From contig JARULB010000002.1 of the NCBI GenBank assembly GCA_029688905.1, positions 124,001-188,000 of the forward strand: DNA of 64,000 bases, in the 5' to 3' direction. How positions within the stretch are numbered: position 1 is the first letter of the stretch; every line of letters starts with the position of its first letter. This document shows positions 1 through 64,000 of this stretch, piece after piece. The notes under the pieces were generated by a model. The model saw nothing but the letters and a program-made list of their open reading frames with translations. It did no database searches and was not told the origin of the DNA. The DNA comes from Balneolales bacterium ANBcel1. GTDB taxonomy: Bacteria > Bacteroidota > Rhodothermia > Balneolales > Natronogracilivirgulaceae. Position numbers and translations under genes: made by a program.

Positions 1-2783
1 AGGTCGCTTCCATCGTTGCCGGTTCGAAGATCTGCGAAAAGCATCTCCGCAATGTGATCCGGCTCTGCCATGAGCCGGTCGTAATCGAAGGCCGTGAATA
101 CAACGGAAAGGTGAGCCGGGATCCGCAAAAGAACAAGAGGCTCCGCAAGGAGATTCTGGAGGCCAGACGCAATAATGTATCTGTCAATTATATCGAACGG
201 GTCATTCAGCTTGCGGCGCAGGGGTACAAGGATATCGTCTTTGAATCGTACGACACGGACTGGAATTCCGAGGCCTACAATACGGTAAGCGGACAAAATT
301 CCAACAATTCCATCCGTGTTCCAAACGACTTCATGAAAGCGTTGAAAAACAACGAGGACTGGCATCTGTATGGCCGGGTGGAACGCAAAAAGGCAGCTGC
401 CGAGGGACGCAAGCCGGAACCGATGAAAACCCTCAGCGCCCGCGAGCTCTGGGATCAGGTTTCGTATGCGGCGTGGTCCTGTGCGGATCCGGGGACGCAG
501 TACCATGACACCATCAACGAATGGCATACCTGCCCGGAAGACGGTCCGATCAAAGCCAGCAATCCGTGTTCCGAGTACATGTTTCTGGATGACACGGCCT
601 GCAACCTGGCCTCTCTCAACCTCATGAAGTTTTATGATGAGAAGCGTCAGCAGTTCCTGGTGGATGATTTCCGCTTTGCTTCGCGGTTGTGGACGGTGGT
701 GCTGGAAATATCCGTTCTGATGGCGCAGTTTCCGTCGGAGCGTATTGCCGAGTTGTCTTACAAGTTTCGTACCCTTGGTCTGGGATACGCCAATATCGGT
801 TCATTGCTGATGGTAAACGGCATTCCGTATGACAGCAGGGAAGCCAATGCGATCTGTGGCGCAATCACTGCGATCATGCACATGAGCTCCTATGCTACCA
901 GTGGCGAAATGGCGGCAGAGCTTGGGGCGTTTCCCGGTTACGAAAAGAACCGGGAGCACATGCTTCGTGTGCTTCGCAACCACCGCAGAGCCGCCTACAA
1001 TGCCGATGAATCGGAGTATGAGGAGCTCACCATCAAGCCGACGGGAATAGATGAGCGCTACTGTCCCGAGTATTTGCTTAAAGCCGCCCGGCAGGATGCC
1101 GACAGAGCGGTGGCCCTTGGCGAAAAACACGGATATCGGAATGCGCAGGTCACCGTTATCGCGCCGACAGGGACCATCGGCCTGGTGATGGATTGCGACA
1201 CGACCGGCATCGAGCCCGATTTTGCATTGGTCAAGTTCAAGAAGCTGGCCGGTGGAGGATATTTCAAGATCATCAACCAGTGTGTTCCGCAGGCACTCCG
1301 CAAGCTGGGATACGATAATAAGAGCATCGAAGAGATTGTCCGGTATGCCAAAGGGCGCGGCTCTCTCAAGGGATGTCCCACGGTCACGCACGAGCGGCTT
1401 GCGGAGGCGGGTTTCACCGACGACAAGATCGAGGCGGTGGAAAAGGCGCTTCCCTCCAGTTTTGATATCAAATTCGCGTTCAATCACTGGACACTTGGTG
1501 AGTCTTTCTGCAAAAACGTGCTGGGCATCGGCGACAATGAACTTGCCGACCCGGGGTTTGATATGCTCCGGCATCTCGGATTCACCCGCAGGGAAATTGA
1601 GCAGGCGAACGATTATGTGTGTGGTACGATGACAGTGGAAGGTGCTCCTCACCTGAAGGAGGAACACTTGCCGGTATTTGACTGCGCCAATAAATGCGGC
1701 CGGACCGGAACCCGGTATATTACGGCCGAAGGCCATATTAATATGATGGCAGCGGCACAGCCGTTCATATCCGGGGCCATATCAAAGACGATTAACCTGC
1801 CCAACGAGGCGACGGTTGATGATATTCAGAGAGTTTATGAGCAGTCGTGGGAAAAAATGCTCAAGGCCAACGCACTCTACCGCGACGGATCAAAACTCAG
1901 CCAGCCGCTGAATGCCATGGCCGATATCATGGATGAGCTGGAAGAAGAGGATGAACAGGAGACATTGCAGCCGGAGTTGCTGCAGCAGCAGGATCAGGTG
2001 GTCAAGACGGCCGAAAAGATCATCCACAAATATGTTACCGGAAGGGAGCGTCTGCCCCACAGGAGGGCCGGCTATACCCAGAAATGCAAAATAGGGGGCC
2101 AATCGGTGTATCTTCGTACCGGAGAGTACGAAAACGGACAGCTGGGAGAAATTTTTATCGATATGCACCGGGAAGGTGCCGCTTTCCGAAGCCTGACCAA
2201 CTGTTTCGCAATAGCCATCTCTCTGGGGCTCCAGCATGGAGTTCCGCTGGAGGAATATGTCGATGCCTTTGTGTTCACCAAGTTTGATCCCAGCGGTACT
2301 GTTATCGGCAACCCCCATATCAAGATGACAACCTCGGTCATAGACTATATCTTCAGGGAACTTGCGGTTACCTATCTGGGCAGGGAGGACCTTGCGCATG
2401 TCGGATCCGAGCACATCGAAAAGCGTTCACTCAAACCGGTTGATGACACTCCAGGCAATGAACCGAATACATCACCAAAAACTGCAGATTCCGATTCATT
2501 CCACAGTCCTTCTGAAACCGGCAGTGCGAAATCGGAGTTGCATACAGGTCATCCGACCGTGGAGGAGACCACACCGGGTCCGGTCTCTGTCTCCGGACAT
2601 TCAGGTGATGCAGCAAGCGGTGGCACGTCACAGCCGCGTTCCCGACGTTCAGATCAAATGGACAGGGCCAGAGAGATGGGATTTACCGGTGATATCTGTT
2701 CGGATTGCGGCAGCCTGACGATGGTTCGGAACGGAACCTGTCTGAAATGCACTACTTGCGGCTCCACAACGGGTTGCTCATGA
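1..2783 (+). CDS. nrdJ: Vitamin B12-dependent (class II) ribonucleotide reductase, 5' end cut off by the window
   Basis: Reduces ribonucleotides to deoxyribonucleotides with adenosylcobalamin as radical source. The reading frame is open from base 3 with no start, so the N-terminal part, including one redox Cys, lies outside the window; the GTG at 54 is internal. Visible: the catalytic loop [19 protein letters not shown] (nt 565-625) with the family's Asn/Cys/Glu triad, the APTGTIG loop and GIEPDFAL segment, then a TSCPD domain (nt about 2080-2400). After it comes a Ser/Thr/Pro-rich linker of about 90 residues (nt 2410-2660) and a C-terminal Cys cluster ([16 protein letters not shown]) that probably acts as zinc site or thiol relay to the active site. 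No partner subunit gene follows, as expected for class II. The family call is very secure. Confidence 0.97.
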
Positions 2784-2798
2784 TGAACTTTCAATCAA

Positions 2799-2833
2799 TC
2801 GCCCTGGCTCTCTTTTTGGGAATACCAGGGCGA
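2799..2833. repeat. Perfect 9-bp inverted repeat just after nrdJ
   Basis: TCGCCCTGG at 2799-2807 pairs perfectly with CCAGGGCGA at 2825-2833 around a 17-nt loop. It starts 16 nt after the nrdJ stop, so it is probably a 3'-end hairpin. No T-tract follows on either strand, so it is not a standard intrinsic terminator; it may stabilise the mRNA end. Confidence 0.55.
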
Positions 2834-2872
2834 AGATTGCTGGTAACAATGGGATTCTTCAGAGGCTAATCC

Positions 2873-3022
2873 TCAATATGCGGTTTTTGATTTGGGGGGG
2901 ATGATCATCCGAATCCATGCACGAATTGTGCGGTGGAGGTAGTGGTACCAGCCGTGGTGGTACTTCTCAAAGGTGTGAAACTTTTCGTACAGCCTGGTGC
3001 GGCTCATATCAGTAGTTTTCAT
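2873..3022 (-). CDS. Small His- and aromatic-rich ORF, 49 residues, unknown function
   Basis: ATG at 3022, stop TGA at 2875-2873. The start is backed by a good Shine-Dalgarno sequence, GGAG, 6 nt upstream on the minus strand. The product is basic and very rich in His, Tyr and Trp (KYHHGWYHYLHR in the middle), ending PPKSKTAY; there is no signal peptide or Cys pair. It would be convergent with nrdJ, with the hairpin at 2799-2833 in between. I recognise no family. The ribosome-binding site and the non-random composition favour a real gene, but its length makes chance possible. Confidence 0.45.
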   Translation of the reverse strand: MKTTDMSRTRLYEKFHTFEKYHHGWYHYLHRTIRAWIRMIIPPKSKTAY

Positions 3023-3369
3023 AGGCATCTCCGTTAAATATTAGCGGTTAGAACAAAAAGAAATAAAAGCGCTTTTCTAACCATATGATAAGGATTTGTA
3101 CGATTTTTTGCAATCAGGGTTGCAAAAAAAGTGGTATTTAATCAAACCCGGTGAGACACGTTATTTCTTCAGGTTGAAGCGGCTTCAAGAGAAAAAAAAG
3201 TATGCAGGGAAAGTGCTCCGGCATTTCCTGCAGTAGAGGGTATTGCAGCTGTGTGACAGGCCCAAAGCGGCTGCAAAGCGGGCAAGAAGATTATTTTTGT
3301 AACAAACAAAGCCATGCGTACTCCTATAGGTACAAAACAGCATAATCACTAATTTTGGAGTACCGCTAA
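3023..3369. other. Intergenic stretch dense in inverted repeats
   Basis: This 347-nt gap holds: GGTTAGAA/TTCTAACC (3046-3053 and 3075-3082) flanking the palindrome AAAAGCGCTTTT (3065-3076); TTGCAA twice (3108-3113, 3120-3125); the palindrome TTGAAGCGGCTTCAA (3174-3188); a hairpin GCAGG(g)AAA(g)TG/CATTTCCTGC (3204-3231) with two one-base bulges; and TTGCAGC/GCTGCAA (3243-3249 and 3270-3276). It ends in the promoter-like motif for the response regulator operon. It could be an operator array or a structured RNA. No convincing protein-coding frame is seen in it. Confidence 0.5.
3298..3330 (+). promoter_or_regulatory. Candidate alternative-sigma promoter for the response regulator operon
   Basis: TGTAACAAA (3298-3306), 11 nt, GTACTCCTAT (3318-3327), one base, GG (3329-3330). 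The same two boxes with exactly the same spacing occur on the minus strand at 8592-8560, facing the lipoprotein/CHAT operon, while the 11-nt spacers are unrelated. That pattern is typical of -35/-10 boxes. Transcription would begin near 3335, about 35 nt before the start codon. A housekeeping-like TATTTTTG overlaps its upstream edge (3292-3299), with no good TTG box at the usual distance. Confidence 0.6.
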
Positions 3370-3978
3370 ATGGAAAGGCATGCACCAGACTTGTTCAGAT
3401 CCAGTGTCGAACCCGGAGTGACACACAGTGACAGGTTCAATGAAATCTGGAATACCTCTCTCGCACAAAAGGTCAGGGCATCAGGTTCAAACAGTGAATT
3501 CGATACAAATATGAATCTGATTGCATATTCGTATTCGACTGGAAACGGAGTGCAGCCCGCAAAGAGAAAACAGAGAGAGTCGGAACATCATCCCCTGGCT
3601 CGGAAAATCAAGGCATTGCACATAGAAGACGATGACGAGATTCGTTTTCTGGTTAAAGCTTTTTTAAAAAATCTCGTGGATGTGGATCCTGCCGCGGATG
3701 GGGATGAAGCGATCACCAATTCCACAAATAATAAATACGACCTGATTATAACGGATATAAATCTTGGCGCCGGTATCGACGGGATCGAAGCAGCCAGGGA
3801 AATCAGAAACATAGGCTACTACCGGAATGTGCCGATCATCGCGGCCACCGCAAATGGCACTTCCGAAGTGAGAAATCAGTGTTTGGAAGCAGGAATGGAT
3901 GCCTTTCTGCTCAAACCATTCATGAAAAGAGACCTGATCAATACCGTTGAACAGGTAATGGAAAACAGAATGTCATAA
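3370..3978 (+). CDS. Receiver-only response regulator with a long N-terminal extension
   Basis: 202 residues. Residues 1-78 are a polar, probably disordered extension with no recognisable domain. Residues 80-200 form a receiver domain with the full phosphorylation set: acidic cluster D87-D89 (HIEDDDE), phospho-acceptor D129 (IITDINLG), T160 and K182 (LLKPF). No DNA-binding or enzymatic output domain follows, so it likely works by protein contact, like CheY- or Spo0F-type regulators. No histidine kinase gene is in the window. Start ATG 3370 has GGAG upstream (3357-3360). The gene precedes the TPR membrane protein by 27 nt, so the two should be co-transcribed, ending at the terminator at 4870. 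Confidence 0.88.
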   Translation: MERHAPDLFRSSVEPGVTHSDRFNEIWNTSLAQKVRASGSNSEFDTNMNLIAYSYSTGNGVQPAKRKQRESEHHPLARKIKALHIEDDDEIRFLVKAFLKNLVDVDPAADGDEAITNSTNNKYDLIITDINLGAGIDGIEAAREIRNIGYYRNVPIIAATANGTSEVRNQCLEAGMDAFLLKPFMKRDLINTVEQVMENRMS

Positions 3979-4005
3979 TTACAATGGGTAGAGGAGTATA
4001 TCAAG

Positions 4006-4737
4006 GTGGACAATAGCGAACTAAAAAAAATTCAGGATCAGATTGATGCCTACCGAAATGGAGAGCTAACCGAAGAGCAGATTGATGATCTTTGGGTTGA
4101 TCTCATTTCATATCCGGATCAAATGGAGTACCTGGTTAACTCTGTGAATCTGGAAAAGCTGGCATCTGATCAGAAGTCACCTGCAAACATTATTGCAGAC
4201 AGCAAAACAGATTATTCCTGGCTCCGGACAATAGGGCGAGTGGCTGCCGTACTGCTGATGGTCACGGGTATCATATCCATGATCTATATGTTCAACTCGG
4301 ACCGGTTTTTTGAGCCGTCTCCACTGGCTGAAATTGAACTCAACAGCTTTCGGTCATCTACAATACCTTCGGACGTTTTTGAGTATGAGCTGCAGCGGGC
4401 CATAAACATGGCATCGCTCGACAAACATGCCAAAGCTCTGGAAAAACTGGAAGATATCCATGGATTGAATTTGTCAGCGGAGCAGGAAATAAAATTGAAG
4501 CTCAGCAAAGGCTCCGTTCTCTACAACCATCACGAATATGCAAAAGCTTCGGAAGTATTCCGGTCGCTGCTGGATGAGTACGATGATTTGCACATTCTGA
4601 CGGAAGAACAGATCCACTGGTTCCTGGGCAACGCCTATCTGCACATGGGTGTGGAGGAACAGGCGCTGGTTCATATCCGGATAACCTATGAGCTCAACGG
4701 TGCGTATCGCCGGCAAGCCGAGCGTTTTCTGAATTGA
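4006..4737 (+). CDS. Membrane TPR protein with anti-sigma-like N-terminal segment
   Basis: 243 residues; GTG start at 4006 with GAGGAG 9 nt upstream. Residues 1-60 are a charged helical segment (YRNGELTEEQIDDLW, then YPDQMEYLVNSVNLE) that by eye resembles the cytoplasmic N-termini of Bacteroidota-type anti-sigma factors lacking a zinc motif. A single membrane helix spans about 76-96, preceded by RTIGR, which predicts the N-terminus inside. Residues 120-243 are TPR-like helical repeats (ALEKLEDI, YNHHEYAKASEVFRSLL, FLGNAYLHMGVEEQAL), predicted periplasmic. Second gene of the response-regulator operon. The anti-sigma role is an inference from layout and weak similarity; the membrane-TPR description is firm. 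Confidence 0.7.
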   Translation: MDNSELKKIQDQIDAYRNGELTEEQIDDLWVDLISYPDQMEYLVNSVNLEKLASDQKSPANIIADSKTDYSWLRTIGRVAAVLLMVTGIISMIYMFNSDRFFEPSPLAEIELNSFRSSTIPSDVFEYELQRAINMASLDKHAKALEKLEDIHGLNLSAEQEIKLKLSKGSVLYNHHEYAKASEVFRSLLDEYDDLHILTEEQIHWFLGNAYLHMGVEEQALVHIRITYELNGAYRRQAERFLN

Positions 4738-4869
4738 AAGTTATATACGGCCGTTTCTTGCACCGTTCTGAAGCGAAGCAAATCTGACAAGCAGCAAAGA
4801 GAATCAATAAGGTTTTTTATTCATCAACGAGTAGCCTGACATCCGCTACTTGATATCCAGTGCAATCTA

Positions 4870-4904
4870 CAGGAAGGACACTTACCATGTCCTTCCTGTT
4901 TTTA
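4870..4904 (+). terminator. Intrinsic terminator of the response regulator/TPR operon
   Basis: CAGGAAGGACA (4870-4880), loop of 7, TGTCCTTCCTG (4888-4898): a perfect 11-bp stem followed by five T. A second hairpin, AGTAGC/GCTACT (4830-4850), lies just before it. It stops plus-strand transcription before the convergent CHAT gene ending at 4929. Confidence 0.92.
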
Positions 4905-4928
4905 TATCTGCCATACTCATAAGGAAAA

Positions 4929-7900
4929 TCAGTGCCTGGAATGGATGCCGGGAAGCCTGATCCAGGTGAGCAAGAGCGTCAGCAGTCCGATGGCAAAAAG
5001 AGCTATACCCGCAAGCCAGAAGTTGAATGACTTGACAACAGGATCGTTGCTTCCATAGATGACAAAAGACCCCCAATATGACGGGTTGCTGTTTGCACTG
5101 TTCATGTAGGCGATTTTTGCCTGCCTCATGGCTTCGCTTTTTTCCATTCCCTCATTGAGATTGGCATAAAACGAGACCGAAAGTTCGTAGGCGGATTGGT
5201 CGCGAATTGTCCAGAGATTCATGACCAGACTTTTTACACCGGCATAGTTGAATGCCCGGCTGAATCCGACGATACCACTCCCCTGAATATAATTGCCGGA
5301 GCCGGATTCACAGGAATTCAGCATAACCATCTCGTTGGAAAGATCCATGCCAAAAAGTTCATAGGCGTAAATGAGTCCGCTTTCGGCATTGCCCTCGGGG
5401 TTACTTTCCGGCCTCTCCGGACTCATATAGATTGGAGAGTAGAGCGGATCGGTTTCAAATACTTCGCTGTGAGAAGCCAGGTGGAGAATTCGGCTTTTGC
5501 CGGAGTAGTTCCTGAAGGCATTTTTGGTGCTTGTCTGTGAGTGGTGATAGACATTATTGGTAAGGCGGTCCAGGCGGTTTGAAATTTCGGTAACTTCCCG
5601 TTCAGCGAGCGGCAACGGGGGGAGGTTGCGACCTGTCATCAACCGGCTTTCCTGGCCCTCGAAATGGGAAATTCCGAATCCGAGAAAATCGAGGCTGTGG
5701 GCAGTTGCCGGAGTATGGTCGAATGCCGCCTCAAGATCCTTCAGGGAGTTGGCATAGGAAACCGATGCATGTTCTATCAAATAGGTTGCCTCTCCATAGC
5801 TGTAGTCGCCTGACACGCTGTTAAGTGGCAGTATTTCAAGCGGAATGTGGTAGAGAAATCCGTCCGGGATAACGTAGTAATTACTGTGTCTGTCATCAAT
5901 ATTCAGGACATCAATCACCTTGCTTCGGAACCATTCCAGCTCCTTCAGTCGTATACGGTCACCTGACAGGCTCTCCACCAGCTTGTCCACACGCTCGAGC
6001 TCCTGCTCTGAAAAGGGTATATGATGAATATCGAATGAACCGGAGGTGATGGTAGAGGCGTACAGATCATCTTCAAACAGACTGAAATAGAGAATGATGT
6101 CGGAGCGGCGCAGCTGCCGGCGGATTTTTGCGAAGTTGAACGGCTCCAGGTCAATGTGCTGGAGAACCTTTCTTCGAAGCATATTCTGTTGTGAGGTCGC
6201 TTCTACGAGTTGATTGTTGAGCTCATAGCGCCGTTGTCCTTCGGCATGGATCATTTCCGAGCGCAGCCGTTCGATGCGGTTGCGCAGGGCGTAGTCGTGG
6301 GTAAGCTCGCTTTCCGTAAGAATCGAGGACTTAAGCGCGGGATTGTTGAAAAAGGCGAAAGAGCTGAGATTTTTAACCTCGTCCATCCAGAAAAGGGCCT
6401 CTTCATGCCGGTTGTGCTCTGTGAGTTGTTTTATAAGTAAATTGAAAATTCCGGCATAGAACGAATCGAAAAACATGTGGCCCGACTGCAGGTCGGTAGT
6501 ATGTCGAACTCGTTCGATTATTTTATTGGCACTCATTGAAAGCAAGTCAAGGGCTTTTTGAGTGTTGTTATTATGAATATGTTTTTTGGCCAGTAACTCG
6601 TTTAGTTTCTTTTGAGATCTAAACGAAAGTATTGACTGATCATGATCTAATAACTTATTAACATATCTAGTAGCACTTCCATGGTTGCCTATCAAGAAAT
6701 GGATATCTGCTAATTTCAAATAAGAGTGTAAAATAATGATATCATCACCTTCTGATTTTCCCTCATCCAAAAACAATTGAACGGCTTCAATCGCTTTGTC
6801 AAATAACTCAAAGTCGTAGTACAAATGAAATAGGTCAGAATACCCAATTAAAATCAAATTTTTATTACCCGTTTCCCTGCCGATCGATATATATTTATTG
6901 ATAGCCTCCAATGATGGCTCAAAAGCATGTTCAAATCGCCAATGATACCTCGAAAATGTTCGATAAATCCTAGCAAGAATGCTTAAATCTGAGATTTGAT
7001 CGGTAATTGCCCGCATTTGTTTTATTTGACCCTTGGCGCTATTCCAATTTGACAGACTAGCATAGTAATTATATAAATTAATATAGCTCTGAGCACGGAA
7101 GTTGTCATCGTCATACCTATTAGCATGTGCAAGAGAACTGGATATGAGTTCTATATATTTTTCAAAATAGCCAAGATCATAGTATGCAATACCTAGGTTG
7201 TTCAAGATTGCGACCTGATACCTATAGTCATCAAATACGTCAAAATGATTGTAGACATACTCCAGTGTTTCCACAGCTCCTTGAATCTGGCCGATTTGAA
7301 TTAGTATAGCTCCAAAGTCAAATCTAGCTATAACTTGATCTTTTAATGAGAGGTAATTGGAAAGAGGAAGGATGAGGTTTCTGTTAAGATCCAGGTCATA
7401 TTGATAGTAACCACGAAAATATGATGAGAACGATATATACCGCAGTAGTCGAATGGACTGGTCAGACACGGGCAGTTCGGAGTAACGGGAAATGGATTGC
7501 GCCAACCGGTAAACCTGCTCCTCCTGCTGCAGCCGGTAGTGACCGTTGATCAGGATCAATAACTGCACGATATCTTCTGCACGAGATAGACTGAAATTAT
7601 CCAGGCGCTGCTCGTACCAATCGTTCAGCTCCTGTCGTACATGGGTACTTGCCGTGTCCTGTTCGTAGATGGCGTCGAAATAGTAGAAATCCAGGGGCGT
7701 TGCGTCTCTTCTGTGCAGCGAGTAGGACTCATTGATATCACCGGACTGCAAAAAGTGAAGGTGAAAACGCTCCTTGTCGGTCAGTTCATCTCGATTCAGA
7801 CTTGCCAGAAGGGAAGCACGATCCGGTTCCCCGGATTGATGTTCGTGAAGATAGATGAGTGCAAGGGTGGGCTTGTCGATGCACTCTACCAAGCGGCGGG

Positions 7901-8210
7901 GATATTCCTTTCTGGCAGAATGCCCTTCACCGGTTTGCTGGCCAACACATCTTGCAATACGGTAGGATCGGGGAAAGGCTTGCGGATCACCCAAGACCAT
8001 ATCCACAAACAGGGTGCGGGCGCGGGTATTGGATTGCAGTACCTGGTACAGGAGCCAGGCGGACTCTGACGAGTGGCTTTGCTCAAAATCGCTCGCGTAA
8101 AAAAGAAGCTGCTCTCTGATGGTGTTTTCCTGACCATCAGAGAGCTCGATTCCCTTGGCCGCGGACGCGACCAGCAAACTAAAAAAAAATATAAAAACGG
8201 TACGGGTCAC
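4929..8210 (-). CDS. Exported TPR-CHAT peptidase, C-terminally membrane-anchored
   Basis: 1093 residues. Residues 1-20 form a signal peptide (MTRTVFIFFFSLLVASAAKG). Residues about 60-600 are helical TPR-type repeats; a coiled-coil-like stretch follows (about 650-700). Residues about 780-1060 form a CHAT domain, a caspase/separase-clan Cys peptidase fold, with the dyad His914 (HLASHSE) and Cys967 (MLNSCESGSG) intact, plus GFSRAFNYAG and SLVMNLW. A terminal membrane helix (about 1065-1085) and a basic tail end the protein, so the CHAT domain should lie in the periplasm, tethered to the inner membrane. Bases 6540-7440 (residues about 257-557) are markedly AT-rich, unlike both flanks. The lipoprotein gene lies 60 nt upstream in the same direction; the response-regulator operon converges on it. 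CHAT assignment is secure; the substrate is unknown. Confidence 0.93.
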   Translation of the reverse strand: MTRTVFIFFFSLLVASAAKGIELSDGQENTIREQLLFYASDFEQSHSSESAWLLYQVLQSNTRARTLFVDMVLGDPQAFPRSYRIARCVGQQTGEGHSARKEYPRRLVECIDKPTLALIYLHEHQSGEPDRASLLASLNRDELTDKERFHLHFLQSGDINESYSLHRRDATPLDFYYFDAIYEQDTASTHVRQELNDWYEQRLDNFSLSRAEDIVQLLILINGHYRLQQEEQVYRLAQSISRYSELPVSDQSIRLLRYISFSSYFRGYYQYDLDLNRNLILPLSNYLSLKDQVIARFDFGAILIQIGQIQGAVETLEYVYNHFDVFDDYRYQVAILNNLGIAYYDLGYFEKYIELISSSLAHANRYDDDNFRAQSYINLYNYYASLSNWNSAKGQIKQMRAITDQISDLSILARIYRTFSRYHWRFEHAFEPSLEAINKYISIGRETGNKNLILIGYSDLFHLYYDFELFDKAIEAVQLFLDEGKSEGDDIIILHSYLKLADIHFLIGNHGSATRYVNKLLDHDQSILSFRSQKKLNELLAKKHIHNNNTQKALDLLSMSANKIIERVRHTTDLQSGHMFFDSFYAGIFNLLIKQLTEHNRHEEALFWMDEVKNLSSFAFFNNPALKSSILTESELTHDYALRNRIERLRSEMIHAEGQRRYELNNQLVEATSQQNMLRRKVLQHIDLEPFNFAKIRRQLRRSDIILYFSLFEDDLYASTITSGSFDIHHIPFSEQELERVDKLVESLSGDRIRLKELEWFRSKVIDVLNIDDRHSNYYVIPDGFLYHIPLEILPLNSVSGDYSYGEATYLIEHASVSYANSLKDLEAAFDHTPATAHSLDFLGFGISHFEGQESRLMTGRNLPPLPLAEREVTEISNRLDRLTNNVYHHSQTSTKNAFRNYSGKSRILHLASHSEVFETDPLYSPIYMSPERPESNPEGNAESGLIYAYELFGMDLSNEMVMLNSCESGSGNYIQGSGIVGFSRAFNYAGVKSLVMNLWTIRDQSAYELSVSFYANLNEGMEKSEAMRQAKIAYMNSANSNPSYWGSFVIYGSNDPVVKSFNFWLAGIALFAIGLLTLLLTWIRLPGIHSRH

Positions 8211-8270
8211 ACGGAAACCTCATACTGGGAGTCACATGAAACCCGAAAATAATAATATTAGTATGCAGTA

Positions 8271-8483
8271 TCAATCAGGGCGGATTCGAATGACATCACC
8301 TCTACCACTTGAGGGGCCCTCATACTGCTCAATCATTTCATCCTGTGCCTGAAAATCTTGCGCATCAAATTTCATTTGGCCATCCGCCTCGTTGAGGTTG
8401 GGGGAGGTAATACCGGTGCAGGAGGTAAGAAGGAATGCAAATGTAATGGTTGCGAGGACAGAAACGTTCTTGAAGTTTTTCAT
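8271..8483 (-). CDS. Small lipoprotein, 70 residues
   Basis: Start chosen at the ATG at 8483, since it gives a classic lipoprotein signal: MKNFKNVSV, a hydrophobic core, then LLTSC with the lipidation Cys at residue 21. The mature part is about 50 residues, acidic, with no known domain (QAQDEMIEQYEGPSSGRGD). It lies 60 nt upstream of the TPR-CHAT gene on the same strand, so the two share a transcript, presumably from the motif at 8592-8560. The frame is open 17 codons further up, but those do not begin like a signal peptide. It may be an envelope sensor, or an inhibitor or substrate of the CHAT protein; nothing in the sequence decides. Confidence 0.72.
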   Translation of the reverse strand: MKNFKNVSVLATITFAFLLTSCTGITSPNLNEADGQMKFDAQDFQAQDEMIEQYEGPSSGRGDVIRIRPD

Positions 8484-8559
8484 GACGTAAGGGGTTTTTT
8501 GTATTGAAGTGATCAAGAGTAAATGATACCGCACAGGGGCGGTTTTGTTTTATGTCTTG

Positions 8560-8592
8560 CCAATAGGAGTACTCGGACCCCTATTTGTTACA
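8560..8592 (-). promoter_or_regulatory. Candidate alternative-sigma promoter for the lipoprotein/CHAT operon
   Basis: Read on the minus strand: TGTAACAAA, 11 nt, GTACTCCTAT, T, GG. It matches the element in front of the response regulator (3298-3330) at all 21 box positions with identical spacing, while only about 3 of 11 spacer bases agree. The start point would be near 8555, giving a leader of about 70 nt to the lipoprotein ATG. The downstream box also forms the palindrome GAGTACTC (8567-8574). Confidence 0.6.
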
Positions 8593-8707
8593 TTTTTTTT
8601 TAAAAAAGATGAGATAATTGCAAAATACTGGCTCCAAAGGCCTTAATTATTTCAATATTATGCCGATAATACAGAGTTTTCTTATTGTAAAAAGACAGAT
8701 TAGAGTA

Positions 8708-8737
8708 TTGTAACAATCAGGAAATGATTTATTTTTG
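8708..8737 (+). promoter_or_regulatory. Bacteroidota-type housekeeping promoter of the ECF-like sigma gene
   Basis: TTG at 8708-8710, 19 nt, TATTTTTG at 8730-8737: a full match to the Bacteroidota TTG-N19-TAnnTTTG form. The upstream box sits in the palindrome ATTGTAACAAT (8707-8717), which contains TGTAACAA, the first box of the locus-specific motif. It could therefore be an operator or a point of cross-control. Predicted transcription starts near 8744. Confidence 0.6.
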
Positions 8738-8763
8738 TAGCGCCATATTCATTGTATATGAGT

Positions 8764-8785
8764 ATCCCCTTCGTTCGTTGGGGAT
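8764..8785 (+). repeat. Hairpin in the sigma-gene leader
   Basis: ATCCCC (8764-8769) and GGGGAT (8780-8785) form a perfect 6-bp stem with a 10-nt loop containing TTCGTTCG. It lies in the roughly 130-nt 5' leader of the sigma gene, which also holds a tight CGCTGACAGCG palindrome (8816-8826) and a run of seven T. The rest of the 8484-8873 gap is AT-rich, including a T-run/A-run at 8588-8605, and holds no gene I can support. Confidence 0.35.
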
Positions 8786-8873
8786 GATTCAGGTTTGTAT
8801 CTGCGCCAATGCTGCGCTGACAGCGACGTTAAGCCACTGGTTTTTTTATTGTAAATTATAGGCATACAGAGCT

Positions 8874-9437
8874 TTGCAACAATCTTCTTCAGACTTTTCG
8901 CTCCTGATTGAGGCCATTCTGCGAGATGACAGAGTGACTGCCGACCAGCTAGCACCGGATCTATTGAACCGGGTGATTCTCTATTTACGCGTCAGAATGG
9001 ATGCTCCGCAAAAAGTTGCTGAAGAGTGCGTGTATCAAGCGTTTTCTGTAGTTTTTGATAAAATTCGGGAGGATCGCATCAGCGACCACAAGTCGGTTTT
9101 CAAATACCTGATGACCGCCTCGCGAAATGAGTACCTGAGCTTCATCAAACGGGAAAAAAGAAATGATGATGACTCCGCCGATGAAATGGCGACGCTGCAG
9201 CAACCTCCCGATCAGCTGCAAACCCTTATTGATCAAGAGCGGCAGGAGAGGCTCGATCGATGCCTGAAAAAACTGCCGGATGAACACCGCCGCTTTATTC
9301 TCAGCTTTTTTTCGAGCCGGCCCGTCGACCTTTCCGCGATCGGCAAACGTTTTGGATTTTCTTACGCCAAAACCCGGACTCTGAAGACAAGAATCATGCA
9401 ACAACTGCAGCAATGTGTTCAAAAATCAGACATTTAA
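8874..9437 (+). CDS. ECF-like sigma-70 family RNA polymerase sigma factor
   Basis: 187 residues. Region 2 spans about 45-100 (VYQAFSVVFDKI, then YLMTASRNEYLSFIKREKR, the core-binding and -10 helix). Region 4 spans about 130-180 (LDRCLKKLPDEHRRFILSFF, then a helix-turn-helix SAIGKRFGFSYAKTRTLKTRI). No region 1.1 or 3, as in ECF factors. A stop lies five codons upstream and the only start in that space is TTG at 8874, so initiation may be weak. No anti-sigma gene follows directly; the nearest anti-sigma-like proteins are at 4006 and 12386. It is divergent from the lipoprotein/CHAT operon and is a candidate to read the bipartite motif there. Confidence 0.82.
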   Translation: MQQSSSDFSLLIEAILRDDRVTADQLAPDLLNRVILYLRVRMDAPQKVAEECVYQAFSVVFDKIREDRISDHKSVFKYLMTASRNEYLSFIKREKRNDDDSADEMATLQQPPDQLQTLIDQERQERLDRCLKKLPDEHRRFILSFFSSRPVDLSAIGKRFGFSYAKTRTLKTRIMQQLQQCVQKSDI

Positions 9438-9582
9438 CAACTTTTTGCATTTCCATTGCGTATCTGACCGGAAAAAGTTATAATCACCGATAGCATCGAA
9501 TATCAGCCGTTTATCCTTAAAATGCGGCATGGAGTTTGGATGCTGGTAACATGGTTAATTTTCCAATTGAGCTTTGAATCAT

Positions 9583-9795
9583 ATGTCAGAAGAACGTGAA
9601 ACCGGTGTCGTGAAATGGTTCAACGGCGCCAAAGGGTATGGCTTTATCAGCCGGGAAAGCGGTGAAGACCTATTTGTTCATTTTAGTGAAATACAGGAAG
9701 AGGGCTACCGCGTATTGAACGAAGGTGACAAAGTTGAATTCACTGTTGCTGAAAGTGAAAAGGGCTTGCAGGCCAAAGAAGTAATCAAAGTCTGA
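9583..9795 (+). CDS. Cold shock protein (CspA family)
   Basis: A 70-residue single cold-shock domain that binds single-stranded RNA and DNA and melts RNA structure. RNP1 (KGYGFISR) and RNP2 (LFVHFSEI) are intact, with the usual TGVVKWFNGAKG opening. The ATG at 9583 gives the standard length; a TTG three codons upstream is possible but unneeded. It has a leader of up to 145 nt after the sigma gene, and a monocistronic layout with its own terminator at 9808. A TATAAT-like hexamer at 9479 was noted, but this lineage rarely uses it. Confidence 0.95.
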   Translation: MSEERETGVVKWFNGAKGYGFISRESGEDLFVHFSEIQEEGYRVLNEGDKVEFTVAESEKGLQAKEVIKV

Positions 9796-9807
9796 GTAAA
9801 ATATTCG

Positions 9808-9841
9808 GTGCGGAATACATTGCGTGTTCTGCACGTTTTTT
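9808..9841 (+). terminator. Intrinsic terminator of the cold shock gene
   Basis: GTGCGGAA (9808-9815) pairs with TTCTGCAC (9827-9834), 8 bp including one G-U, loop of 11, followed by G and six T. Confidence 0.85.
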
Positions 9842-10043
9842 GTTCAGCGTGGGCAGGTGCTCAATTGAGATTTTCTCGCTGAGTTTATGTAACTTCATGC
9901 AGTCATTGCATGCCGGTTTGACAGCCACTCTGTTCACAAAACCGGATATCAATGCATTCACTGGCTGTTTGCCTGCCTGTCAAAAGGATCGACGTTCTGA
10001 TGGCGTTCTTCCTTTTTGGCCCATTTCCCATTACTGTTAACTT

Positions 10044-11498
10044 ATGATGCTTGCTGTTGCTGGTCTTTTACTGGTTCTATTTCTCACATTATTGATTGCA
10101 AGAACACTGAGGTATACCAGGCATCACGGACAACAACAGCAGCATATCCCGTCACGGGTGGATATTGACGAAGCCGCCAAACGTCTTGGAAAAGCCATCC
10201 GATATCAAACGATTTCAACCCAGGATCAGGAAGATTTCAACGAGGATGCCTTCCTGCAAATGCACCACTTCCTGGAGAAATCGTTCCCACATCTCCATGC
10301 CACTCTGGATAAGGAGATTGTGAGCGGCTATAGCCTGCTATATACGTGGAAAGGAAAGAACCCCGAATTGAAGCCGGTCATGCTCACCAGCCACATCGAT
10401 GTGGTTCCGGTAGAGCCCGGCACCGAAGATGACTGGCTGCATCCCCCGTTTGAGGGAAGAATCTCTGACGGGTATATCTGGGGGCGCGGAGCCATGGACG
10501 TGCAAGGTGGCGTCCTGGCAATTATGGAGGCGGTTGAAATACTCCTGGAAACGGGCTTTAGTCCAGAGAGAACCATCATCCTTGGGTTCGGTCACGACGA
10601 AGAGGTTGATGGCGACAAAGGCGCGTTTCAAATCGGCCGCCTGCTGGAAGAGAGGGGCACGCAACTGGAGTTCCTCCTGGACGAAGGTACTCCGATTGTT
10701 CATGACATCCTTCCGCAACTGGCTAGTCCGGTGGCTCTGGTGGCTGTCGCCGAGAAAGGGTATCTGAGCCTGGAGATTTCAACGACAGCCGAAGGCGGAC
10801 ACTCTTCGGTTCCCCAGGGACTCACCTCCATAGCCGTTCTGAGTGAAGCCATCCACAAACTTGAAAACAACCCCATTAAGGGTAAGGTAGACGGCCTGGT
10901 TAAACGGACCATGGAGGCGATCGGCCCCCAATTGCCCTTTCTCTTCCGGATGGTGATGGCAAATCTGTGGCTGTTCCGGGGTCTGGTTAAACGTGAACTG
11001 GCTCAAATGCCCGCGACCAAAGCCGCACTCGGCACCACCATTGCAACCACCATTTTTGAGTCCGGTGTCAAGGAGAATGTGCTGCCGACCCAGGCGCGTG
11101 CCATTGTCAACTTCCGAATCCATCCGAACGATACCATTGATAGCGTCATTGAGCATGTTACCCGAACTGTGAACGACCCCGGCATCACCATCACGCCACT
11201 ACACGGGTCTATCAACCCGTCGCATGTTTCGGATGTGAAGAGCACCCCTTACCGAATGCTCGAAACAACCATCAGAGAGGTGTTTCCGGAAGTGGTTGTT
11301 GCACCCACATTGATGGTCGGCGCCACGGATGCCAGACATTACTCCAGGCTCACAAAGAATATCTACCGGTTTATTCCGCTGCGGGCGGATGAAAGCGATC
11401 TCGATCGCGTGCATGGAACAGACGAACGGATTTCCAAACACAATTATCATGAAATGATCTTTTTCTATACACGGTTACTTGAGAACGCTTCGTCGTGA
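10044..11498 (+). CDS. M20 family metallopeptidase, PM20D1-like, membrane-anchored
   Basis: 484 residues. An N-terminal membrane helix (about 3-20) is followed by a two-zinc M20 hydrolase: SHIDVVP (first zinc His about 117 with Asp 119), GRGAMDVQGG (bridging Asp about 152), GHDEEVDG (general-base Glu pair) and a C-terminal HGTDERI His. The lid/dimerisation domain lies between about 245 and 370 (GGHSSVPQG). Closest in form to the carboxypeptidase S/PM20D1 branch, which cleaves or forms N-acyl amino acids; the true substrate here is unknown. ATG at 10044 or 10047. The PIG-L gene follows 30 nt later, suggesting co-transcription. The 200 nt before it show nothing beyond the csp terminator. Confidence 0.9.
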   Translation: MMLAVAGLLLVLFLTLLIARTLRYTRHHGQQQQHIPSRVDIDEAAKRLGKAIRYQTISTQDQEDFNEDAFLQMHHFLEKSFPHLHATLDKEIVSGYSLLYTWKGKNPELKPVMLTSHIDVVPVEPGTEDDWLHPPFEGRISDGYIWGRGAMDVQGGVLAIMEAVEILLETGFSPERTIILGFGHDEEVDGDKGAFQIGRLLEERGTQLEFLLDEGTPIVHDILPQLASPVALVAVAEKGYLSLEISTTAEGGHSSVPQGLTSIAVLSEAIHKLENNPIKGKVDGLVKRTMEAIGPQLPFLFRMVMANLWLFRGLVKRELAQMPATKAALGTTIATTIFESGVKENVLPTQARAIVNFRIHPNDTIDSVIEHVTRTVNDPGITITPLHGSINPSHVSDVKSTPYRMLETTIREVFPEVVVAPTLMVGATDARHYSRLTKNIYRFIPLRADESDLDRVHGTDERISKHNYHEMIFFYTRLLENASS

Positions 11499-11528
11499 CA
11501 ACCCGCAACATCGAACCTATTCCGGCAT

Positions 11529-12236
11529 ATGCGCGCACTGTATATTTTTCCCCATCCCGATGATGAATCCTTTGGCCCCGCTCCGGCAATGGCCGGTCAG
11601 CTCCGTTCGGGCCATGAGGTGTTCTTGCTGACATACACCCGTGGTGGTGCAACCAGGATCAGACATGACTACGGGTTGTCTGTGGATGAGATGGGAGCCG
11701 TAAGGCTGGATGAAATGAAGGCCGTGGAAAAAGTGCTTGGCCTCAGCGGTATGGAGGTCCTGGATCTGCCCGACAGTGGATTGAAACATATGAACCCCAT
11801 CGAGCTGGAAGAGATCACCGAGCAGCACATCCGGAAGGTGAAACCGGATGTCGTAGTCAGTTATCCCGTACATGGTGTGAGCGGGTTTCAGGATCACCTC
11901 GTAACCCACGCTATAGTGAAACGCGTTTTCTGCAAGCTGCGGGACGAGTGGGAGGGGGCTCCGCGGCGCCTTGCTTTTTTTACACTGGCTGAAAGCGATA
12001 AAAAAGACCGGAAATTTCAGCTCAACACATCGTCACAGGATGAAATTGACTGCGCCACACCACTTTCGAAAAGTGATTTGGAGCTTGGCAAGCGGGCCCT
12101 GGACTGTTATAAAACCTACCAGGAAGTGATCAATGAGGTAGGGGTTATGGAAAGAATCGGAGACACCGTATTCTTTGAGTTTTTTCAAGAGTCGTTTCGC
12201 ACCCATCTGAAAAGTCTGTTTGACAGACTGCCTTAG
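11529..12236 (+). CDS. PIG-L/LmbE family zinc deacetylase
   Basis: 235 residues. The N-terminal motif FPHPDDES gives the metal-binding His9 and catalytic Asp; the second half of the site is DHLVTH near residue 120, as in MshB, BshB and LmbE proteins that remove N-acetyl groups from sugars or sugar conjugates. There is no signal peptide, so it is cytoplasmic. Which substrate (a bacillithiol-type precursor, another GlcNAc conjugate, or a xenobiotic) cannot be told; no partner glycosyltransferase is adjacent. It follows the M20 peptidase by 30 nt and converges on the gene at 12386 across a 149-nt gap with no clear terminator. Confidence 0.9.
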   Translation: MRALYIFPHPDDESFGPAPAMAGQLRSGHEVFLLTYTRGGATRIRHDYGLSVDEMGAVRLDEMKAVEKVLGLSGMEVLDLPDSGLKHMNPIELEEITEQHIRKVKPDVVVSYPVHGVSGFQDHLVTHAIVKRVFCKLRDEWEGAPRRLAFFTLAESDKKDRKFQLNTSSQDEIDCATPLSKSDLELGKRALDCYKTYQEVINEVGVMERIGDTVFFEFFQESFRTHLKSLFDRLP

Positions 12237-12385
12237 CGGCAATATTACAGTGGCTCAAGCATCCTCTTCCCGGCCCGGTTAAAAGCGCACCAGGTATGCT
12301 CTCGATCACTGGTCCCCGACGGCGTAGGTGAATTCAGTCGAAACGCTGCGGTGCATAACAATAGCAAACCCTGCCTGTGGCCGCT

Positions 12386-13249
12386 TTATTCGGGAAGCAA
12401 TGCCGCAAGGGTTTCCCCATCATGGCGGGAGATCCCCACATACCAGGTCTCATTCCATTTCCAGGAGACCAGATCACGGTTTCTCATGGTGCTCACAAAA
12501 TAATCGCCCCTGGTTACACAATGGGCAACCGCATCCGGATCACGGACCAGTCGCTGCTCCAGATCGGTTTCCGGAAGGGCAAACACATAGATGATATCAT
12601 CCGGACCCATTTCGTAAACAAACAACGGAGTTCGAAGTTCGGGTACGAACTCGGTGTCCACAACACCGGCCAGTCTGGCTCCGTTAATCCGGGGAATGTC
12701 GATACGGTAGTTGAAATGCTCCGCCAGAAGGGACGACATTTCATCGGAAGGGAGAGGAGGGATGTCTGGCTGCAATGACATTCCACGCGTTGTTTCGTAG
12801 TGATGATACGCCATCCACTCCACACTTGGGCGGTCATGCTCTGCCATCACCTGCTCTGAAGAGGTTCCGTTGAGTAACAGAAACAGATACAGCAGGATTG
12901 AAAGCAGTACCGATGCCGCCACAGCGATAGCAGCAATACGCCTGATGTCGGGGGTTCTTCGAATTGAAAAAGGTACGAACAGACCATCATCAGAAAACAA
13001 ACGCTCTTGCCCGGCAAGATGTGTAATGGTGGATGATATTTTCTTCCTCAGCGCAGGGGGAGCGGAATGATACCGGCCATGTCGCTTCACAAGCTTTTTT
13101 ATAAGCTGCTCCTCTTCAAAATACCGGCGTACATCCTCGTCAGTTTCCAGGAAATCAAAAAAGAACTTTTTTTCTTCTTCAGAGGCTTCGTCGTCCACGA
13201 CCGGCGTCACCAGTTCAAAAGCTCTAATCTTTTTCTGTTCGTGTGACAT
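12386..13249 (-). CDS. Anti-sigma-factor-like transmembrane protein, orphan
   Basis: 287 residues. Residues 1-75 are a charged helical domain (EEEKKFFFDFLETDEDVRR, LIKKLVKRHGRY) like the cytoplasmic sigma-binding part of Bacteroidota anti-sigma proteins without a zinc motif. A basic stretch (RRTPDIRR) leads into one membrane helix at about 105-127. Residues 130-287 are a predicted periplasmic domain resembling anti-sigma sensor ends (the DYFVSTMRNRDLVSWKW and ETWYVGISR strands). No sigma gene is adjacent on its strand, which is unusual for such proteins; the partnerless sigma at 8874 is 3 kb away. Function is inferred from architecture only. Confidence 0.65.
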   Translation of the reverse strand: MSHEQKKIRAFELVTPVVDDEASEEEKKFFFDFLETDEDVRRYFEEEQLIKKLVKRHGRYHSAPPALRKKISSTITHLAGQERLFSDDGLFVPFSIRRTPDIRRIAAIAVAASVLLSILLYLFLLLNGTSSEQVMAEHDRPSVEWMAYHHYETTRGMSLQPDIPPLPSDEMSSLLAEHFNYRIDIPRINGARLAGVVDTEFVPELRTPLFVYEMGPDDIIYVFALPETDLEQRLVRDPDAVAHCVTRGDYFVSTMRNRDLVSWKWNETWYVGISRHDGETLAALLPE

Positions 13250-13267
13250 TTTTCGTGGAAAATATGC

Positions 13268-13275
13268 TATGTTTG
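13268..13275 (+). promoter_or_regulatory. Possible -7 box for the DUF481 gene
   Basis: TATGTTTG matches TAnnTTTG and lies 122 nt before the chosen start at 13398, within 20 nt of the divergent anti-sigma-like start codon. No good TTG box is seen at the expected distance. Confidence 0.3.
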
Positions 13276-13397
13276 AGACGTTTTACCGACATACATGCCG
13301 GACAGGGAAGGCCTATTATTCGTTTCCATTTTAAACGGAATTTCCAGGTTCAGCGTTCTTGTGCTCAAAATCATGTGAATCTCGCAATAATTCCCGT

Positions 13398-14180
13398 ATG
13401 CGCCATTTTTCTACGTCACTTTTTCTCTGCACTCTGACCTTTTTTTTGATGGATCCCGCCGATGCCGATGCCCAGGTGGTTAATGTGGAGCGCCATCGGG
13501 TTCAGGCCGATACGTTTAATGTCTGGACAGGCGGACTCGGTTTCGGACTCAGTGTTTCCAAAAGCGCCAATCAGGTAGTTCGGTTAAACACTACATCAGA
13601 TCTGACCTATGTGGCAAAAAAACACGATTTTCTTTTTATTGCCCGGAATAATTTTCTCAGAGTGGAAGGCGAAAATGTAATGAACGACGGCTATGCCCAC
13701 CTGAGAGCCGTTCTTTTCCGTGATAATACCCTGGCCCCGGAGGTTTTTCTTCAGGCCCAGTACAATCTCGACTGGGGACTGGCCCGGCGAACGCTTGCCG
13801 GTAGCAACGTGCGCATCAGACTCCATGAAACCGATTCTTTTTCCGCATTTGTAAGTACCGGCCTGATGTTCGAAAATGAAATATGGAAGGATGAGGATGA
13901 GGACCTCCGGGACGTCCGGAATTTGTTGAAGTCAACCACCAGTTTCAACCTGCGGGGACGCCTCACGGATTCGGTGGATCTGGCAGCGATCAGCTATTAC
14001 CAGGCGCGGCCCGACCGGTTTTTCAAGCCCCGGTTTACCTCCGACTGGCAAGTGCGTTTCCGGATATCCGAAAATCTGCGGTTTGCCCTGCAGTTTGTCA
14101 GTACCTTTGATTCCGACCCGCCACTGAACTCCACAGAATTCATATACAATATCAACAACATCCTGGAAGTTAGATTCTGA
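13398..14180 (+). CDS. DUF481-like exported beta-barrel protein
   Basis: 260 residues from the ATG at 13398, which gives a normal signal peptide (MRHFSTSLFLCTLTFFLM, then ADAQ cleavage); the in-frame extension to 13359 lacks signal features. The mature part alternates polar and hydrophobic residues in beta-strand style (LNTTSDLTYVAKKHDFLFI, NLRFALQFVSTFDSDPP) and ends NNILEVRF with a terminal Phe, typical of outer-membrane barrels. It resembles DUF481 proteins of unknown role. It is divergent from the anti-sigma-like gene, and the thioredoxin lipoprotein follows 130 nt later. Confidence 0.72.
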   Translation: MRHFSTSLFLCTLTFFLMDPADADAQVVNVERHRVQADTFNVWTGGLGFGLSVSKSANQVVRLNTTSDLTYVAKKHDFLFIARNNFLRVEGENVMNDGYAHLRAVLFRDNTLAPEVFLQAQYNLDWGLARRTLAGSNVRIRLHETDSFSAFVSTGLMFENEIWKDEDEDLRDVRNLLKSTTSFNLRGRLTDSVDLAAISYYQARPDRFFKPRFTSDWQVRFRISENLRFALQFVSTFDSDPPLNSTEFIYNINNILEVRF

Positions 14181-14309
14181 TGCAGAACCGTGCCGTGGTA
14201 TCCGTCCGGAAACATCGTTTTTTTCTATCTTTCATGCTTTGTGCAAACTACGATATTCCCGTCGTCACATGCTGATCTGCCGGCCATTACGTTCTAACGA
14301 AAAACCGAA

Positions 14310-14834
14310 ATGTATCTCTTGATGAAGCCCATAAAAATTATCGCAGTCATGATACCGCTGCTTTTGGTATCCTGCAACTCGGGAGGCGAATCCACCCTGA
14401 CCGGAGCCGGTTCGCCGGAACACGAATTCTGGGTGACGCTGGAAGAGGCCCAGGAGCGGGCCTATGACGAAGGGCAGCACATGCTGCTGGATATCTACAC
14501 CGAATGGTGTGGCTTCTGCCGCCGCATGAACGCCGAAACCTATGCTGACGAAGGGGTACAGGAGCTGCTGGACCGATATTTTATTGCGACCCGAATAAAT
14601 GCGGAATCCAGTCAGTCCGTTACATTCCTGGGCCGTTCGTACACGATGGAGGAGCTGGCGCTTCAGTTTGGCGTCGCCTCCTATCCAACCACGGTCTTCC
14701 TCACACCAAACGGAGAACCGCTTGCCGCACAGGCCGGTTTTTTTGAAGCCCCGCACTTTCGACAAATGCTGGGTTATGTCGGTACAGGAAGCTATCAGGA
14801 AGTCACATTCGAAGAATATTCAAACACTCAATAG
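14310..14834 (+). CDS. Thioredoxin-fold lipoprotein
   Basis: 174 residues. A lipoprotein signal has its lipid-accepting Cys at residue 22 (LLLVSC). The thioredoxin domain carries the redox motif EWCGFC (Cys67, Cys70) and the cis-Pro loop VASYPTTVFL. The arrangement resembles DUF255/thioredoxin_7 periplasmic reductases. It probably passes electrons to envelope disulfides, fed by the DsbD encoded 36 nt downstream. ATG at 14310 used; the ATG at 14322 (MKPIKII) would give an equally good signal. Confidence 0.88.
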   Translation: MYLLMKPIKIIAVMIPLLLVSCNSGGESTLTGAGSPEHEFWVTLEEAQERAYDEGQHMLLDIYTEWCGFCRRMNAETYADEGVQELLDRYFIATRINAESSQSVTFLGRSYTMEELALQFGVASYPTTVFLTPNGEPLAAQAGFFEAPHFRQMLGYVGTGSYQEVTFEEYSNTQ

Positions 14835-14870
14835 GCAGCACCAGGCTGTTGTCATGCCCGAATTCCCATC

Positions 14871-16688
14871 ATGAATCCGATCCAATTTCGTTTTTTAACT
14901 CTGATTTTCGCCATCCTGCTGATTTCGGGACCGGCAGCGCAAGACTCATTCGCCCAGCTCAGGGGCAGCTCCGAGATGGTGGATGTGGATACCTACCTCT
15001 CTGTGGATGTCGTTCCTGCAGGCTCTTCGTTTCGTGCCGCCGTTGTTCTTGACATCGCCGACGGATGGCATGTGAACGCGCACAGACCGACACTCGACTA
15101 TCTGATCGGTACGGAAGTGACCATGGAGACCATCAGCGGCTTTATTATCTCCGATCAGCACTACCCCGAGCCGGAACGTTACGAATTCGCGTTTGCCGAC
15201 GATGAAGAGCTGCTGGTGTACAGCGGCCGTGCTACCGTATTTCTGGATATTCGGGCATCTTCACAGCTGGATCCGGGGCTTTATTCGCTGGAGGGAAGCG
15301 CACGGGTTCAGGCGTGCGACGATCAGAACTGCCTGGCTCCATCCAACATTCCCGTTCGTTTTGAATTTGAGGTTGGGGGCGAAGAGGCCGTGGCAAACGC
15401 AATCAACGCAGAAATTTTTGAGGACTATGACGCGGCGGCCTCGTACTCCGATGTCTCTCTGCAACCGGCCTCACCCAACGAAATAGAAGCCCTGTTTGAC
15501 GAGCGTAGCATTGTTTTCGCCTTTCTCGCCCTGTTTCTGATCGGCCTGGCCCTGAATCTCACTCCCTGTGTCTACCCCATGCTATCGGTCACCGTTTCGT
15601 TGTTCGGTGGGCAGAACGACCCCAACTTGCTTCGGGTATTTTCGAAAGCGGTGGTCTATGTTCTTGGCATCGCCACCATGTACAGTGTGCTTGGCGTGCT
15701 GGCCTCCTTTAGCGGCGAGCTGTTCGGATCATGGCTTCAGCACCCGTGGGTGTTAGGCGGAATCGGGGTCCTGCTTTTTGCACTGGCCCTCAGTATGTTC
15801 GGTCTCTATGAAATCCAGATACCGTACTGGCTCTCCTCACGCATAGGCACCGGATCCTCCACCGGCTTTGTCGGTACCTATTTTTCCGGCCTGGTGGTCG
15901 GAATATTCGCCGCTCCATGCATTGGTCCGCCGATCATTGCCCTGCTTGCTTTTATCGGAGCCCAGGGCGACCCGGTGTTTGGATTCTGGTCCTTTTTTAT
16001 CCTCTCCATGGGACTCGGGCTGCCATATTTGATTCTCGGTACCTTTTCCGGGCTGCTGCCCAAGCTGCCAAAATCCGGTATGTGGATGATCTGGGTCAAG
16101 AAAGTGTTCGGGGTGGTTCTGGTTGCCCTGGCGCTGTTTTACCTGGCCATGCCCTTTTTCTCGGTGAGCGAAGCCTACTGGGTGATTCCGCTGAGTCTGA
16201 TTGCCGGTGGCCTCTATCTTGGCTTCCTGGAGTCTTCCGGAAAGGGGACGCCGGTTTTTTCAAAAATAAAGATGGCAACGGGTACACTGGCCATCGCTTT
16301 GGGTGTGTTGTTCCTGATTAACCTGCAGAAGGAGGGGATGGAGTGGGAGCCATATCAGCAGGCCAGACTTGCCGAAGCGGAAGCGCGGAGCCAGCCGGTG
16401 GTACTGGATTTCTACGCCGACTGGTGCATCCCCTGTCTGGAACTGGAACGCATTACTTTTACCGACGCCAGGGTGATTTCTGGCACCGAGCATATGATGC
16501 GCCTTAAAGTGGATCTGACACATTTTGATTCGCCCGAATCGGAAGAGATCCGGCGCCGCTTTAACGTAGCGGGGGTTCCAACGGTGATTTTTCTGGATGA
16601 AGACGGCAATGAGGTGACCGATGCGCGTGTCGTCGGCTTTGTGGGCCCGGACGAGTTCTTGAACCGAATCAGTAAACTGGATGGATAA
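14871..16688 (+). CDS. dsbD: Thiol:disulfide interchange protein DsbD
   Basis: 605 residues; moves electrons from cytoplasmic thioredoxin to periplasmic thiol proteins. Three modules: signal peptide plus an immunoglobulin-like N-terminal domain with a Cys pair (QACDDQNC, about 149/154); a central eight-helix membrane domain with the two buried redox Cys in LTPCVYP (about 233) and AAPCIGPP (about 350); and a C-terminal thioredoxin domain with DWCIPC (about 519/522) and GVPTVIFL. All three Cys pairs are present, so it should be active. It lies directly after the thioredoxin lipoprotein, a likely client, and ends 13 nt from the convergent pseudouridine synthase. Confidence 0.95.
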   Translation: MNPIQFRFLTLIFAILLISGPAAQDSFAQLRGSSEMVDVDTYLSVDVVPAGSSFRAAVVLDIADGWHVNAHRPTLDYLIGTEVTMETISGFIISDQHYPEPERYEFAFADDEELLVYSGRATVFLDIRASSQLDPGLYSLEGSARVQACDDQNCLAPSNIPVRFEFEVGGEEAVANAINAEIFEDYDAAASYSDVSLQPASPNEIEALFDERSIVFAFLALFLIGLALNLTPCVYPMLSVTVSLFGGQNDPNLLRVFSKAVVYVLGIATMYSVLGVLASFSGELFGSWLQHPWVLGGIGVLLFALALSMFGLYEIQIPYWLSSRIGTGSSTGFVGTYFSGLVVGIFAAPCIGPPIIALLAFIGAQGDPVFGFWSFFILSMGLGLPYLILGTFSGLLPKLPKSGMWMIWVKKVFGVVLVALALFYLAMPFFSVSEAYWVIPLSLIAGGLYLGFLESSGKGTPVFSKIKMATGTLAIALGVLFLINLQKEGMEWEPYQQARLAEAEARSQPVVLDFYADWCIPCLELERITFTDARVISGTEHMMRLKVDLTHFDSPESEEIRRRFNVAGVPTVIFLDEDGNEVTDARVVGFVGPDEFLNRISKLDG

Positions 16689-16701
16689 CGCCCAGGCTCT
16701 G

Positions 16702-17466
16702 TCACGGTGATTGCTTCAGGTCGCTCAGATTAAAACGCGACCAGGGTTGTATCGAAGGGGGATGAGCTTCAAAATGGAGCAGGTCATCACGGGTCGGGTG
16801 CCGAAACGAGATCCGGCGGCAGAACAGTGCCGGATTCGTTGACGAGGAGGGAGGCGCCCCGTATTTCCGGTCGCCGTGCAGCGGCATTCCTTCGGCCGAC
16901 AACTGTGCCCGTATCTGGTGAAACCGCCCGGTTTTGAGGTGCACGGATATCAGGGTGAGGTTTCCAACGGTTTGGATCGGCCGTAAATCGAGCACCGATT
17001 TCTGCCCCTTTCCCTCATGCTGCGAAGAAACCATCGCTTTTTTCCGGTTCCGGTCCTTTTCCAGATAATGCACCAGCTCTCTCTGTTTCACTTGTGCCGA
17101 ACAGACCACAGCCAGGTAGTGTTTCTGAGGCTGGTGACTTCTGATCTGTTCGGAAAGCCGCGCCGCCGCCTTGGACGTTTTCGCCAGAACCATCACCCCG
17201 CCGGTGCCGCGGTCCAGCCGCTGTACCAGCGCCAGAAAAACATTTCCCGGTTTTTGATATTTTTCCTTCAGATGGATTTTCAGAATATTTTGCAGATCGG
17301 GATCCCGGGTCTGATCACTCTGCGACAGGAGTCCGGCCGGCTTATTGACAACAAGCAGGTGATTATCCTCAAACAGCACCTTGATTTTCCCGTACGGAGA
17401 ATCGGGATGGAGTTGAGCGGCACAAGATCCGCCGGTTTCATTATTAGTAATATCATCCATAATCAT
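16702..17466 (-). CDS. RluA-family RNA pseudouridine synthase
   Basis: About 254 residues. Converts uridine to pseudouridine in rRNA or tRNA. Catalytic Asp lies in QRLDRGTGGVMVLAK; the supporting motifs VLFEDNHLLVVNKPAGLL and LKTGRFHQIRAQL are standard for the family. There is no S4 domain, as in the short RluA/TruC-like branch. The first ATG on a sensible reading is at 17466; the frame continues to a TTG at 17496, and ATG 17460 is also possible. The target site cannot be read from the sequence. Divergent from uvrC. Confidence 0.9.
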   Translation of the reverse strand: MIMDDITNNETGGSCAAQLHPDSPYGKIKVLFEDNHLLVVNKPAGLLSQSDQTRDPDLQNILKIHLKEKYQKPGNVFLALVQRLDRGTGGVMVLAKTSKAAARLSEQIRSHQPQKHYLAVVCSAQVKQRELVHYLEKDRNRKKAMVSSQHEGKGQKSVLDLRPIQTVGNLTLISVHLKTGRFHQIRAQLSAEGMPLHGDRKYGAPPSSSTNPALFCRRISFRHPTRDDLLHFEAHPPSIQPWSRFNLSDLKQSP

Positions 17467-17652
17467 CGGTTGCGGGCTCTGAAATTTGCCATACAAGATA
17501 CACGATCATCACTAAATGAGTATAACAAACATAACACTACGAAAAGCACGAGTAACTCCTTGCCTGGCGGCAATCCGTTTTCCTGAAATCCGGAATCGTG
17601 ATATACGATATGGGGCAACTCACGAAACCAGCCATTTTGAACGGATCTGCAG

Positions 17653-19488
17653 ATGACAGAGGGGCTTAACAACAAACTGGGCAATCTGCCACCGCAACCG
17701 GGCGTCTATCTGTTCAAGGATGACCGTAACGATGTGATATACGTTGGCAAGGCCAAACGGTTGAATGCCAGGGTCAGGTCCTATTTTCAAAGCGGTGCCG
17801 ATCAGAACGGCAAGGTACGGGCATTGGTACGCAAAATCGTGGATCTGGAGGTGATCGTAACCGATTCGGAAGCGGAGGCCCTGATCCTGGAAAATACGCT
17901 GATCAAAAAACACCAGCCCCGATACAATATTCTGTACCGTGACGACAAGAGTTATCCGTACATCTGTGTAACCAACGAAGATCGTCCGCGTGTGTTTCCG
18001 ACACGGAGCATCATCCGAAACGGCAGCCGCTATTATGGTCCGTATGGCCATGTTGGCAAGATGAAACAGATGCTCGAGACTATCAGGAAAGCATTCGGAC
18101 TCTGTACGTGTGCCTGTACTTCCAGAACTGTCGACCAAAGCCGGGGGCTGCCCGGATGGGGAAAGTGCTTTGAAGATTATTTTGAAAACTGCTCGCAGGA
18201 GATCCCGGAGGAGGAGTACCGGCATAAACTGGTGCAGGTGGAGCGACTGCTGAACGGACGAACCCGGGAGCTTATCCGTGATCTGAGGCAGGAGATGGAG
18301 GAGTATTCCGATAATCTGGTGTTTGAAAAAGCCGCGGTTCTGCGTGACGGAATCCTCGCACTGGAGAAATACAGTGAGAAGATGAAAATGGTATCCAGCG
18401 ATGCCGCCGATCGTGATATCTTCGCGCTAGAGGCCGATATCGATGAAAATATCGCGTGCGGCGTGCTGTTCCAGGTGCGCGAGGGCAAACTGATCGGTAA
18501 ATATCACCGCTATCTGAAGAACATCGAGGGTAGAACCACCGGAGAGTTGATGCAGTCGTTCATGGAGGATTATTACACGAGCGATTTGAGTACGGCAGTG
18601 CCGGATGAGGTTTGCTGCAGGTATCCCGCAGACAATGATGAACCACTGTTCGAGTATCTTTGGCAGGTGAAGGGGCGGAAAGTCCCGATCATCACCCCTC
18701 AGCGCGGGGAGAAGGCACAAATGGTCCAGATGGCCGGCTCCAATGCCCGGCTGCTGCTCAAGGAGTGGCTGATTGAGAAAATGAAAGCTGACCAGGGGCG
18801 AATTCCGCATTCGATCAAGGCGCTGGAAAGGGATCTCCGCCTTCCCGTAATGCCACGACGAATCGAATGTTTTGACATATCCAATTTCCAGGGGGCCTTT
18901 ACCGTGGCTTCCATGGTCTGTTTTGTGGATGGACAACCCCGGAAAAGCGAGTACAAACGCTATCACATCAAGAGTGTCAGTGGTCCGGATGACTTTGCCT
19001 CCATGCGCGAGGTCATTTTCAGACGATACAGCCGCCTGCGTGCAGAAGGGCGGCAAATCCCGGATCTGGTGGTTATTGACGGAGGCAAGGGACAGCTTTC
19101 CAGCGCGCTGGGCGCTATTCGGGAAGCGGGAATGGAGGGGGAACTCCAGGTGATCGGTTTGGCCAAACGACTGGAGGAGGTCTTCTTCCCCGGTTCATCC
19201 GCTCCGGTCATGATTCCCAAAGCGTCGTCCAGTCTCAAGCTGCTTCAACGGGTCAGGGACGAGGCGCACCGGTTTGCCATCACATTTCATCGGGATGTGC
19301 GCAGTAAAAAAACCTTTCGCTCACAACTGCAAGACATTCCCGGAATCGGGGTCAAAACTACGGAAAAGCTGCTGCGTGAATTCGGCTCGGTGAAAGAGAT
19401 CATGGAGCAGGATAAAAGCCGGATTGCGGAAGTGGCCGGAAGCAGGGCTGCCGAAGCTATCTCGAACTATTTTCACGGTCAATCGTAA
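17653..19488 (+). CDS. uvrC: Excinuclease ABC subunit C
   Basis: 611 residues. Makes both incisions around lesions in nucleotide excision repair with UvrA and UvrB. GIY-YIG nuclease at residues about 15-95 (PGVYLFKDDRNDVIYVGKAK); UVR motif about 205-240 (FEKAAVLRDGILALEKY), which contacts UvrB; RNase H-like second nuclease domain about 380-540 (ECFDISNFQG, VVIDGGKGQLSSA); tandem helix-hairpin-helix at the end (DIPGIGVKTTEKLLREFGS). Length is normal and all motifs are intact. A 240-nt gap follows with no clear terminator. Confidence 0.97.
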   Translation: MTEGLNNKLGNLPPQPGVYLFKDDRNDVIYVGKAKRLNARVRSYFQSGADQNGKVRALVRKIVDLEVIVTDSEAEALILENTLIKKHQPRYNILYRDDKSYPYICVTNEDRPRVFPTRSIIRNGSRYYGPYGHVGKMKQMLETIRKAFGLCTCACTSRTVDQSRGLPGWGKCFEDYFENCSQEIPEEEYRHKLVQVERLLNGRTRELIRDLRQEMEEYSDNLVFEKAAVLRDGILALEKYSEKMKMVSSDAADRDIFALEADIDENIACGVLFQVREGKLIGKYHRYLKNIEGRTTGELMQSFMEDYYTSDLSTAVPDEVCCRYPADNDEPLFEYLWQVKGRKVPIITPQRGEKAQMVQMAGSNARLLLKEWLIEKMKADQGRIPHSIKALERDLRLPVMPRRIECFDISNFQGAFTVASMVCFVDGQPRKSEYKRYHIKSVSGPDDFASMREVIFRRYSRLRAEGRQIPDLVVIDGGKGQLSSALGAIREAGMEGELQVIGLAKRLEEVFFPGSSAPVMIPKASSSLKLLQRVRDEAHRFAITFHRDVRSKKTFRSQLQDIPGIGVKTTEKLLREFGSVKEIMEQDKSRIAEVAGSRAAEAISNYFHGQS

Positions 19489-19728
19489 AAAGGTTGAAAG
19501 TCGCATAGGTATAGTAACCAAACAGCCTGTAGTACAGTATAGATAAAAAAGGGCTGGGCGAAAAGTTGCGAAATGATTCAAATAGCATTATTGTTGATGA
19601 TAATGCGACCCGTTAAACATTCAACAAAACTCTATCCAGGCCTATTGCATATAAGTTACCGTTCTTAAACAAAGGACACTTTCTTTGTCGGACAATAACA
19701 CCAAAAAACTTAGCGTTTAAAGGTCTAT

Positions 19729-20358
19729 ATGATGTCGCATAAATCACATACCCCACTGCATCAGGTTGATGACCACGAACTGGTTCAACGTTATCGGAAA
19801 AATAACGACCAGGAGGCGTTCAAGCAGCTGCTCGAACGGCATCAATCCAAAATTTACTCCTATATCTACAGTATGGTGGGTAATGCAGAGACAGCCAATG
19901 ACATTTTTCAGGAGACATTTACCAAGGTCATAACCAAGATGGATGAGACCTATAATGAGCAGGGTAAATGGATTGCCTGGGTCATGCGAATCGCGCACAA
20001 TGCGACCATAGACTATCTCCGTAAAAAGAAGCGTTTTGTGGATGTGAATTCGCAAAACGATCCGGACTATGACTTTTACGACCGGCTTACGGATGAAACA
20101 CTGGATGACGCACAGGAGGTCATCGAAAAGGGGGAAGCCAAAAGCAGTTTGATGAAACACATATCCCGTCTGCCCAAAGAACAGCGGGAGGTGGTCATGC
20201 TGCGCCACTACTACGAAATGTCCTTCAAGGAGATTGCAGAGCTGACCAACGTCTCTATCAACACCGCTTTGGGCAGAATGAGATATGCTTTGATTAATCT
20301 TCGAAAAATGTTTGACAAAGAACATGGAAAAGAAACCAAACATGTCGAGCGTCGATGA
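19729..20358 (+). CDS. ECF-type RNA polymerase sigma factor
   Basis: 209 residues. Region 2: YSMVGNAETANDIFQETF, WVMRIAHNATIDYLRKKKR. Region 4: LPKEQREVVMLRHYYEMSF, then the helix-turn-helix FKEIAELTNVSINTALGRM. Start ATG 19729 or 19732. The anti-sigma gene overlaps its 3' end, so the pair is translationally coupled. Function is stress- or envelope-related by family habit; the stimulus is not evident. The leader contains TTTCTTTG but no clean TAnnTTTG promoter. Confidence 0.93.
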   Translation: MMSHKSHTPLHQVDDHELVQRYRKNNDQEAFKQLLERHQSKIYSYIYSMVGNAETANDIFQETFTKVITKMDETYNEQGKWIAWVMRIAHNATIDYLRKKKRFVDVNSQNDPDYDFYDRLTDETLDDAQEVIEKGEAKSSLMKHISRLPKEQREVVMLRHYYEMSFKEIAELTNVSINTALGRMRYALINLRKMFDKEHGKETKHVERR

Positions 20359-20944
20359 ACTTTGCGTAAAGTATGTTTTCGATGAGCTTGATCCCTCCGA
20401 AATCACGCTGGTTGAGCATGCAATGCTCGAGGATCAAAATCTGCTGATAGAGGTAGAGAGCCTCAAAAGTACCTGGAAAAAACTGAAAAAAATTCCGGAA
20501 CTGGATCCGCCGGAGAATATATCGGCGGCGATCATGGAACAGGCTCATGAGCACGCCCGTCAGCAGCAACTGTTTGGAAAAAACTGGAGCAACCCCGGAT
20601 TAATGGCAACTGCCGCAGTTGTCCTTTTCAGCCTTATTATTTCAACAGCCTACCTTCTGCCGGGGGATGAAGCGGCGGGAGAAACGGCTGCTGCAGAAAA
20701 TTCGGCTCATTCCGTAACAACCGCCGGTCAGGTTCCATCCCTGTTCGGTTCCCAGGACAGTCCTCTGATATCGTGGGAAAACCGGGCAAATATCATTTTC
20801 GTTGAATCACCCGGGAACGGCGGTCACCAAATCAGTGCAGACTCCTTATCAGGGCGGCTTCATGGCATCGATCAAAGAGGAATGGATCAGTTGATCATGA
20901 CGCAACCCGTTCAGGGAATTCAACTTACCGGGACAGACTTTTGA
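20324..20944 (+). CDS. Membrane anti-sigma factor partner of the ECF sigma gene
   Basis: About 206 residues from ATG 20324 (ATG 20342 is also possible), overlapping the sigma gene by 35 nt. Residues 1-85 are a helical cytoplasmic domain (CVKYVFDELDPSEITLVEHAML, split by chance into one hydrophobic and one acidic helix) without the CxxC zinc motif. One membrane helix at about 92-112 is followed by an Ala/Ser/Gly-rich periplasmic tail of about 90 residues with no recognised fold. Gene order, overlap and topology together make the anti-sigma call likely. Release of the sigma factor would then follow regulated proteolysis or a conformational change. Confidence 0.8.
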   Translation: MEKKPNMSSVDELCVKYVFDELDPSEITLVEHAMLEDQNLLIEVESLKSTWKKLKKIPELDPPENISAAIMEQAHEHARQQQLFGKNWSNPGLMATAAVVLFSLIISTAYLLPGDEAAGETAAAENSAHSVTTAGQVPSLFGSQDSPLISWENRANIIFVESPGNGGHQISADSLSGRLHGIDQRGMDQLIMTQPVQGIQLTGTDF

Positions 20945-21110
20945 GGCTCTTCGACCTGGTAAAGCAGAATTGAAAGTCTGTGAAAGCTGATGGAAATCCT
21001 CTCTTTCGGACTGCTACCTTTCCGATATTATCCTTACCTTTACGAATTAAAGTACCCCGGTTGCTCCGCTTTTTTTCCGCGGCCGGCCATGGATTAATCT
21101 CACATATTAT

Positions 21111-21926
21111 ATGGGAAAAGTTATCTCTGTCGCAAATCAGAAAGGTGGCGTTGGAAAAACTACAACGGCAATCAACCTTGCGGCCAGTCTAGCAGCAATT
21201 GAACACCCTACATTGCTCATTGATATCGATCCGCAAAGCAATTCCACAAGCGGTACCGGTTTCGAATACAAGGCCATCGAACACTCGATATATCAGGTTC
21301 TTGTTGAGGGGTTCAGCGCCGATGAAGCCGTCAAAAGCACAGAGATGCCGTATCTGGATGTGATACCGTCCCATATCAACCTGGTCGGCGCAGAGATAGA
21401 AATGGTGGACAGGCCCAACCGTGAGAAGATTCTGCGATCGGCCATTGAGGGGCTCAGAAGCAAATACGATTTCATTATCATCGACTGCCCGCCTTCACTC
21501 GGCCTCCTGACCATCAATGCCCTTACAGCCTCCGATTCGGTATTGATTCCGGTACAATGCGAGTACTTTGCCCTCGAAGGGCTGGGGCAGCTTCTCAACA
21601 CCATAAAAATTGTCCGGCAACACCTGAATACCGATCTGGATATCGAAGGCGTTGTGCTAACCATGTATGATACCCGAACGCGCCTGTCAAACCAGGTTGC
21701 GGATGAAGTTAAGCGCTATTTTGACAATCGGGTGTTCGAGACCGTCATCTCCCGCAACATCCGCCTTGCCGAAGCGCCAAGTTTTGGCAAGCCGGTGCTT
21801 CTCTACGATTCGGTATCCATGGGCTCCAGGAACTACCTCGCACTGGCACGTGAAATTGTGACCCGCAACAAAAAACTCTTCAAAAAAAGCCCGGTTTTTT
21901 CAACCAGCAGCAAGCAGGTATCATAG
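21111..21926 (+). CDS. parA: Chromosome partitioning ATPase ParA (Soj)
   Basis: 271 residues. Deviant Walker [17 protein letters not shown] at residues 9-24, switch [12 protein letters not shown], Walker [12 protein letters not shown]; binds DNA as an ATP dimer and moves ParB-bound origins. parB follows 22 nt later. A TACCTTTA sequence at 21035-21042, with CTG 21 nt upstream, may be a degenerate housekeeping promoter. The presence of parAB suggests the origin region may be near, but no dnaA boxes or gidA/gidB are in the window. Confidence 0.96.
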
Positions 21927-21948
21927 CAAACGGTAACGCATCTCCATC

Positions 21949-22869
21949 ATGAAAAAAAAAGTATTGGGCAGAGGTCTTGGCGCATTTTTTCCGGAACACG
22001 AGCTGACAGGTTCGGAGGAAAAGAATGATGCGCGTACAGCGCCCAATGACGAACAGGCTATCAGGCAGGTTAATATTACCCTGACCATACCCGTTACGGA
22101 TATTCGCCCCAATCCGCATCAGCCCAGAGAGGATTTTGACGAGATCAAGCTTCAGGAGCTCTCCGACTCCATCCGGATGCACGGACTCATTCAGCCTATT
22201 ACCGTTCGTTTTATCGGCAGCGGCAAGTACGAGCTGATCAGTGGTGAGCGTCGCCTTCGGGCCACGAAAATGGCCGGCATCCCCAATATCCCCGCCTATA
22301 TCCGGGAAGTGGATGATGATGATATCGTAGCGTTCGCCCTGATAGAAAATGTTCAGCGGGAACAGCTGAACCCCATTGAAGTGGCGCTGGGATACAAACG
22401 GCTGCTGGAAGAGTGCAATTTTACCCAGGATCAGGTTGCAAAAAAACTGGGAAAGAACCGCTCCACAGTAACCAATATACTGCGCCTGCTGAACCTGCGG
22501 GCCCCGATTCAATCTGCGCTCAAGACCAATGCCATATCCACGGGACACGCCCGGGCGCTTATTACGGTTGAGGAACCCCGGGTGCAGGACAAGCTGCTGG
22601 ATAAAGCCATCAAAGAAGACTGGTCGGTTCGCCAGATTGAAGATGCCGTCAGAAAACTGGACCGAAAGAAAAAGCCCAGGAACACCCTGCTTCAGGAAAA
22701 AGACCAGAAGGATGTGCATCTTATGGAGCTGTCCAACCGTTTGAGAAATAAATTCAGCACCAGGGTCAGTATCAGGAAAAAGAACAAAGGCGGGGAAATC
22801 CGGTTTGAATACTACTCGGATGAAGATCTTGAACGTATCATTTCCATTCTGGAAGAATCCGAAAAATAG
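21949..22869 (+). CDS. parB: Chromosome partitioning protein ParB (Spo0J/Noc family)
   Basis: 306 residues. N-terminal CTP-binding ParB/Srx domain (IRPNPHQPREDFDE, ISGERRLRATKMAG, LIENVQREQLNPIE), central helix-turn-helix for parS (QDQVAKKLGKNRSTVTNILRLL), and a short C-terminal dimerisation part (IRFEYYSDEDLERIISIL). GERR and NVQRE, the nucleotide-binding boxes, are intact. It makes the segregation complex with ParA. I found no convincing parS site in the window. Confidence 0.96.
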   Translation: MKKKVLGRGLGAFFPEHELTGSEEKNDARTAPNDEQAIRQVNITLTIPVTDIRPNPHQPREDFDEIKLQELSDSIRMHGLIQPITVRFIGSGKYELISGERRLRATKMAGIPNIPAYIREVDDDDIVAFALIENVQREQLNPIEVALGYKRLLEECNFTQDQVAKKLGKNRSTVTNILRLLNLRAPIQSALKTNAISTGHARALITVEEPRVQDKLLDKAIKEDWSVRQIEDAVRKLDRKKKPRNTLLQEKDQKDVHLMELSNRLRNKFSTRVSIRKKNKGGEIRFEYYSDEDLERIISILEESEK

Positions 22870-22894
22870 CTCCGTACGGGAATCAGCCGGCAGT

Positions 22895-23629
22895 ATGCCT
22901 GTGTTTCTTGTGCTTGGCCTGGCCGTTTTTCTTACTGTTCTCCCGGTACTTTCGTGCGCCGAACCCCCGATTGCCTTTGAAATGCGAAATGTCGGCAGCA
23001 GTGAACGGATTCTATTAACGGCCGAATTCAGTGATGAAGTCACGTTTCAGCGGAGAATCGGCTATCAGGCCGCCGGCAGCATAAAACTGACCGCGTCATT
23101 GCGTGAAGAGCCGATTGATACCGTTCCGAACCCTTCATCTGTTCTACGAAAATCGATGATATTGCCGGGATGGGGCCAGATCACCAATGACCAAACCTGG
23201 AAGGTTCCGGTGATCTACGGCCTGTTTGCAGGTCTCACGTATTACAGTATTTCGATGAACCAAAACTACAGGGATTACCGTGCGGCATATTACAACAGCC
23301 AATATCCGGACGGTGATCAGCGTTTTGGTCCGACACCCGCTTCCATTGACCCTAACACCAATCCACAGTCGCTTCGCTTTTCCAGAAACGCATACCGCAA
23401 CCGCCGCGATCTCACCCTCATTGGAATCGCCCTTGCATACGGCCTCAACCTGGTCGATGCCTATGTCTTTGCACACATGCGGGATTTTGATGTAAGTGAT
23501 GATCTCAGCGCAAATATATATATTGTACCACCTTCAATGGACCGCTCGTCGCAAAACGCGAAGGCATTTCAATCTGCCTTCAAGGAACCGTCAGGCTTTC
23601 AGGTGACCTTGCGATTGTCACTGCCGTAA
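22895..23629 (+). CDS. DUF5683-type exported membrane protein
   Basis: 244 residues from ATG 22895, 25 nt after parB; the frame stays open back into parB, but the ATG at 22895 opens a signal-type segment (MPVFLVLGLAVFLTVLPVL). The mature part contains KSMILPGWGQITND, the W-G-Q loop typical of DUF5683, then a hydrophobic helix (PVIYGLFAGLTYYSI) and a second at about 190-205. The family commonly sits next to parB in Bacteroidota; its role is unknown. The placement here fits that pattern. Confidence 0.82.
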   Translation: MPVFLVLGLAVFLTVLPVLSCAEPPIAFEMRNVGSSERILLTAEFSDEVTFQRRIGYQAAGSIKLTASLREEPIDTVPNPSSVLRKSMILPGWGQITNDQTWKVPVIYGLFAGLTYYSISMNQNYRDYRAAYYNSQYPDGDQRFGPTPASIDPNTNPQSLRFSRNAYRNRRDLTLIGIALAYGLNLVDAYVFAHMRDFDVSDDLSANIYIVPPSMDRSSQNAKAFQSAFKEPSGFQVTLRLSLP

Positions 23630-23668
23630 TAAATTCGCTATCAATAATCCTTATCAGGAAATACACAT

Positions 23669-24361
23669 ATGGGAAACAAGAAAAAACGCATTCAGGGAAG
23701 ATATGACGCCCGTTTTGAGAAAGACGTATGGAGCGTGTTCAAGGTTATGGGCGAATTCGTGGACGGCTACGAGAAGATGTCGCATGTAGGTCCGTCGGTC
23801 TCTTTTTTCGGCTCAGCCCGTCTGCCCGAAACCCACAAATACTATCATATGGCCGTTGAAACGGCGCGCAAACTATCTGAAACAGGCTTTGGCATCATAA
23901 CCGGCGGTGGTCCGGGCATCATGGAAGCCGGCAACCGAGGGGCGGATCAGGCCGGAGGAACATCGGTCGGCCTGTGCATAACGCTTCCGGAAGAGGAACA
24001 GGGAAACAAGTACCTGAAGAAACATTACAAAATTGACTTCAACTACTTCTTCGCCCGCAAGGTGATGTTCGTAAAGTATGCGCAAGGCTTTGTCGTCTTT
24101 CCAGGCGGACTGGGTACGCTGGATGAGTTTTTTGAAGCCATGACCCTTATTCAGACCCGGAAGGTGCATCAGTTTCCCATTGTTCTGATGGGCAGCGACT
24201 TCTGGAAAGGCCTCATTGACTGGATGCAGGATACCATGGTCGCGCAAGGAACCATCAGCCCGGCCGATATGGAACTCTTTCATATTACCGACGACCCGGA
24301 CGACGCCACTTCGGTTATCTATGATTTCTATCAGAATAATCAATTGCGCCCCAATTTTTAA
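23669..24361 (+). CDS. LOG-family nucleotide 5'-monophosphate phosphoribohydrolase-like protein
   Basis: 230 residues, Rossmann-like. The two family signatures are present: GGGPGIMEAGNRGA (nucleotide binding) and FPGGLGTLDEFFEAMTLIQ (PGGxGTxxE catalytic loop). Relatives cleave cytokinin ribotides or purine and pyrimidine nucleoside monophosphates to base and ribose 5-phosphate; the bacterial role is often nucleotide salvage. A good terminator follows at 24373. Confidence 0.92.
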   Translation: MGNKKKRIQGRYDARFEKDVWSVFKVMGEFVDGYEKMSHVGPSVSFFGSARLPETHKYYHMAVETARKLSETGFGIITGGGPGIMEAGNRGADQAGGTSVGLCITLPEEEQGNKYLKKHYKIDFNYFFARKVMFVKYAQGFVVFPGGLGTLDEFFEAMTLIQTRKVHQFPIVLMGSDFWKGLIDWMQDTMVAQGTISPADMELFHITDDPDDATSVIYDFYQNNQLRPNF

Positions 24362-24372
24362 TAGGCACACTT

Positions 24373-24406
24373 GCAGAGTGCAGGACTCGATCTGCGTTTT
24401 TTTTTT
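24373..24406 (+). terminator. Intrinsic terminator after the LOG-family gene
   Basis: GCAGA (24373-24377) pairs with TCTGC (24391-24395), with GAGT/ACTC as an alternative nested stem inside, then G and ten T. Confidence 0.75.
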
Positions 24407-24530
24407 AGCAAAAAAGTGATAATATATTAAATTGTGCACCCTGACATAGTACGAAAGTGTATTCTTCCAACGTTTTTTGATCCAGGAAGAACGGAACCCT
24501 GACTTGCAAACAAAAATAAATACGTAGCCC

Positions 24531-25514
24531 ATGAAAGCCGTAAAGAGCGCTTTAGCAGTTATAACTGCCATTCTGATTTCCTTTTCTTTTGCCGGTGACG
24601 CGGAATCCCAAAGCAGAGAAGACGCCATCAATAGTTTCAATGAAGGCTTCTCTCTTTTCAATGAGCAGGGAGATTTACTTGCGGCCATCGACAAATTCAA
24701 GGAAACTATAGAAATCGCTGAACAGGTTGGACCTGAGGCAAACAACATCCGTGAACGTGCCGAGGGCCAAATTCCTCGTCTTGCATTCATGCATGCAGCA
24801 CAGCTGGTCAGGGAGCGTCAACTGGAAGAGGCCATCGGAGCATTTGAAAATGCCATCGAACTTGCCGGAGAATTTAATGATGACCAGATCGCCAGTCGTG
24901 CACGCGGCAATCTGCCTGCGCTCTATTTGAATCTGGGCAATCAGCATTTTCGAAATGAAGAAAACGAAAGAGCTCTTGAAAAGTATAATCAGGCCATTGA
25001 GCTAAACCCTTCGTATGTGAGTGCCTACTATCAGAGAGGGCTTGTGTTCCGGCGGATGGGACAGCTGGAGAATGCGATTGAAAACTTCGATATATCCATA
25101 GAGTTGGCCGATGAAGCCGGTGACCAGGAGAATGTGGAGCGTGGCCAAAGAGCGGTGCGGGATTACCTGGTTTACCGTGCATCAGAGCAGATTGAGAACG
25201 AGAATTTTAACCGTGCCCTTGATCTTCTGAACCGAGCCGCAGGCTACGGAGAGAGCGCCAGTTTGCACTATCGTTTTGCCGAGACATACAACTTCCTGGA
25301 GAGGCACAACGATGCTCTTTCAAGTGCGCAGCGTGCTCTGGAACTGGAGGATGGCAGCCGCGCCGATATGGCCAGAATCTATTTTGAAGTTGGTGTCGCC
25401 CAAAAGGGTCTTGAAAACGAGTCGGCTGCCTGTGAGGCCTTCAGAAATGCATTGTTCGGCGAGTTTCAGGCTCCCGCAGAGCACCAAATTGAACACGAGC
25501 TGAATTGCAATTGA
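24531..25514 (+). CDS. Exported TPR protein
   Basis: 327 residues. Signal peptide at 1-25 (MKAVKSALAVITAILISFSFA), then about seven TPR units: AINSFNEGFSLFNEQGD, ALEKYNQAIELNPSYVSAYYQ, RRMGQLENAIENFDISIEL and others. There is no enzymatic domain, so it is probably a periplasmic scaffold. Two in-repeat Cys lie near the end (ESAACEAF, HELNCN). The 124-nt AT-rich gap before it carries no clear promoter. Convergent with the phosphatase gene; the hairpin at 25520-25554 separates them. Confidence 0.85.
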   Translation: MKAVKSALAVITAILISFSFAGDAESQSREDAINSFNEGFSLFNEQGDLLAAIDKFKETIEIAEQVGPEANNIRERAEGQIPRLAFMHAAQLVRERQLEEAIGAFENAIELAGEFNDDQIASRARGNLPALYLNLGNQHFRNEENERALEKYNQAIELNPSYVSAYYQRGLVFRRMGQLENAIENFDISIELADEAGDQENVERGQRAVRDYLVYRASEQIENENFNRALDLLNRAAGYGESASLHYRFAETYNFLERHNDALSSAQRALELEDGSRADMARIYFEVGVAQKGLENESAACEAFRNALFGEFQAPAEHQIEHELNCN

Positions 25515-25519
25515 TGCAA

Positions 25520-25554
25520 GTGTAGCCGGTTTCTGCGAAATAAATTGGCTACAC
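25520..25554. repeat. Perfect 8-bp inverted repeat between convergent genes
   Basis: GTGTAGCC (25520-25527) and GGCTACAC (25547-25554) around 19 nt, lying between two gene ends that face each other. It may serve as a two-way 3'-end hairpin, though neither strand has a T-tract. Confidence 0.5.
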
Positions 25555-25577
25555 GACTCACTTCATTCAGGCTCGAT

Positions 25578-26711
25578 TTACTCCCGACGTCGTATTTTCC
25601 TTTGTCGCTGAATACAGGTAAAGGTGATGTCGTCTGCCAGCCTTTGGTCTCCAATAAACTCCTCCAGTGCGACATGGATTTTGTGTCGAATGGTTGATGC
25701 GTTCAGCGAACCGTACAGCTCAAACAGTTTGATGAGCCGGTAATCATCATACTGTTCATTTTGATGGTTGCGCGACTCGGTCAGGCCGTCGGTATAAAAC
25801 AGCAGATGGTCGCCCGGATCCAGTACAAGGGATATCTCCTGCAACTGTTTTCGGAATATGGTGGTACTGGCCATCCCAAGTGCCAGGCCCTGAGAACGCA
25901 GTTCGCTTACGGCATCCCGGGAGGCATCGTAAAACAGGGGGGGATTGTGACCTGCGCGGCACATTTTCACAGGGGATCCGTCAGAGGGAAACAGGGCCGC
26001 ACAGGCGGTGACAAAGGTTTTGTCTTTTTTCCCCGATTTGATGTAGTCGTTCAGATGGATAAACAGTTCGCTTGGATCAGGATCCAGTTTTTCAATAATC
26101 AGATGCACCAGAGCCTGAATCCGAACCATATATAGCGCAGCCGACAGCCCTTTGCCGGAGACATCTGCGATAATATAATAGGTGCCGCGTTCCGTTCGGA
26201 TAACATCCACATAGTCTCCGCCCACTTCGCTTGCGGTACTTGCAAAAGAGGCGAATTCAATGTCTTCGTAGCGGAAATTGGAGCCCGGCAACAGACTGAT
26301 CTGGATATCACGGGCCAGATCGATCTCTCTTTTGACATCCGACTTTTCCAACAGCTCCAGCAGCAGCAAAAGAACCAGTGCCAGAAAGGAGAGCGGAAGC
26401 ATCAGCGTGGCGATTAACCCCGAAGAGAGCATGTACAGCGCCAGGCCGCCAATCGAAAAACCGAAAGCGAGCCTGCGGGCAGGAGTCAGCCTCGAAATCA
26501 GGGAGCCGATCAGTTTGAACACCTGGACGGGACGCTGTTTCTCTTTTTTACTTCGGTCGATACCTACCGCGTCATAGTAAAGCTCCATCAGTCGCTGCGA
26601 GTCGGCCTGAAACTCTTTTCCCAGCCGCTCGGCCGTCATGCCGCGCGTATATTCGCGATAAAAAGTCCGGGTTCTGTTGAATGAACGCCGGGTTTCGTTG
26701 TCCAGACTCAT
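25578..26711 (-). CDS. Membrane-bound SpoIIE/PP2C-type serine phosphatase
   Basis: 377 residues. Residues 1-75 are helical and charged. Two membrane helices span about 82-120, and a short linker leads to a PPM-type phosphatase domain (about 145-375) with the metal ligands in place: VGGDYVDV (Asp166), ADVSGKG, AGHNPPLFY, FYTDGLTES and the final ADDITF. Relatives act on anti-anti-sigma or other phosphoproteins in partner-switching pathways; no STAS or HATPase partner gene is next to it. It is monocistronic, divergent from polA. Confidence 0.92.
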   Translation of the reverse strand: MSLDNETRRSFNRTRTFYREYTRGMTAERLGKEFQADSQRLMELYYDAVGIDRSKKEKQRPVQVFKLIGSLISRLTPARRLAFGFSIGGLALYMLSSGLIATLMLPLSFLALVLLLLLELLEKSDVKREIDLARDIQISLLPGSNFRYEDIEFASFASTASEVGGDYVDVIRTERGTYYIIADVSGKGLSAALYMVRIQALVHLIIEKLDPDPSELFIHLNDYIKSGKKDKTFVTACAALFPSDGSPVKMCRAGHNPPLFYDASRDAVSELRSQGLALGMASTTIFRKQLQEISLVLDPGDHLLFYTDGLTESRNHQNEQYDDYRLIKLFELYGSLNASTIRHKIHVALEEFIGDQRLADDITFTCIQRQRKIRRRE

Positions 26712-26890
26712 ATACTCATTTTCAAGCCGGGAAGATCACGCCCGGCTGATTTTCTGGTGAAATGTTCACCTTTTGCCTTGCCCATGGTATTCGAATGATA
26801 ATTAAAAAAGTTGTATCAAAATTCGTTTATTTTAGGGCTCGTTACGACCGACAACCTCATCACCCGTCAGAACGGGCCGATCTATCCCTT

Positions 26891-29674
26891 ATGTCAGATA
26901 CCCTTTTTCTTATCGACGGCACCGCCCTTGCCTACCGTTCCTATTTTGCCATGATCAACAGCAATCTTCGGAATGCCGAGGGTGTGCCGACCGGGGCAAT
27001 ATACGGATTTGCCAACGCCCTGGTTAACCTGCTGGAGAAAGAACAGCCTACGTACCTCGCGGTGGCATGGGACACGCACGCCCCCACCTTTCGCCATGAA
27101 ATGGATGAAAACTATAAAGCCAACCGGCCGCCGCAACCGGAGGATCTTAGAACAGCCATTCCCCTGATAAAGGAAATGGTCGCCCATTTTGGCTTTAATA
27201 ATGTGGAGAAGGACGGGTATGAGGCCGATGACCTTATCGGTACACTCGCCCTCGAAGCCCGGAAGGAGCGGGTTATGGTGTATATGGTGACCCCGGACAA
27301 GGACTTCATGCAGCTGATAGGAGATAATATCTACATGTACAAGCCTCTGAACAAGGGCGACGGATTTGATATTATCGACCGGGAAGGGGTGAGAAAGTAT
27401 TTCGGGGTTGGACCCGAAGCGGTTGTGGATGTGCTGGCGCTTATCGGAGATACATCCGACAATATTCCCGGAGTTCCGGGCATCGGGAAAAAGGGAGCGG
27501 CCAAAATCATACAGGAGTTCGGAAGCCTGGAAAAGGCGATTGAGGCGGCTCCGGATATGAAGAGCAAGCGTGCCAGAGAGGGGCTGATGCAGAACCGGGA
27601 GCAGGCCCTGAAGTCCCGGGAGATGATCGTCATCAACACCAGTGTGCCCGAGACCATTTCCTGGAAAGAGCTGCGGTGGGATGGTGTGAAAGGAGAATCG
27701 CTGATCGATTTCTTCAAACATATGCAGTTCCGCAGCCTGGCCCGGAAAATCGCTGCGGCGGAAAGCGGTATGCTGGAGACCATCCGAAAAAATATCGATA
27801 CGACCGGGCAGGGATCCCTGTTCGGAGAAGAGGGCGGGCAGGCAGAACCGGAGACCGCGGAGACGGCCTGGACCACCTATGACGAAGAGAACGTCCGGTA
27901 CCACACCGTCAACAGCGAGGCAGCCCTGAGCGAAATGACGGAACGTCTGGCACAGTCCGATGTCTGGAGTTTTGATACCGAAACCACATCAACCGATCCC
28001 CGAGTGGCAGACCTGCTGGGAATCGCCTTTTCCTGCCGGGAAGGGGAGGCGTGGTATGTTGCGGCCCAAGCCTTTGAGCCGAAACAGCTCATCACGGCAC
28101 TGCAGCCTTTGTTCGGCAATCCAGGTGCGCTGAAGGTCGCGCATCATTTTAAATACGATTACCGTGTGTTGAACCGGTACGGTATTATGGTGGAGGGGCC
28201 GCTGTTCGATACCATGCTGGCGGCCTATTTGCTGGATGCCGGTCAGAAAATGGACATGGATTCGCTGGCCCGGAGCTATCTCGGCTACGATCCGATTCCC
28301 ATTGAGGCCATCATCGGAGAGAAGGGGAAAAACCAGAAGTCCATGCAGGACGCTCCTCTGGAAAAGGTAGCTCCCTACGCCTGCGAGGATGCCGACATCA
28401 CCCTGAGATTGCATACCGTGTTTGAAGAAAAAATCAGGGAGCGTAATTTGCAGTCACTGGCCACGGAGATGGAGTTTCCACTGGCACGGGTTCTCGGCGA
28501 TATGGAGCTGGCCGGGGTGAAACTGGACCTCGGTCTGCTCAAGGAGTTTTCCCGGGAGCTGGACCGTGATATCCTGGGGGTCAGGGACACCATATATGAA
28601 CTGGCGGGTGAGGAGTTCAATATCAACTCCACACAGCAGCTTGGGGTAATTTTGTTTGAAAAACTGGGACTTCCATCCCGAAAGAAAACCGCCACGGGCA
28701 AGTACGCTACCTCCGAACAGGTCCTTTCTACACTGGCACCGGAATTTGATATCGCAGAAAAAATTCTGGAATACCGGGGTCTGAGCAAACTCAAATCCAC
28801 CTATGTTGACGCCCTGCCCAAGCTGGTCAATCCCGAGACCGGCCGCATCCACACTACCTTCAACCAGCATGTGACGGCTACCGGGCGACTTTCATCCACC
28901 AACCCGAATCTGCAGAATATTCCGGTGCGCACCGAACGGGGCAGAGGCATCCGAAAAGCTTTTGTCGCCGAAGAGGGGTATCGGATTCTGGCGGTCGACT
29001 ATTCCCAGGTGGAGCTTCGCATTATCGCGTCCATGGCGGGCGACGAGGCGATGATCCGGGCATTCCGGGAGGATGAAGACATCCACGCGAGAACCGCTGC
29101 CGAGATATTCGGACTCGATTCGCTCACTGATGTGGGACGGGAGGAGCGCAGAAAGGCCAAGGAGGTCAATTTCGGCATCCCCTACGGAGTGAGCGCCTTT
29201 GGACTTGCACAGCGGCTCGGTGTTTCGAACAAGGAAGGGAAGAGTATCATTGATGCCTACTTCGCCCGATTTCCTGCCATACAGGATTTTATTACAAATA
29301 CGGTGGCATTCGCCCGGGAACACGGGTATGTGGAAACCCTCATGGGAAGGCGGCGGGAGATTCCGGATATCCGATCACAGAACAGGAATATCAGAGCATT
29401 CGCGGAGCGAACCGCCGTAAATATGCCGATTCAGGGTACGGCCGCCGACCTGATTAAAATTGCCACAATCCGAATAGATCGGGAGTTGAGAGAACGTAAC
29501 TCCCGTACCAGGCTCCTGCTGCAAGTGCATGATGAACTGGTATTCGAAATGCCCGTGGATGAGCAGGAGGGCACGCCACGGCTCATCCAGGAGGTGATGG
29601 AAGGCGCAATGGAACTGAAAGTGCCGCTTAAGGCCGAATCAGGAATCTCGGACAACTGGCTGGACGCGCACTAG
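26891..29674 (+). CDS. polA: DNA polymerase I
   Basis: 927 residues from ATG 26891; the in-frame stretch from 26762 does not align with family N-termini. Three active modules: 5'-3' exonuclease (about 1-260; LFLIDGTALAYRSYFA, GDTSDNIPGVPGIGKKGA); proofreading 3'-5' exonuclease with the DTE metal motif intact (FDTETTS, about 362-364), unlike lineages where it is dead; and the family A polymerase with motif A VDYSQVELRI (about 702), motif B region RRKAKEVNFGIPYG and motif C QVHDELVFE (about 879). Roles: Okazaki fragment maturation and repair synthesis. A TATTTTAG sequence at 26828 may belong to the promoter, but its upstream box is at a poor distance. Confidence 0.97.
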   Translation: MSDTLFLIDGTALAYRSYFAMINSNLRNAEGVPTGAIYGFANALVNLLEKEQPTYLAVAWDTHAPTFRHEMDENYKANRPPQPEDLRTAIPLIKEMVAHFGFNNVEKDGYEADDLIGTLALEARKERVMVYMVTPDKDFMQLIGDNIYMYKPLNKGDGFDIIDREGVRKYFGVGPEAVVDVLALIGDTSDNIPGVPGIGKKGAAKIIQEFGSLEKAIEAAPDMKSKRAREGLMQNREQALKSREMIVINTSVPETISWKELRWDGVKGESLIDFFKHMQFRSLARKIAAAESGMLETIRKNIDTTGQGSLFGEEGGQAEPETAETAWTTYDEENVRYHTVNSEAALSEMTERLAQSDVWSFDTETTSTDPRVADLLGIAFSCREGEAWYVAAQAFEPKQLITALQPLFGNPGALKVAHHFKYDYRVLNRYGIMVEGPLFDTMLAAYLLDAGQKMDMDSLARSYLGYDPIPIEAIIGEKGKNQKSMQDAPLEKVAPYACEDADITLRLHTVFEEKIRERNLQSLATEMEFPLARVLGDMELAGVKLDLGLLKEFSRELDRDILGVRDTIYELAGEEFNINSTQQLGVILFEKLGLPSRKKTATGKYATSEQVLSTLAPEFDIAEKILEYRGLSKLKSTYVDALPKLVNPETGRIHTTFNQHVTATGRLSSTNPNLQNIPVRTERGRGIRKAFVAEEGYRILAVDYSQVELRIIASMAGDEAMIRAFREDEDIHARTAAEIFGLDSLTDVGREERRKAKEVNFGIPYGVSAFGLAQRLGVSNKEGKSIIDAYFARFPAIQDFITNTVAFAREHGYVETLMGRRREIPDIRSQNRNIRAFAERTAVNMPIQGTAADLIKIATIRIDRELRERNSRTRLLLQVHDELVFEMPVDEQEGTPRLIQEVMEGAMELKVPLKAESGISDNWLDAH

Positions 29675-29749
29675 CCTACACGGCACCCCACTCATCCCAC
29701 TATATCCCGTTGCAAGGATGAACCGGTGAAGACCCGTCAATTAGTCTAC

Positions 29750-29765
29750 CGCACCGCAGGGTGCG
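29750..29765. repeat. Short perfect hairpin between polA and the DUF6588 gene
   Basis: CGCACC, GCAG loop, GGTGCG: a 6-bp GC-rich stem between two converging genes. No T-tract on either side, so terminator function is unproven. Confidence 0.35.
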
Positions 29766-29813
29766 CAGATATGTTCTGCCCGCTTGCTGTTCCACAGGCA
29801 TGAAAATGGCCAA

Positions 29814-30932
29814 TTACCGGAAGCTTATTCCGAAACCGGCCGAAACCATGGAATAATCAGCCAGGGTATAATCCACATTAAGGGTAAAAGGGAAAAGTCG
29901 GATACGAATGCCGGCCATGGCACGCAGCGAATTCGATCCGTCAACGGAGAAGTCGATCGGATCGGCAAGCGCATTCAGCTCCCGGACGATATCACCGTCG
30001 CTTTCAACAAGTATGTAATACGGATAGTTGCCGTCCATTTTTACACTCGTGGTGGAGGTCTCGAATCCGATTCCGCCGTAGAAGGAAAAGACCGGAAGGG
30101 ACCTTCCTACCAGGAGATTCATGGTAAACGCATTGGTGTTCAGCCGGATGCGCTGATCGTCCCAGTCGTTTTCAACATCGACACCATCGGCAACCTGTTC
30201 ATATTCATCAGGAGTGGGGCGCGCTTCAAGGTTTGTTTCACTGCCGATGGTTGTATAACCTGCCATCACAGAGAGAGTAATGGGAAGCAACCTGCCACCG
30301 GGTATCCACTGGTTCAATTCGTGTTTGGCTCCGAATCCGAGAAGATGAAACTCACCATAGTCATCGAAACTGAGTGTGGGTACGAATCGGATCATCAGCT
30401 CGGTATTTTTGGGAAGTCCGACTCCCGCCTGGACCATGGGAGTGGGTATGAAGCGGAGTCCGGTCCCTTCCGGCATACGAAATGCCTCGTATTCAACCAT
30501 TTCGCCGGTCTGAGGATGCTGACTCCGAAATCCCAGCATGGGTCCGGAATCGGAACTGCCACTGAATGTTGGCGTCACAGGATCATCCCCGTGAAGAACA
30601 AACAGATTCTCCATATTAAGGGCATTGACATCAAAAGAGCGGTCGGATGAGGGCACAAACGCGGATGTGGCGCTTACCTTAACGTGGAAACCGAACAGCC
30701 CGTGTGTGCCGGCGCGATCAACCCAGCCGGAATTTATGCCGCCGCCGAACCCGCTTCCGAACGGCCTGATATACTCCTGAAGAAGCAGTTGGGCGTCTTC
30801 GGCGCCACCCTCAATAAATGCTCCAAGGTCATCTAGCTGCGCAAAGGAACTTTTAATCGGAGAAAAAAGCAGAGCCGCCGTAAAAATCATCACAATGGAG
30901 ATTTTGCGGCAATATGTTGTATGCATCGCCAT
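29814..30932 (-). CDS. DUF6588-type exported protein, probable outer-membrane barrel
   Basis: 372 residues. Signal peptide (CRKISIVMIFTAALLFSP, cleavage near SSFAQ). The mature part is rich in Gly and alternating strands (LGFGAKHELNQWIPGG, LPITLSVMAGYTTIGS, FSFYGGIGFETSTTSVK) and closes with MVSAGFGISFR, as in surface barrels. It matches the DUF6588 pattern found in Bacteroidota and Rhodothermota; function unknown. A long plus-strand frame over the same bases is only its shadow. Its upstream region (30933-31065) shows TTTAATGCAAAC but no clean promoter. Confidence 0.82.
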   Translation of the reverse strand: MAMHTTYCRKISIVMIFTAALLFSPIKSSFAQLDDLGAFIEGGAEDAQLLLQEYIRPFGSGFGGGINSGWVDRAGTHGLFGFHVKVSATSAFVPSSDRSFDVNALNMENLFVLHGDDPVTPTFSGSSDSGPMLGFRSQHPQTGEMVEYEAFRMPEGTGLRFIPTPMVQAGVGLPKNTELMIRFVPTLSFDDYGEFHLLGFGAKHELNQWIPGGRLLPITLSVMAGYTTIGSETNLEARPTPDEYEQVADGVDVENDWDDQRIRLNTNAFTMNLLVGRSLPVFSFYGGIGFETSTTSVKMDGNYPYYILVESDGDIVRELNALADPIDFSVDGSNSLRAMAGIRIRLFPFTLNVDYTLADYSMVSAGFGISFR

Positions 30933-31065
30933 AGCTGTAACCGGGATAAAAAGTGTGCAGGGATTGGTTGGTGTGAATCTGACTGTTTAATGCAAACTAA
31001 GTGATAACTTACAGACCTTTTGCGGAACTGTAAATGGCGGGGCGAGGTTTTTTTTCGTTCCCCTC

Positions 31066-31977
31066 TCAGATGCTTTCAAGGATATTCAAATAGCTTTTAT
31101 ACCTGGACTCGGCAATCATCCCGCCATCGACAGCCGCTCGTACCGCACATCGGGGCTCGTGCTTGTGGGTGCAGTTATAAAAGTGGCATTCCTCTCGAAA
31201 GGGCTTCATCTCCGGGAAAAAAAGCGACACTTCATAGGGCTCTACATCAACCAGACCGAATTCCCTGATGCCCGGAGTGTCGATGATGGATGTGTTGTCG
31301 TCCGTTTCGATCAGCCGGGCAAAGGTTGTGGTATGTTTCCCCTTGTTGGAAGCGTGGCTCACTTCTCCGGTTTTCAGGTCATGGCCAGGGACCATGACGT
31401 TCAACAAGGTGGTTTTACCGGTTCCCGACGGACCGGTAAGGACGGTAGTTTTTCCGCTGATATGTTCCGTCAGAAACTTCTGAACAGAAGCTGTATCCAG
31501 CGCGCTGATGGGAATCATGGGGTAGCCGAGGTCCTGATACAATCCTGACGCCTTTTCAAGCTCCTCTGAATCCTCCCGTGTGCTGCACAGATCCGTTTTG
31601 TTCATCACAATGAGGGGTGCAATTTCATAGGCTTCGCAGCAGACCAGCACCCGGTCGATGAAACCGGTCTTGAAAGCCGGTTGGCGAAACGAGGTAACGA
31701 TCACCACCTGATCCACATTGGCGGCAATCACCTGAATACCTCTTTTGCCGTGTGTAGCTTTCCGGATCAGACGGTTTCGGCGCTCTTCAATCTCTTCAAT
31801 GATACCGGTGCCCTCGGGCTCCCTGGTAATTGATACCTTGTCGCCTACAGCCACCGGATTGGTTACCTGTTCACCGGAAAGGCGGAACTTGCCCGGCAGC
31901 CGGCATTCCATAAACGAACCATAGTCCGTTCGAACCGTGTACCAACTGCCGGTAGCTTTGACAACCAATCCTTTCAT
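31066..31977 (-). CDS. rsgA: Ribosome biogenesis GTPase RsgA
   Basis: 303 residues from ATG 31977 (an upstream in-frame start at 32013 exists but adds non-family sequence). OB-fold at about 1-75; circularly permuted GTPase with G4 VMNKTDL ahead of G1 GPSGTGKTTLLN and G3 DTPGIREFG; C-terminal zinc site CHFYNCTHKHEPRC. It checks late 30S subunit assembly and is activated by the decoding centre. It follows lon by about 65 nt on the same strand, so the two are probably co-transcribed. Confidence 0.95.
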   Translation of the reverse strand: MKGLVVKATGSWYTVRTDYGSFMECRLPGKFRLSGEQVTNPVAVGDKVSITREPEGTGIIEEIEERRNRLIRKATHGKRGIQVIAANVDQVVIVTSFRQPAFKTGFIDRVLVCCEAYEIAPLIVMNKTDLCSTREDSEELEKASGLYQDLGYPMIPISALDTASVQKFLTEHISGKTTVLTGPSGTGKTTLLNVMVPGHDLKTGEVSHASNKGKHTTTFARLIETDDNTSIIDTPGIREFGLVDVEPYEVSLFFPEMKPFREECHFYNCTHKHEPRCAVRAAVDGGMIAESRYKSYLNILESI

Positions 31978-32041
31978 TCGTAGAATATCAATCGGATGCT
32001 GCCTGAGGGGCACGGAAGATTACCGTGACCGGGGTTTCGGG

Positions 32042-34570
32042 TTAGCCGGATGCGGTTTGGCCGGTGGGTTCATTGCGAACGGACGCGTTCTCGCCTGATT
32101 TCTTTTTGACGGCAGCGAATTTAACCGCGGGATCCATGTCCGGCTTCTTTTCAAGTACCAGATCGAGGAGCGGCTCCATCCGGTCCAGATAATGAAAATT
32201 GACCCCTTTCAGTACATCGGTTTCAATCTCATCCACATCTTTCCGGTTTCTTGAGGGGAGGATGACCGTCTCAATTCCCGCCCGCCGGGCCGCAAGGGTT
32301 TTTTCCTTGATGCCGCCCACCGGAAGCACCGATCCGCGAAGCGTGATTTCGCCGCTCATGGCTACGGTGTTCTTCACTTTGCGCTGGGTGAAAATAGAGG
32401 AGACGGCAGCCAGCAGCGGTAGTCCGGCGGATGGGCCGTCCTTTGGTACGGATCCGGCCGGAACGTGGATATGCAGGTCCCATTTATCAAATGCCGCATC
32501 CGGAATGGAAAGCTCCGATGAGCGCGATTTCAGATAGCTCAGTGCCAGCATGGCTGACTCTTTCATCACTTCGCCAAGCTGACCGGTGATGTTCAGTTTT
32601 CCGGAGCCCCTGGAGACGCTGGCCTCAATAAACAGGATATCCCCGCCAAAAGGCGTCCATGCAAGACCAGTGGCTACGCCCGGGACGGTGGTGCGCTCCG
32701 CGATATCGGAGAAGAACTTCCGCTTTCCGAGGTAATCTTCGACATCGCCCACACCTACGGAGGCTTTGGTGATTTCGTCGGAAGCGACCTTGCTGGCGAC
32801 ACCGCGGGCCACCGATCCGATTTCCCGTTCCAGGTTTCGGACACCCGATTCCCGCGTATATCCGTCGATCAGCTTTTCAATGGCTTTGTCAGAGACCCGG
32901 AACTGGGATTTCTTCAGGCCGTTCTCCTTTATCTGTTTCGGAACCAGGTACTTCTTGGCAATTTGAAGCTTCTCCTCAAGGGTATATCCGCTCAGATAGA
33001 TCATCTCCATGCGGTCCCGAAGGGCGGGAGGGATGGTGTCGAGATTGTTGGCCGTTGCAATGAACAGCACTTTGGAGAGGTCGTATTCTACTTCAAGGTA
33101 GTTGTCGTAAAACGTATGGTTCTGTTCCGGATCAAGTACTTCGAGCAGCGCCGAGGTGGGGTCTCCCCGAAAATTCATTCCCACCTTGTCGATTTCATCG
33201 AGCATCATCAGCGGGTTGCTGGTCCCGGCTTTCTTGACACTCTGGATGATACGGCCGGGAAGGGCACCGATATACGTCCGGCGATGGCCACGGATTTCGG
33301 CCTCGTCCTGCAGTCCGCCAACACTGAACCGCTGGAACTCGCGGTTCATGGCGCGTGCAATGGAGCGGCCCAGGGATGTTTTCCCGACTCCGGGAGGGCC
33401 ATGGAAGCAGAGGATAGGGGCCTTCATATCCTTTTTAAGCTTAAGCACGGAGAGGTACTCAACGATCCGTTTCTTGACCTTTTCGAGGCCGTAATGGTCT
33501 TCGTCCAGAATTTTGCGGGCGTTTTTCAGATCCAGCTTGTCTTCCGAATAGTGGTTCCAGGGCAGGTCAACCAGCCATTCCACGTAATTATAGATGACAC
33601 CGTGATTGGGAGCGTTGGACGGGGTCCGTTCCAGCCGGTCGAGCTCCTTTTCAAGAACTTTCTCAACATGCTCCGGGAAATCTTTCTCTTTGGCGCGGTT
33701 TCTCAGCTTCTGAACATCCTCCTGTTCGCTGTCTTCCCCAAGCTCTTCCTGAATCGCCTTCAGCTGCTGCCGCAGATAAAAGTCTTTCTGCTGTTTGTCG
33801 ATATCGGTTTTAACCTTTGACCGTATCTCCTCACTGAGGTTCAATACCTGCATCTCCTTTTTGATGTAGGCCATCACCTTGTCCATCTTTTCGGAGAAGG
33901 ATCGTATCTCCAGCAGGGCCTGCTTTTCATCCAGAGAGATGTTCAGGTTGGAGCTGATGAAATTGAGCAGAAAAGTGGGGCTGTTGATGTTGTTGATCGC
34001 AATGGCCGCTTCCGATGGAATATTCGGAGAGAGATTGACAATCTGGGTTGCCGTCTCCTTGACCGATCTGAGCGCCGCGTCCAGCTCTACTCCGGAAACG
34101 TCCTGGTCGTATAAAAAAGGCTTGACCCTGGCAATGTAGTAGGGGTCGTGTTGAGTGAATTCCTCAATTTCAAAAATGCTTTTACCCTGAATCACAATAC
34201 TTTTGCTTCCATCAGGCATTTTGATCAGCTTCAGGATCTGGGCGATGGTACCGACGTGGTACAACTCGTCGGGCGAGGGATCCTCCTGATCCTTGTTCTT
34301 CTGCGTGACAATTCCGATGGTTTTGTCGGATTCATAGGCCTTTTTAACAAGTTCAAGAGACCGGTCACGGCCAACCGTAATGGGAATTACCACTCCGGGG
34401 TACAGAACGGTATTTTTCAGCGGCAGGATGGGCAGTTCGTCGGGGATATCCGATTCCGTCATTCGTCTCTCTTCTTCTTCGGAAAGAAGCGGAATAGCCT
34501 GTTCAAAATCATCGAATTCGTCTTCAGACAACTTGTTTGAAAGTATTTTCAGTCCATCAAAATTGTGCAT
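32042..34570 (-). CDS. lon: ATP-dependent protease Lon
   Basis: 842 residues. N-terminal substrate domain (LPILPLKNTVLYPGVVIPI, about 45-250), coiled-coil linker, AAA+ module with Walker A GPPGVGKTSLGRS (about 390) and Walker B MMLDEIDKVG, and C-terminal Ser-Lys protease with Ser in KDGPSAGLP (about 713) and Lys in GGIKEKTLA (about 756). Degrades misfolded and regulatory proteins. Length is normal. Its start codon is preceded by two perfect inverted repeats (34626-34658, 34706-34737) that may control it. rsgA follows. Confidence 0.97.
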   Translation of the reverse strand: MHNFDGLKILSNKLSEDEFDDFEQAIPLLSEEEERRMTESDIPDELPILPLKNTVLYPGVVIPITVGRDRSLELVKKAYESDKTIGIVTQKNKDQEDPSPDELYHVGTIAQILKLIKMPDGSKSIVIQGKSIFEIEEFTQHDPYYIARVKPFLYDQDVSGVELDAALRSVKETATQIVNLSPNIPSEAAIAINNINSPTFLLNFISSNLNISLDEKQALLEIRSFSEKMDKVMAYIKKEMQVLNLSEEIRSKVKTDIDKQQKDFYLRQQLKAIQEELGEDSEQEDVQKLRNRAKEKDFPEHVEKVLEKELDRLERTPSNAPNHGVIYNYVEWLVDLPWNHYSEDKLDLKNARKILDEDHYGLEKVKKRIVEYLSVLKLKKDMKAPILCFHGPPGVGKTSLGRSIARAMNREFQRFSVGGLQDEAEIRGHRRTYIGALPGRIIQSVKKAGTSNPLMMLDEIDKVGMNFRGDPTSALLEVLDPEQNHTFYDNYLEVEYDLSKVLFIATANNLDTIPPALRDRMEMIYLSGYTLEEKLQIAKKYLVPKQIKENGLKKSQFRVSDKAIEKLIDGYTRESGVRNLEREIGSVARGVASKVASDEITKASVGVGDVEDYLGKRKFFSDIAERTTVPGVATGLAWTPFGGDILFIEASVSRGSGKLNITGQLGEVMKESAMLALSYLKSRSSELSIPDAAFDKWDLHIHVPAGSVPKDGPSAGLPLLAAVSSIFTQRKVKNTVAMSGEITLRGSVLPVGGIKEKTLAARRAGIETVILPSRNRKDVDEIETDVLKGVNFHYLDRMEPLLDLVLEKKPDMDPAVKFAAVKKKSGENASVRNEPTGQTASG

Positions 34571-34625
34571 GCAGTAAATAGCGTTTTTTCATTTCAGTTA
34601 CGATTTCACCCAAATCAACGGCAAG

Positions 34626-34658
34626 AATTGAACCAGACTCAAAGCAATGTTCAATTCG
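34626..34658. repeat. Perfect 9-bp inverted repeat I upstream of lon
   Basis: GAATTGAAC (34626-34634) and GTTCAATTC (34650-34658) with a 15-nt spacer, ending 56 nt before the lon start. It could be a repressor operator or a hairpin in the lon leader. It is not the CIRCE element, whose arms are TTAGCACTC/GAGTGCTAA with 9 nt between. Confidence 0.6.
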
Positions 34659-34705
34659 TCATGCTACAGCGACAAAAAAGCAGTGATTTTTGTCAGTGCA
34701 TCAAA

Positions 34706-34737
34706 TTGTTGTTCAACGGCATCCCACAGAACAACAA
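34706..34737. repeat. Perfect 9-bp inverted repeat II upstream of lon
   Basis: TTGTTGTTC (34706-34714) and GAACAACAA (34729-34737), spacer 14 nt, about 80 nt further from lon than repeat I. Both repeats share the GTTC/GAAC core, and GTTCAA at 34711-34716 could also pair with TTGAAC of repeat I. The remainder of the 34571-34908 gap holds the palindrome AACGGCCGTT (34744-34753), a TCCTGTTA/TAGCAGGA hairpin (34793-34811) and no gene I can support. Confidence 0.6.
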
Positions 34738-34908
34738 AAGCCGAACGGCCGTTTACCTCCTCTTGCCTGCAATGAGTTGTTATTAGCTTGACTCCTGTTA
34801 AAATAGCAGGAATATCAATTAAATCTCAGTAGAGATTATCCCGGTCAATGTGGCAGGTCAATCGCGGTACTGTTTTGCCAATATGGCACCCTTTTGCTGC
34901 TTCGGGCA

Positions 34909-36423
34909 TCAAAAGCGAACTTGCAGGCCAAGGGCAGACACGGTATCGGCAAGCCAGTCCACCTCCCCGTTGTCGCGTGAAAAAAATCGAGCTGAAGCGG
35001 AAACATGCAGTATACCGACATCGATGCCTGCACCGACCCCGAAACTGAGATCACGATCGGGATTCATCTGGATACTTCCCCTCAGCGGAAGAAAGGGCAG
35101 CAGGCGTATTTCACTGCCGGCAGACGCATACCACCCGTCAGGTTCAAAGCTCGTGGAGTTAAACCGGTAGTTGAAATTGAGCATGGCGGCTATCCGGTTG
35201 AGCTGAATGGCCGATCCGACATGAAGCTCGGTAGGAAGCTGAATGGTATAGGAATCCGCTTCCTGTTGTTCCATCTTGTCCAAAACCCTCTGTTCCTCGT
35301 CATCTGACATCAGATAGTCAATTATCGAGCCGGGAGATCCGGTATGCAGGAATCGCGCCTCGGGCAGGCTGCCGGTGATGTCGGTATCCGACTTAGAGCG
35401 CCATTCCGCGGCATCCTGAAAATACCGGACGGCTCCCAAATCGGTTATGGATATGGCAAAGCGAAGAGATTTTCTGGGAGGCCGGTTGACATGAGGTGAC
35501 AGAGCAATGTCGTCTCCCAGGGGGATGATGTATGTCAGGCCGGCATCCAGCCCCAAACCTGCACCATTCAGGTCGAAGTTGGAGCGGGACGAGAGAAAAC
35601 GGTCAAATGAGCGCTGCGGGTCACCCTGGGACATGACATCCGACAGGAATGCGCTCAGATCCCCGGAGGTTCGGGAGTCCAGGTGCCGTTCACTGAACCA
35701 TCGGCCGCCCATGTCCGTGTAGTCGGAACGGAAGTCGGTCTCGGAGTGCAAGCCACCGACAATAATCTTCGGCGCAATTCCCACAAACAGGCTGTTCAGG
35801 CCGGCATGCCACCGGTTGAACATGGTAACTTCCCGGGAGAACGAGTAGGATAATTCGTGCAGGACCATGTATTGTTCACGCAGCTGTCGGGTGAACACTT
35901 CCTGCTCACGGGCATCCGAAACATCGAACCAGTTCCGGTTGATTTCGAAGGAAGAGAACCCTCTGGAGCGAAGAGCGACAGACCGGGCCGATTCACCCCG
36001 GTGCCAGCTCACCACAACCGGTATGAAATCGTATCGAATGGTATGCCGGTAAAACTCATCGCCAGCAAACAGATGATCCAGGTCATCACCACCGGGCTCC
36101 CGTCCGGCGGGCAGTGTTCCAGAAAAAAAAACCGTTTCCGCCTCCCGGAAAAAGCGGTCTAGGGACTCGTAGTCGTGGCCGTCACTGTGATAGATACCGC
36201 CCAGACCAAGACTGATACGGGTGCTTCTGTGACAGTCGCGTATCATAAGATTGGCGGGATTGTAGAACTGAACCGACGGCCCGGTTACATAAGCCACTCC
36301 GCCTCCAAGAGCAACCTGTTCCGGAGAGGTGATCGGCTGTCCGGCCGCAACGCCGGCAAATAATACCGGCATACAGATCAGGCAGCACACAAACGCATAA
36401 TATTGGCACATTTTCAACAACAA
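34909..36423 (-). CDS. Exported outer-membrane beta-barrel protein, DUF5723-like
   Basis: 504 residues. Signal peptide (YYAFVCCLICMPVLFAGVAAG). The mature start, EQVALGGGVAYVTGPSVQFYNPANL, is the FadL/PorV-like opening common in Bacteroidota exported barrels; the end, SASARFFSRDN then SALGLQVRF, closes on an aromatic residue as outer-membrane barrels do. The middle has many amphipathic strands (GLGLDAGLTYIIPLGDD, AMLNFNYRFN). Resembles DUF5723 proteins of unknown role. A strong housekeeping promoter sits upstream at 36578-36548; the leader contains the palindrome GCGACAGTCGC (36490-36500). Confidence 0.75.
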   Translation of the reverse strand: MLLKMCQYYAFVCCLICMPVLFAGVAAGQPITSPEQVALGGGVAYVTGPSVQFYNPANLMIRDCHRSTRISLGLGGIYHSDGHDYESLDRFFREAETVFFSGTLPAGREPGGDDLDHLFAGDEFYRHTIRYDFIPVVVSWHRGESARSVALRSRGFSSFEINRNWFDVSDAREQEVFTRQLREQYMVLHELSYSFSREVTMFNRWHAGLNSLFVGIAPKIIVGGLHSETDFRSDYTDMGGRWFSERHLDSRTSGDLSAFLSDVMSQGDPQRSFDRFLSSRSNFDLNGAGLGLDAGLTYIIPLGDDIALSPHVNRPPRKSLRFAISITDLGAVRYFQDAAEWRSKSDTDITGSLPEARFLHTGSPGSIIDYLMSDDEEQRVLDKMEQQEADSYTIQLPTELHVGSAIQLNRIAAMLNFNYRFNSTSFEPDGWYASAGSEIRLLPFLPLRGSIQMNPDRDLSFGVGAGIDVGILHVSASARFFSRDNGEVDWLADTVSALGLQVRF

Positions 36424-36547
36424 ACCGGAACGTGAAACTTGATCGGGTGAGGAACAGAGACGAAGTCAATGATATTTAGGGGCAATCCTGCGACAGTCGC
36501 GAATCCGGATGCAAACCGGCAATTATTTTCTATCACGTCAGAACTTT

Positions 36548-36578
36548 CAAAAATACGGGTAAATACGTATTTAACCAA
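36548..36578 (-). promoter_or_regulatory. Bacteroidota-type promoter of the DUF5723-like gene
   Basis: On the minus strand: TTG (36578-36576), 20 nt, TATTTTTG (36555-36548). Full match to TTG-N19/20-TAnnTTTG. Predicted start near 36541, leader about 118 nt. It lies in the 322-nt divergent gap 36424-36745, which shows no gene and no comparable plus-strand promoter. Confidence 0.62.
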
Positions 36579-36745
36579 TGTCGTTTTTTGCTTCGCGATG
36601 AACGAAATTGTAATAAGGTTTCGAAACTGCAAACGGAATGCAAGGCCGGTTTCAGGGTTTTCTATCCGAAGTTTTGGTCACCGGCCGTATGCTATAAACA
36701 TAACAGGCTTGCTGCCGGTTTTCTTGCGCACTTTACAAAAAAAAT

Positions 36746-37870
36746 ATGCAGACACAAGGCGTAACCATTGGCGATTATAAAGGAATCAGGGTTGGACTGG
36801 ATTACAGCTGGTTTATCATTTTTGTTCTGGTAGTGTACATGCTCTCCGTCCACTATTTTCCCGAGAACTATCAATTGGCATCGGGATGGGAGTCGTGGTT
36901 CCTGGGTCTGCTTGCCGCGTTTCTGTTCTTTTTATCCATCCTGCTTCATGAATTCGGGCACGCCATCGCTGCAAGGAGAAGGGGGGTGGAAATATCCGAA
37001 ATCATACTGTTCATCTTCGGGGGTTTGGCCCGGATGAAAAAGGAGCCTGAAAAGGCGAGCGACGAGTTCGCCATTGCCGGTGCCGGTCCGCTTTGCAGTA
37101 TAGCGATCGGGGTGGTATTCCTGGGGCTCGCCTTCGTTTCGCAACCGGTGATCAGCGAAGGGTTGCACGGGGTATTCTGGTATGTTGGATACATCAATAT
37201 TTTGCTTGCACTGTTCAATATGGTGCCGGGCTTTCCACTGGACGGGGGGAGGATGCTGCGTGCCGCCATCTGGCATTTTACCGGCAATTTGCGAAAATCC
37301 ACGCGGGTGGTAAGCAGCATCGGCCAGATCTTTGCCTTCGCCCTGATGTTTCTCGGTGTGCTTGCCATTATCGGCGGCCAGATTATCGCCGGGGTATTCT
37401 GGATCCTGATCGGCGTATTCCTGCTTCAGTCGGCGAAAAGCGGGTATTATATGGTGGCCATGCGCGAAGGGCTTTCCGGAACGCCGGTCAGCAAAATCAT
37501 GTCGGCGGATCCGGCAACGGTGCATCCCGACATCTCGCTGCGCAATCTGGTCAATGAGCATTTCTTCAAGAACCGGTTTTCCTGTTTTCCGGTTGTCAGG
37601 CAGGGGGAGTTTCTGGGTCTGATTGAAATCAATCAGGTCAAGGCGGTCGCCCATGACCAGTGGGAGCTGGTTCGGGTGAAGGATGTGATGAGCGCCCGTG
37701 AAGACCTGGTGGTTGCCGGTCCGGACGATGACGCCTATGATGTACTGATGAAAATGATCGATTCCCAAACCGGAAGGGTGCCGGTGATGGAAAACGGCAC
37801 TCTGGTCGGAATTGTATCCCGCAAGGATATCCTTCAGTTTGTCGAGTTTCGTGAGACGCTGAAGGCATAG
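36746..37870 (+). CDS. Site-2-protease (M50) family membrane metalloprotease with CBS pair
   Basis: 374 residues. Membrane helices carry the zinc motif HEFGH (in LLHEFGHAIAARR) and the second ligand segment NMVPGFPLDGGRMLRA (Asp), typical of SpoIVFB-like group III site-2 proteases. The C-terminal third (about 245-370) is a tandem CBS domain (VSKIMSADPATVHPD, VKDVMSAREDLVV, MENGTLVGIVSRKDIL), which in this group binds ATP or AMP and tunes activity. Possible clients are transmembrane anti-sigma factors; several are encoded in this window, but no link is shown. Convergent with the helicase gene, gap 25 nt. Confidence 0.93.
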   Translation: MQTQGVTIGDYKGIRVGLDYSWFIIFVLVVYMLSVHYFPENYQLASGWESWFLGLLAAFLFFLSILLHEFGHAIAARRRGVEISEIILFIFGGLARMKKEPEKASDEFAIAGAGPLCSIAIGVVFLGLAFVSQPVISEGLHGVFWYVGYINILLALFNMVPGFPLDGGRMLRAAIWHFTGNLRKSTRVVSSIGQIFAFALMFLGVLAIIGGQIIAGVFWILIGVFLLQSAKSGYYMVAMREGLSGTPVSKIMSADPATVHPDISLRNLVNEHFFKNRFSCFPVVRQGEFLGLIEINQVKAVAHDQWELVRVKDVMSAREDLVVAGPDDDAYDVLMKMIDSQTGRVPVMENGTLVGIVSRKDILQFVEFRETLKA

Positions 37871-37895
37871 TCTCCGCACGATTGCTGCTAAAGAA

Positions 37896-40208
37896 CTATC
37901 CGAGAGGAGTCAGTTTGGCGTATTTGAGCATCAGCTTCTTCTGCCCGGCTTTTTTGAAAAAGACCGTGACTTTGGCCTGCTCTCCCCGGCCTTCGCACTG
38001 CAGTATTTTCCCGGCTCCGAATTTCGGATGGGCAACCAGCATCCCCGGACGCCAGTTGCCGTCGAAGGCTTCGGCATCATATTCGATGGTTGACTCGTCG
38101 GGGGATGACTTTGGCCCCTCATCAGCGTCGAATTGCGCGGAATCGTCATAACTGATGTAGGTTCCGCCGCTGCCTGGCCGGGAGTAACCGCCGCCCCTTT
38201 GCCTGCTTCCACCCTGATGTATGGTTGCACCCGTTTCAGTGCGCACAACCGAGGGATCCACTTCATCCAGAAAGCGGGAACGGCGCATTTCCACCTGTTC
38301 GCCAAAGCGGAACCGGTTCTTGGCATAACTGAAATGAAGATACTTTTCGGCCCGCGTTATGGCCACATAAAAGAGCCGGCGCTCTTCCTCGATATCCACC
38401 TCCTCGCCCGACCGGCCCCCGATGGGGAAAAGCTCTTCCTCCAGCCCGACAATATAAACGACGGGAAATTCAAGGCCCTTGGAGCCGTGTACGGTCATCA
38501 GCGTCACCTGCGGTTCGTCGGAGTCGTGGGCGTCCAGGTCGGTAATCAGACTGATTTCCTGCAGAAACGCGCTCAGGGACGGGGTGCTGCTGCTTTTTTC
38601 GAAATAGGAGATGGCATTTATCAGTTCCATGACATTCTGACGACGCATCAGTGAGTCGTGCGAATGCTCCTCGATAAACTGCTTCACATAGCCGGTCTCC
38701 TCAATCAAGAAACGGACCGTATCGGTGAGTCCCAGTTCATCCAGCTTTCCCGCAGCGGTATGCAGCACATCCACAAAATGCCGGATTCTGGGGATGGCAG
38801 GCTTGTAAATTCCAGATGACTCCACCTCCTGGATGACATCCCATACGGACCGGTCGTTTTCGGCCGCCAGCCTAATCAGATCGGCAATGCTTTTCTCGCC
38901 GACGCCCCGGGCGGGCTCGTTGATCACCCGCAGGAGGGACTCCGTATCGTGCGGATTCACCAGCAGACGAAGATAGGCGGTCACGTCCTTGATCTCCTTG
39001 CGCTGGTAAAACGAAATGCCTCCCACCAGCTGGTAGGGGATGCCTTTGCGGCGAAACGCGTCCTCGAGAACCCGGCTCTGATAGTTGGTGCGGTAGAGTA
39101 CGGCAAAATCACGAAAACTCAGATGGTTTCGCATTTTCATGGATTCGATGGAACGGACGACCCGGTTGGCCTCATCCCGTTCATCGTAATTCTCCAGGAC
39201 GGTGATGATATTCCCCTGGTCGTTGTTGGTCCACAGCGTTTTTTCCAGCCGCGATTGATTGTTTTTGATGACCGAATCGGCGCACCGCAGTATGAATTTT
39301 GTGGAGCGGTAGTTTTGCTCCAGCGGGACTTGGGTGGCATCGGGATAATCCTCCTTGAAATTGAGGATGTTGCCGATATCCGCCCCTCGGAACGAATAGA
39401 TACTCTGGGCATCGTCACCGACCACGCAGATATTTTCGTGTCCGGAGGCCAGAAGCCGGGTGGCGCGATACTGCGCGTGGTTGGTGTCCTGGTACTCGTC
39501 GATGAGGATGTAGCGAAAATGCTGCCGGTACTTTTCCAGAATTTCCGGATGCTGCTCAAACAACGCTATGGGCTTGATCAGCAAATCGTCGAAATCCATC
39601 GCGTTATTCTTCCGGCATCGGTTGACATACCGCTCGTACACCTGCGCGGCGATATCCTCCATCGAGCTCTGCACGAACTTGTCGCGGAACACCTCCGGAG
39701 AAATCAGCTGATTCTTGGCTCCGCTGATGATGAAGCGGATCGCCTGGGGCTTTACCTCCCTGGTATTAAACCCGAGCTCCTGCAGTATGGCCTTGATGAC
39801 CCGGTCGCTGTCCACACTGTCGTAAATGCTGAAATCCCTGGTATAGCCGAGGGTCTCGGCTTCAATGCGCAGAATTCTTGAGAAAATGGAGTGGAACGTG
39901 CCCATCCAGAGCCGGTTGGCCTGCTCACCGATCAGATCGACGATACGTTCCTGCATCTCGCGGGCGGCCTTGTTGGTGAAGGTGAGCGCCAGTATCTGGT
40001 TGGGCCAGGCCTTTTTCTGATAGAGAAGATTGGCGATGCGGTAGGTGAGCACCCTGGTTTTGCCACTTCCGGCTCCCGCGATTATCAGCAGGGGCCCGTC
40101 GGTGTGGAGTACCGCCTCTTTTTGCCGGTCGTTCACATTTTCAAGAAACGGCGGGACGGATGGCCGCGGCTTCTCCTGATCATCATTTTCAAGTACAAAT
40201 GTGGGCAT
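37896..40208 (-). CDS. pcrA: UvrD/PcrA-type 3'-5' DNA helicase
   Basis: 770 residues, superfamily 1A. Motif I IIAGAGSGKTRVLTYR (about 45-60), Q motif LNDRQKEAV-like start (NVNDRQKEAVLHTDGP), motif II DEYQDTNHAQY (about 236), motif III GDDAQSIYSFRGAD, motif V/VI MTVHGSKGLEFPVVYIVG and FYVAITRAE. It ends in a Tudor-like RNA polymerase-binding module (MLVAHPKFGAGKILQCEG) typical of PcrA/UvrD. Acts in excision repair, mismatch repair and clearing of conflicts. Downstream of valS on the same strand, 177 nt away. PcrA versus UvrD naming is arbitrary here. Confidence 0.95.
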   Translation of the reverse strand: MPTFVLENDDQEKPRPSVPPFLENVNDRQKEAVLHTDGPLLIIAGAGSGKTRVLTYRIANLLYQKKAWPNQILALTFTNKAAREMQERIVDLIGEQANRLWMGTFHSIFSRILRIEAETLGYTRDFSIYDSVDSDRVIKAILQELGFNTREVKPQAIRFIISGAKNQLISPEVFRDKFVQSSMEDIAAQVYERYVNRCRKNNAMDFDDLLIKPIALFEQHPEILEKYRQHFRYILIDEYQDTNHAQYRATRLLASGHENICVVGDDAQSIYSFRGADIGNILNFKEDYPDATQVPLEQNYRSTKFILRCADSVIKNNQSRLEKTLWTNNDQGNIITVLENYDERDEANRVVRSIESMKMRNHLSFRDFAVLYRTNYQSRVLEDAFRRKGIPYQLVGGISFYQRKEIKDVTAYLRLLVNPHDTESLLRVINEPARGVGEKSIADLIRLAAENDRSVWDVIQEVESSGIYKPAIPRIRHFVDVLHTAAGKLDELGLTDTVRFLIEETGYVKQFIEEHSHDSLMRRQNVMELINAISYFEKSSSTPSLSAFLQEISLITDLDAHDSDEPQVTLMTVHGSKGLEFPVVYIVGLEEELFPIGGRSGEEVDIEEERRLFYVAITRAEKYLHFSYAKNRFRFGEQVEMRRSRFLDEVDPSVVRTETGATIHQGGSRQRGGGYSRPGSGGTYISYDDSAQFDADEGPKSSPDESTIEYDAEAFDGNWRPGMLVAHPKFGAGKILQCEGRGEQAKVTVFFKKAGQKKLMLKYAKLTPLG

Positions 40209-40385
40209 GCTGCTAAGTTACAAAAGTCGTTTCGATTTGGATCCGAAGAGGCGCGAAGGATATGCCGGGCAGGCAAGCGACACCAGGTGATGATGCTGTT
40301 GCGAGTAAGGCATAAAGATCAATACATCAACACAATACACCAGGTCAATTCATATCAATTCCAGCATTATGAAAGCCATGCGCCG

Positions 40386-43133
40386 TTACTCCAGGTCGGC
40401 AAGGATGGTCTGCATTTTATCCAGGTTGATGCGGGCGTCCTGCTGTTTGCTTCGCTCGTTCTGCACGACCTGGTCGGGCGCGTTTTGAACGAATTTCTCG
40501 TTGGAGAGCTTCTTTTCCACGGAAATCAGGAAAGCCTGAAGGCGGTCAATTTCCTTGTGAATCCTTGCTTTCTCTTTTTCGAAGTCAATGAGTCCGGTGA
40601 GCGGAACAAACAGCTGGTGTCCGTTCACGACATCCGAGGCGCTGGCTTTGGGTCTCCGGGCATCCATGTCCACTGACAGGTCGGAGAGCTTCAGCATTTT
40701 TTGAAAAACGGCTTTCTGCTGTTGCAGCTGCTCCTGGACATCTTTTGCGGCGGGTTTCAGGATTACCGAGATCTCCAGGTTGTCGGGCACATTCATTTCG
40801 GCCCGGATGTTTCGGATGGAAGAGATCATCTGCTGGATGGTGCCGAAGAGCTGTTCGGCATCCTTGTCGACAAATGATTCCCGGAATTCGGGCCACTCGC
40901 TGCGAATCAGAGCTTCATCAGCCGAACGCTCCCTCAGTCGCTGCCAGATCTCCTCGGTGATAAACGGCATGAACGGATGCAGCAGCTTCAGCAGCATTTC
41001 AAATATGATGACGGCCCGTTCCGCGACCGGCTCCGGCATCGGTTTGCCAAATTCGGGTTTGATGAGCTCCAGATACCAGTCGCAGTAATCATCCCATACC
41101 AGAGAGTAGATTTTGAGCAGAGCCTCGTTAAGGCGATAGCGCGACAGGTCATCTTCCACCGCACGGATGGTCTGATGGACGCGTGAGACCATCCATCGGT
41201 CATGCAGCTGCCATTGCGCGCCGGAGGCGTTGTCTGCGTTTTGAGGGTTTGCCGCAGCATCGGTAGCGGAGTTTCGGGAGGATGCGGCCGAGGCCAGGTC
41301 GCCGGCATATGTTGCCTCCGGCTTGATATGGAGATTCAGGAAGCGGAACGCGTTCCACAGTTTATTGGCGAAATTCCGCCCCATTTCAAACTTGCCGGGA
41401 TCCAGTTTGATATCCTGTCCCTGGGCACACAGGATGATCAGGCAATACCGGACGGCGTCGGCCCCGTACTGGTCGATCATCTCCAGCGGATCAATACCGT
41501 TGTTGAGGCTTTTGCTCATCTTGCGTCCCTGTTTGTCCTTGACGATGCCGGTCATGAAGACATCGCGGAAAGGGGCGCTGCCGGTGAAATGGATTCCGCC
41601 CATAAGCATGCGACTGACCCAGAAAAAGAGGATATCGTACCCGGAGACCAGCAGTGAAGTCGGGTAAAACTTCTCAAAATCACGGGAGGACCCGGGCCAG
41701 CCGAGGGTGGAGAAGGGCCACAGCCAGGAGGAGAACCAGGTATCCAGAACGTCCGGGTCCTGTACCATGCCTTCTTCGGGCTGTTCAATGCTGACGACGT
41801 AGTCTCTCCCAGGGTCGATGGATCCGTCTTCCCGGGTGTAATACCAGACCGGGATACGGTGTCCCCACCAAAGCTGCCGGGAGATGACCCAGTCGCGAAT
41901 CTCCTCCATCCACCGGAAAAACTCATTTTCCCAGCGGCCAGGGTAGAACCGAAACTCCCCGTTCCGGCTGGCCTGCATCGCTTTTTCGGCAAGGGGTTTC
42001 ATGCTGACGAACCACTGGTCGGATAGCAGCGGCTCGATGACCGCCTTGCTGCGGCTTGAGACACCGATCTGGTTGACATAGTCTTCCACTTTCACCAGCA
42101 GTCCGGCCTCCTCAATGTCCTCGACAATTTTCTTGCGCGCATCGAACCGGTCCATGCCGGCATAGGCGCCGGATTCGGCATTCAGCGTGCCGTCCTTGTT
42201 GATGATATTGATGGTCGGAAGGGAGTGACGCCGCCCGATTTCGAAGTCGTTCTCATCATGAGCCGGTGTGACCTTAAGGGCTCCGGAGCCATAATCCATT
42301 TTAACGTAGTCGTCGGCGATCACGGGCACCTTGCGCCCGGTGGTAGGCACTTCTACATAACTGCCTACCAGATCACGGTAACGGTCATCGTCGGGATGCA
42401 CGCTGACCGCGGTATCGGCCGGAATGGTCTCGGGCCGGGTGGTGGCGATGGTGATGTGCCGGATGCCGGTACGCTCCGCGGTTTCCTCGTCAACCGGGTA
42501 GGCAACGTGCCACATATGGCCTTTGCGTTCAATATGCTCGACCTCCTCGTCGGAAATGGCGGTCATATCCACCGGACACCAGTTCACGAGGTAATTACCC
42601 TTGTAGATGAGCCCTTGTTTGTGGAGGCGGATGAATGTCTCCTGAACCGCTCTGGAGAGCCCTTCGTCCATGGTAAACCGTTCGCGGCTCCAGTCGCAGC
42701 TGACCCCAAGCTTGCTGTACTGCCGGGTGATGATCTCCCCGTACTTCTCTTTCCACTCCCACACCTTATTGACGAATTCTTCCCGTCCGATATCGTGACG
42801 GTTTTTCTTTTCGTTCTTTTTGAGGTCGCGCTCCACAACGTTCTGGGTGGCGATACCGGCGTGGTCTGTACCGGGAAGCCACAGGGCCTCATAGCCCTGC
42901 ATCCGCTTGAGCCGGGTGATGGCGTCCTGGACCGCGCCCTGCAACGCGTGCCCCATATGCAGCGCGCCGGTGACATTGGGCGGGGGCATCATGATGGTGA
43001 ACGGCTCTCTGTCGGAATCGGCGTCCGCCTCGAACATGCGGTGCTGCATCCAGTAATCGTACCACCGGTCCTCGATGGCTTTGGGATCGTATTTTTTCGG
43101 AATTTCCTGCTCTGGGGTACTGCTGTCGGACAT
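40386..43133 (-). CDS. valS: Valyl-tRNA synthetase
   Basis: 915 residues, class I synthetase. HIGH motif as HMGH (59-62, in NVTGALHMGHAL), editing domain about 200-350, KMSKS at about 540 (KMSKSLNNG), anticodon-binding helices, and a C-terminal coiled-coil tRNA arm (KARIHKEIDRLQAFLISVEKK cut in two heptad runs). An Ala/Ser/Asn-rich insert of about 25 residues (SAASSRNSATDAAANPQNAD) sits between the catalytic core and the anticodon domain, where the family usually has a short linker. It follows rsmB by 31 nt, likely in one operon. Confidence 0.96.
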   Translation of the reverse strand: MSDSSTPEQEIPKKYDPKAIEDRWYDYWMQHRMFEADADSDREPFTIMMPPPNVTGALHMGHALQGAVQDAITRLKRMQGYEALWLPGTDHAGIATQNVVERDLKKNEKKNRHDIGREEFVNKVWEWKEKYGEIITRQYSKLGVSCDWSRERFTMDEGLSRAVQETFIRLHKQGLIYKGNYLVNWCPVDMTAISDEEVEHIERKGHMWHVAYPVDEETAERTGIRHITIATTRPETIPADTAVSVHPDDDRYRDLVGSYVEVPTTGRKVPVIADDYVKMDYGSGALKVTPAHDENDFEIGRRHSLPTINIINKDGTLNAESGAYAGMDRFDARKKIVEDIEEAGLLVKVEDYVNQIGVSSRSKAVIEPLLSDQWFVSMKPLAEKAMQASRNGEFRFYPGRWENEFFRWMEEIRDWVISRQLWWGHRIPVWYYTREDGSIDPGRDYVVSIEQPEEGMVQDPDVLDTWFSSWLWPFSTLGWPGSSRDFEKFYPTSLLVSGYDILFFWVSRMLMGGIHFTGSAPFRDVFMTGIVKDKQGRKMSKSLNNGIDPLEMIDQYGADAVRYCLIILCAQGQDIKLDPGKFEMGRNFANKLWNAFRFLNLHIKPEATYAGDLASAASSRNSATDAAANPQNADNASGAQWQLHDRWMVSRVHQTIRAVEDDLSRYRLNEALLKIYSLVWDDYCDWYLELIKPEFGKPMPEPVAERAVIIFEMLLKLLHPFMPFITEEIWQRLRERSADEALIRSEWPEFRESFVDKDAEQLFGTIQQMISSIRNIRAEMNVPDNLEISVILKPAAKDVQEQLQQQKAVFQKMLKLSDLSVDMDARRPKASASDVVNGHQLFVPLTGLIDFEKEKARIHKEIDRLQAFLISVEKKLSNEKFVQNAPDQVVQNERSKQQDARINLDKMQTILADLE

Positions 43134-43164
43134 GGTTGTTCAGTTTGCGGATATGGTAACGGGA

Positions 43165-44517
43165 TTACACCTTTCTGCGGAGCAGCACACCGAAGTGGCC
43201 GTCGCATTTGTGGATATGGGGCAGGGTTTGATAGGATTTGAAATCTTCGGCCAGTACCTCTTCCGGCAGGTAATCATCCAGTTCTTCAAGTTCAAAGTTG
43301 TCGTATGTTTCCAGGAACTTTACGATGCGCTCCATATTTTCCTCCGGCTCTATGGAGCAAGTGGTGTAGACAAGCCGACCGCCACGCTTGACCATATTTG
43401 CTGCTGCGTCAAGTAGTTCGTCTTGCTGCTTTGCGAAGCTTTCTATGTCTTCTTCGGAGCGGCGCCATCTCAGGTCGGCGCGTTTGGCCATCACACCCGT
43501 ACCGGAACAGGGGGCGTCGAGCAGAACGGCATCCACCAGTTTGAACCGCTCCTCGATGATATCGGCACGTTGAATTTTCACGATTTCGGCTCCGTAATTG
43601 GTGACGTTGTCGGCGATGGAACCGATGCGTTCGGGGGAGATGTCAACGGCCAGGATGCTGCCCTGGTTCTCCATCATATCGCACATGACAATGGTTTTGG
43701 TGCCGGGAGCGGCGCACAGGTCATATACCGACTCGCCGGGCTGCGGATCCAGTATGGTGGGGGCGAATCCGGCGGCGACATCCTGGACCTGGCACAGGCC
43801 TTTCTGGTACCAGCCCTTGGACCGCACCTTTTGCAGGGAATCGACACGGTAATACCCGGGAAGCCAGTCACTCTCTTCAAATGTTACACCGGCCTTGGTG
43901 AGCCTGAGTTTGAAGTTTTTGTCGTTGGTCTTGAGACCGTTCACCCTCAGAAAATAGGAGGGGTGGAGGTTGTTGTACTGCATCAGCTGAAACGCTTCCC
44001 TCTCGCCGAACCGTTTTACCCATCTTTTGACCAGCCACTCGGGGTGGGAGAACGTAGTGCCGATAAGTTTGGTCCGGTCTTCGAAATCCGGCTTCGGAAG
44101 CTGGGCAATCTCCCGTTGCACTCTTCTGAGGATGGCATTAATCAGGTCGCCGCTCCTGGAGCCGGCCTGTTTCTTGGCCATTTCGACCGCTTCGTTGACG
44201 GCTGCATAATCGGGGGTGCCGTCCATAAACAGAAGATCGTAGATCCCGACCCTGAGGATGTTCTTAAACAGCGGGTTCATCTCGTCCACACCGACAGCGC
44301 TGAAACGGGAAATCAAAAAGTCGAGATAGCTCTTTTTTCGCAGTATTCCCTGGACATATTCGTTGGCTTGCTGGCGTTCCTGGCCGCTCAGTGCATTCAG
44401 GATGTCCGGATCGGTACGGTTGTTTTCTTCAAAATAATTTAGTGCTTTAACGCTGATGTAACGCGCGGTAAGGGTCTGTTCCAAGATAATTTTTCCACTT
44501 TTCTGGTTATGGTTCAA
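43165..44517 (-). CDS. rsmB: 16S rRNA m5C967 methyltransferase RsmB
   Basis: 450 residues. The N-terminal NusB-like RNA-binding domain (about 1-150; ARYISVKALNYFEENN, ILRVGIYDLLFMD) plus the Rossmann methyltransferase core is the RsmB layout. AdoMet motif CAAPGTKTIVMCDMM (about 267), catalytic pair in LLDAPCSGTG (about 332) and TTCSIEPEEN (about 384). It methylates cytosine 967 (E. coli numbering) of 16S rRNA. First gene of the minus-strand rsmB-valS set; divergent from atpD over a 220-nt gap that shows GGATG/CATCC and repeated ACCGGT but no clear promoter. Confidence 0.94.
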   Translation of the reverse strand: MNHNQKSGKIILEQTLTARYISVKALNYFEENNRTDPDILNALSGQERQQANEYVQGILRKKSYLDFLISRFSAVGVDEMNPLFKNILRVGIYDLLFMDGTPDYAAVNEAVEMAKKQAGSRSGDLINAILRRVQREIAQLPKPDFEDRTKLIGTTFSHPEWLVKRWVKRFGEREAFQLMQYNNLHPSYFLRVNGLKTNDKNFKLRLTKAGVTFEESDWLPGYYRVDSLQKVRSKGWYQKGLCQVQDVAAGFAPTILDPQPGESVYDLCAAPGTKTIVMCDMMENQGSILAVDISPERIGSIADNVTNYGAEIVKIQRADIIEERFKLVDAVLLDAPCSGTGVMAKRADLRWRRSEEDIESFAKQQDELLDAAANMVKRGGRLVYTTCSIEPEENMERIVKFLETYDNFELEELDDYLPEEVLAEDFKSYQTLPHIHKCDGHFGVLLRRKV

Positions 44518-44671
44518 ATCATTAAAAAGTACGGATTTTTTTTATAAGAGGTAACCCGGATGTGCACCGGTCGCATCCCCGTGAATACCGGTTCGGAGGA
44601 TGTGCGGACATGGGGCGCAGGGAAACAGGAGCGGTATATTGATGTTTTTCTTTTACGAGGGTATTTGGTAA

Positions 44672-46237
<1,566 letters not shown>

Positions 46238-46250
46238 AATTTGTGATGGA

Positions 46251-46646
46251 ATGAGAGCAAATATTTTAACACCACTGGGACCCGTATTCAGCGGGGAAGT
46301 TGCCGGAATCCGGATGCCCGGCGCCGATGGGTCCTTCGAAGTGCTCAACAATCACGCTCCCCTGGTAGCTTTGCTGGATACCGGCAAAATGGTGATCCGT
46401 TTCGAGGAGGAGGAAGAACTGCTGTACGCGGTTAGCGGCGGATTCACAGAGGTGAAAGACAATCAGGTTACCGTATTGGTCGAAGAGGCCATTCCGGTAT
46501 CGGACATTGATCTCAGTGCGGAGAAGGTGATTCAGGAGAATCTCCTCTCGAAAATGAGAGAGCTGAAAGTTGATTCCGCCGAGCACGCCCGCGCCGAGAA
46601 AGACCTGAAAAAGGCGGTGAACAAGATTACTCTGGCCGCCGAGTAA
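46251..46646 (+). CDS. atpC: F1F0 ATP synthase subunit epsilon
   Basis: 131 residues from ATG 46251 (the frame is open into atpD, but MRANILTPLGPVFSGEV is the family start). N-terminal beta sandwich (RMPGADGSFEVLNNHAPLVALL, broken here only by its turns; then AVSGGFTEVKDNQVTVL) and a C-terminal helical hairpin (DSAEHARAEKDLKKAVNK) that can brake ATP hydrolysis. Translationally close to atpD. Confidence 0.95.
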   Translation: MRANILTPLGPVFSGEVAGIRMPGADGSFEVLNNHAPLVALLDTGKMVIRFEEEEELLYAVSGGFTEVKDNQVTVLVEEAIPVSDIDLSAEKVIQENLLSKMRELKVDSAEHARAEKDLKKAVNKITLAAE

Positions 46647-46825
46647 TTCATCCGAATCCTGATGATACCGAAGAAAACGGTCTGCGTTCGCTGATTGCTT
46701 TTCGACTGCCCTTCCTCTAACAGCCCGGTTTGTCTCGTTTTAGATGGCTTCGGCTTGCATAAAAAGCGAAGTTCGTTTGCTTCCACTATGGATAGAGAGA
46801 CTTGCTTCCCGAAGTATCGAGAGAG

Positions 46826-46856
46826 AGCACGGTAGCACCCGCTACCGTACCGTGCT
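46826..46856. repeat. GC-rich inverted repeat between atpC and the PBP gene
   Basis: AGCACGGTAGC (46826-46836), ACCC, then GCTACCGT and ACCGTGCT. The second arm holds two overlapping complements, so two alternative stems of 8 bp can form. It touches the stop codon of the minus-strand PBP gene and may end one or both transcripts. No T-tract. Confidence 0.45.
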
Positions 46857-49227
46857 ACCAGCTGATACGGCTCGGGCGGCTCTCCTGCTCCGTTCTGTCC
46901 TCCGGTGGCGTTTCCATAACAAAGCCCTGGGGTTGCTCGAAAGCGGACGTTGACCACGGGACATTGGGGTCATTGGCACAGCTCTGGATGAACTGACCGA
47001 CGATCGGCAGCGCTGTTCTGGCTCCCTGCCCGACCTGTGTGTTTTGCGGAAATCGAATTCTGCGGTCTTCGCCGCCCACCCAGGCACCCGCGACAATATG
47101 CGGCATCATGGCCACAAACCAGTTGTCGGCACTGTTTTGTGTAGTGCCGGTCTTTCCGGCAATATCCTGACTGATATTGAACATCCAGTTCATTCTGTTT
47201 CCGGTACCGAACCAGCCTTGCCCTCCGCGGATCACTCCCCGCATCATGTCGACCATGATGTAGGCGGTCTCCGGACTGATAACCTCGCTTTGCCGCTCTG
47301 AGCGAAATTCCTGGAGTACGTTACCCTCGCTGTCTTCAATTCGCGTTACCGCAAAGGGCTCAATGTGAACACCCATATTGGCGAACGTGGAATAGGCGCT
47401 TGTAAGCTCCAGAAGACTGGACTCGGCGGTTCCGAGCGCTATGGAAGGGCGGGTGATAAGCGGCGTTCGGTTGATACCCATATTTCTGGCAAATTCGGCG
47501 ATTCGTTCACCTGCCGGCTGCAGGTCCTCCAGGCGGTTGGTGCCGGGGGTCCCCGCCAGTTCCGGGAGCAGTCGCACCGTAACGTTGTTCAAGCTGCGGC
47601 CGAGTCCCTCCCGAAGCGTCATCATCTCCGGGCCGCTGGGGATCACCGGGTCGCGGGGTGACCACCGGTCCCCGCTGGCGTCAAAAAAGTTGACCGGGTA
47701 TTTGGAAAAGCGGTGGTACGGGCGGTAGCCGTGGTCGATAGCCACGGCATAGACAAACGGCTTGAACGTGGATCCGGTTTGCCGGCGCAACTGGTACACA
47801 TTGTCGCGCTGGATAGTGCTGTAATCCGATCCTCCCACCCATGCGAGAATGTTTCCGTTGGATGGGTCGATGGCCACAAATCCGGCCTCAAGACGGGCCC
47901 GGGCTCTTTTGACGGAGTCGACGAACGCCTCGTTGGATTTCAGTTCCTCGATCACTTCCTGCCGGCTGCCGCGATTTTCGCTGAGATACCGGCGGAACCG
48001 GTCCGTTTCGGCAATAAAGCTCTCCAGGAATCCGGGATATTCCTCCCAGAGTTTGTCCATGTAGACGTCGCTGCCCTCTGACGTCCATTCTCTTTCGAAT
48101 TGTTGCTGATGTGACTCCAGCTGGTCCCTGAGGGCCTGTTCGGCATATCGCTGCATGCGCGAATCGATGGTTGTATGGATGACCAGGCCGTCGCGGTACA
48201 GGTCATATCCGTTTTCAGTCGCCCAGCTCTGAACCTGTTGTCTGACGTACTGGCCGAAATGTCTGCTTTCGCGACCGGTCCGGAAGGGAGGGTTGTAATC
48301 CAGGACAATCGGTTCGGAACGAAGCTGCTGCAGCTCCGCTTCGGTGATGAAACCGTGCCGGGACAACTGGGAAAGTACCACATTTCTCCTGCGCTGAGAG
48401 CGCTCCGGCCGTGTCCGGGGATTCAGCGCGGAGACCGCCTGGAGGGTACCGATCAGAGTGGCCGCTTCGGAAACCGACAGATCGGAGGCCGGTTTGTTGA
48501 AATGGGTAAGGGCGGCAGACTCGATTCCGAAGGTGCTGTTACTGAACTCAACCGTGTTCAAATACATCTCGATGATTTCCTGCTTGGTATAGTTCTGCTC
48601 TATCTGGATGGCGGTAATCATCTCGCGGAGCTTGCGGGTAACATTTACTTCGCGCCCGATCGATCGGTACAGGTTTCGGGCCAGCTGCTGCGATATGGTT
48701 GATCCGCCCTGGGGGTTTCCCCGAATCAGATGGTAGGGAATTGCCAGAGTCCGGTAGAGATCGATCCCCCAGTGGGAGTAAAAACGATGATCCTCGGTGG
48801 CAATCAACGCGTTGATCACATTCGGCGATATCTCGTCATAGCGTATGTAGGTACGGTTTTCGGTAAAGAACTTGTCCAGTGCGGCACCATCGCGGCTCAT
48901 GACAAAACTGGCCTCGTCGGTCTGGGGATTTTCAAGTTCTTCAACAGACGGGAGCCCCTGTGCGAGATAGGAGAAAAAGAGCAGTCCCGCAATAAAACCG
49001 CCGATGATCACCAGTCCGAATGCGAAAAAGATGTGGCGCCAGCCGATCATTGATCCGTTTTTTGCGGTTTTACGCGATTTCTTCCCTGCTTTGCCGGCTT
49101 TGGAAGAGTTGCCTTTGGCTCGCAACTCCTCTTCCGCCTGCTCTTTTCTTTTTCGGGACATTTCACGTCGGTACCCAGGGTCATTCAGGTACCGGTCCAT
49201 GTCGATATCATCAAATTGTTTCGCCAT
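46855..49227 (-). CDS. Penicillin-binding protein 1A-type bifunctional glycosyltransferase/transpeptidase
   Basis: 790 residues, class A PBP for peptidoglycan synthesis. A basic cytoplasmic tail and one membrane helix (about 55-80). Glycosyltransferase GT51 with catalytic Glu in ATEDHRFYSHWGID (about 144) and QGGSTISQQLARNLY. Transpeptidase with the SxxK Ser in TGSTFKPFVYA (about 483), SxN SLNN (about 542) and KTGTT (about 692). All motifs intact. Start overlaps the lpxH-like gene by 17 nt, so translation is probably coupled in the prenyl synthase-lpxH-PBP operon. Confidence 0.95.
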   Translation of the reverse strand: MAKQFDDIDMDRYLNDPGYRREMSRKRKEQAEEELRAKGNSSKAGKAGKKSRKTAKNGSMIGWRHIFFAFGLVIIGGFIAGLLFFSYLAQGLPSVEELENPQTDEASFVMSRDGAALDKFFTENRTYIRYDEISPNVINALIATEDHRFYSHWGIDLYRTLAIPYHLIRGNPQGGSTISQQLARNLYRSIGREVNVTRKLREMITAIQIEQNYTKQEIIEMYLNTVEFSNSTFGIESAALTHFNKPASDLSVSEAATLIGTLQAVSALNPRTRPERSQRRRNVVLSQLSRHGFITEAELQQLRSEPIVLDYNPPFRTGRESRHFGQYVRQQVQSWATENGYDLYRDGLVIHTTIDSRMQRYAEQALRDQLESHQQQFEREWTSEGSDVYMDKLWEEYPGFLESFIAETDRFRRYLSENRGSRQEVIEELKSNEAFVDSVKRARARLEAGFVAIDPSNGNILAWVGGSDYSTIQRDNVYQLRRQTGSTFKPFVYAVAIDHGYRPYHRFSKYPVNFFDASGDRWSPRDPVIPSGPEMMTLREGLGRSLNNVTVRLLPELAGTPGTNRLEDLQPAGERIAEFARNMGINRTPLITRPSIALGTAESSLLELTSAYSTFANMGVHIEPFAVTRIEDSEGNVLQEFRSERQSEVISPETAYIMVDMMRGVIRGGQGWFGTGNRMNWMFNISQDIAGKTGTTQNSADNWFVAMMPHIVAGAWVGGEDRRIRFPQNTQVGQGARTALPIVGQFIQSCANDPNVPWSTSAFEQPQGFVMETPPEDRTEQESRPSRISW

Positions 49228-50053
49228 TCCTTTCAGGCAATTTCTGCGTAAATGTTTGCAACTTCCTGCGTTTCCGCATCCAAGTAACGAGTTCGAATTT
49301 CCCGTTGGTATACAGGGCGGCTGTTTTAAACCGGGCGAATGAGCCGCAGTTCAGAGCGTTCTTCCCGGATAATGCCGCATGTACCGGTTTGTGGTGATGT
49401 CCGTAAACCACGGCGTCCAGCTCCGGATCTTCCGTTATCCTGGAATGAGCCCATGTGTCAAGATTCGAAACCGTAGCGCTGTTGAAATGGGTTCGGTTGC
49501 GCTGTTTGGAGGTTTTGGAGAATTTTTTCATCAGATGCCATCCCAGTGGCGGTGGAAAAACGCGTTGATACATCCATATAAAATACGAATTTCTAAGCAA
49601 TCGATGCAGTGCGGGACGCGGAAGATTCATAGCGGGATCCGCGAGCCCGTCGCCATGCAGCACCAGTATGCGCTTATTGCCGGCCCGGAGAATTCTGTAC
49701 TCATGCTCCACATCAAAGCCAAGCGAATCCAGATAGCCAAACGACCAGTTATCATGGTTGCCGGTCACAAACAGCGTTTGATTCCCGCTTCGACGATGAT
49801 AATTTCGGAACCAGGTTAGGAGGTTTTCGGCCAGGGGCGGGGGCCGGCTGTCAAATTCCATCCAGTAGTCGAACAGGTCTCCCAGTATCACAGGCCGGAT
49901 TTCCTGCTCTTCACAATACTCCATCAGCTCAACAAGCTCCCGTTCCAGCTGCCGGTTTCTGTCATCGGAAAAAGCCCCGAGGTGCGCATCAGAAAAAAAC
50001 AGGAGGGAGGAACCGGGCGGATAGACGGTGCTATTTTTTTCGGTAGATGACAA
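49211..50053 (-). CDS. lpxH: LpxH-like UDP-2,3-diacylglucosamine diphosphatase
   Basis: About 280 residues. Calcineurin-type metallophosphoesterase with SDAHLG, GDLFDYW, TGNHDNW, LHGDGLAD and YGHHHKP in the LpxH order. The family step is hydrolysis of UDP-2,3-diacylglucosamine to lipid X in lipid A synthesis at the inner membrane face. No ATG fits the N-terminus: the frame runs back inside the prenyl synthase gene, and the best start is TTG 50053, overlapping that gene by 23 nt. A further upstream start would add non-family sequence. Confidence 0.83.
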   Translation of the reverse strand: MSSTEKNSTVYPPGSSLLFFSDAHLGAFSDDRNRQLERELVELMEYCEEQEIRPVILGDLFDYWMEFDSRPPPLAENLLTWFRNYHRRSGNQTLFVTGNHDNWSFGYLDSLGFDVEHEYRILRAGNKRILVLHGDGLADPAMNLPRPALHRLLRNSYFIWMYQRVFPPPLGWHLMKKFSKTSKQRNRTHFNSATVSNLDTWAHSRITEDPELDAVVYGHHHKPVHAALSGKNALNCGSFARFKTAALYTNGKFELVTWMRKRRKLQTFTQKLPERNGETI

Positions 50054-51050
50054 ATCGGATAAATTCGGAAAACAGGGTGCGGGTTTCGCTGTCGGGAAAC
50101 TCCCCGAGCGCGGCCAGTGCCTTGCCGGCATGATATTCCATTTTCTTTCGCGTGTAGTCGAGGCCGCCGTTCTCTTCCACAAACGTTCGTATTCGTTCAA
50201 CGTCGCCGGAAGTCTTGCCTTTCTTCCGGTACAGCCACCGCATGCGTCTGCGGGCAGTCAGGCCAGCGGAATCAAGCGCCGCGATAAACGGCAGGGTGAT
50301 TTTTCGTTCGATGATGTCGTTTCCGGAGGTTTTGCCTGTTTGTATGTCTTCGTAGTCCAGGAGGTCGTCACGAATCTGGAAAGCGATACCGATATGATGC
50401 CCGATCTCCTTCATTCTCGAACGAACTTCCGGCGGCGCGTCTGCGCTGATGGCTCCGCATTCGCAACACGCTACCAGCAGGCTGCCGGTCTTTTCGGAGA
50501 TAATCCGGTAATACTTCTCTTCGGTCATGTTCTGGAGCTTTGATGCTTTCATTTGCCTCAGCTCGCCTTCGCTCATTTTTTTGACGGCGGTGGACAGCGC
50601 CCCCAGAAGCTCATACTCCCCCGACTCCACCGCAACCAAAAGCCCCTTGGCAAGAAGAAAATCCCCCAAAAGCACACTTGCCTTGTTTTTCCAAATCTTG
50701 TTGATGCTCAAAAAACCCCTGCGCCGGTCGGCCTCGTCCACCACGTCGTCGTGAATGAGTGTTGCCGTATGGAGCAGTTCAATCATGGTTGCCGCGATAT
50801 TGGACCGAACGGTGATCCCCCCGCAAAGCCGGGCGGAAAGCAGCACCAGAATCGGCCGCATCTCTTTTCCTTTCATCCGCATCAGGTAACCAATAATGCG
50901 GTTAAGCAGGAACACGTCGGTCTGAAGCTGCTTTTTGAAGTGCGCCTTGAACTCTTTCAGCTCCTTTTCCAGCGGCTTCTGGATCTCTTTCAGTGATGTG
51001 ATGGAAGGCGGGATGTTCTCGATTTTATTCTCCGTTTCGGATGTTGTCAT
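50031..51050 (-). CDS. Long-chain polyprenyl diphosphate synthase
   Basis: 339 residues. Condenses isopentenyl diphosphate units onto an allylic primer to make the quinone side chain. First Asp-rich motif HDDVVDEADRRRG (about 102), second QIRDDLLDYED (about 228), with GKEMRPIL and the KTGSLLVACC lid. Relatives are IspB (octaprenyl) and menaquinone heptaprenyl synthases; chain length cannot be told by eye. First gene of the operon with lpxH-like and PBP1A, overlapping the former. Confidence 0.92.
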   Translation of the reverse strand: MTTSETENKIENIPPSITSLKEIQKPLEKELKEFKAHFKKQLQTDVFLLNRIIGYLMRMKGKEMRPILVLLSARLCGGITVRSNIAATMIELLHTATLIHDDVVDEADRRRGFLSINKIWKNKASVLLGDFLLAKGLLVAVESGEYELLGALSTAVKKMSEGELRQMKASKLQNMTEEKYYRIISEKTGSLLVACCECGAISADAPPEVRSRMKEIGHHIGIAFQIRDDLLDYEDIQTGKTSGNDIIERKITLPFIAALDSAGLTARRRMRWLYRKKGKTSGDVERIRTFVEENGGLDYTRKKMEYHAGKALAALGEFPDSETRTLFSEFIRFVIYRKK

Positions 51051-51083
51051 GCAAATGTAACACTCATTTTTGGATTATTTTGG

Positions 51084-51091
51084 TATCTTTG
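51084..51091 (+). promoter_or_regulatory. -7 box for the pfkA-pgi-kinase operon
   Basis: TATCTTTG fits TAnnTTTG exactly and lies 101 nt before pfkA, in the short divergent gap with the prenyl synthase gene. TTTTTGG just upstream is too close (11 nt) to be a normal -33 box, so the upstream element is uncertain. Confidence 0.45.
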
Positions 51092-51192
51092 TAGTCGCAC
51101 TAAACAGGGAGGCGGCCGTTGGCTGTTATTCCATGAATAAGTAACGCCCCGTAAATACCGGAATGTTGAACATAAAATCTGGATAAAAGACC

Positions 51193-52170
51193 ATGAAAAC
51201 AATCAAACGCATCGCAGTATTTACCAGTGGTGGTGATTCTCCGGGAATGAACGCAGCTGTGAGAGCGGTCGTACGCACGGCCTTAAGTAACGACATCTCT
51301 GTTTTGGGGGTGCGTTTCGGGTACCAGGGGATGATTAACGAGGATTTTGTTGAACTGGAAGACCATTCGGTTTCCAATATCATCCAGCGGGGCGGCACCA
51401 TCCTCAAATCAGCCCGCTCAAAAGACTTTCGCGAGTATGAAGGGCGGAAAACAGCCGTTGAAAATTTGAAGAAGCACCATGTTGATGCCATCGTGGCCAT
51501 CGGCGGTGACGGAACATTCCGCGGGGCCACAGAACTCTTCGATGAGTTTGGTGTTCCGGTGGTTGGTGTGCCCGGAACCATCGACAACGACCTTTCAGGG
51601 ACCGATGAAACCATCGGATACGATACCGCTATGAATACCGCCATGGAAGCGATCGACAAAATCCGGGATACGGCCGACGCCCACGACCGCCTGTTCCTGG
51701 TCGAGGTAATGGGGCGCGAGGCCGGTTTTATTGCACTGGAGACCGGCATTGCAACCGGTGCCGAACTGATACTTCTGCCGGAAGGTGTCTCGCAGGTGAA
51801 GGATGTACGTGAAAGCCTGAACGAGGTATTCAAGGTCCAGCGCCGCAGCAGCCTCGTTATTGTCGCTGAGGGTGACGAGACCGGAGGTGCCGTAAAGCTG
51901 GCCGAGAGCCTGAAAGACGATTTTGCCAAGTATGAAATGCGGGTCAGTGTGCTCGGACACCTTCAGCGGGGCGGCTCACCGACCTCGCGCGACCGTGTTC
52001 TGGCCAGCAGACTCGGCAGTGCCGCCGTTCAGGCCCTGCTTGAGGGTCATACCTGCGTGATGGTCGGTGTGGTCAATAACGCAACCAAACTGACCCCGAT
52101 GAAGAACACCTGGGCCAAAAAGAAAAGCTTAAATTATGAACTGCTGGAACTTGCCAAGGTTCTCAGCTAA
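51193..52170 (+). CDS. pfkA: ATP-dependent 6-phosphofructokinase
   Basis: 325 residues, group I. Converts fructose 6-phosphate to fructose 1,6-bisphosphate. ATP site FTSGGDSPGMNAAVRA (about 9-24) and GGDGTFRGA, catalytic TIDNDLSGTDETIGYDTA, substrate loop EVMGREAGFIA. Gly in GGDGT points to ATP rather than pyrophosphate as donor. pgi follows after 12 nt: consecutive glycolytic steps in one operon. Confidence 0.96.
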   Translation: MKTIKRIAVFTSGGDSPGMNAAVRAVVRTALSNDISVLGVRFGYQGMINEDFVELEDHSVSNIIQRGGTILKSARSKDFREYEGRKTAVENLKKHHVDAIVAIGGDGTFRGATELFDEFGVPVVGVPGTIDNDLSGTDETIGYDTAMNTAMEAIDKIRDTADAHDRLFLVEVMGREAGFIALETGIATGAELILLPEGVSQVKDVRESLNEVFKVQRRSSLVIVAEGDETGGAVKLAESLKDDFAKYEMRVSVLGHLQRGGSPTSRDRVLASRLGSAAVQALLEGHTCVMVGVVNNATKLTPMKNTWAKKKSLNYELLELAKVLS

Positions 52171-52182
52171 TCCATTGCATAT

Positions 52183-53475
52183 ATGTTTACCATTGATATT
52201 TCACGCGCTCGCTCATTTATAACCGACAAGGAGTGGGGCGAGGCGTCCGGAACGGTTGAGGCCTCTTCCGCTATGCTGGACAGCAGGGACGGCCCCGGAT
52301 CGGAGTGGCTCGGGTGGCAGGACATCCTGAAAAATCCCAATGACGCGCTTCTGGAGAATATGGAGGCTATCGGTACCGACATCTACAAAAAAGCGGACGT
52401 TTTCATTGTGTGCGGTATCGGTGGTTCCTATCTGGGTGCAAAGGCCGTGATCGATGCGCTTACCCCTCCGTTTCGTGACGAGGGTCCTGAAATCGTCTAC
52501 GCAGGGCATCACATTTCCGGCGCCTACCTGAAGAACCTGATCCGCCATCTGGAGAAACCCAAAATCGACGGAAGCCGCAAGGAGGTCTACCTGAATGTAA
52601 TCTCCAAGTCGGGTACCACCATGGAAACCGCCATTGCCTTCCGGGAGCTTCGAAACTGGATGCACGGCCGTTACGGCGATGAGGCCGTTTCAAGGATATT
52701 TTGCACCACCAGCAGGGAAGGAGGCGCCCTGAACAAAATCATCAAGGCATACGGCTATCGGAAATTCATTTTGCCGGATGATGTCGGCGGCCGTTTTTCG
52801 GTTCTTACCCCTGTGGGGCTGCTTCCCATTGCAGCGGCCGGTATCGCGGTGAAAGACCTTTTCTATGGAGCCGTAGAGGCATATCGCACCCTGAACGGAG
52901 ATCGAAAAAACCTCCTCGACTATGTAACGGCCCGCTATGCCCTGAACAACAAAGGGTATGCTCTGGAGCTGGTCGCAAGCTTTGAGCCGGCACTCTCCTC
53001 CATGGGAAGCTGGCTTCAGCAGCTTTACGGCGAGAGCGAGGGCAAAAACGGCAAGGGCCTGTTTCCCGCGGTTGCCCAATACTCGACCGATCTGCACAGC
53101 CTCGGACAAATGGTTCAGGAGGGTAAGCGGAACATCATGGAGACCTTCCTCACCGTCGCCAAAACCGAAAAATCCATGGTCGTGTCGAATGAGCCGAGAA
53201 ACTACGACGGACTCAATTACCTGGCCGGTAAATCCATGGAGGAGATCAACGACAAAGCTTTCCAGGGAACCGTGCAGGCACATCTCGACGGAGGCGTACC
53301 GATCTTTGTTGGTGAACTGGAAAAACTGGACGCGTCGAGCCTTGGCCAGGTGATCTACTACTTTGAAATGGCGACCGCCGTTTTTGTCTACTCGCTTGGT
53401 GAAAATCCCTTCGATCAGCCGGGGGTAGAGGCCTACAAAAAAGCCATGTATCAACTGCTTGGAAAAGAGGATTAG
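52183..53475 (+). CDS. pgi: Glucose-6-phosphate isomerase
   Basis: 430 residues, the short bacterial form. SIS-type sugar phosphate sites: GIGGSYLGAKAVIDAL and ISKSGTTMETAIAFREL; active-site helix YSTDLHSLGQM and the conserved KAYGYRKFILPDDVGGRFS broken at its usual loop; terminal FDQPGVEAYKKAMY. Interconverts glucose 6-phosphate and fructose 6-phosphate, feeding the pfkA product upstream. Only 5 nt before the nucleoside kinase gene. Confidence 0.96.
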   Translation: MFTIDISRARSFITDKEWGEASGTVEASSAMLDSRDGPGSEWLGWQDILKNPNDALLENMEAIGTDIYKKADVFIVCGIGGSYLGAKAVIDALTPPFRDEGPEIVYAGHHISGAYLKNLIRHLEKPKIDGSRKEVYLNVISKSGTTMETAIAFRELRNWMHGRYGDEAVSRIFCTTSREGGALNKIIKAYGYRKFILPDDVGGRFSVLTPVGLLPIAAAGIAVKDLFYGAVEAYRTLNGDRKNLLDYVTARYALNNKGYALELVASFEPALSSMGSWLQQLYGESEGKNGKGLFPAVAQYSTDLHSLGQMVQEGKRNIMETFLTVAKTEKSMVVSNEPRNYDGLNYLAGKSMEEINDKAFQGTVQAHLDGGVPIFVGELEKLDASSLGQVIYYFEMATAVFVYSLGENPFDQPGVEAYKKAMYQLLGKED

Positions 53476-53480
53476 AATCT

Positions 53481-54125
53481 ATGGCTGACATTAAAAGCAA
53501 AAGCGGCTTCTCCTATTACGCTGTTGCCGGCAATATTGGCGCCGGAAAATCATCTTTGACAACCCTTTTGGCCAAACATTTCAAATGGAGGGCCTATTAC
53601 GAATCGGTGGATGACAACCCCTATTTGTCGGATTTCTACGAAGACATGAGAAGGTGGAGTTTCAATCTGCAAGTCTATTTTCTCTCCAGCCGATTCAAAA
53701 GTCAGAAGGAAATCGTGAGTACCAGGGAAAGCTTCGTCCAGGACAGAACCATTTATGAGGATGTGGAGATTTTTGCAAAGAATCTCTATCAGATGGGGCT
53801 GATGAGCAAACGTGATTTTGAAAATTACAGCAACCTGTTTCACGAAATGGTGGAATTTCTGACACCGCCCGACCTGCTCATCTACCTCCGGGCCGATGTG
53901 CCCACGCTCGTCCGGCAGATCCAGCAGAGAGGCCGTGACTACGAAAGCACCATTCGAATTGAATATCTCGAACGGCTGAACACCCTGTATGAAGACTGGA
54001 TCGAACGCTATCCGCATGAAAAACTGATTGTGGATACCGACCATATCGATTTTGTGAGCAACAACGAAGATCTCGGCAAGATAATCGAAATGGTGGAACA
54101 ACGAAGGTACGGACTCTTTTCCTGA
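53481..54125 (+). CDS. Deoxynucleoside kinase (dCK/dGK/dAK family)
   Basis: 214 residues. P-loop GNIGAGKSSLTTLLA (about 14-28), substrate-binding ESVDDNPYLSDFYED and QVYFLSSRF, ERS/DR-type motif VQDRTIYEDVEIFA, lid IQQRGRDYE. Phosphorylates deoxynucleosides for salvage; whether it prefers purines or dCyd is not clear from motifs. End of the pfkA-pgi operon. The next promoter begins 3 nt after its stop. Confidence 0.92.
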   Translation: MADIKSKSGFSYYAVAGNIGAGKSSLTTLLAKHFKWRAYYESVDDNPYLSDFYEDMRRWSFNLQVYFLSSRFKSQKEIVSTRESFVQDRTIYEDVEIFAKNLYQMGLMSKRDFENYSNLFHEMVEFLTPPDLLIYLRADVPTLVRQIQQRGRDYESTIRIEYLERLNTLYEDWIERYPHEKLIVDTDHIDFVSNNEDLGKIIEMVEQRRYGLFS

Positions 54126-54127
54126 CG

Positions 54128-54158
54128 TTGTAAATGCAGTCAATAATTGCTAACTTTA
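54128..54158 (+). promoter_or_regulatory. Bacteroidota-type promoter of the DUF177-rpmF-fab operon
   Basis: TTG (54128-54130), 20 nt, TAACTTTA (54151-54158): the housekeeping pattern with one mismatch in the last base. Start predicted near 54165, about 23 nt before the first codon. Confidence 0.5.
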
Positions 54159-54187
54159 CCAGCTTTGTTACAAGCAGGTGAATTTAT

Positions 54188-54688
54188 ATGATTTCGTTTC
54201 GACTGAATGAGATTCCCAAAGGGATATCGCAGGAGCATATGACAGTTTCCGCTGAGGAGCTGGATATCGACTTATCGGAGATCCGTACGATAAACCTTGC
54301 GCTGCGGTTTCACAAACGGGATGAACACCTTCGGATCGAATGTGAGATCACAGCGGAAGCGGAATTTGTATGTGACCGGTCTCTGGATACATTTTCCACG
54401 GAGCTGAAGAGTACGTACGAGGTTGTTTTCCAGACCGACGCGCAGGATGAACGGGAAGACCTGTCCGGAGCATTCCGACGGCTCGACCCCGCGCAGAACG
54501 TGGTTGATATCACCCGGGAGTTGCGGGATTCCCTGTTGCTGAGTGTTCCCGCCAAAAAGCTCCATCCCAGATATTACCGGGATGGTGAGGTTACAGATTT
54601 TAAAGTACGGTTTGGAGAAGAGGATAAAGAGCATGATCCCAGATGGGACAAACTGAAGAAATTGAAACAGAACATTCCAAAGAATTAA
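54188..54688 (+). CDS. DUF177 (YceD) family protein
   Basis: 166 residues. Conserved features: LDIDLSEIRTINLALRF-like first half, the CDRSLDTF Cys motif near the centre, DITRELRDSLLLSVP helix and a C-terminal DPRWDKLKKL. The family nearly always precedes rpmF and is linked to 23S rRNA or L32 accumulation. Position 12 nt before rpmF agrees. Molecular action unknown. Confidence 0.92.
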   Translation: MISFRLNEIPKGISQEHMTVSAEELDIDLSEIRTINLALRFHKRDEHLRIECEITAEAEFVCDRSLDTFSTELKSTYEVVFQTDAQDEREDLSGAFRRLDPAQNVVDITRELRDSLLLSVPAKKLHPRYYRDGEVTDFKVRFGEEDKEHDPRWDKLKKLKQNIPKN

Positions 54689-54700
54689 CGAATAGATCCA

Positions 54701-54886
54701 ATGGCACATCCCAAAAGAAAAACTTCCAAAGCACGACGTGACAAGCGTCGCACCCATCAAAAACTGGCCGATGTTACCCTCTCGGAATGCCCCAATTGCG
54801 GTGCAACCCATCAGCGGCACCGCGCCTGCACCGAGTGTGGTTACTATCGCGGACGCCAGGTCATCAAGGCCGAAACCGAAGTATAA
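54701..54886 (+). CDS. rpmF: 50S ribosomal protein L32
   Basis: 61 residues. Begins [19 protein letters not shown] (the usual MAVPKRK start with His for Val). Zinc ribbon CPNC and CTEC (C+ form) intact, so zinc-binding rather than the zinc-free paralogue. Lies between DUF177 and plsX. Confidence 0.97.
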
Positions 54887-54986
54887 CCATCTTTTTCGTC
54901 TGGAGCTGTTCGGTTGACATCCGGCAGCCCAATCCGATTGTCACACCGTTTCGTACGGAGCACTTTCCATGTAACCAATTGAAAAG

Positions 54987-55970
54987 ATGAAGATTGCAGT
55001 CGATGCCGCCGGAGGTGATCATTTTCCCGGAAATCCCGTTGAAGGAGCCCTTCTTGCTGTGAAGGAGAATTCGGAGCTTTCAGTTGTACTGGTTGGTCCA
55101 CAGGACCAGATCGCGGAAGCTTTCAAAGGAGAACAGTACCCGGAAGACAGGGTCATGGTCCATGATGCTCCCGAAATTATCGGGATGGACGAGTCACCCG
55201 CCCAGGCAGTCAAGGGCAAACCCCGCTCTTCGATTGTTCAGGGCCTCGGTCTTCACCAGAAGGGCATGGTCGATGGATTTGTCAGCGCCGGCAACACCGG
55301 TGCGCTGATGGCTGCCTCCGCCTTTATTCTGGGCCGGCTCGAAGGGGTACTGCGTCCCACTATCGCTACCTATTTCCCCACACTGAAGGGAACCGGCCTG
55401 ATGATTGATGCCGGTGCAAACCTGGATTCCAAAGCCGAGATGCTGTTTCAATTCGGATGCATGGGCAATATTTACGCCCGGGATGTGATGGGAATCGAGT
55501 TGCCGCGCATCGGGCTTCTCAATGTCGGAGAAGAGAAAGAGAAAGGGTCGGAAACCCTGAAAAAAGCGTATGGTATGCTGGAAGCACTCCCCAATTTTGT
55601 TGGTAATATCGAGGGGCGGGATGTGCTGTCCGGTCAGGCCGACGTATTTGTCTGTGACGGGATCACCGGAAACATCCTTCTGAAATTCGGTGAATCTGTA
55701 CCGGAAGCTCTTAAGACGATGCTGATGGGAACCATTCGCAAGAAGCAGCTGAATTCCGAACAGACCGCCCTGGTGGTTTCCCTGCTTGAGGAGGCCTTCG
55801 CGCCCTTCGACTATCAGCGGGTGGGCGGAGTGCCGTTTCTGGGTGTAAACGGGATCAGTATGGTCGGTCATGGAGGCAGCTCGCCGGTTGCCATCAAGAA
55901 TATGATTCTCAATGCCGTAGCCATGGCGGAAGCTGACATCAACAGAAAAATCATTGCATCGTTGGCCTGA
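54987..55970 (+). CDS. plsX: Phosphate acyltransferase PlsX
   Basis: 327 residues. Makes acyl-phosphate from acyl-ACP for the PlsY route of phospholipid synthesis. Motifs: AVDAAGGDHFPGNPVEGA, SAGNTGALMAAS, IDAGANLDSKAEML, ETLKKAYGMLE, VCDGITGNILLKFGE. Normal length. Begins the plsX-fab block with fabH 49 nt later. Confidence 0.96.
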   Translation: MKIAVDAAGGDHFPGNPVEGALLAVKENSELSVVLVGPQDQIAEAFKGEQYPEDRVMVHDAPEIIGMDESPAQAVKGKPRSSIVQGLGLHQKGMVDGFVSAGNTGALMAASAFILGRLEGVLRPTIATYFPTLKGTGLMIDAGANLDSKAEMLFQFGCMGNIYARDVMGIELPRIGLLNVGEEKEKGSETLKKAYGMLEALPNFVGNIEGRDVLSGQADVFVCDGITGNILLKFGESVPEALKTMLMGTIRKKQLNSEQTALVVSLLEEAFAPFDYQRVGGVPFLGVNGISMVGHGGSSPVAIKNMILNAVAMAEADINRKIIASLA

Positions 55971-56019
55971 TCGACGGATGTTTTAATCAGAACTATCACT
56001 GACTGTAGATAATACCTGA

Positions 56020-57012
56020 ATGAGTTCCAAAATAAGAGCGCGTATATCGGCAGTGGGGCACTATTTACCCGATTATGTGCTTACCAACAAGGAGCTGGAG
56101 TCCATGGTTGATACCAACGACGAATGGATTCGCACCCGAACCGGCATCAGCGAAAGGCGCATCCTCAAAGATCCTGACAAGGCATCCGCATTTATGGCGG
56201 CAGAAGCGGCCAGGGAGATCCTGAAGCAGCGCGAACTTGATCCCAAGGAGATTGATGCCATCATTGTGGCTACTATTACTCCGGATTACATGTTTCCGGC
56301 TACCGCGTGCCTTACCCAGACCATGATCGGAGCGACTAACGCCTTCGGATATGATCTGTCGGCTGCCTGTTCCGGCTTTTTGTTCGCCCTCAGCTCTGGT
56401 TCGGCCCTTATTGAATCCGGCCAATGCAAAAAAGTGCTGGTTATCGGTTCCGATAAAATGAGCTCCATCGTCGATTTCACCGATCGCACCACCTGTATCC
56501 TCTTTGGGGATGCCGCTGCCGGCGTACTGCTGGAACCTTCCGAAGACGAAACCGGCGTGATCGACCATATCATGTATTCATCGGCGGAAGGTGCCCAAGC
56601 GCTGATTCAGACCGGCGGTGGGAGCCGAAATCCCGCCACCAGGGAGACCGTTGATCAGAAAATGCACTACATCAGACAGGAAGGCCGTTCCGTTTTCAAG
56701 AAAGCGACAGAAGGTATGGCCGATGTGTCGGTTGAAATCATGAAAAAGAACAACCTCACTTCTGATGATATCCACTGGCTGGTGCCCCATCAGGCGAATC
56801 TGAGGATCATAGATGCCACGGCACGGCGGATGAACATCAGTAAGGAGAAGGTGATGATCAATATCGAAAAGTACGGCAATACCACGGCGGCTACGATTCC
56901 GCTCTGCCTGTACGACTGGAAAGACCGTTTAAACAAAGGCGACAATCTGGTGCTGGCCGCCTTTGGGGGTGGCTACACCTGGGGTGCCACCTATCTCAAA
57001 TGGGCCATCTAA
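56020..57012 (+). CDS. fabH: 3-oxoacyl-ACP synthase III
   Basis: 330 residues. Starts fatty acid chains from acetyl-CoA or branched acyl-CoA and malonyl-ACP. Catalytic triad: Cys117 (SAACSGF), His about 257 (VPHQANLRI), Asn about 287 (YGNTTAA). The final GGGYTWGATYLKW is typical. A branched-chain aminotransferase gene (61163) lies nearby, so branched primers are possible but not shown. Confidence 0.97.
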   Translation: MSSKIRARISAVGHYLPDYVLTNKELESMVDTNDEWIRTRTGISERRILKDPDKASAFMAAEAAREILKQRELDPKEIDAIIVATITPDYMFPATACLTQTMIGATNAFGYDLSAACSGFLFALSSGSALIESGQCKKVLVIGSDKMSSIVDFTDRTTCILFGDAAAGVLLEPSEDETGVIDHIMYSSAEGAQALIQTGGGSRNPATRETVDQKMHYIRQEGRSVFKKATEGMADVSVEIMKKNNLTSDDIHWLVPHQANLRIIDATARRMNISKEKVMINIEKYGNTTAATIPLCLYDWKDRLNKGDNLVLAAFGGGYTWGATYLKWAI

Positions 57013-57023
57013 ATACCTCACCC

Positions 57024-57911
57024 ATGAAAAAAGCGTATCTTTTTCCCGGACAGGGATCACAGTACAAGGGGATGGGAAAGAACCATTACCGGTTTGACAG
57101 CACGTTTACAAAGCGATGTGATCAGGCCGACGAAGTTTTAGGCTACTCCATCACGGAAGTCATGTTCGACGGCAGTGACGCCGATCTGTCCCAGACCAGA
57201 TACACACAGCCTGCTCTATTTCTCCATGCCTATGCACTGTACGAATCACTTGGTCATACGCCCGACATGTATGCCGGTCACAGTCTGGGGGAATATACGG
57301 CATTGGCGGCAGCCGGAGTGCTGACCTTCGAAGATGCTCTTCAGACTGTCCGGAAGCGGGGTGAGCTGATGCAGGCGGCCGGAGAAGAACAACCCGGGGC
57401 CATGGCGGCGGTCATCGGCCTGGACGATACCCTCGTTGAGCAGGTGTGCCGCGGAGTTTCCGAAGAACAGGAGGGTACGGTCGGTCCGGCCAATTACAAT
57501 GCCAAAGGGCAGTTGGTGATATCCGGTCATGAAACTGCCGTAGAAAGTGCGGCAGCGAAACTGAAAGAGGCCGGCGCGAAACTGGTAAAAAAACTGCCCG
57601 TGAGCGGAGCCTTTCACTCACCGCTGATGGAACCGGCGAGTGATAAACTGAATGAAATTATCGACGGTCTTGTCTTTAAAACACCGCGGTCCTTTGTATA
57701 TTCCAATGTCACCGGGGAGGGATCGGTTGATGTGGATGTACTTAAAGACAATGTCAAGCGGCAGCTGTTGTGTCCGGTTCAATGGACCAGGACACTGCAA
57801 ACCATGTTCAACGACGAGGCCAGGCACTTTATCGAAGTAGGGCCGGGGGCAGTTCTGCAAGGCCTTGTAAAACGAACACTGAAAGAGGCCGGAATCTCCG
57901 GTTTTCAGTAA
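57024..57911 (+). CDS. fabD: Malonyl-CoA:ACP transacylase
   Basis: 295 residues from ATG 57024 (frame open to 57000, overlapping fabH). Nucleophile Ser87 in AGHSLGEYTAL, oxyanion FPGQGSQ near the start, His near 196 in GAFHSPLM. Loads malonyl groups onto ACP for the neighbouring FabH and FabF. Confidence 0.96.
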   Translation: MKKAYLFPGQGSQYKGMGKNHYRFDSTFTKRCDQADEVLGYSITEVMFDGSDADLSQTRYTQPALFLHAYALYESLGHTPDMYAGHSLGEYTALAAAGVLTFEDALQTVRKRGELMQAAGEEQPGAMAAVIGLDDTLVEQVCRGVSEEQEGTVGPANYNAKGQLVISGHETAVESAAAKLKEAGAKLVKKLPVSGAFHSPLMEPASDKLNEIIDGLVFKTPRSFVYSNVTGEGSVDVDVLKDNVKRQLLCPVQWTRTLQTMFNDEARHFIEVGPGAVLQGLVKRTLKEAGISGFQ

Positions 57912-57938
57912 ATCCAACAATCAACATACGAATAACTT

Positions 57939-58697
57939 ATGAGCTCGGATAACAATCTGCTGCAAGGCAAAACAGCACTGGTAACCGGGGGCAGTCGGGG
58001 TATTGGCAGGGCTATTGCCCTGGATCTTGCCGACGCTGGCGCGGATGTGCTAATCACCTTTGCCAGATCTGAAGAAGCGGCACAGAAAGTGGTTGAGGAG
58101 ATTCAGGCGAAAGGACGCAAAGCGAAAGCCGTTAAGGCCGATGCCGTTGACTTCAAACAGGCCGAAGAGGTGATGGCAATCGCCGCAAAAGAATTTTCGG
58201 GTCCCGATATACTGGTTAACAATGCCGGAATCACCCGGGACACCCTGATCATGCGCATGACCGAAGAGCAGTGGGACGAAGTCATCCGCACCAACCTCAA
58301 GAGTGTGTTCAACTACTCAAAAGCGGCCATCCGTCCCATGATGAAAAACCGGTCGGGATCCATCATCAACATCGGTTCGGTGGTAGGCATCGGGGGGAAC
58401 GCGGGCCAAACCAACTACGCCGCTTCAAAAGCCGGGATTATCGGTTTTACAAAATCGCTGGCCAAGGAGGTGGCTTCACGCAATATCCGTGTCAATGTTG
58501 TTGCGCCGGGCTACATCACCACCGAGATGACGGGCCAGCTGGATGAAAAAGTGCTGGATTCCATTATTGCTGCCATTCCGCTCAAACGGGCGGGTGAGCC
58601 CTCCGAAGTGGCCGGTGCCGTGCGATTCCTGGCTTCCGATGCTTCCGCATACGTGACGGGCGCGGTTCTGCCTGTGGACGGAGGCATGGCCATGTAG
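57939..58697 (+). CDS. fabG: 3-oxoacyl-ACP reductase
   Basis: 252 residues, short-chain dehydrogenase. NADPH loop VTGGSRGIGRAIAL, LVNNAGITRD, catalytic Ser in IGSVVG, Tyr about 160 and Lys 164 in NYAASKAG, C-terminal VDGGMAM as in FabG. Performs the first reduction in elongation. Confidence 0.96.
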   Translation: MSSDNNLLQGKTALVTGGSRGIGRAIALDLADAGADVLITFARSEEAAQKVVEEIQAKGRKAKAVKADAVDFKQAEEVMAIAAKEFSGPDILVNNAGITRDTLIMRMTEEQWDEVIRTNLKSVFNYSKAAIRPMMKNRSGSIINIGSVVGIGGNAGQTNYAASKAGIIGFTKSLAKEVASRNIRVNVVAPGYITTEMTGQLDEKVLDSIIAAIPLKRAGEPSEVAGAVRFLASDASAYVTGAVLPVDGGMAM

Positions 58698-58824
58698 GAC
58701 ACGACCGTTTTTGTTGATTATACTCGAATCTCTTTTTATTATAAAAGGCGTTTAAGCGAGCCCATTGGTTTTTCCAAAAATCGCGAAATCAAACAGATAA
58801 CAATCAATACACAGGTAACACATT

Positions 58825-59064
58825 ATGTCGCAAGATATCGATGCAAAAGTAAAGTCCATTATCGTTGATAAACTTGGTGTAGATGAATCCGAGGTGGGAT
58901 CCGATGCCAACTTTACCAACGATCTGGGTGCCGATTCACTGGATACCGTCGAACTGATCATGGAATTTGAAAAAGAGTTTGACATCAGTATCCCTGACGA
59001 GGATGCAGAAAATATTGCTACGGTTGGTGATGCCGTAAACTATCTGAAAGGCAAAATTTCCTGA
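58825..59064 (+). CDS. acpP: Acyl carrier protein
   Basis: 79 residues, acidic. Phosphopantetheine site Ser38 in [12 protein letters not shown]. The 127-nt gap after fabG contains AT-rich sequence that may hold a separate promoter for this abundant protein, but no full TAnnTTTG match is seen. Confidence 0.97.
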
Positions 59065-59090
59065 AAGGCACATCTCTTTGTTACTAATTG

Positions 59091-60335
59091 ATGGGAAAAC
59101 GTAGAGTCGTTATAACCGGTATAGGGGCCCTTACACCAATTGGTAAGGGTGCCCCCGAGTTCTGGAACGGGCTGGTTTCCGGAAAAAGTGGCGCCAAAAC
59201 CATTGACAATTTTGACGTTACCAATTTTCCGACCCGGTTTGCTGCACAAATCGAAGATTATGATGCTGCGGACTACATGAAACCCAAGGAGGCTCGCCGG
59301 CTTGACAAATTCTGCCAGTATGCGCTTATCACTGCAGATGAGGCTATTGCAGATGCAAAGCTGGATCCGGAAGAGATGGACAGCGACAGAGTCGCAGTTC
59401 TTGTGGGAAGCGGTATCGGAGGAATGCAGGTCTTTTACGACCAGGCCGTGCAGTTTTATGAAAAAGGCCAGCGTGCCATTTCTCCGTTCTTCATACCCAT
59501 GCTCATACCGGATATGGCGGCCGGACAGATTTCCATCAAATACGGTTTTCGCGGACCAAATTATTGTGCGGTTTCAGCTTGTGCCACCGGATCGCACAAT
59601 ATCGGGCTCGCTTACGACGCGATTGTCAATGACCAGGCAGACTATGCCGTTTGCGGAGGTTCGGAAGCCCCGGTATTCGGCATGGGCCTGGCCGGTTTCA
59701 ACGCCGTAAGGGCCATGTCTACTCGGAATGATTCACCCGAGACGGCTTCACGGCCATTCGACAAGACCCGTGACGGTTTTGTACTGGGGGAAGGCGCCGG
59801 TATGATGGTCCTTGAGACACTGGAGTCGGCACTCAAGAGGGGAGCGCGTATCTATGGCGAAGTCGCCGGATATGGCTTTTCTGCCGATGCCTATCACATC
59901 ACCGCACCCGACCCCGATGGCAAAGGGGTAATTCTTGCCATGACTTCCGCGCTTAAATCCGCCGGTATTCGTCCGGAGGATGTGGAACATATCAACATGC
60001 ACGGTACTGCAACTCCGCTGGGAGATGTCGCCGAGACCAGGTCCATTAAAAAAGTATTTGGTGACCATTCCTATAACATGAGCCTTAATTCAACGAAATC
60101 GATGACCGGCCATATGCTGGGCGCGGCCGGAGCCGCCGAGTCGATTGCAACGTTGCTGGCGATCTACCACGGAATGATACCACCCACCATCAACTACGAA
60201 CATCCCGATCCTGAGTGCGATCTCAATTATACCACGAATGAGACAGAGGTCAGGGATATTACGTACGGCCTCAATAACGCCTTTGGATTTGGGGGGCACA
60301 ACACCTGCCTTGCCTTTAAAAAATATCAGGACTAG
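59091..60335 (+). CDS. fabF: 3-oxoacyl-ACP synthase II
   Basis: 414 residues from ATG 59091. Elongating ketosynthase with Cys164 (VSACATGSHN) and the two His in NMHGTATPLGD (about 304) and KSMTGHMLGAAG (about 341). Its stop codon TAG shares its last base with the GTG start of rnc. Confidence 0.97.
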   Translation: MGKRRVVITGIGALTPIGKGAPEFWNGLVSGKSGAKTIDNFDVTNFPTRFAAQIEDYDAADYMKPKEARRLDKFCQYALITADEAIADAKLDPEEMDSDRVAVLVGSGIGGMQVFYDQAVQFYEKGQRAISPFFIPMLIPDMAAGQISIKYGFRGPNYCAVSACATGSHNIGLAYDAIVNDQADYAVCGGSEAPVFGMGLAGFNAVRAMSTRNDSPETASRPFDKTRDGFVLGEGAGMMVLETLESALKRGARIYGEVAGYGFSADAYHITAPDPDGKGVILAMTSALKSAGIRPEDVEHINMHGTATPLGDVAETRSIKKVFGDHSYNMSLNSTKSMTGHMLGAAGAAESIATLLAIYHGMIPPTINYEHPDPECDLNYTTNETEVRDITYGLNNAFGFGGHNTCLAFKKYQD

Positions 60336-61078
60336 TGATACACCGAATCCGGGCTTATTTTGAGAGACAAAAGCTCGATCCTGATTACCGGAAGAAGCTG
60401 GACCGGCTGGAAGAGCTGACAGGCGTTCCAGCCCGGGAACCTGATCTTTACCTGAAGGCACTCCGACACCGCTCTATTGTCGCGGAAAAAAGAATGGCTT
60501 CGAATGAATCCTATGAACAGCTTGAGTTCATGGGTGATGCCGTTCTGGATCTGATTGTATCGGAAATTATTTTTGAAGAGTTTCCCTATTCCGATGAAGG
60601 CTTCATGACACAATTGCGGTCCAGGCTGGTAAAAGGAGAGATGCTCGCGGAGATCGCAAGAAATATAGAACTTGCGGATCTGATTGAACTAGGTGACCGT
60701 GTGCGAAATCAGGGCGTTGAACATACCGATAATGTACTTTCGGATGTTTTTGAAGCTGTAGTGGGTGCGGTGTTTATAGACCACGGATATCTCACGTGCC
60801 GGAAATTTGTGATGAATCTGTATCACAAATACATTATCCTTGACGAACTGGTTGCCACCAAAGACAATTATAAGAGTATATTACTGGAAAGGGTCCAGGC
60901 TCGCAGGCAGCCGGCACCGGTGTACAGGATTACCCGTGAAAGAGGTCCGGGGCATATGAAGGAGTTTGAAGTAGAAGTCGTTGTCGACGGCCGGACCCTG
61001 GGCAGGGGAATCGGTAAAAACAAGAAGAAAGCCGAGCAGGCCGCGGCAAGATCCGCGCTCGACGAACTTGATGCATAG
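60335..61078 (+). CDS. rnc: Ribonuclease III
   Basis: 247 residues; GTG start at 60335 overlaps fabF by one base, so translation is coupled. Nuclease domain with the signature YEQLEFMGDAVLDLIVSE and second acidic site DVFEAVVGAVFIDHG; double-stranded RNA-binding domain from about 175 (DNYKSILLERVQARR, then GIGKNKKKAEQAAARSALDE). Processes rRNA and structured mRNAs. An N-terminal stretch of about 30 residues precedes the usual start of the fold. Confidence 0.96.
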   Translation: MIHRIRAYFERQKLDPDYRKKLDRLEELTGVPAREPDLYLKALRHRSIVAEKRMASNESYEQLEFMGDAVLDLIVSEIIFEEFPYSDEGFMTQLRSRLVKGEMLAEIARNIELADLIELGDRVRNQGVEHTDNVLSDVFEAVVGAVFIDHGYLTCRKFVMNLYHKYIILDELVATKDNYKSILLERVQARRQPAPVYRITRERGPGHMKEFEVEVVVDGRTLGRGIGKNKKKAEQAAARSALDELDA

Positions 61079-61162
61079 CAGACATTGAATCACATGGTCA
61101 TTCGTTCTATACTCAATACACCCGCTTGATTATATCTCAACTATTAAATCCGGAAAAGATAC

Positions 61163-62239
61163 ATGGCAAAATTTCAGATCGAGATCGATAAAGTCACGGA
61201 TTCCCGTATATCCCAAACCGACTTTGACAATTTGATATTCGGGGAACTGTTCTCTGACCACCAGCTCGAAATGGTCTATGAAAACGGAGCGTGGCAACAG
61301 CCGAAAATCAAGCCATATGCACCGGTATCCATGTATCCGGCCGTCTCCACGTTTCACTATGGCCAGGCTGTGTTTGAAGGGATGAAGGCTTATCGCTATC
61401 AGGACACCGGGGCCAATATCTTCAGGATTCACAACCACTTCGAGCGGTTTAACCGATCCTGCAGAAGGGTTTGCATACCCGAGATTCCGCACGATTCTTT
61501 TGTGGAAGGCCTGAAGGCGCTGATCGATCTCGAGCGCGAATGGGTACCCAAAGCAAAATACAAATCGTTGTACATCCGGCCGATTGTTTACGCATCCGAC
61601 CAGACGCTGGGTTTGCGTTCATCAAAAACATTCCGCTTTCACATTATCTGCAGCCCGGTCGGCAACTACTACGCCGAAGGGATCAAGCCCATCCGCCTGA
61701 CCACCATGCCCGAATATGTACGCGCCGTAAAGGGCGGTGTCGGCGAAGCCAAAGTACCCGGAAATTATGCGGCAAGCCTGGAGCCGACCTTTAAAGCGCA
61801 GGAGATGGGCTACACGCAGGTGCTCTGGCTTGATGCTATTGAACACAGGTACGTTGAGGAAGTGGGAAGCATGAACATCTTTTTTGTCATCGGCGACACC
61901 CTGGTAACACCTGCTCTGAGCGGCAGCATCCTCCCCGGGGTCACCCGCGACTCGGTACTGGAACTGGCGCAATCCGAAGGAATGAAGATTGAGCAGCGCC
62001 CCGTATCCATTGACGAACTGATGGAACACAGTAAAAGCGGCAAACTCAGGGAAATCTTCGGCTCCGGAACCGCGGCCGTAATTTCACCCGTCGGCATGAT
62101 CCATCACCAGGGCAATGAAATCACCGTATCCACCTCCGCAGAAGAGATGGGGCCGGTAGCAAAATGGTTTTATGATCAGATTACCGGTATTCAGCATGGA
62201 GAAATTGAGGATAAAAAATCCTGGTGTACTGTCGTCTGA
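61163..62239 (+). CDS. ilvE: Branched-chain amino acid aminotransferase
   Basis: 358 residues, fold type IV PLP enzyme of the larger (BCAT-like) subgroup. STFHYGQAVFEGMKAYR opening, PLP Lys about 197 in AKVPGNYAASLEP, EVGSMNIFFV, GSGTAAVISPVG. Interconverts Leu, Ile and Val with their 2-oxo acids; in this lineage it also supplies branched fatty acid primers. Stands alone between rnc and thyA. Confidence 0.95.
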   Translation: MAKFQIEIDKVTDSRISQTDFDNLIFGELFSDHQLEMVYENGAWQQPKIKPYAPVSMYPAVSTFHYGQAVFEGMKAYRYQDTGANIFRIHNHFERFNRSCRRVCIPEIPHDSFVEGLKALIDLEREWVPKAKYKSLYIRPIVYASDQTLGLRSSKTFRFHIICSPVGNYYAEGIKPIRLTTMPEYVRAVKGGVGEAKVPGNYAASLEPTFKAQEMGYTQVLWLDAIEHRYVEEVGSMNIFFVIGDTLVTPALSGSILPGVTRDSVLELAQSEGMKIEQRPVSIDELMEHSKSGKLREIFGSGTAAVISPVGMIHHQGNEITVSTSAEEMGPVAKWFYDQITGIQHGEIEDKKSWCTVV

Positions 62240-62278
62240 TGTCATCAGTAATTCGTTTGTCACATAAACCGCATCTTT

Positions 62279-63127
62279 ATGAAGGCCTATCTTGATCTGG
62301 TGAGCAGGGTTCTCGAAAAGGGAGTCCGCAAGAAGAACCGTACCGGAGTGGACACCATCTCTTCGTTCGCGGAATTCTATAAAGTGGATCTGGCCGATGG
62401 ATTTCCACTCCTCACAACAAAAAAAGTGCCTTTCCGGTCGGTCATCCTCGAACTGTTGTGGTATTTGAGAGGAGAAGACCATATTCGATGGCTTCGCGAC
62501 GAGATGGATTGCCACATCTGGGATGCCTGGGCGGATGAGAAGGGACATGTCGGACCCATATACCCTGTAATGTGGCGCCGTTTCCCTACCTTTCAAGCCG
62601 GCCAGGTCAAAATGGAAGGAAACGCCGGGGTTGTTGAAAAACAGACCTATACCCTCAAGGAAGTCGACCAGATCGGCAATGCAATTGAAATGCTTCGCAC
62701 GCAGCCGGAAAGCCGCAGAATTGTTGTGAGTGCCTGGCATCCGGGATTGCTCAAGGAGATGGCACTGCCGCCGTGCCATGTCATGTTCGTGTTTTCCGTT
62801 GCCGAAGGGCGCCTGAATTGCCACCTTACACAGCGCTCGGGAGATATCGCCCTGGGCATCCCATTCAATCTGGCGTGTTATTCGGCGCTCACAATGCTTA
62901 TTGCAAAAATTGTGGGACTGCAGCCCGGTGAGTTTGCGCATACCATTGTGGATGCCCATATTTATGAAAACCATGTGGAAGGGTTGCGACTGCAGCTGGA
63001 ACGTTCCCCAAAACCCTTGCCCGAACTGATCATCCACAACGACAGGCTTGATAATCTTGCCTTTAAGGATTTCGAACTGAAAAACTACGATCCTCATCCC
63101 CGAATCGCTTTTGAAGTGGCGGTTTGA
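62279..63127 (+). CDS. thyA: Thymidylate synthase
   Basis: 282 residues. Classical folate-dependent ThyA: nucleophile Cys about 166 in LPPCHVMFVF, RSGDIALGIPFNLACY, HIYENHVEGLRLQL. Converts dUMP to dTMP and yields dihydrofolate, recycled by the DHFR encoded 119 nt downstream. The core insertion RFPTFQAGQVKMEGN is slightly longer than in E. coli. Confidence 0.97.
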   Translation: MKAYLDLVSRVLEKGVRKKNRTGVDTISSFAEFYKVDLADGFPLLTTKKVPFRSVILELLWYLRGEDHIRWLRDEMDCHIWDAWADEKGHVGPIYPVMWRRFPTFQAGQVKMEGNAGVVEKQTYTLKEVDQIGNAIEMLRTQPESRRIVVSAWHPGLLKEMALPPCHVMFVFSVAEGRLNCHLTQRSGDIALGIPFNLACYSALTMLIAKIVGLQPGEFAHTIVDAHIYENHVEGLRLQLERSPKPLPELIIHNDRLDNLAFKDFELKNYDPHPRIAFEVAV

Positions 63128-63246
63128 CCCTGGCTGGGTTAATCCCCTGCCGGAAGTACCAGTCATCGGCTGGTATGCTCGAAAGCAGTTCGCACAAGGA
63201 AGCTGTTACCCTTCACTGTCATCCATTCAAACACACACCCTTCGCG

Positions 63247-63723
63247 ATGATTGTCAGCATGATAGCCGCGCACGACCCCAATCTTGTAATCGGCAAAGGC
63301 GGATCGCTCCCCTGGCATATTCCGGAAGACCTGGCCCACTTCAGGCAACGGACAACAGGACATACCATAGTAATGGGGCGTGGCGTTTTTGAGGAAATTG
63401 GAGAAAAGCCGCTTCCAAAACGCAGAAATCTGGTGCTGAGCCGCTCACGATCCTATGAGAATGTCGAAACCTGCAGGAGCGTTGCAGATGTGCTCGCAAA
63501 AACAGAGAATGAGCAAAAAATTTATATTATCGGAGGATCAGAAATCTACAATCTATTTTTCCCGCTCTGCAACCGTCTTGAAATCACCCTGATTCACGAC
63601 ACCTGGCCGGGTGACGTTTTTTTCCCTGAATATCGCAATCAACTGGGAAGTATCTGGAAAGAGGTTTTTCGGGAGGAGCGGGATGAACTGACATTTGTCG
63701 ATTATGACCGGGTTTCGGAATAA
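63247..63723 (+). CDS. folA: Dihydrofolate reductase
   Basis: 158 residues from ATG 63247 (MIVSMIAAHD); the frame is open back to the thyA stop, but that part has no family match. Catalytic Asp in LPWHIPEDLAHF, NADPH site VMGRGVFEEIG, and IYIIGGSEIYNLFFP. Regenerates tetrahydrofolate used by ThyA. An alternative start is the second Met (63259). Confidence 0.95.
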   Translation: MIVSMIAAHDPNLVIGKGGSLPWHIPEDLAHFRQRTTGHTIVMGRGVFEEIGEKPLPKRRNLVLSRSRSYENVETCRSVADVLAKTENEQKIYIIGGSEIYNLFFPLCNRLEITLIHDTWPGDVFFPEYRNQLGSIWKEVFREERDELTFVDYDRVSE

Positions 63724-63850
63724 TGCGCTGGTGAATTACCGATACTGCACATGGTAATAGATTCTGCACGGTCGGTCACTTGCCTCTTTTAGACCCGAAT
63801 CCGCTCAAATAGGGCGGGGAATACCTTTTCATTACTAACCCCTTGCAGGC

Positions 63851-64000
63851 ATGAGAGCACGTTATCCCCAGGACAACAGATCATTCACGCAAAGAACCCG
63901 TCAGGTCTTGCGAATGTATTTCGGCACGGCAGTCGTCGTCTGTTTACTCACGCTGCTATCAGGAGTCGGTGTCACTATCGAAGCCCTTGCGGACGTGCCG
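63851..64000 (+). CDS. Start of an exported or membrane protein, cut by the window end
   Basis: Open from ATG 63851 to the last base (50 codons visible). A basic N-terminus (MRARYPQDNRSFTQRTRQ) is followed by a hydrophobic segment (TAVVVCLLTLLSGVGV), read as a signal peptide or first membrane helix, then IEALADVP. The rest lies outside the window, so no function can be assigned. The 127-nt gap before it shows no clear promoter. Confidence 0.6.
   Translation, partial: MRARYPQDNRSFTQRTRQVLRMYFGTAVVVCLLTLLSGVGVTIEALADVP

Follow-up and report, generated by a model that had tools for sequence, protein, structure and literature searches.

The window, a stretch of 64,000 nt from the genome of Balneolales bacterium ANBcel1, contains two copies of a bipartite motif about 5 kb apart, which face inward around four genes. 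Copy 1 reads TGTAACAAA-N11-GTACTCCTAT-N-GG at 3298-3330 on the plus strand, and copy 2 lies at 8592-8560 on the minus strand. The positions and identity given for this pair in a preliminary description were borne out, with 21 of 21 box bases the same between the copies, and so was the divergence of the spacers, which agree at 3 of 11 bases. Dinucleotide shuffles of the window gave an expectation of 0.00 matches, and in a scan of the host genome (3.32 Mb, ≤3 mismatches) the pair were the only matches, with 0 for the mirrored control. Comparison with relatives refined the boxes to TGTAACAAA and (TA)CTC[TC]T[GA]T with 12 bases between them. The column profile showed that the leading G of GTACTC varies among relatives and that the trailing GG, which had been counted as part of the motif, is not conserved in them. 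The predicted ECF-type promoter of the response-regulator/anti-sigma operon spans 3298..3327 (+), with the -35 box TGTAACAAA at 3298-3306 and the -10 box TACTCCTAT at 3319-3327, and that of the lipoprotein/CHAT operon spans 8563..8592 (-), with the -35 at 8592-8584 and the -10 at 8571-8563. From the box end at 3327 there are 42 nt to the ATG of the response regulator (3370), and from the box end at 8563 there are 79 nt to the probable ATG of the lipoprotein (8483). We also observed that GTACTCC of the first -10 (3318-3324) is complementary to GGAGTAC (3353-3359) at the ribosome-binding site of the response regulator; the expected transcript starts downstream of this -10.

The plus-strand operon starts with a gene for a CheY-like response regulator (3370..3978, +). 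Its receiver domain (aa 84-193, PF00072, E=5e-23) is preceded by an N-terminal extension, and no DNA-binding domain was found in it with Pfam and NCBIfam. The gene is present in families f1, f4 and f5 and in genus g26, and in most f3 genomes the operon is found without it. The next gene (4006..4737, +) encodes a predicted membrane anti-sigma factor with a cytoplasmic three-helix domain (1-56), a transmembrane (TM) segment (72-99) and a periplasmic TPR domain (122-242). Its AF2 model (pLDDT 82.5), which speaks for the fold only, has helices at 3-17, 23-35 and 37-56 and shows the layout of membrane anti-sigma factors: an N-terminal helical domain, one TM helix and a periplasmic domain. We call it predicted because it has no match to a curated anti-sigma family in Pfam and NCBIfam. 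The gene is conserved in 24 loci and neighbours an ECF sigma gene, and a paralogue (25% identity, E=1e-13) lies directly downstream of the second ECF sigma gene of the host genome (L113 6569-7231). On this model and sequence evidence the protein is very probably the anti-sigma factor of the local sigma. Elsewhere in the window another anti-sigma-like protein is encoded at 12386-13249 (-), with one apparent TM helix and a weak, below-cut-off match to the RsrA model (E=5e-6).

The convergent operon consists of genes for a small lipoprotein (8271..8483, -) and an exported TPR-CHAT protein with a C-terminal TM anchor (4929..8210, -; PF12770, E=1e-47). The lipoprotein has 70 aa (MKNFKNVSVLATITFAFLLTSCTG...IRIRPD) and a lipobox in its sequence, and it most likely starts at ATG 8483 rather than at GTG 8534, because the former start is conserved in relatives. 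Its tail is also conserved, as IRIRPD, IIIRPD or IxxKP. In many relatives the gene (60-70 aa) occurs in two to three tandem copies that are nearly or fully identical; such copies were seen between the motif and the CHAT gene in L084, L089, L075-L081 and L093-L105. Their near identity, together with the contig ends and N-runs found there in many assemblies, suggests concerted evolution and assembly collapse. For the His-Cys dyad of CHAT proteases the protein has His910, His914 and Cys967, invariant in the alignment of 15 of 15 orthologues. When its model (pLDDT 75) was compared with the PDB in Foldseek, Csx29 was the best match (E 3e-12), followed by DdvA (E 1e-10), a likeness that is at fold level only and partly due to TPR. 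Some CHAT orthologues carry in-frame stops (G057:C8:98046-100505, G111:C5, G091:C14) and are possibly pseudogenes or sequencing errors. A role in anti-phage defence was rejected, as PADLOC gave no match for the four proteins.

Next to the second promoter lies a gene for an ECF sigma factor (8874..9437, +), the most likely reader of both promoters. Its product matched TIGR02937 with 44.6 bits (cut-off 42.9) over aa 30-181, it has sigma regions 2 and 4 only, as ECF factors do, and its profile also matched RpoE 2q1z (E=3e-6) and TIGR02985. Orthologues span the order and stand beside the motif pair order-wide. A third copy of the motif had been suggested upstream of this gene. Although TGTAACAA is present at 8709, a promoter-like site was found at this place in 1 of 37 loci, namely the window itself, where the weak motif-like site at 8709..8738 (+) reads TGTAACAATCAGGAAATGATTTATTTTTGT with 3 mismatches. 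TGTAACAA or its complement is found also at 54165, and the 8709 site is probably a chance match. Since the third copy is not conserved, autoregulation of the sigma gene is not supported. In genus g9 (L085-L090, L206) a different element, [ACG]GTAACTTTGRATAA, is conserved about 82 nt upstream of the sigma gene, and it may be this gene's own promoter.

The scan of relatives covered 147 genomes; regions flanking motif pairs and sigma orthologues were retrieved and compared. Sites that read TGTAACAAA-N12-TACTCTTGT were numerous and often formed inward-facing pairs 4-5 kb apart. The genes of the window keep their order and orientation in relatives, usually with a motif at both outer ends, and families f1, f3, f4 and f5 share one layout: motif, the response-regulator gene where present and the anti-sigma gene in one direction, then the CHAT and lipoprotein genes and the second motif in the other, then the sigma gene pointing away. 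For footprint counts we allowed ≤4 mismatches and searched 250 nt ahead of the gene that opens the regulator/anti-sigma operon and 1200 nt ahead of CHAT. The pair had been proposed as a promoter that relatives should share, and this was the case for both operons: the response-regulator/anti-sigma operon had the footprint in 22 of 24 orthologous loci (mirrored control 0, shuffles 0.15), and the lipoprotein/CHAT operon in 21 of 24 (mirrored control 1, shuffles 0.3). A scan of f1 only with a degenerate pattern (3 mismatches) gave a signal equal to the control. Only TGTAACAAA and CTCYT(R)T carry column information; the spacer is unconstrained, and the bases upstream are rich in A/T. Among the selected sites TGTAAC is invariant, the spacer columns hold about 0-0.3 bit and the spacing is 12 bases. 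Because these sites were picked by their match to the motif, the profile describes the motif and the footprint controls are the test of it. The lipoprotein genes of f3 genomes often have two motifs in front of them, at a distance of about 80 nt from each other.

The abundance of the motif follows the presence of the locus. We divided the genomes into 93 with a CHAT orthologue (E <= 1e-50) and 54 without; a tight pattern gave 358 matches against 29 for its mirror in the former and 17 against 11 in the latter. There are about 5-20 sites per genome, and Fodinibius halophilus (G069) had 20 matches and 0 control matches. The sites do not look like random intragenic hits, as 40 of 42 viewed in context, mostly from outside the CHAT/sigma locus, lie outside ORFs of at least 120 aa, while 635 of 840 random positions (76%) fall inside such ORFs. 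With the consensus of the relatives the host genome yielded further candidates at C3:239751 (1 mismatch) and at C9:46890 and the 8709 site (3 each), and all matches together numbered 4+4 against 0+3 in the control. Hits had been expected upstream of this locus and few other genes; the operons of the locus are preceded by the motif, but the regulon is wider than the locus.

Type IV pilin-like genes (MGQQQLLLVILV...) are preceded by the motif in the host genome and in four f3 genomes, and ParA-like ATPase genes in three genomes. The other motif-preceded genes encode HU-type DNA-binding proteins, receiver and Hpt proteins and small AraC-HTH proteins. The AraC-HTH type includes the host, where a gene for a double-glycine-type small peptide comes next. 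F. halophilus adds secreted S8, C10, M23 and metallopeptidase-toxin-like proteins. Around the C3 candidate (G000:C3:239751; L082:3252-4070) the motif stands 38 nt before the small AraC-HTH gene (PF12833, E=6e-10), which is followed by genes for a bacteriocin-like peptide of 75 aa, which has a leader of the Gly-Gly type and a core rich in glycine, and for small membrane proteins. Around the C9 candidate (G000:C9:46890; L083:2714-3184) it precedes the pilin-like gene MGQQQLLLVILV, and further downstream come a second copy and a PilC/GspF-like gene.

The -10 box varies among relatives together with the sigma factor. The sigma of genus g26 and of parts of f4 shares no more than 27-32% identity with the best query. 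Both operons keep the -35 TGTAACAAA in these genomes and have GCATC[AC]TA where others have TACTCTTGT; the -10 of this divergent sigma clade reads GCATCATA, at both promoters together. Among 55 loci with sites at both operons, a tally that counts some genomes twice, the -10 was of CTC type on both sides in 41, of ATC type on both sides in 7 and of another type on both sides in 2, and 5 loci, some of them with several candidate sites, were discordant. On the sigma tree the -10 type needs 6 changes, against 11.2 for shuffled labels, and 0 of 200 shuffles were as low. The main ATC set is a single well-supported sigma clade. ATC is found also in three long-branch rows (L091, L302, L102) of unsure placement, and L102 is mixed, with CTC on the other side. 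Less favourable to the explanation given below are genus g19 of f4 (L100, L101), which keeps TGTAACAA without a clear -10, and L283 and similar loci, whose -10 is unlike that of the window. The joint switching of the -10 with the local sigma clade argues that the neighbouring sigma reads the motif, and it is the best evidence that we have for this reader.

ECF promoters are marked by two boxes, a spacer that is constant in length but free in sequence, AAC in the -35 and a position upstream of genes. The motif has all of these marks, and it resembles E. coli sigma-E promoters in the AAC of the -35, the TC of the -10 and the ECF spacing. The dedicated ECF-type promoter that had been suspected here is strongly supported by the order-wide footprints, the locus-linked enrichment, the intergenic sites and the joint -10 switching, and from these sequence comparisons we hold with high confidence that the motif is such a promoter, conserved in this order of halophilic bacteria. 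The same evidence strongly supports the proposal that both operons and the neighbouring sigma form one regulon. Co-occurrence and covariation make it very likely that the local sigma (8874) reads the motif. Taken together, a promoter, its sigma and its targets are the best explanation of the locus, and we consider it very likely, the protease step being left aside.

The sigma (8874-9437) would act on both promoters and thereby on two convergent operons, one for the response regulator and the anti-sigma factor and the other for the lipoprotein and the TPR-CHAT protein, while its own gene apparently lacks autoregulation. Sigma freed from the anti-sigma factor would produce more of its own inhibitor, a negative feedback, and more of its caspase-like periplasmic sensor/protease and of the lipoprotein, which might serve to reset the circuit or to set its gain; elsewhere in the genome a few genes for envelope and secretion functions would be raised too. 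In the signalling step that we think most likely, an envelope event would be perceived via the lipoprotein and the periplasmic TPR domains, and the TPR-CHAT protease would then cleave the anti-sigma factor in its TPR ectodomain, or push this domain aside, and free the sigma. The computation shows the conserved ECF-type promoters, the genes that they precede and their tie to the local sigma; that the sigma binds them, that the 4006 protein acts as anti-sigma factor in a negative feedback and that CHAT releases the sigma by proteolysis, with the lipoprotein perhaps as sensor input, is what we infer. That CHAT is a regulator or protease of the anti-sigma factor has, in our judgement, nearly an even chance.

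The promoter reading can also be kept with a different role for CHAT, as a sigma-induced effector or processor of secreted proteins, the anti-sigma factor being controlled by a ligand or a phosphorelay receiver. CHAT itself is in the regulon, which also holds receiver and Hpt proteins and many secreted peptidases, as this would suggest. Against it, the trio of sigma, TM-TPR gene and exported TPR-CHAT is fixed in Bacteroidota too, and in its fold CHAT is akin to two proteins with links to the control of ECF sigmas, DdvA and Csx29. We regard such an effector role as a serious possibility, somewhat below even. A peptide variant of the proposed circuit, in which the sigma-driven tandem lipoproteins, with their identical copies and conserved C-terminal tail, are cleaved by CHAT, the peptide is read by the anti-sigma TPR domain and the regulon is autoinduced, is unlikely. 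If true, it would be a cell-to-cell or self-sensing system in a Gram-negative group, with pilin-like, bacteriocin-like and secreted-peptidase genes in the autoinduced regulon.

Another sigma, the L113 6569-7231 paralogue or a further ECF factor, might read the promoter, the neighbouring sigma being incidental. Two or more related ECF sigmas are encoded in the genome, the second of which could share the site, and the local sigma gene has no autoregulation footprint. But the motif enrichment tracks the presence of the CHAT/sigma locus and the -10 variant tracks the local sigma clade, so we consider this quite improbable.

The primary sigma of Bacteroidota/Balneolota has the consensus TTG at -33 and TAnnTTTG at -7. 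TACTCTTG of f3 has one difference from TAnnTTTG, and T often stands before TG at the right distance, so we considered a housekeeping promoter accompanied by a site for an activator, such as the response regulator or an AraC-type protein. It is disfavoured because the ATC-clade -10 GCATCATA is unlike TAnnTTTG although the -35 and the spacing are kept. The nine near-invariant -35 bases with only about 5-20 sites per genome and the absence of a DNA-binding domain in the response regulator also speak against it, and it is very unlikely. The copies face each other around four genes and have TGT-type ends, which recall Tn7-like ends, and might therefore delimit a segment (3298-8592) that moves or inverts, as its terminal inverted repeats or its recombination sites. 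This reading was rejected as next to impossible, because the motif is also single, intergenic and before unrelated genes order-wide, its spacer is unconstrained, no transposase is encoded between the copies, and the locus keeps its layout and orientation throughout the order although the spacers are of many kinds.

Several known systems are similar in part. In DdvS/DdvA of Myxococcus xanthus (PDB 8rot, 8rw5) an ECF sigma is likewise held by a membrane anti-sigma factor, and the Balneolales TPR-CHAT protein has the structure of DdvA among its best matches in fold. DdvS is active once DdvA is inactivated and has a DdvS-dependent promoter of its own (PMC4374960), whereas the Balneolales sigma gene apparently has no self-dependent promoter. 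The one-polypeptide layout of DdvA, expected from the fold match, was not found: ASD-TM-TPR and TPR-CHAT are separate in all complete loci, encoded in two operons and, unlike DdvA, with opposite membrane topology. The Csx29-Csx30-CASP-sigma system of type III-E CRISPR (Craspase) likewise consists of protease, inhibitor and ECF sigma: the TPR-CHAT protease Csx29 cuts Csx30, a protein that binds an ECF sigma and inhibits it, and sigma motifs occur in the locus (PMC10028731). By contrast, the Balneolales CHAT is a predicted exported protein with a membrane anchor, the inhibitor differs from Csx30 in being a small TM-TPR protein, and conservation is Balneolales-wide; among the ORFs viewed at positions 1-16000 of the window no CRISPR genes (Cas7-11/gRAMP) were seen.

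The E. coli sigma-E/RseA/DegS system shares the ECF sigma, the one-TM anti-sigma factor and a periplasmic protease as the likely trigger, but here the protease has a CHAT and not an HtrA fold, sigma and anti-sigma are separately transcribed and the anti-sigma ectodomain is TPR. Bacteroidota ECF factors with FecR-type regulators or PorXY-SigP are alike in the one-TM anti-sigma logic and in related sigma models (TIGR02985), but the Balneolales locus has TPR-CHAT and a small lipoprotein instead of a FecR domain or TonB receptor. A search of open-access literature gave no paper describing an ECF/CHAT system in Balneolales. The system is of a known kind, an ECF sigma with a membrane anti-sigma factor and a protease, but its split architecture, its lipoproteins in tandem and its promoter code are new.

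Two -10 variants that track sigma clades give a testable promoter code for the Balneolales ECF system, and the cultured hosts Gracilimonas, Fodinibius and Balneola open the system to testing. Balneolota and Bacteroidota both have the ECF sigma, the one-TM TPR anti-sigma candidate and the exported TPR-CHAT protein as a set, which places the CRISPR-linked Csx29-Csx30-sigma system and Myxococcus DdvA within a broader class of sigma control linked to CHAT and not confined to CRISPR. In the Bacteroidota loci L263-L266 the genes for the ECF sigma, the TM-TPR protein and the exported TPR-CHAT protein adjoin, and those for sigma and TM-TPR overlap in L264. A histidine kinase gene lies beside the trio in L265, and histidine-kinase-like ORFs were seen in L263 and L266.
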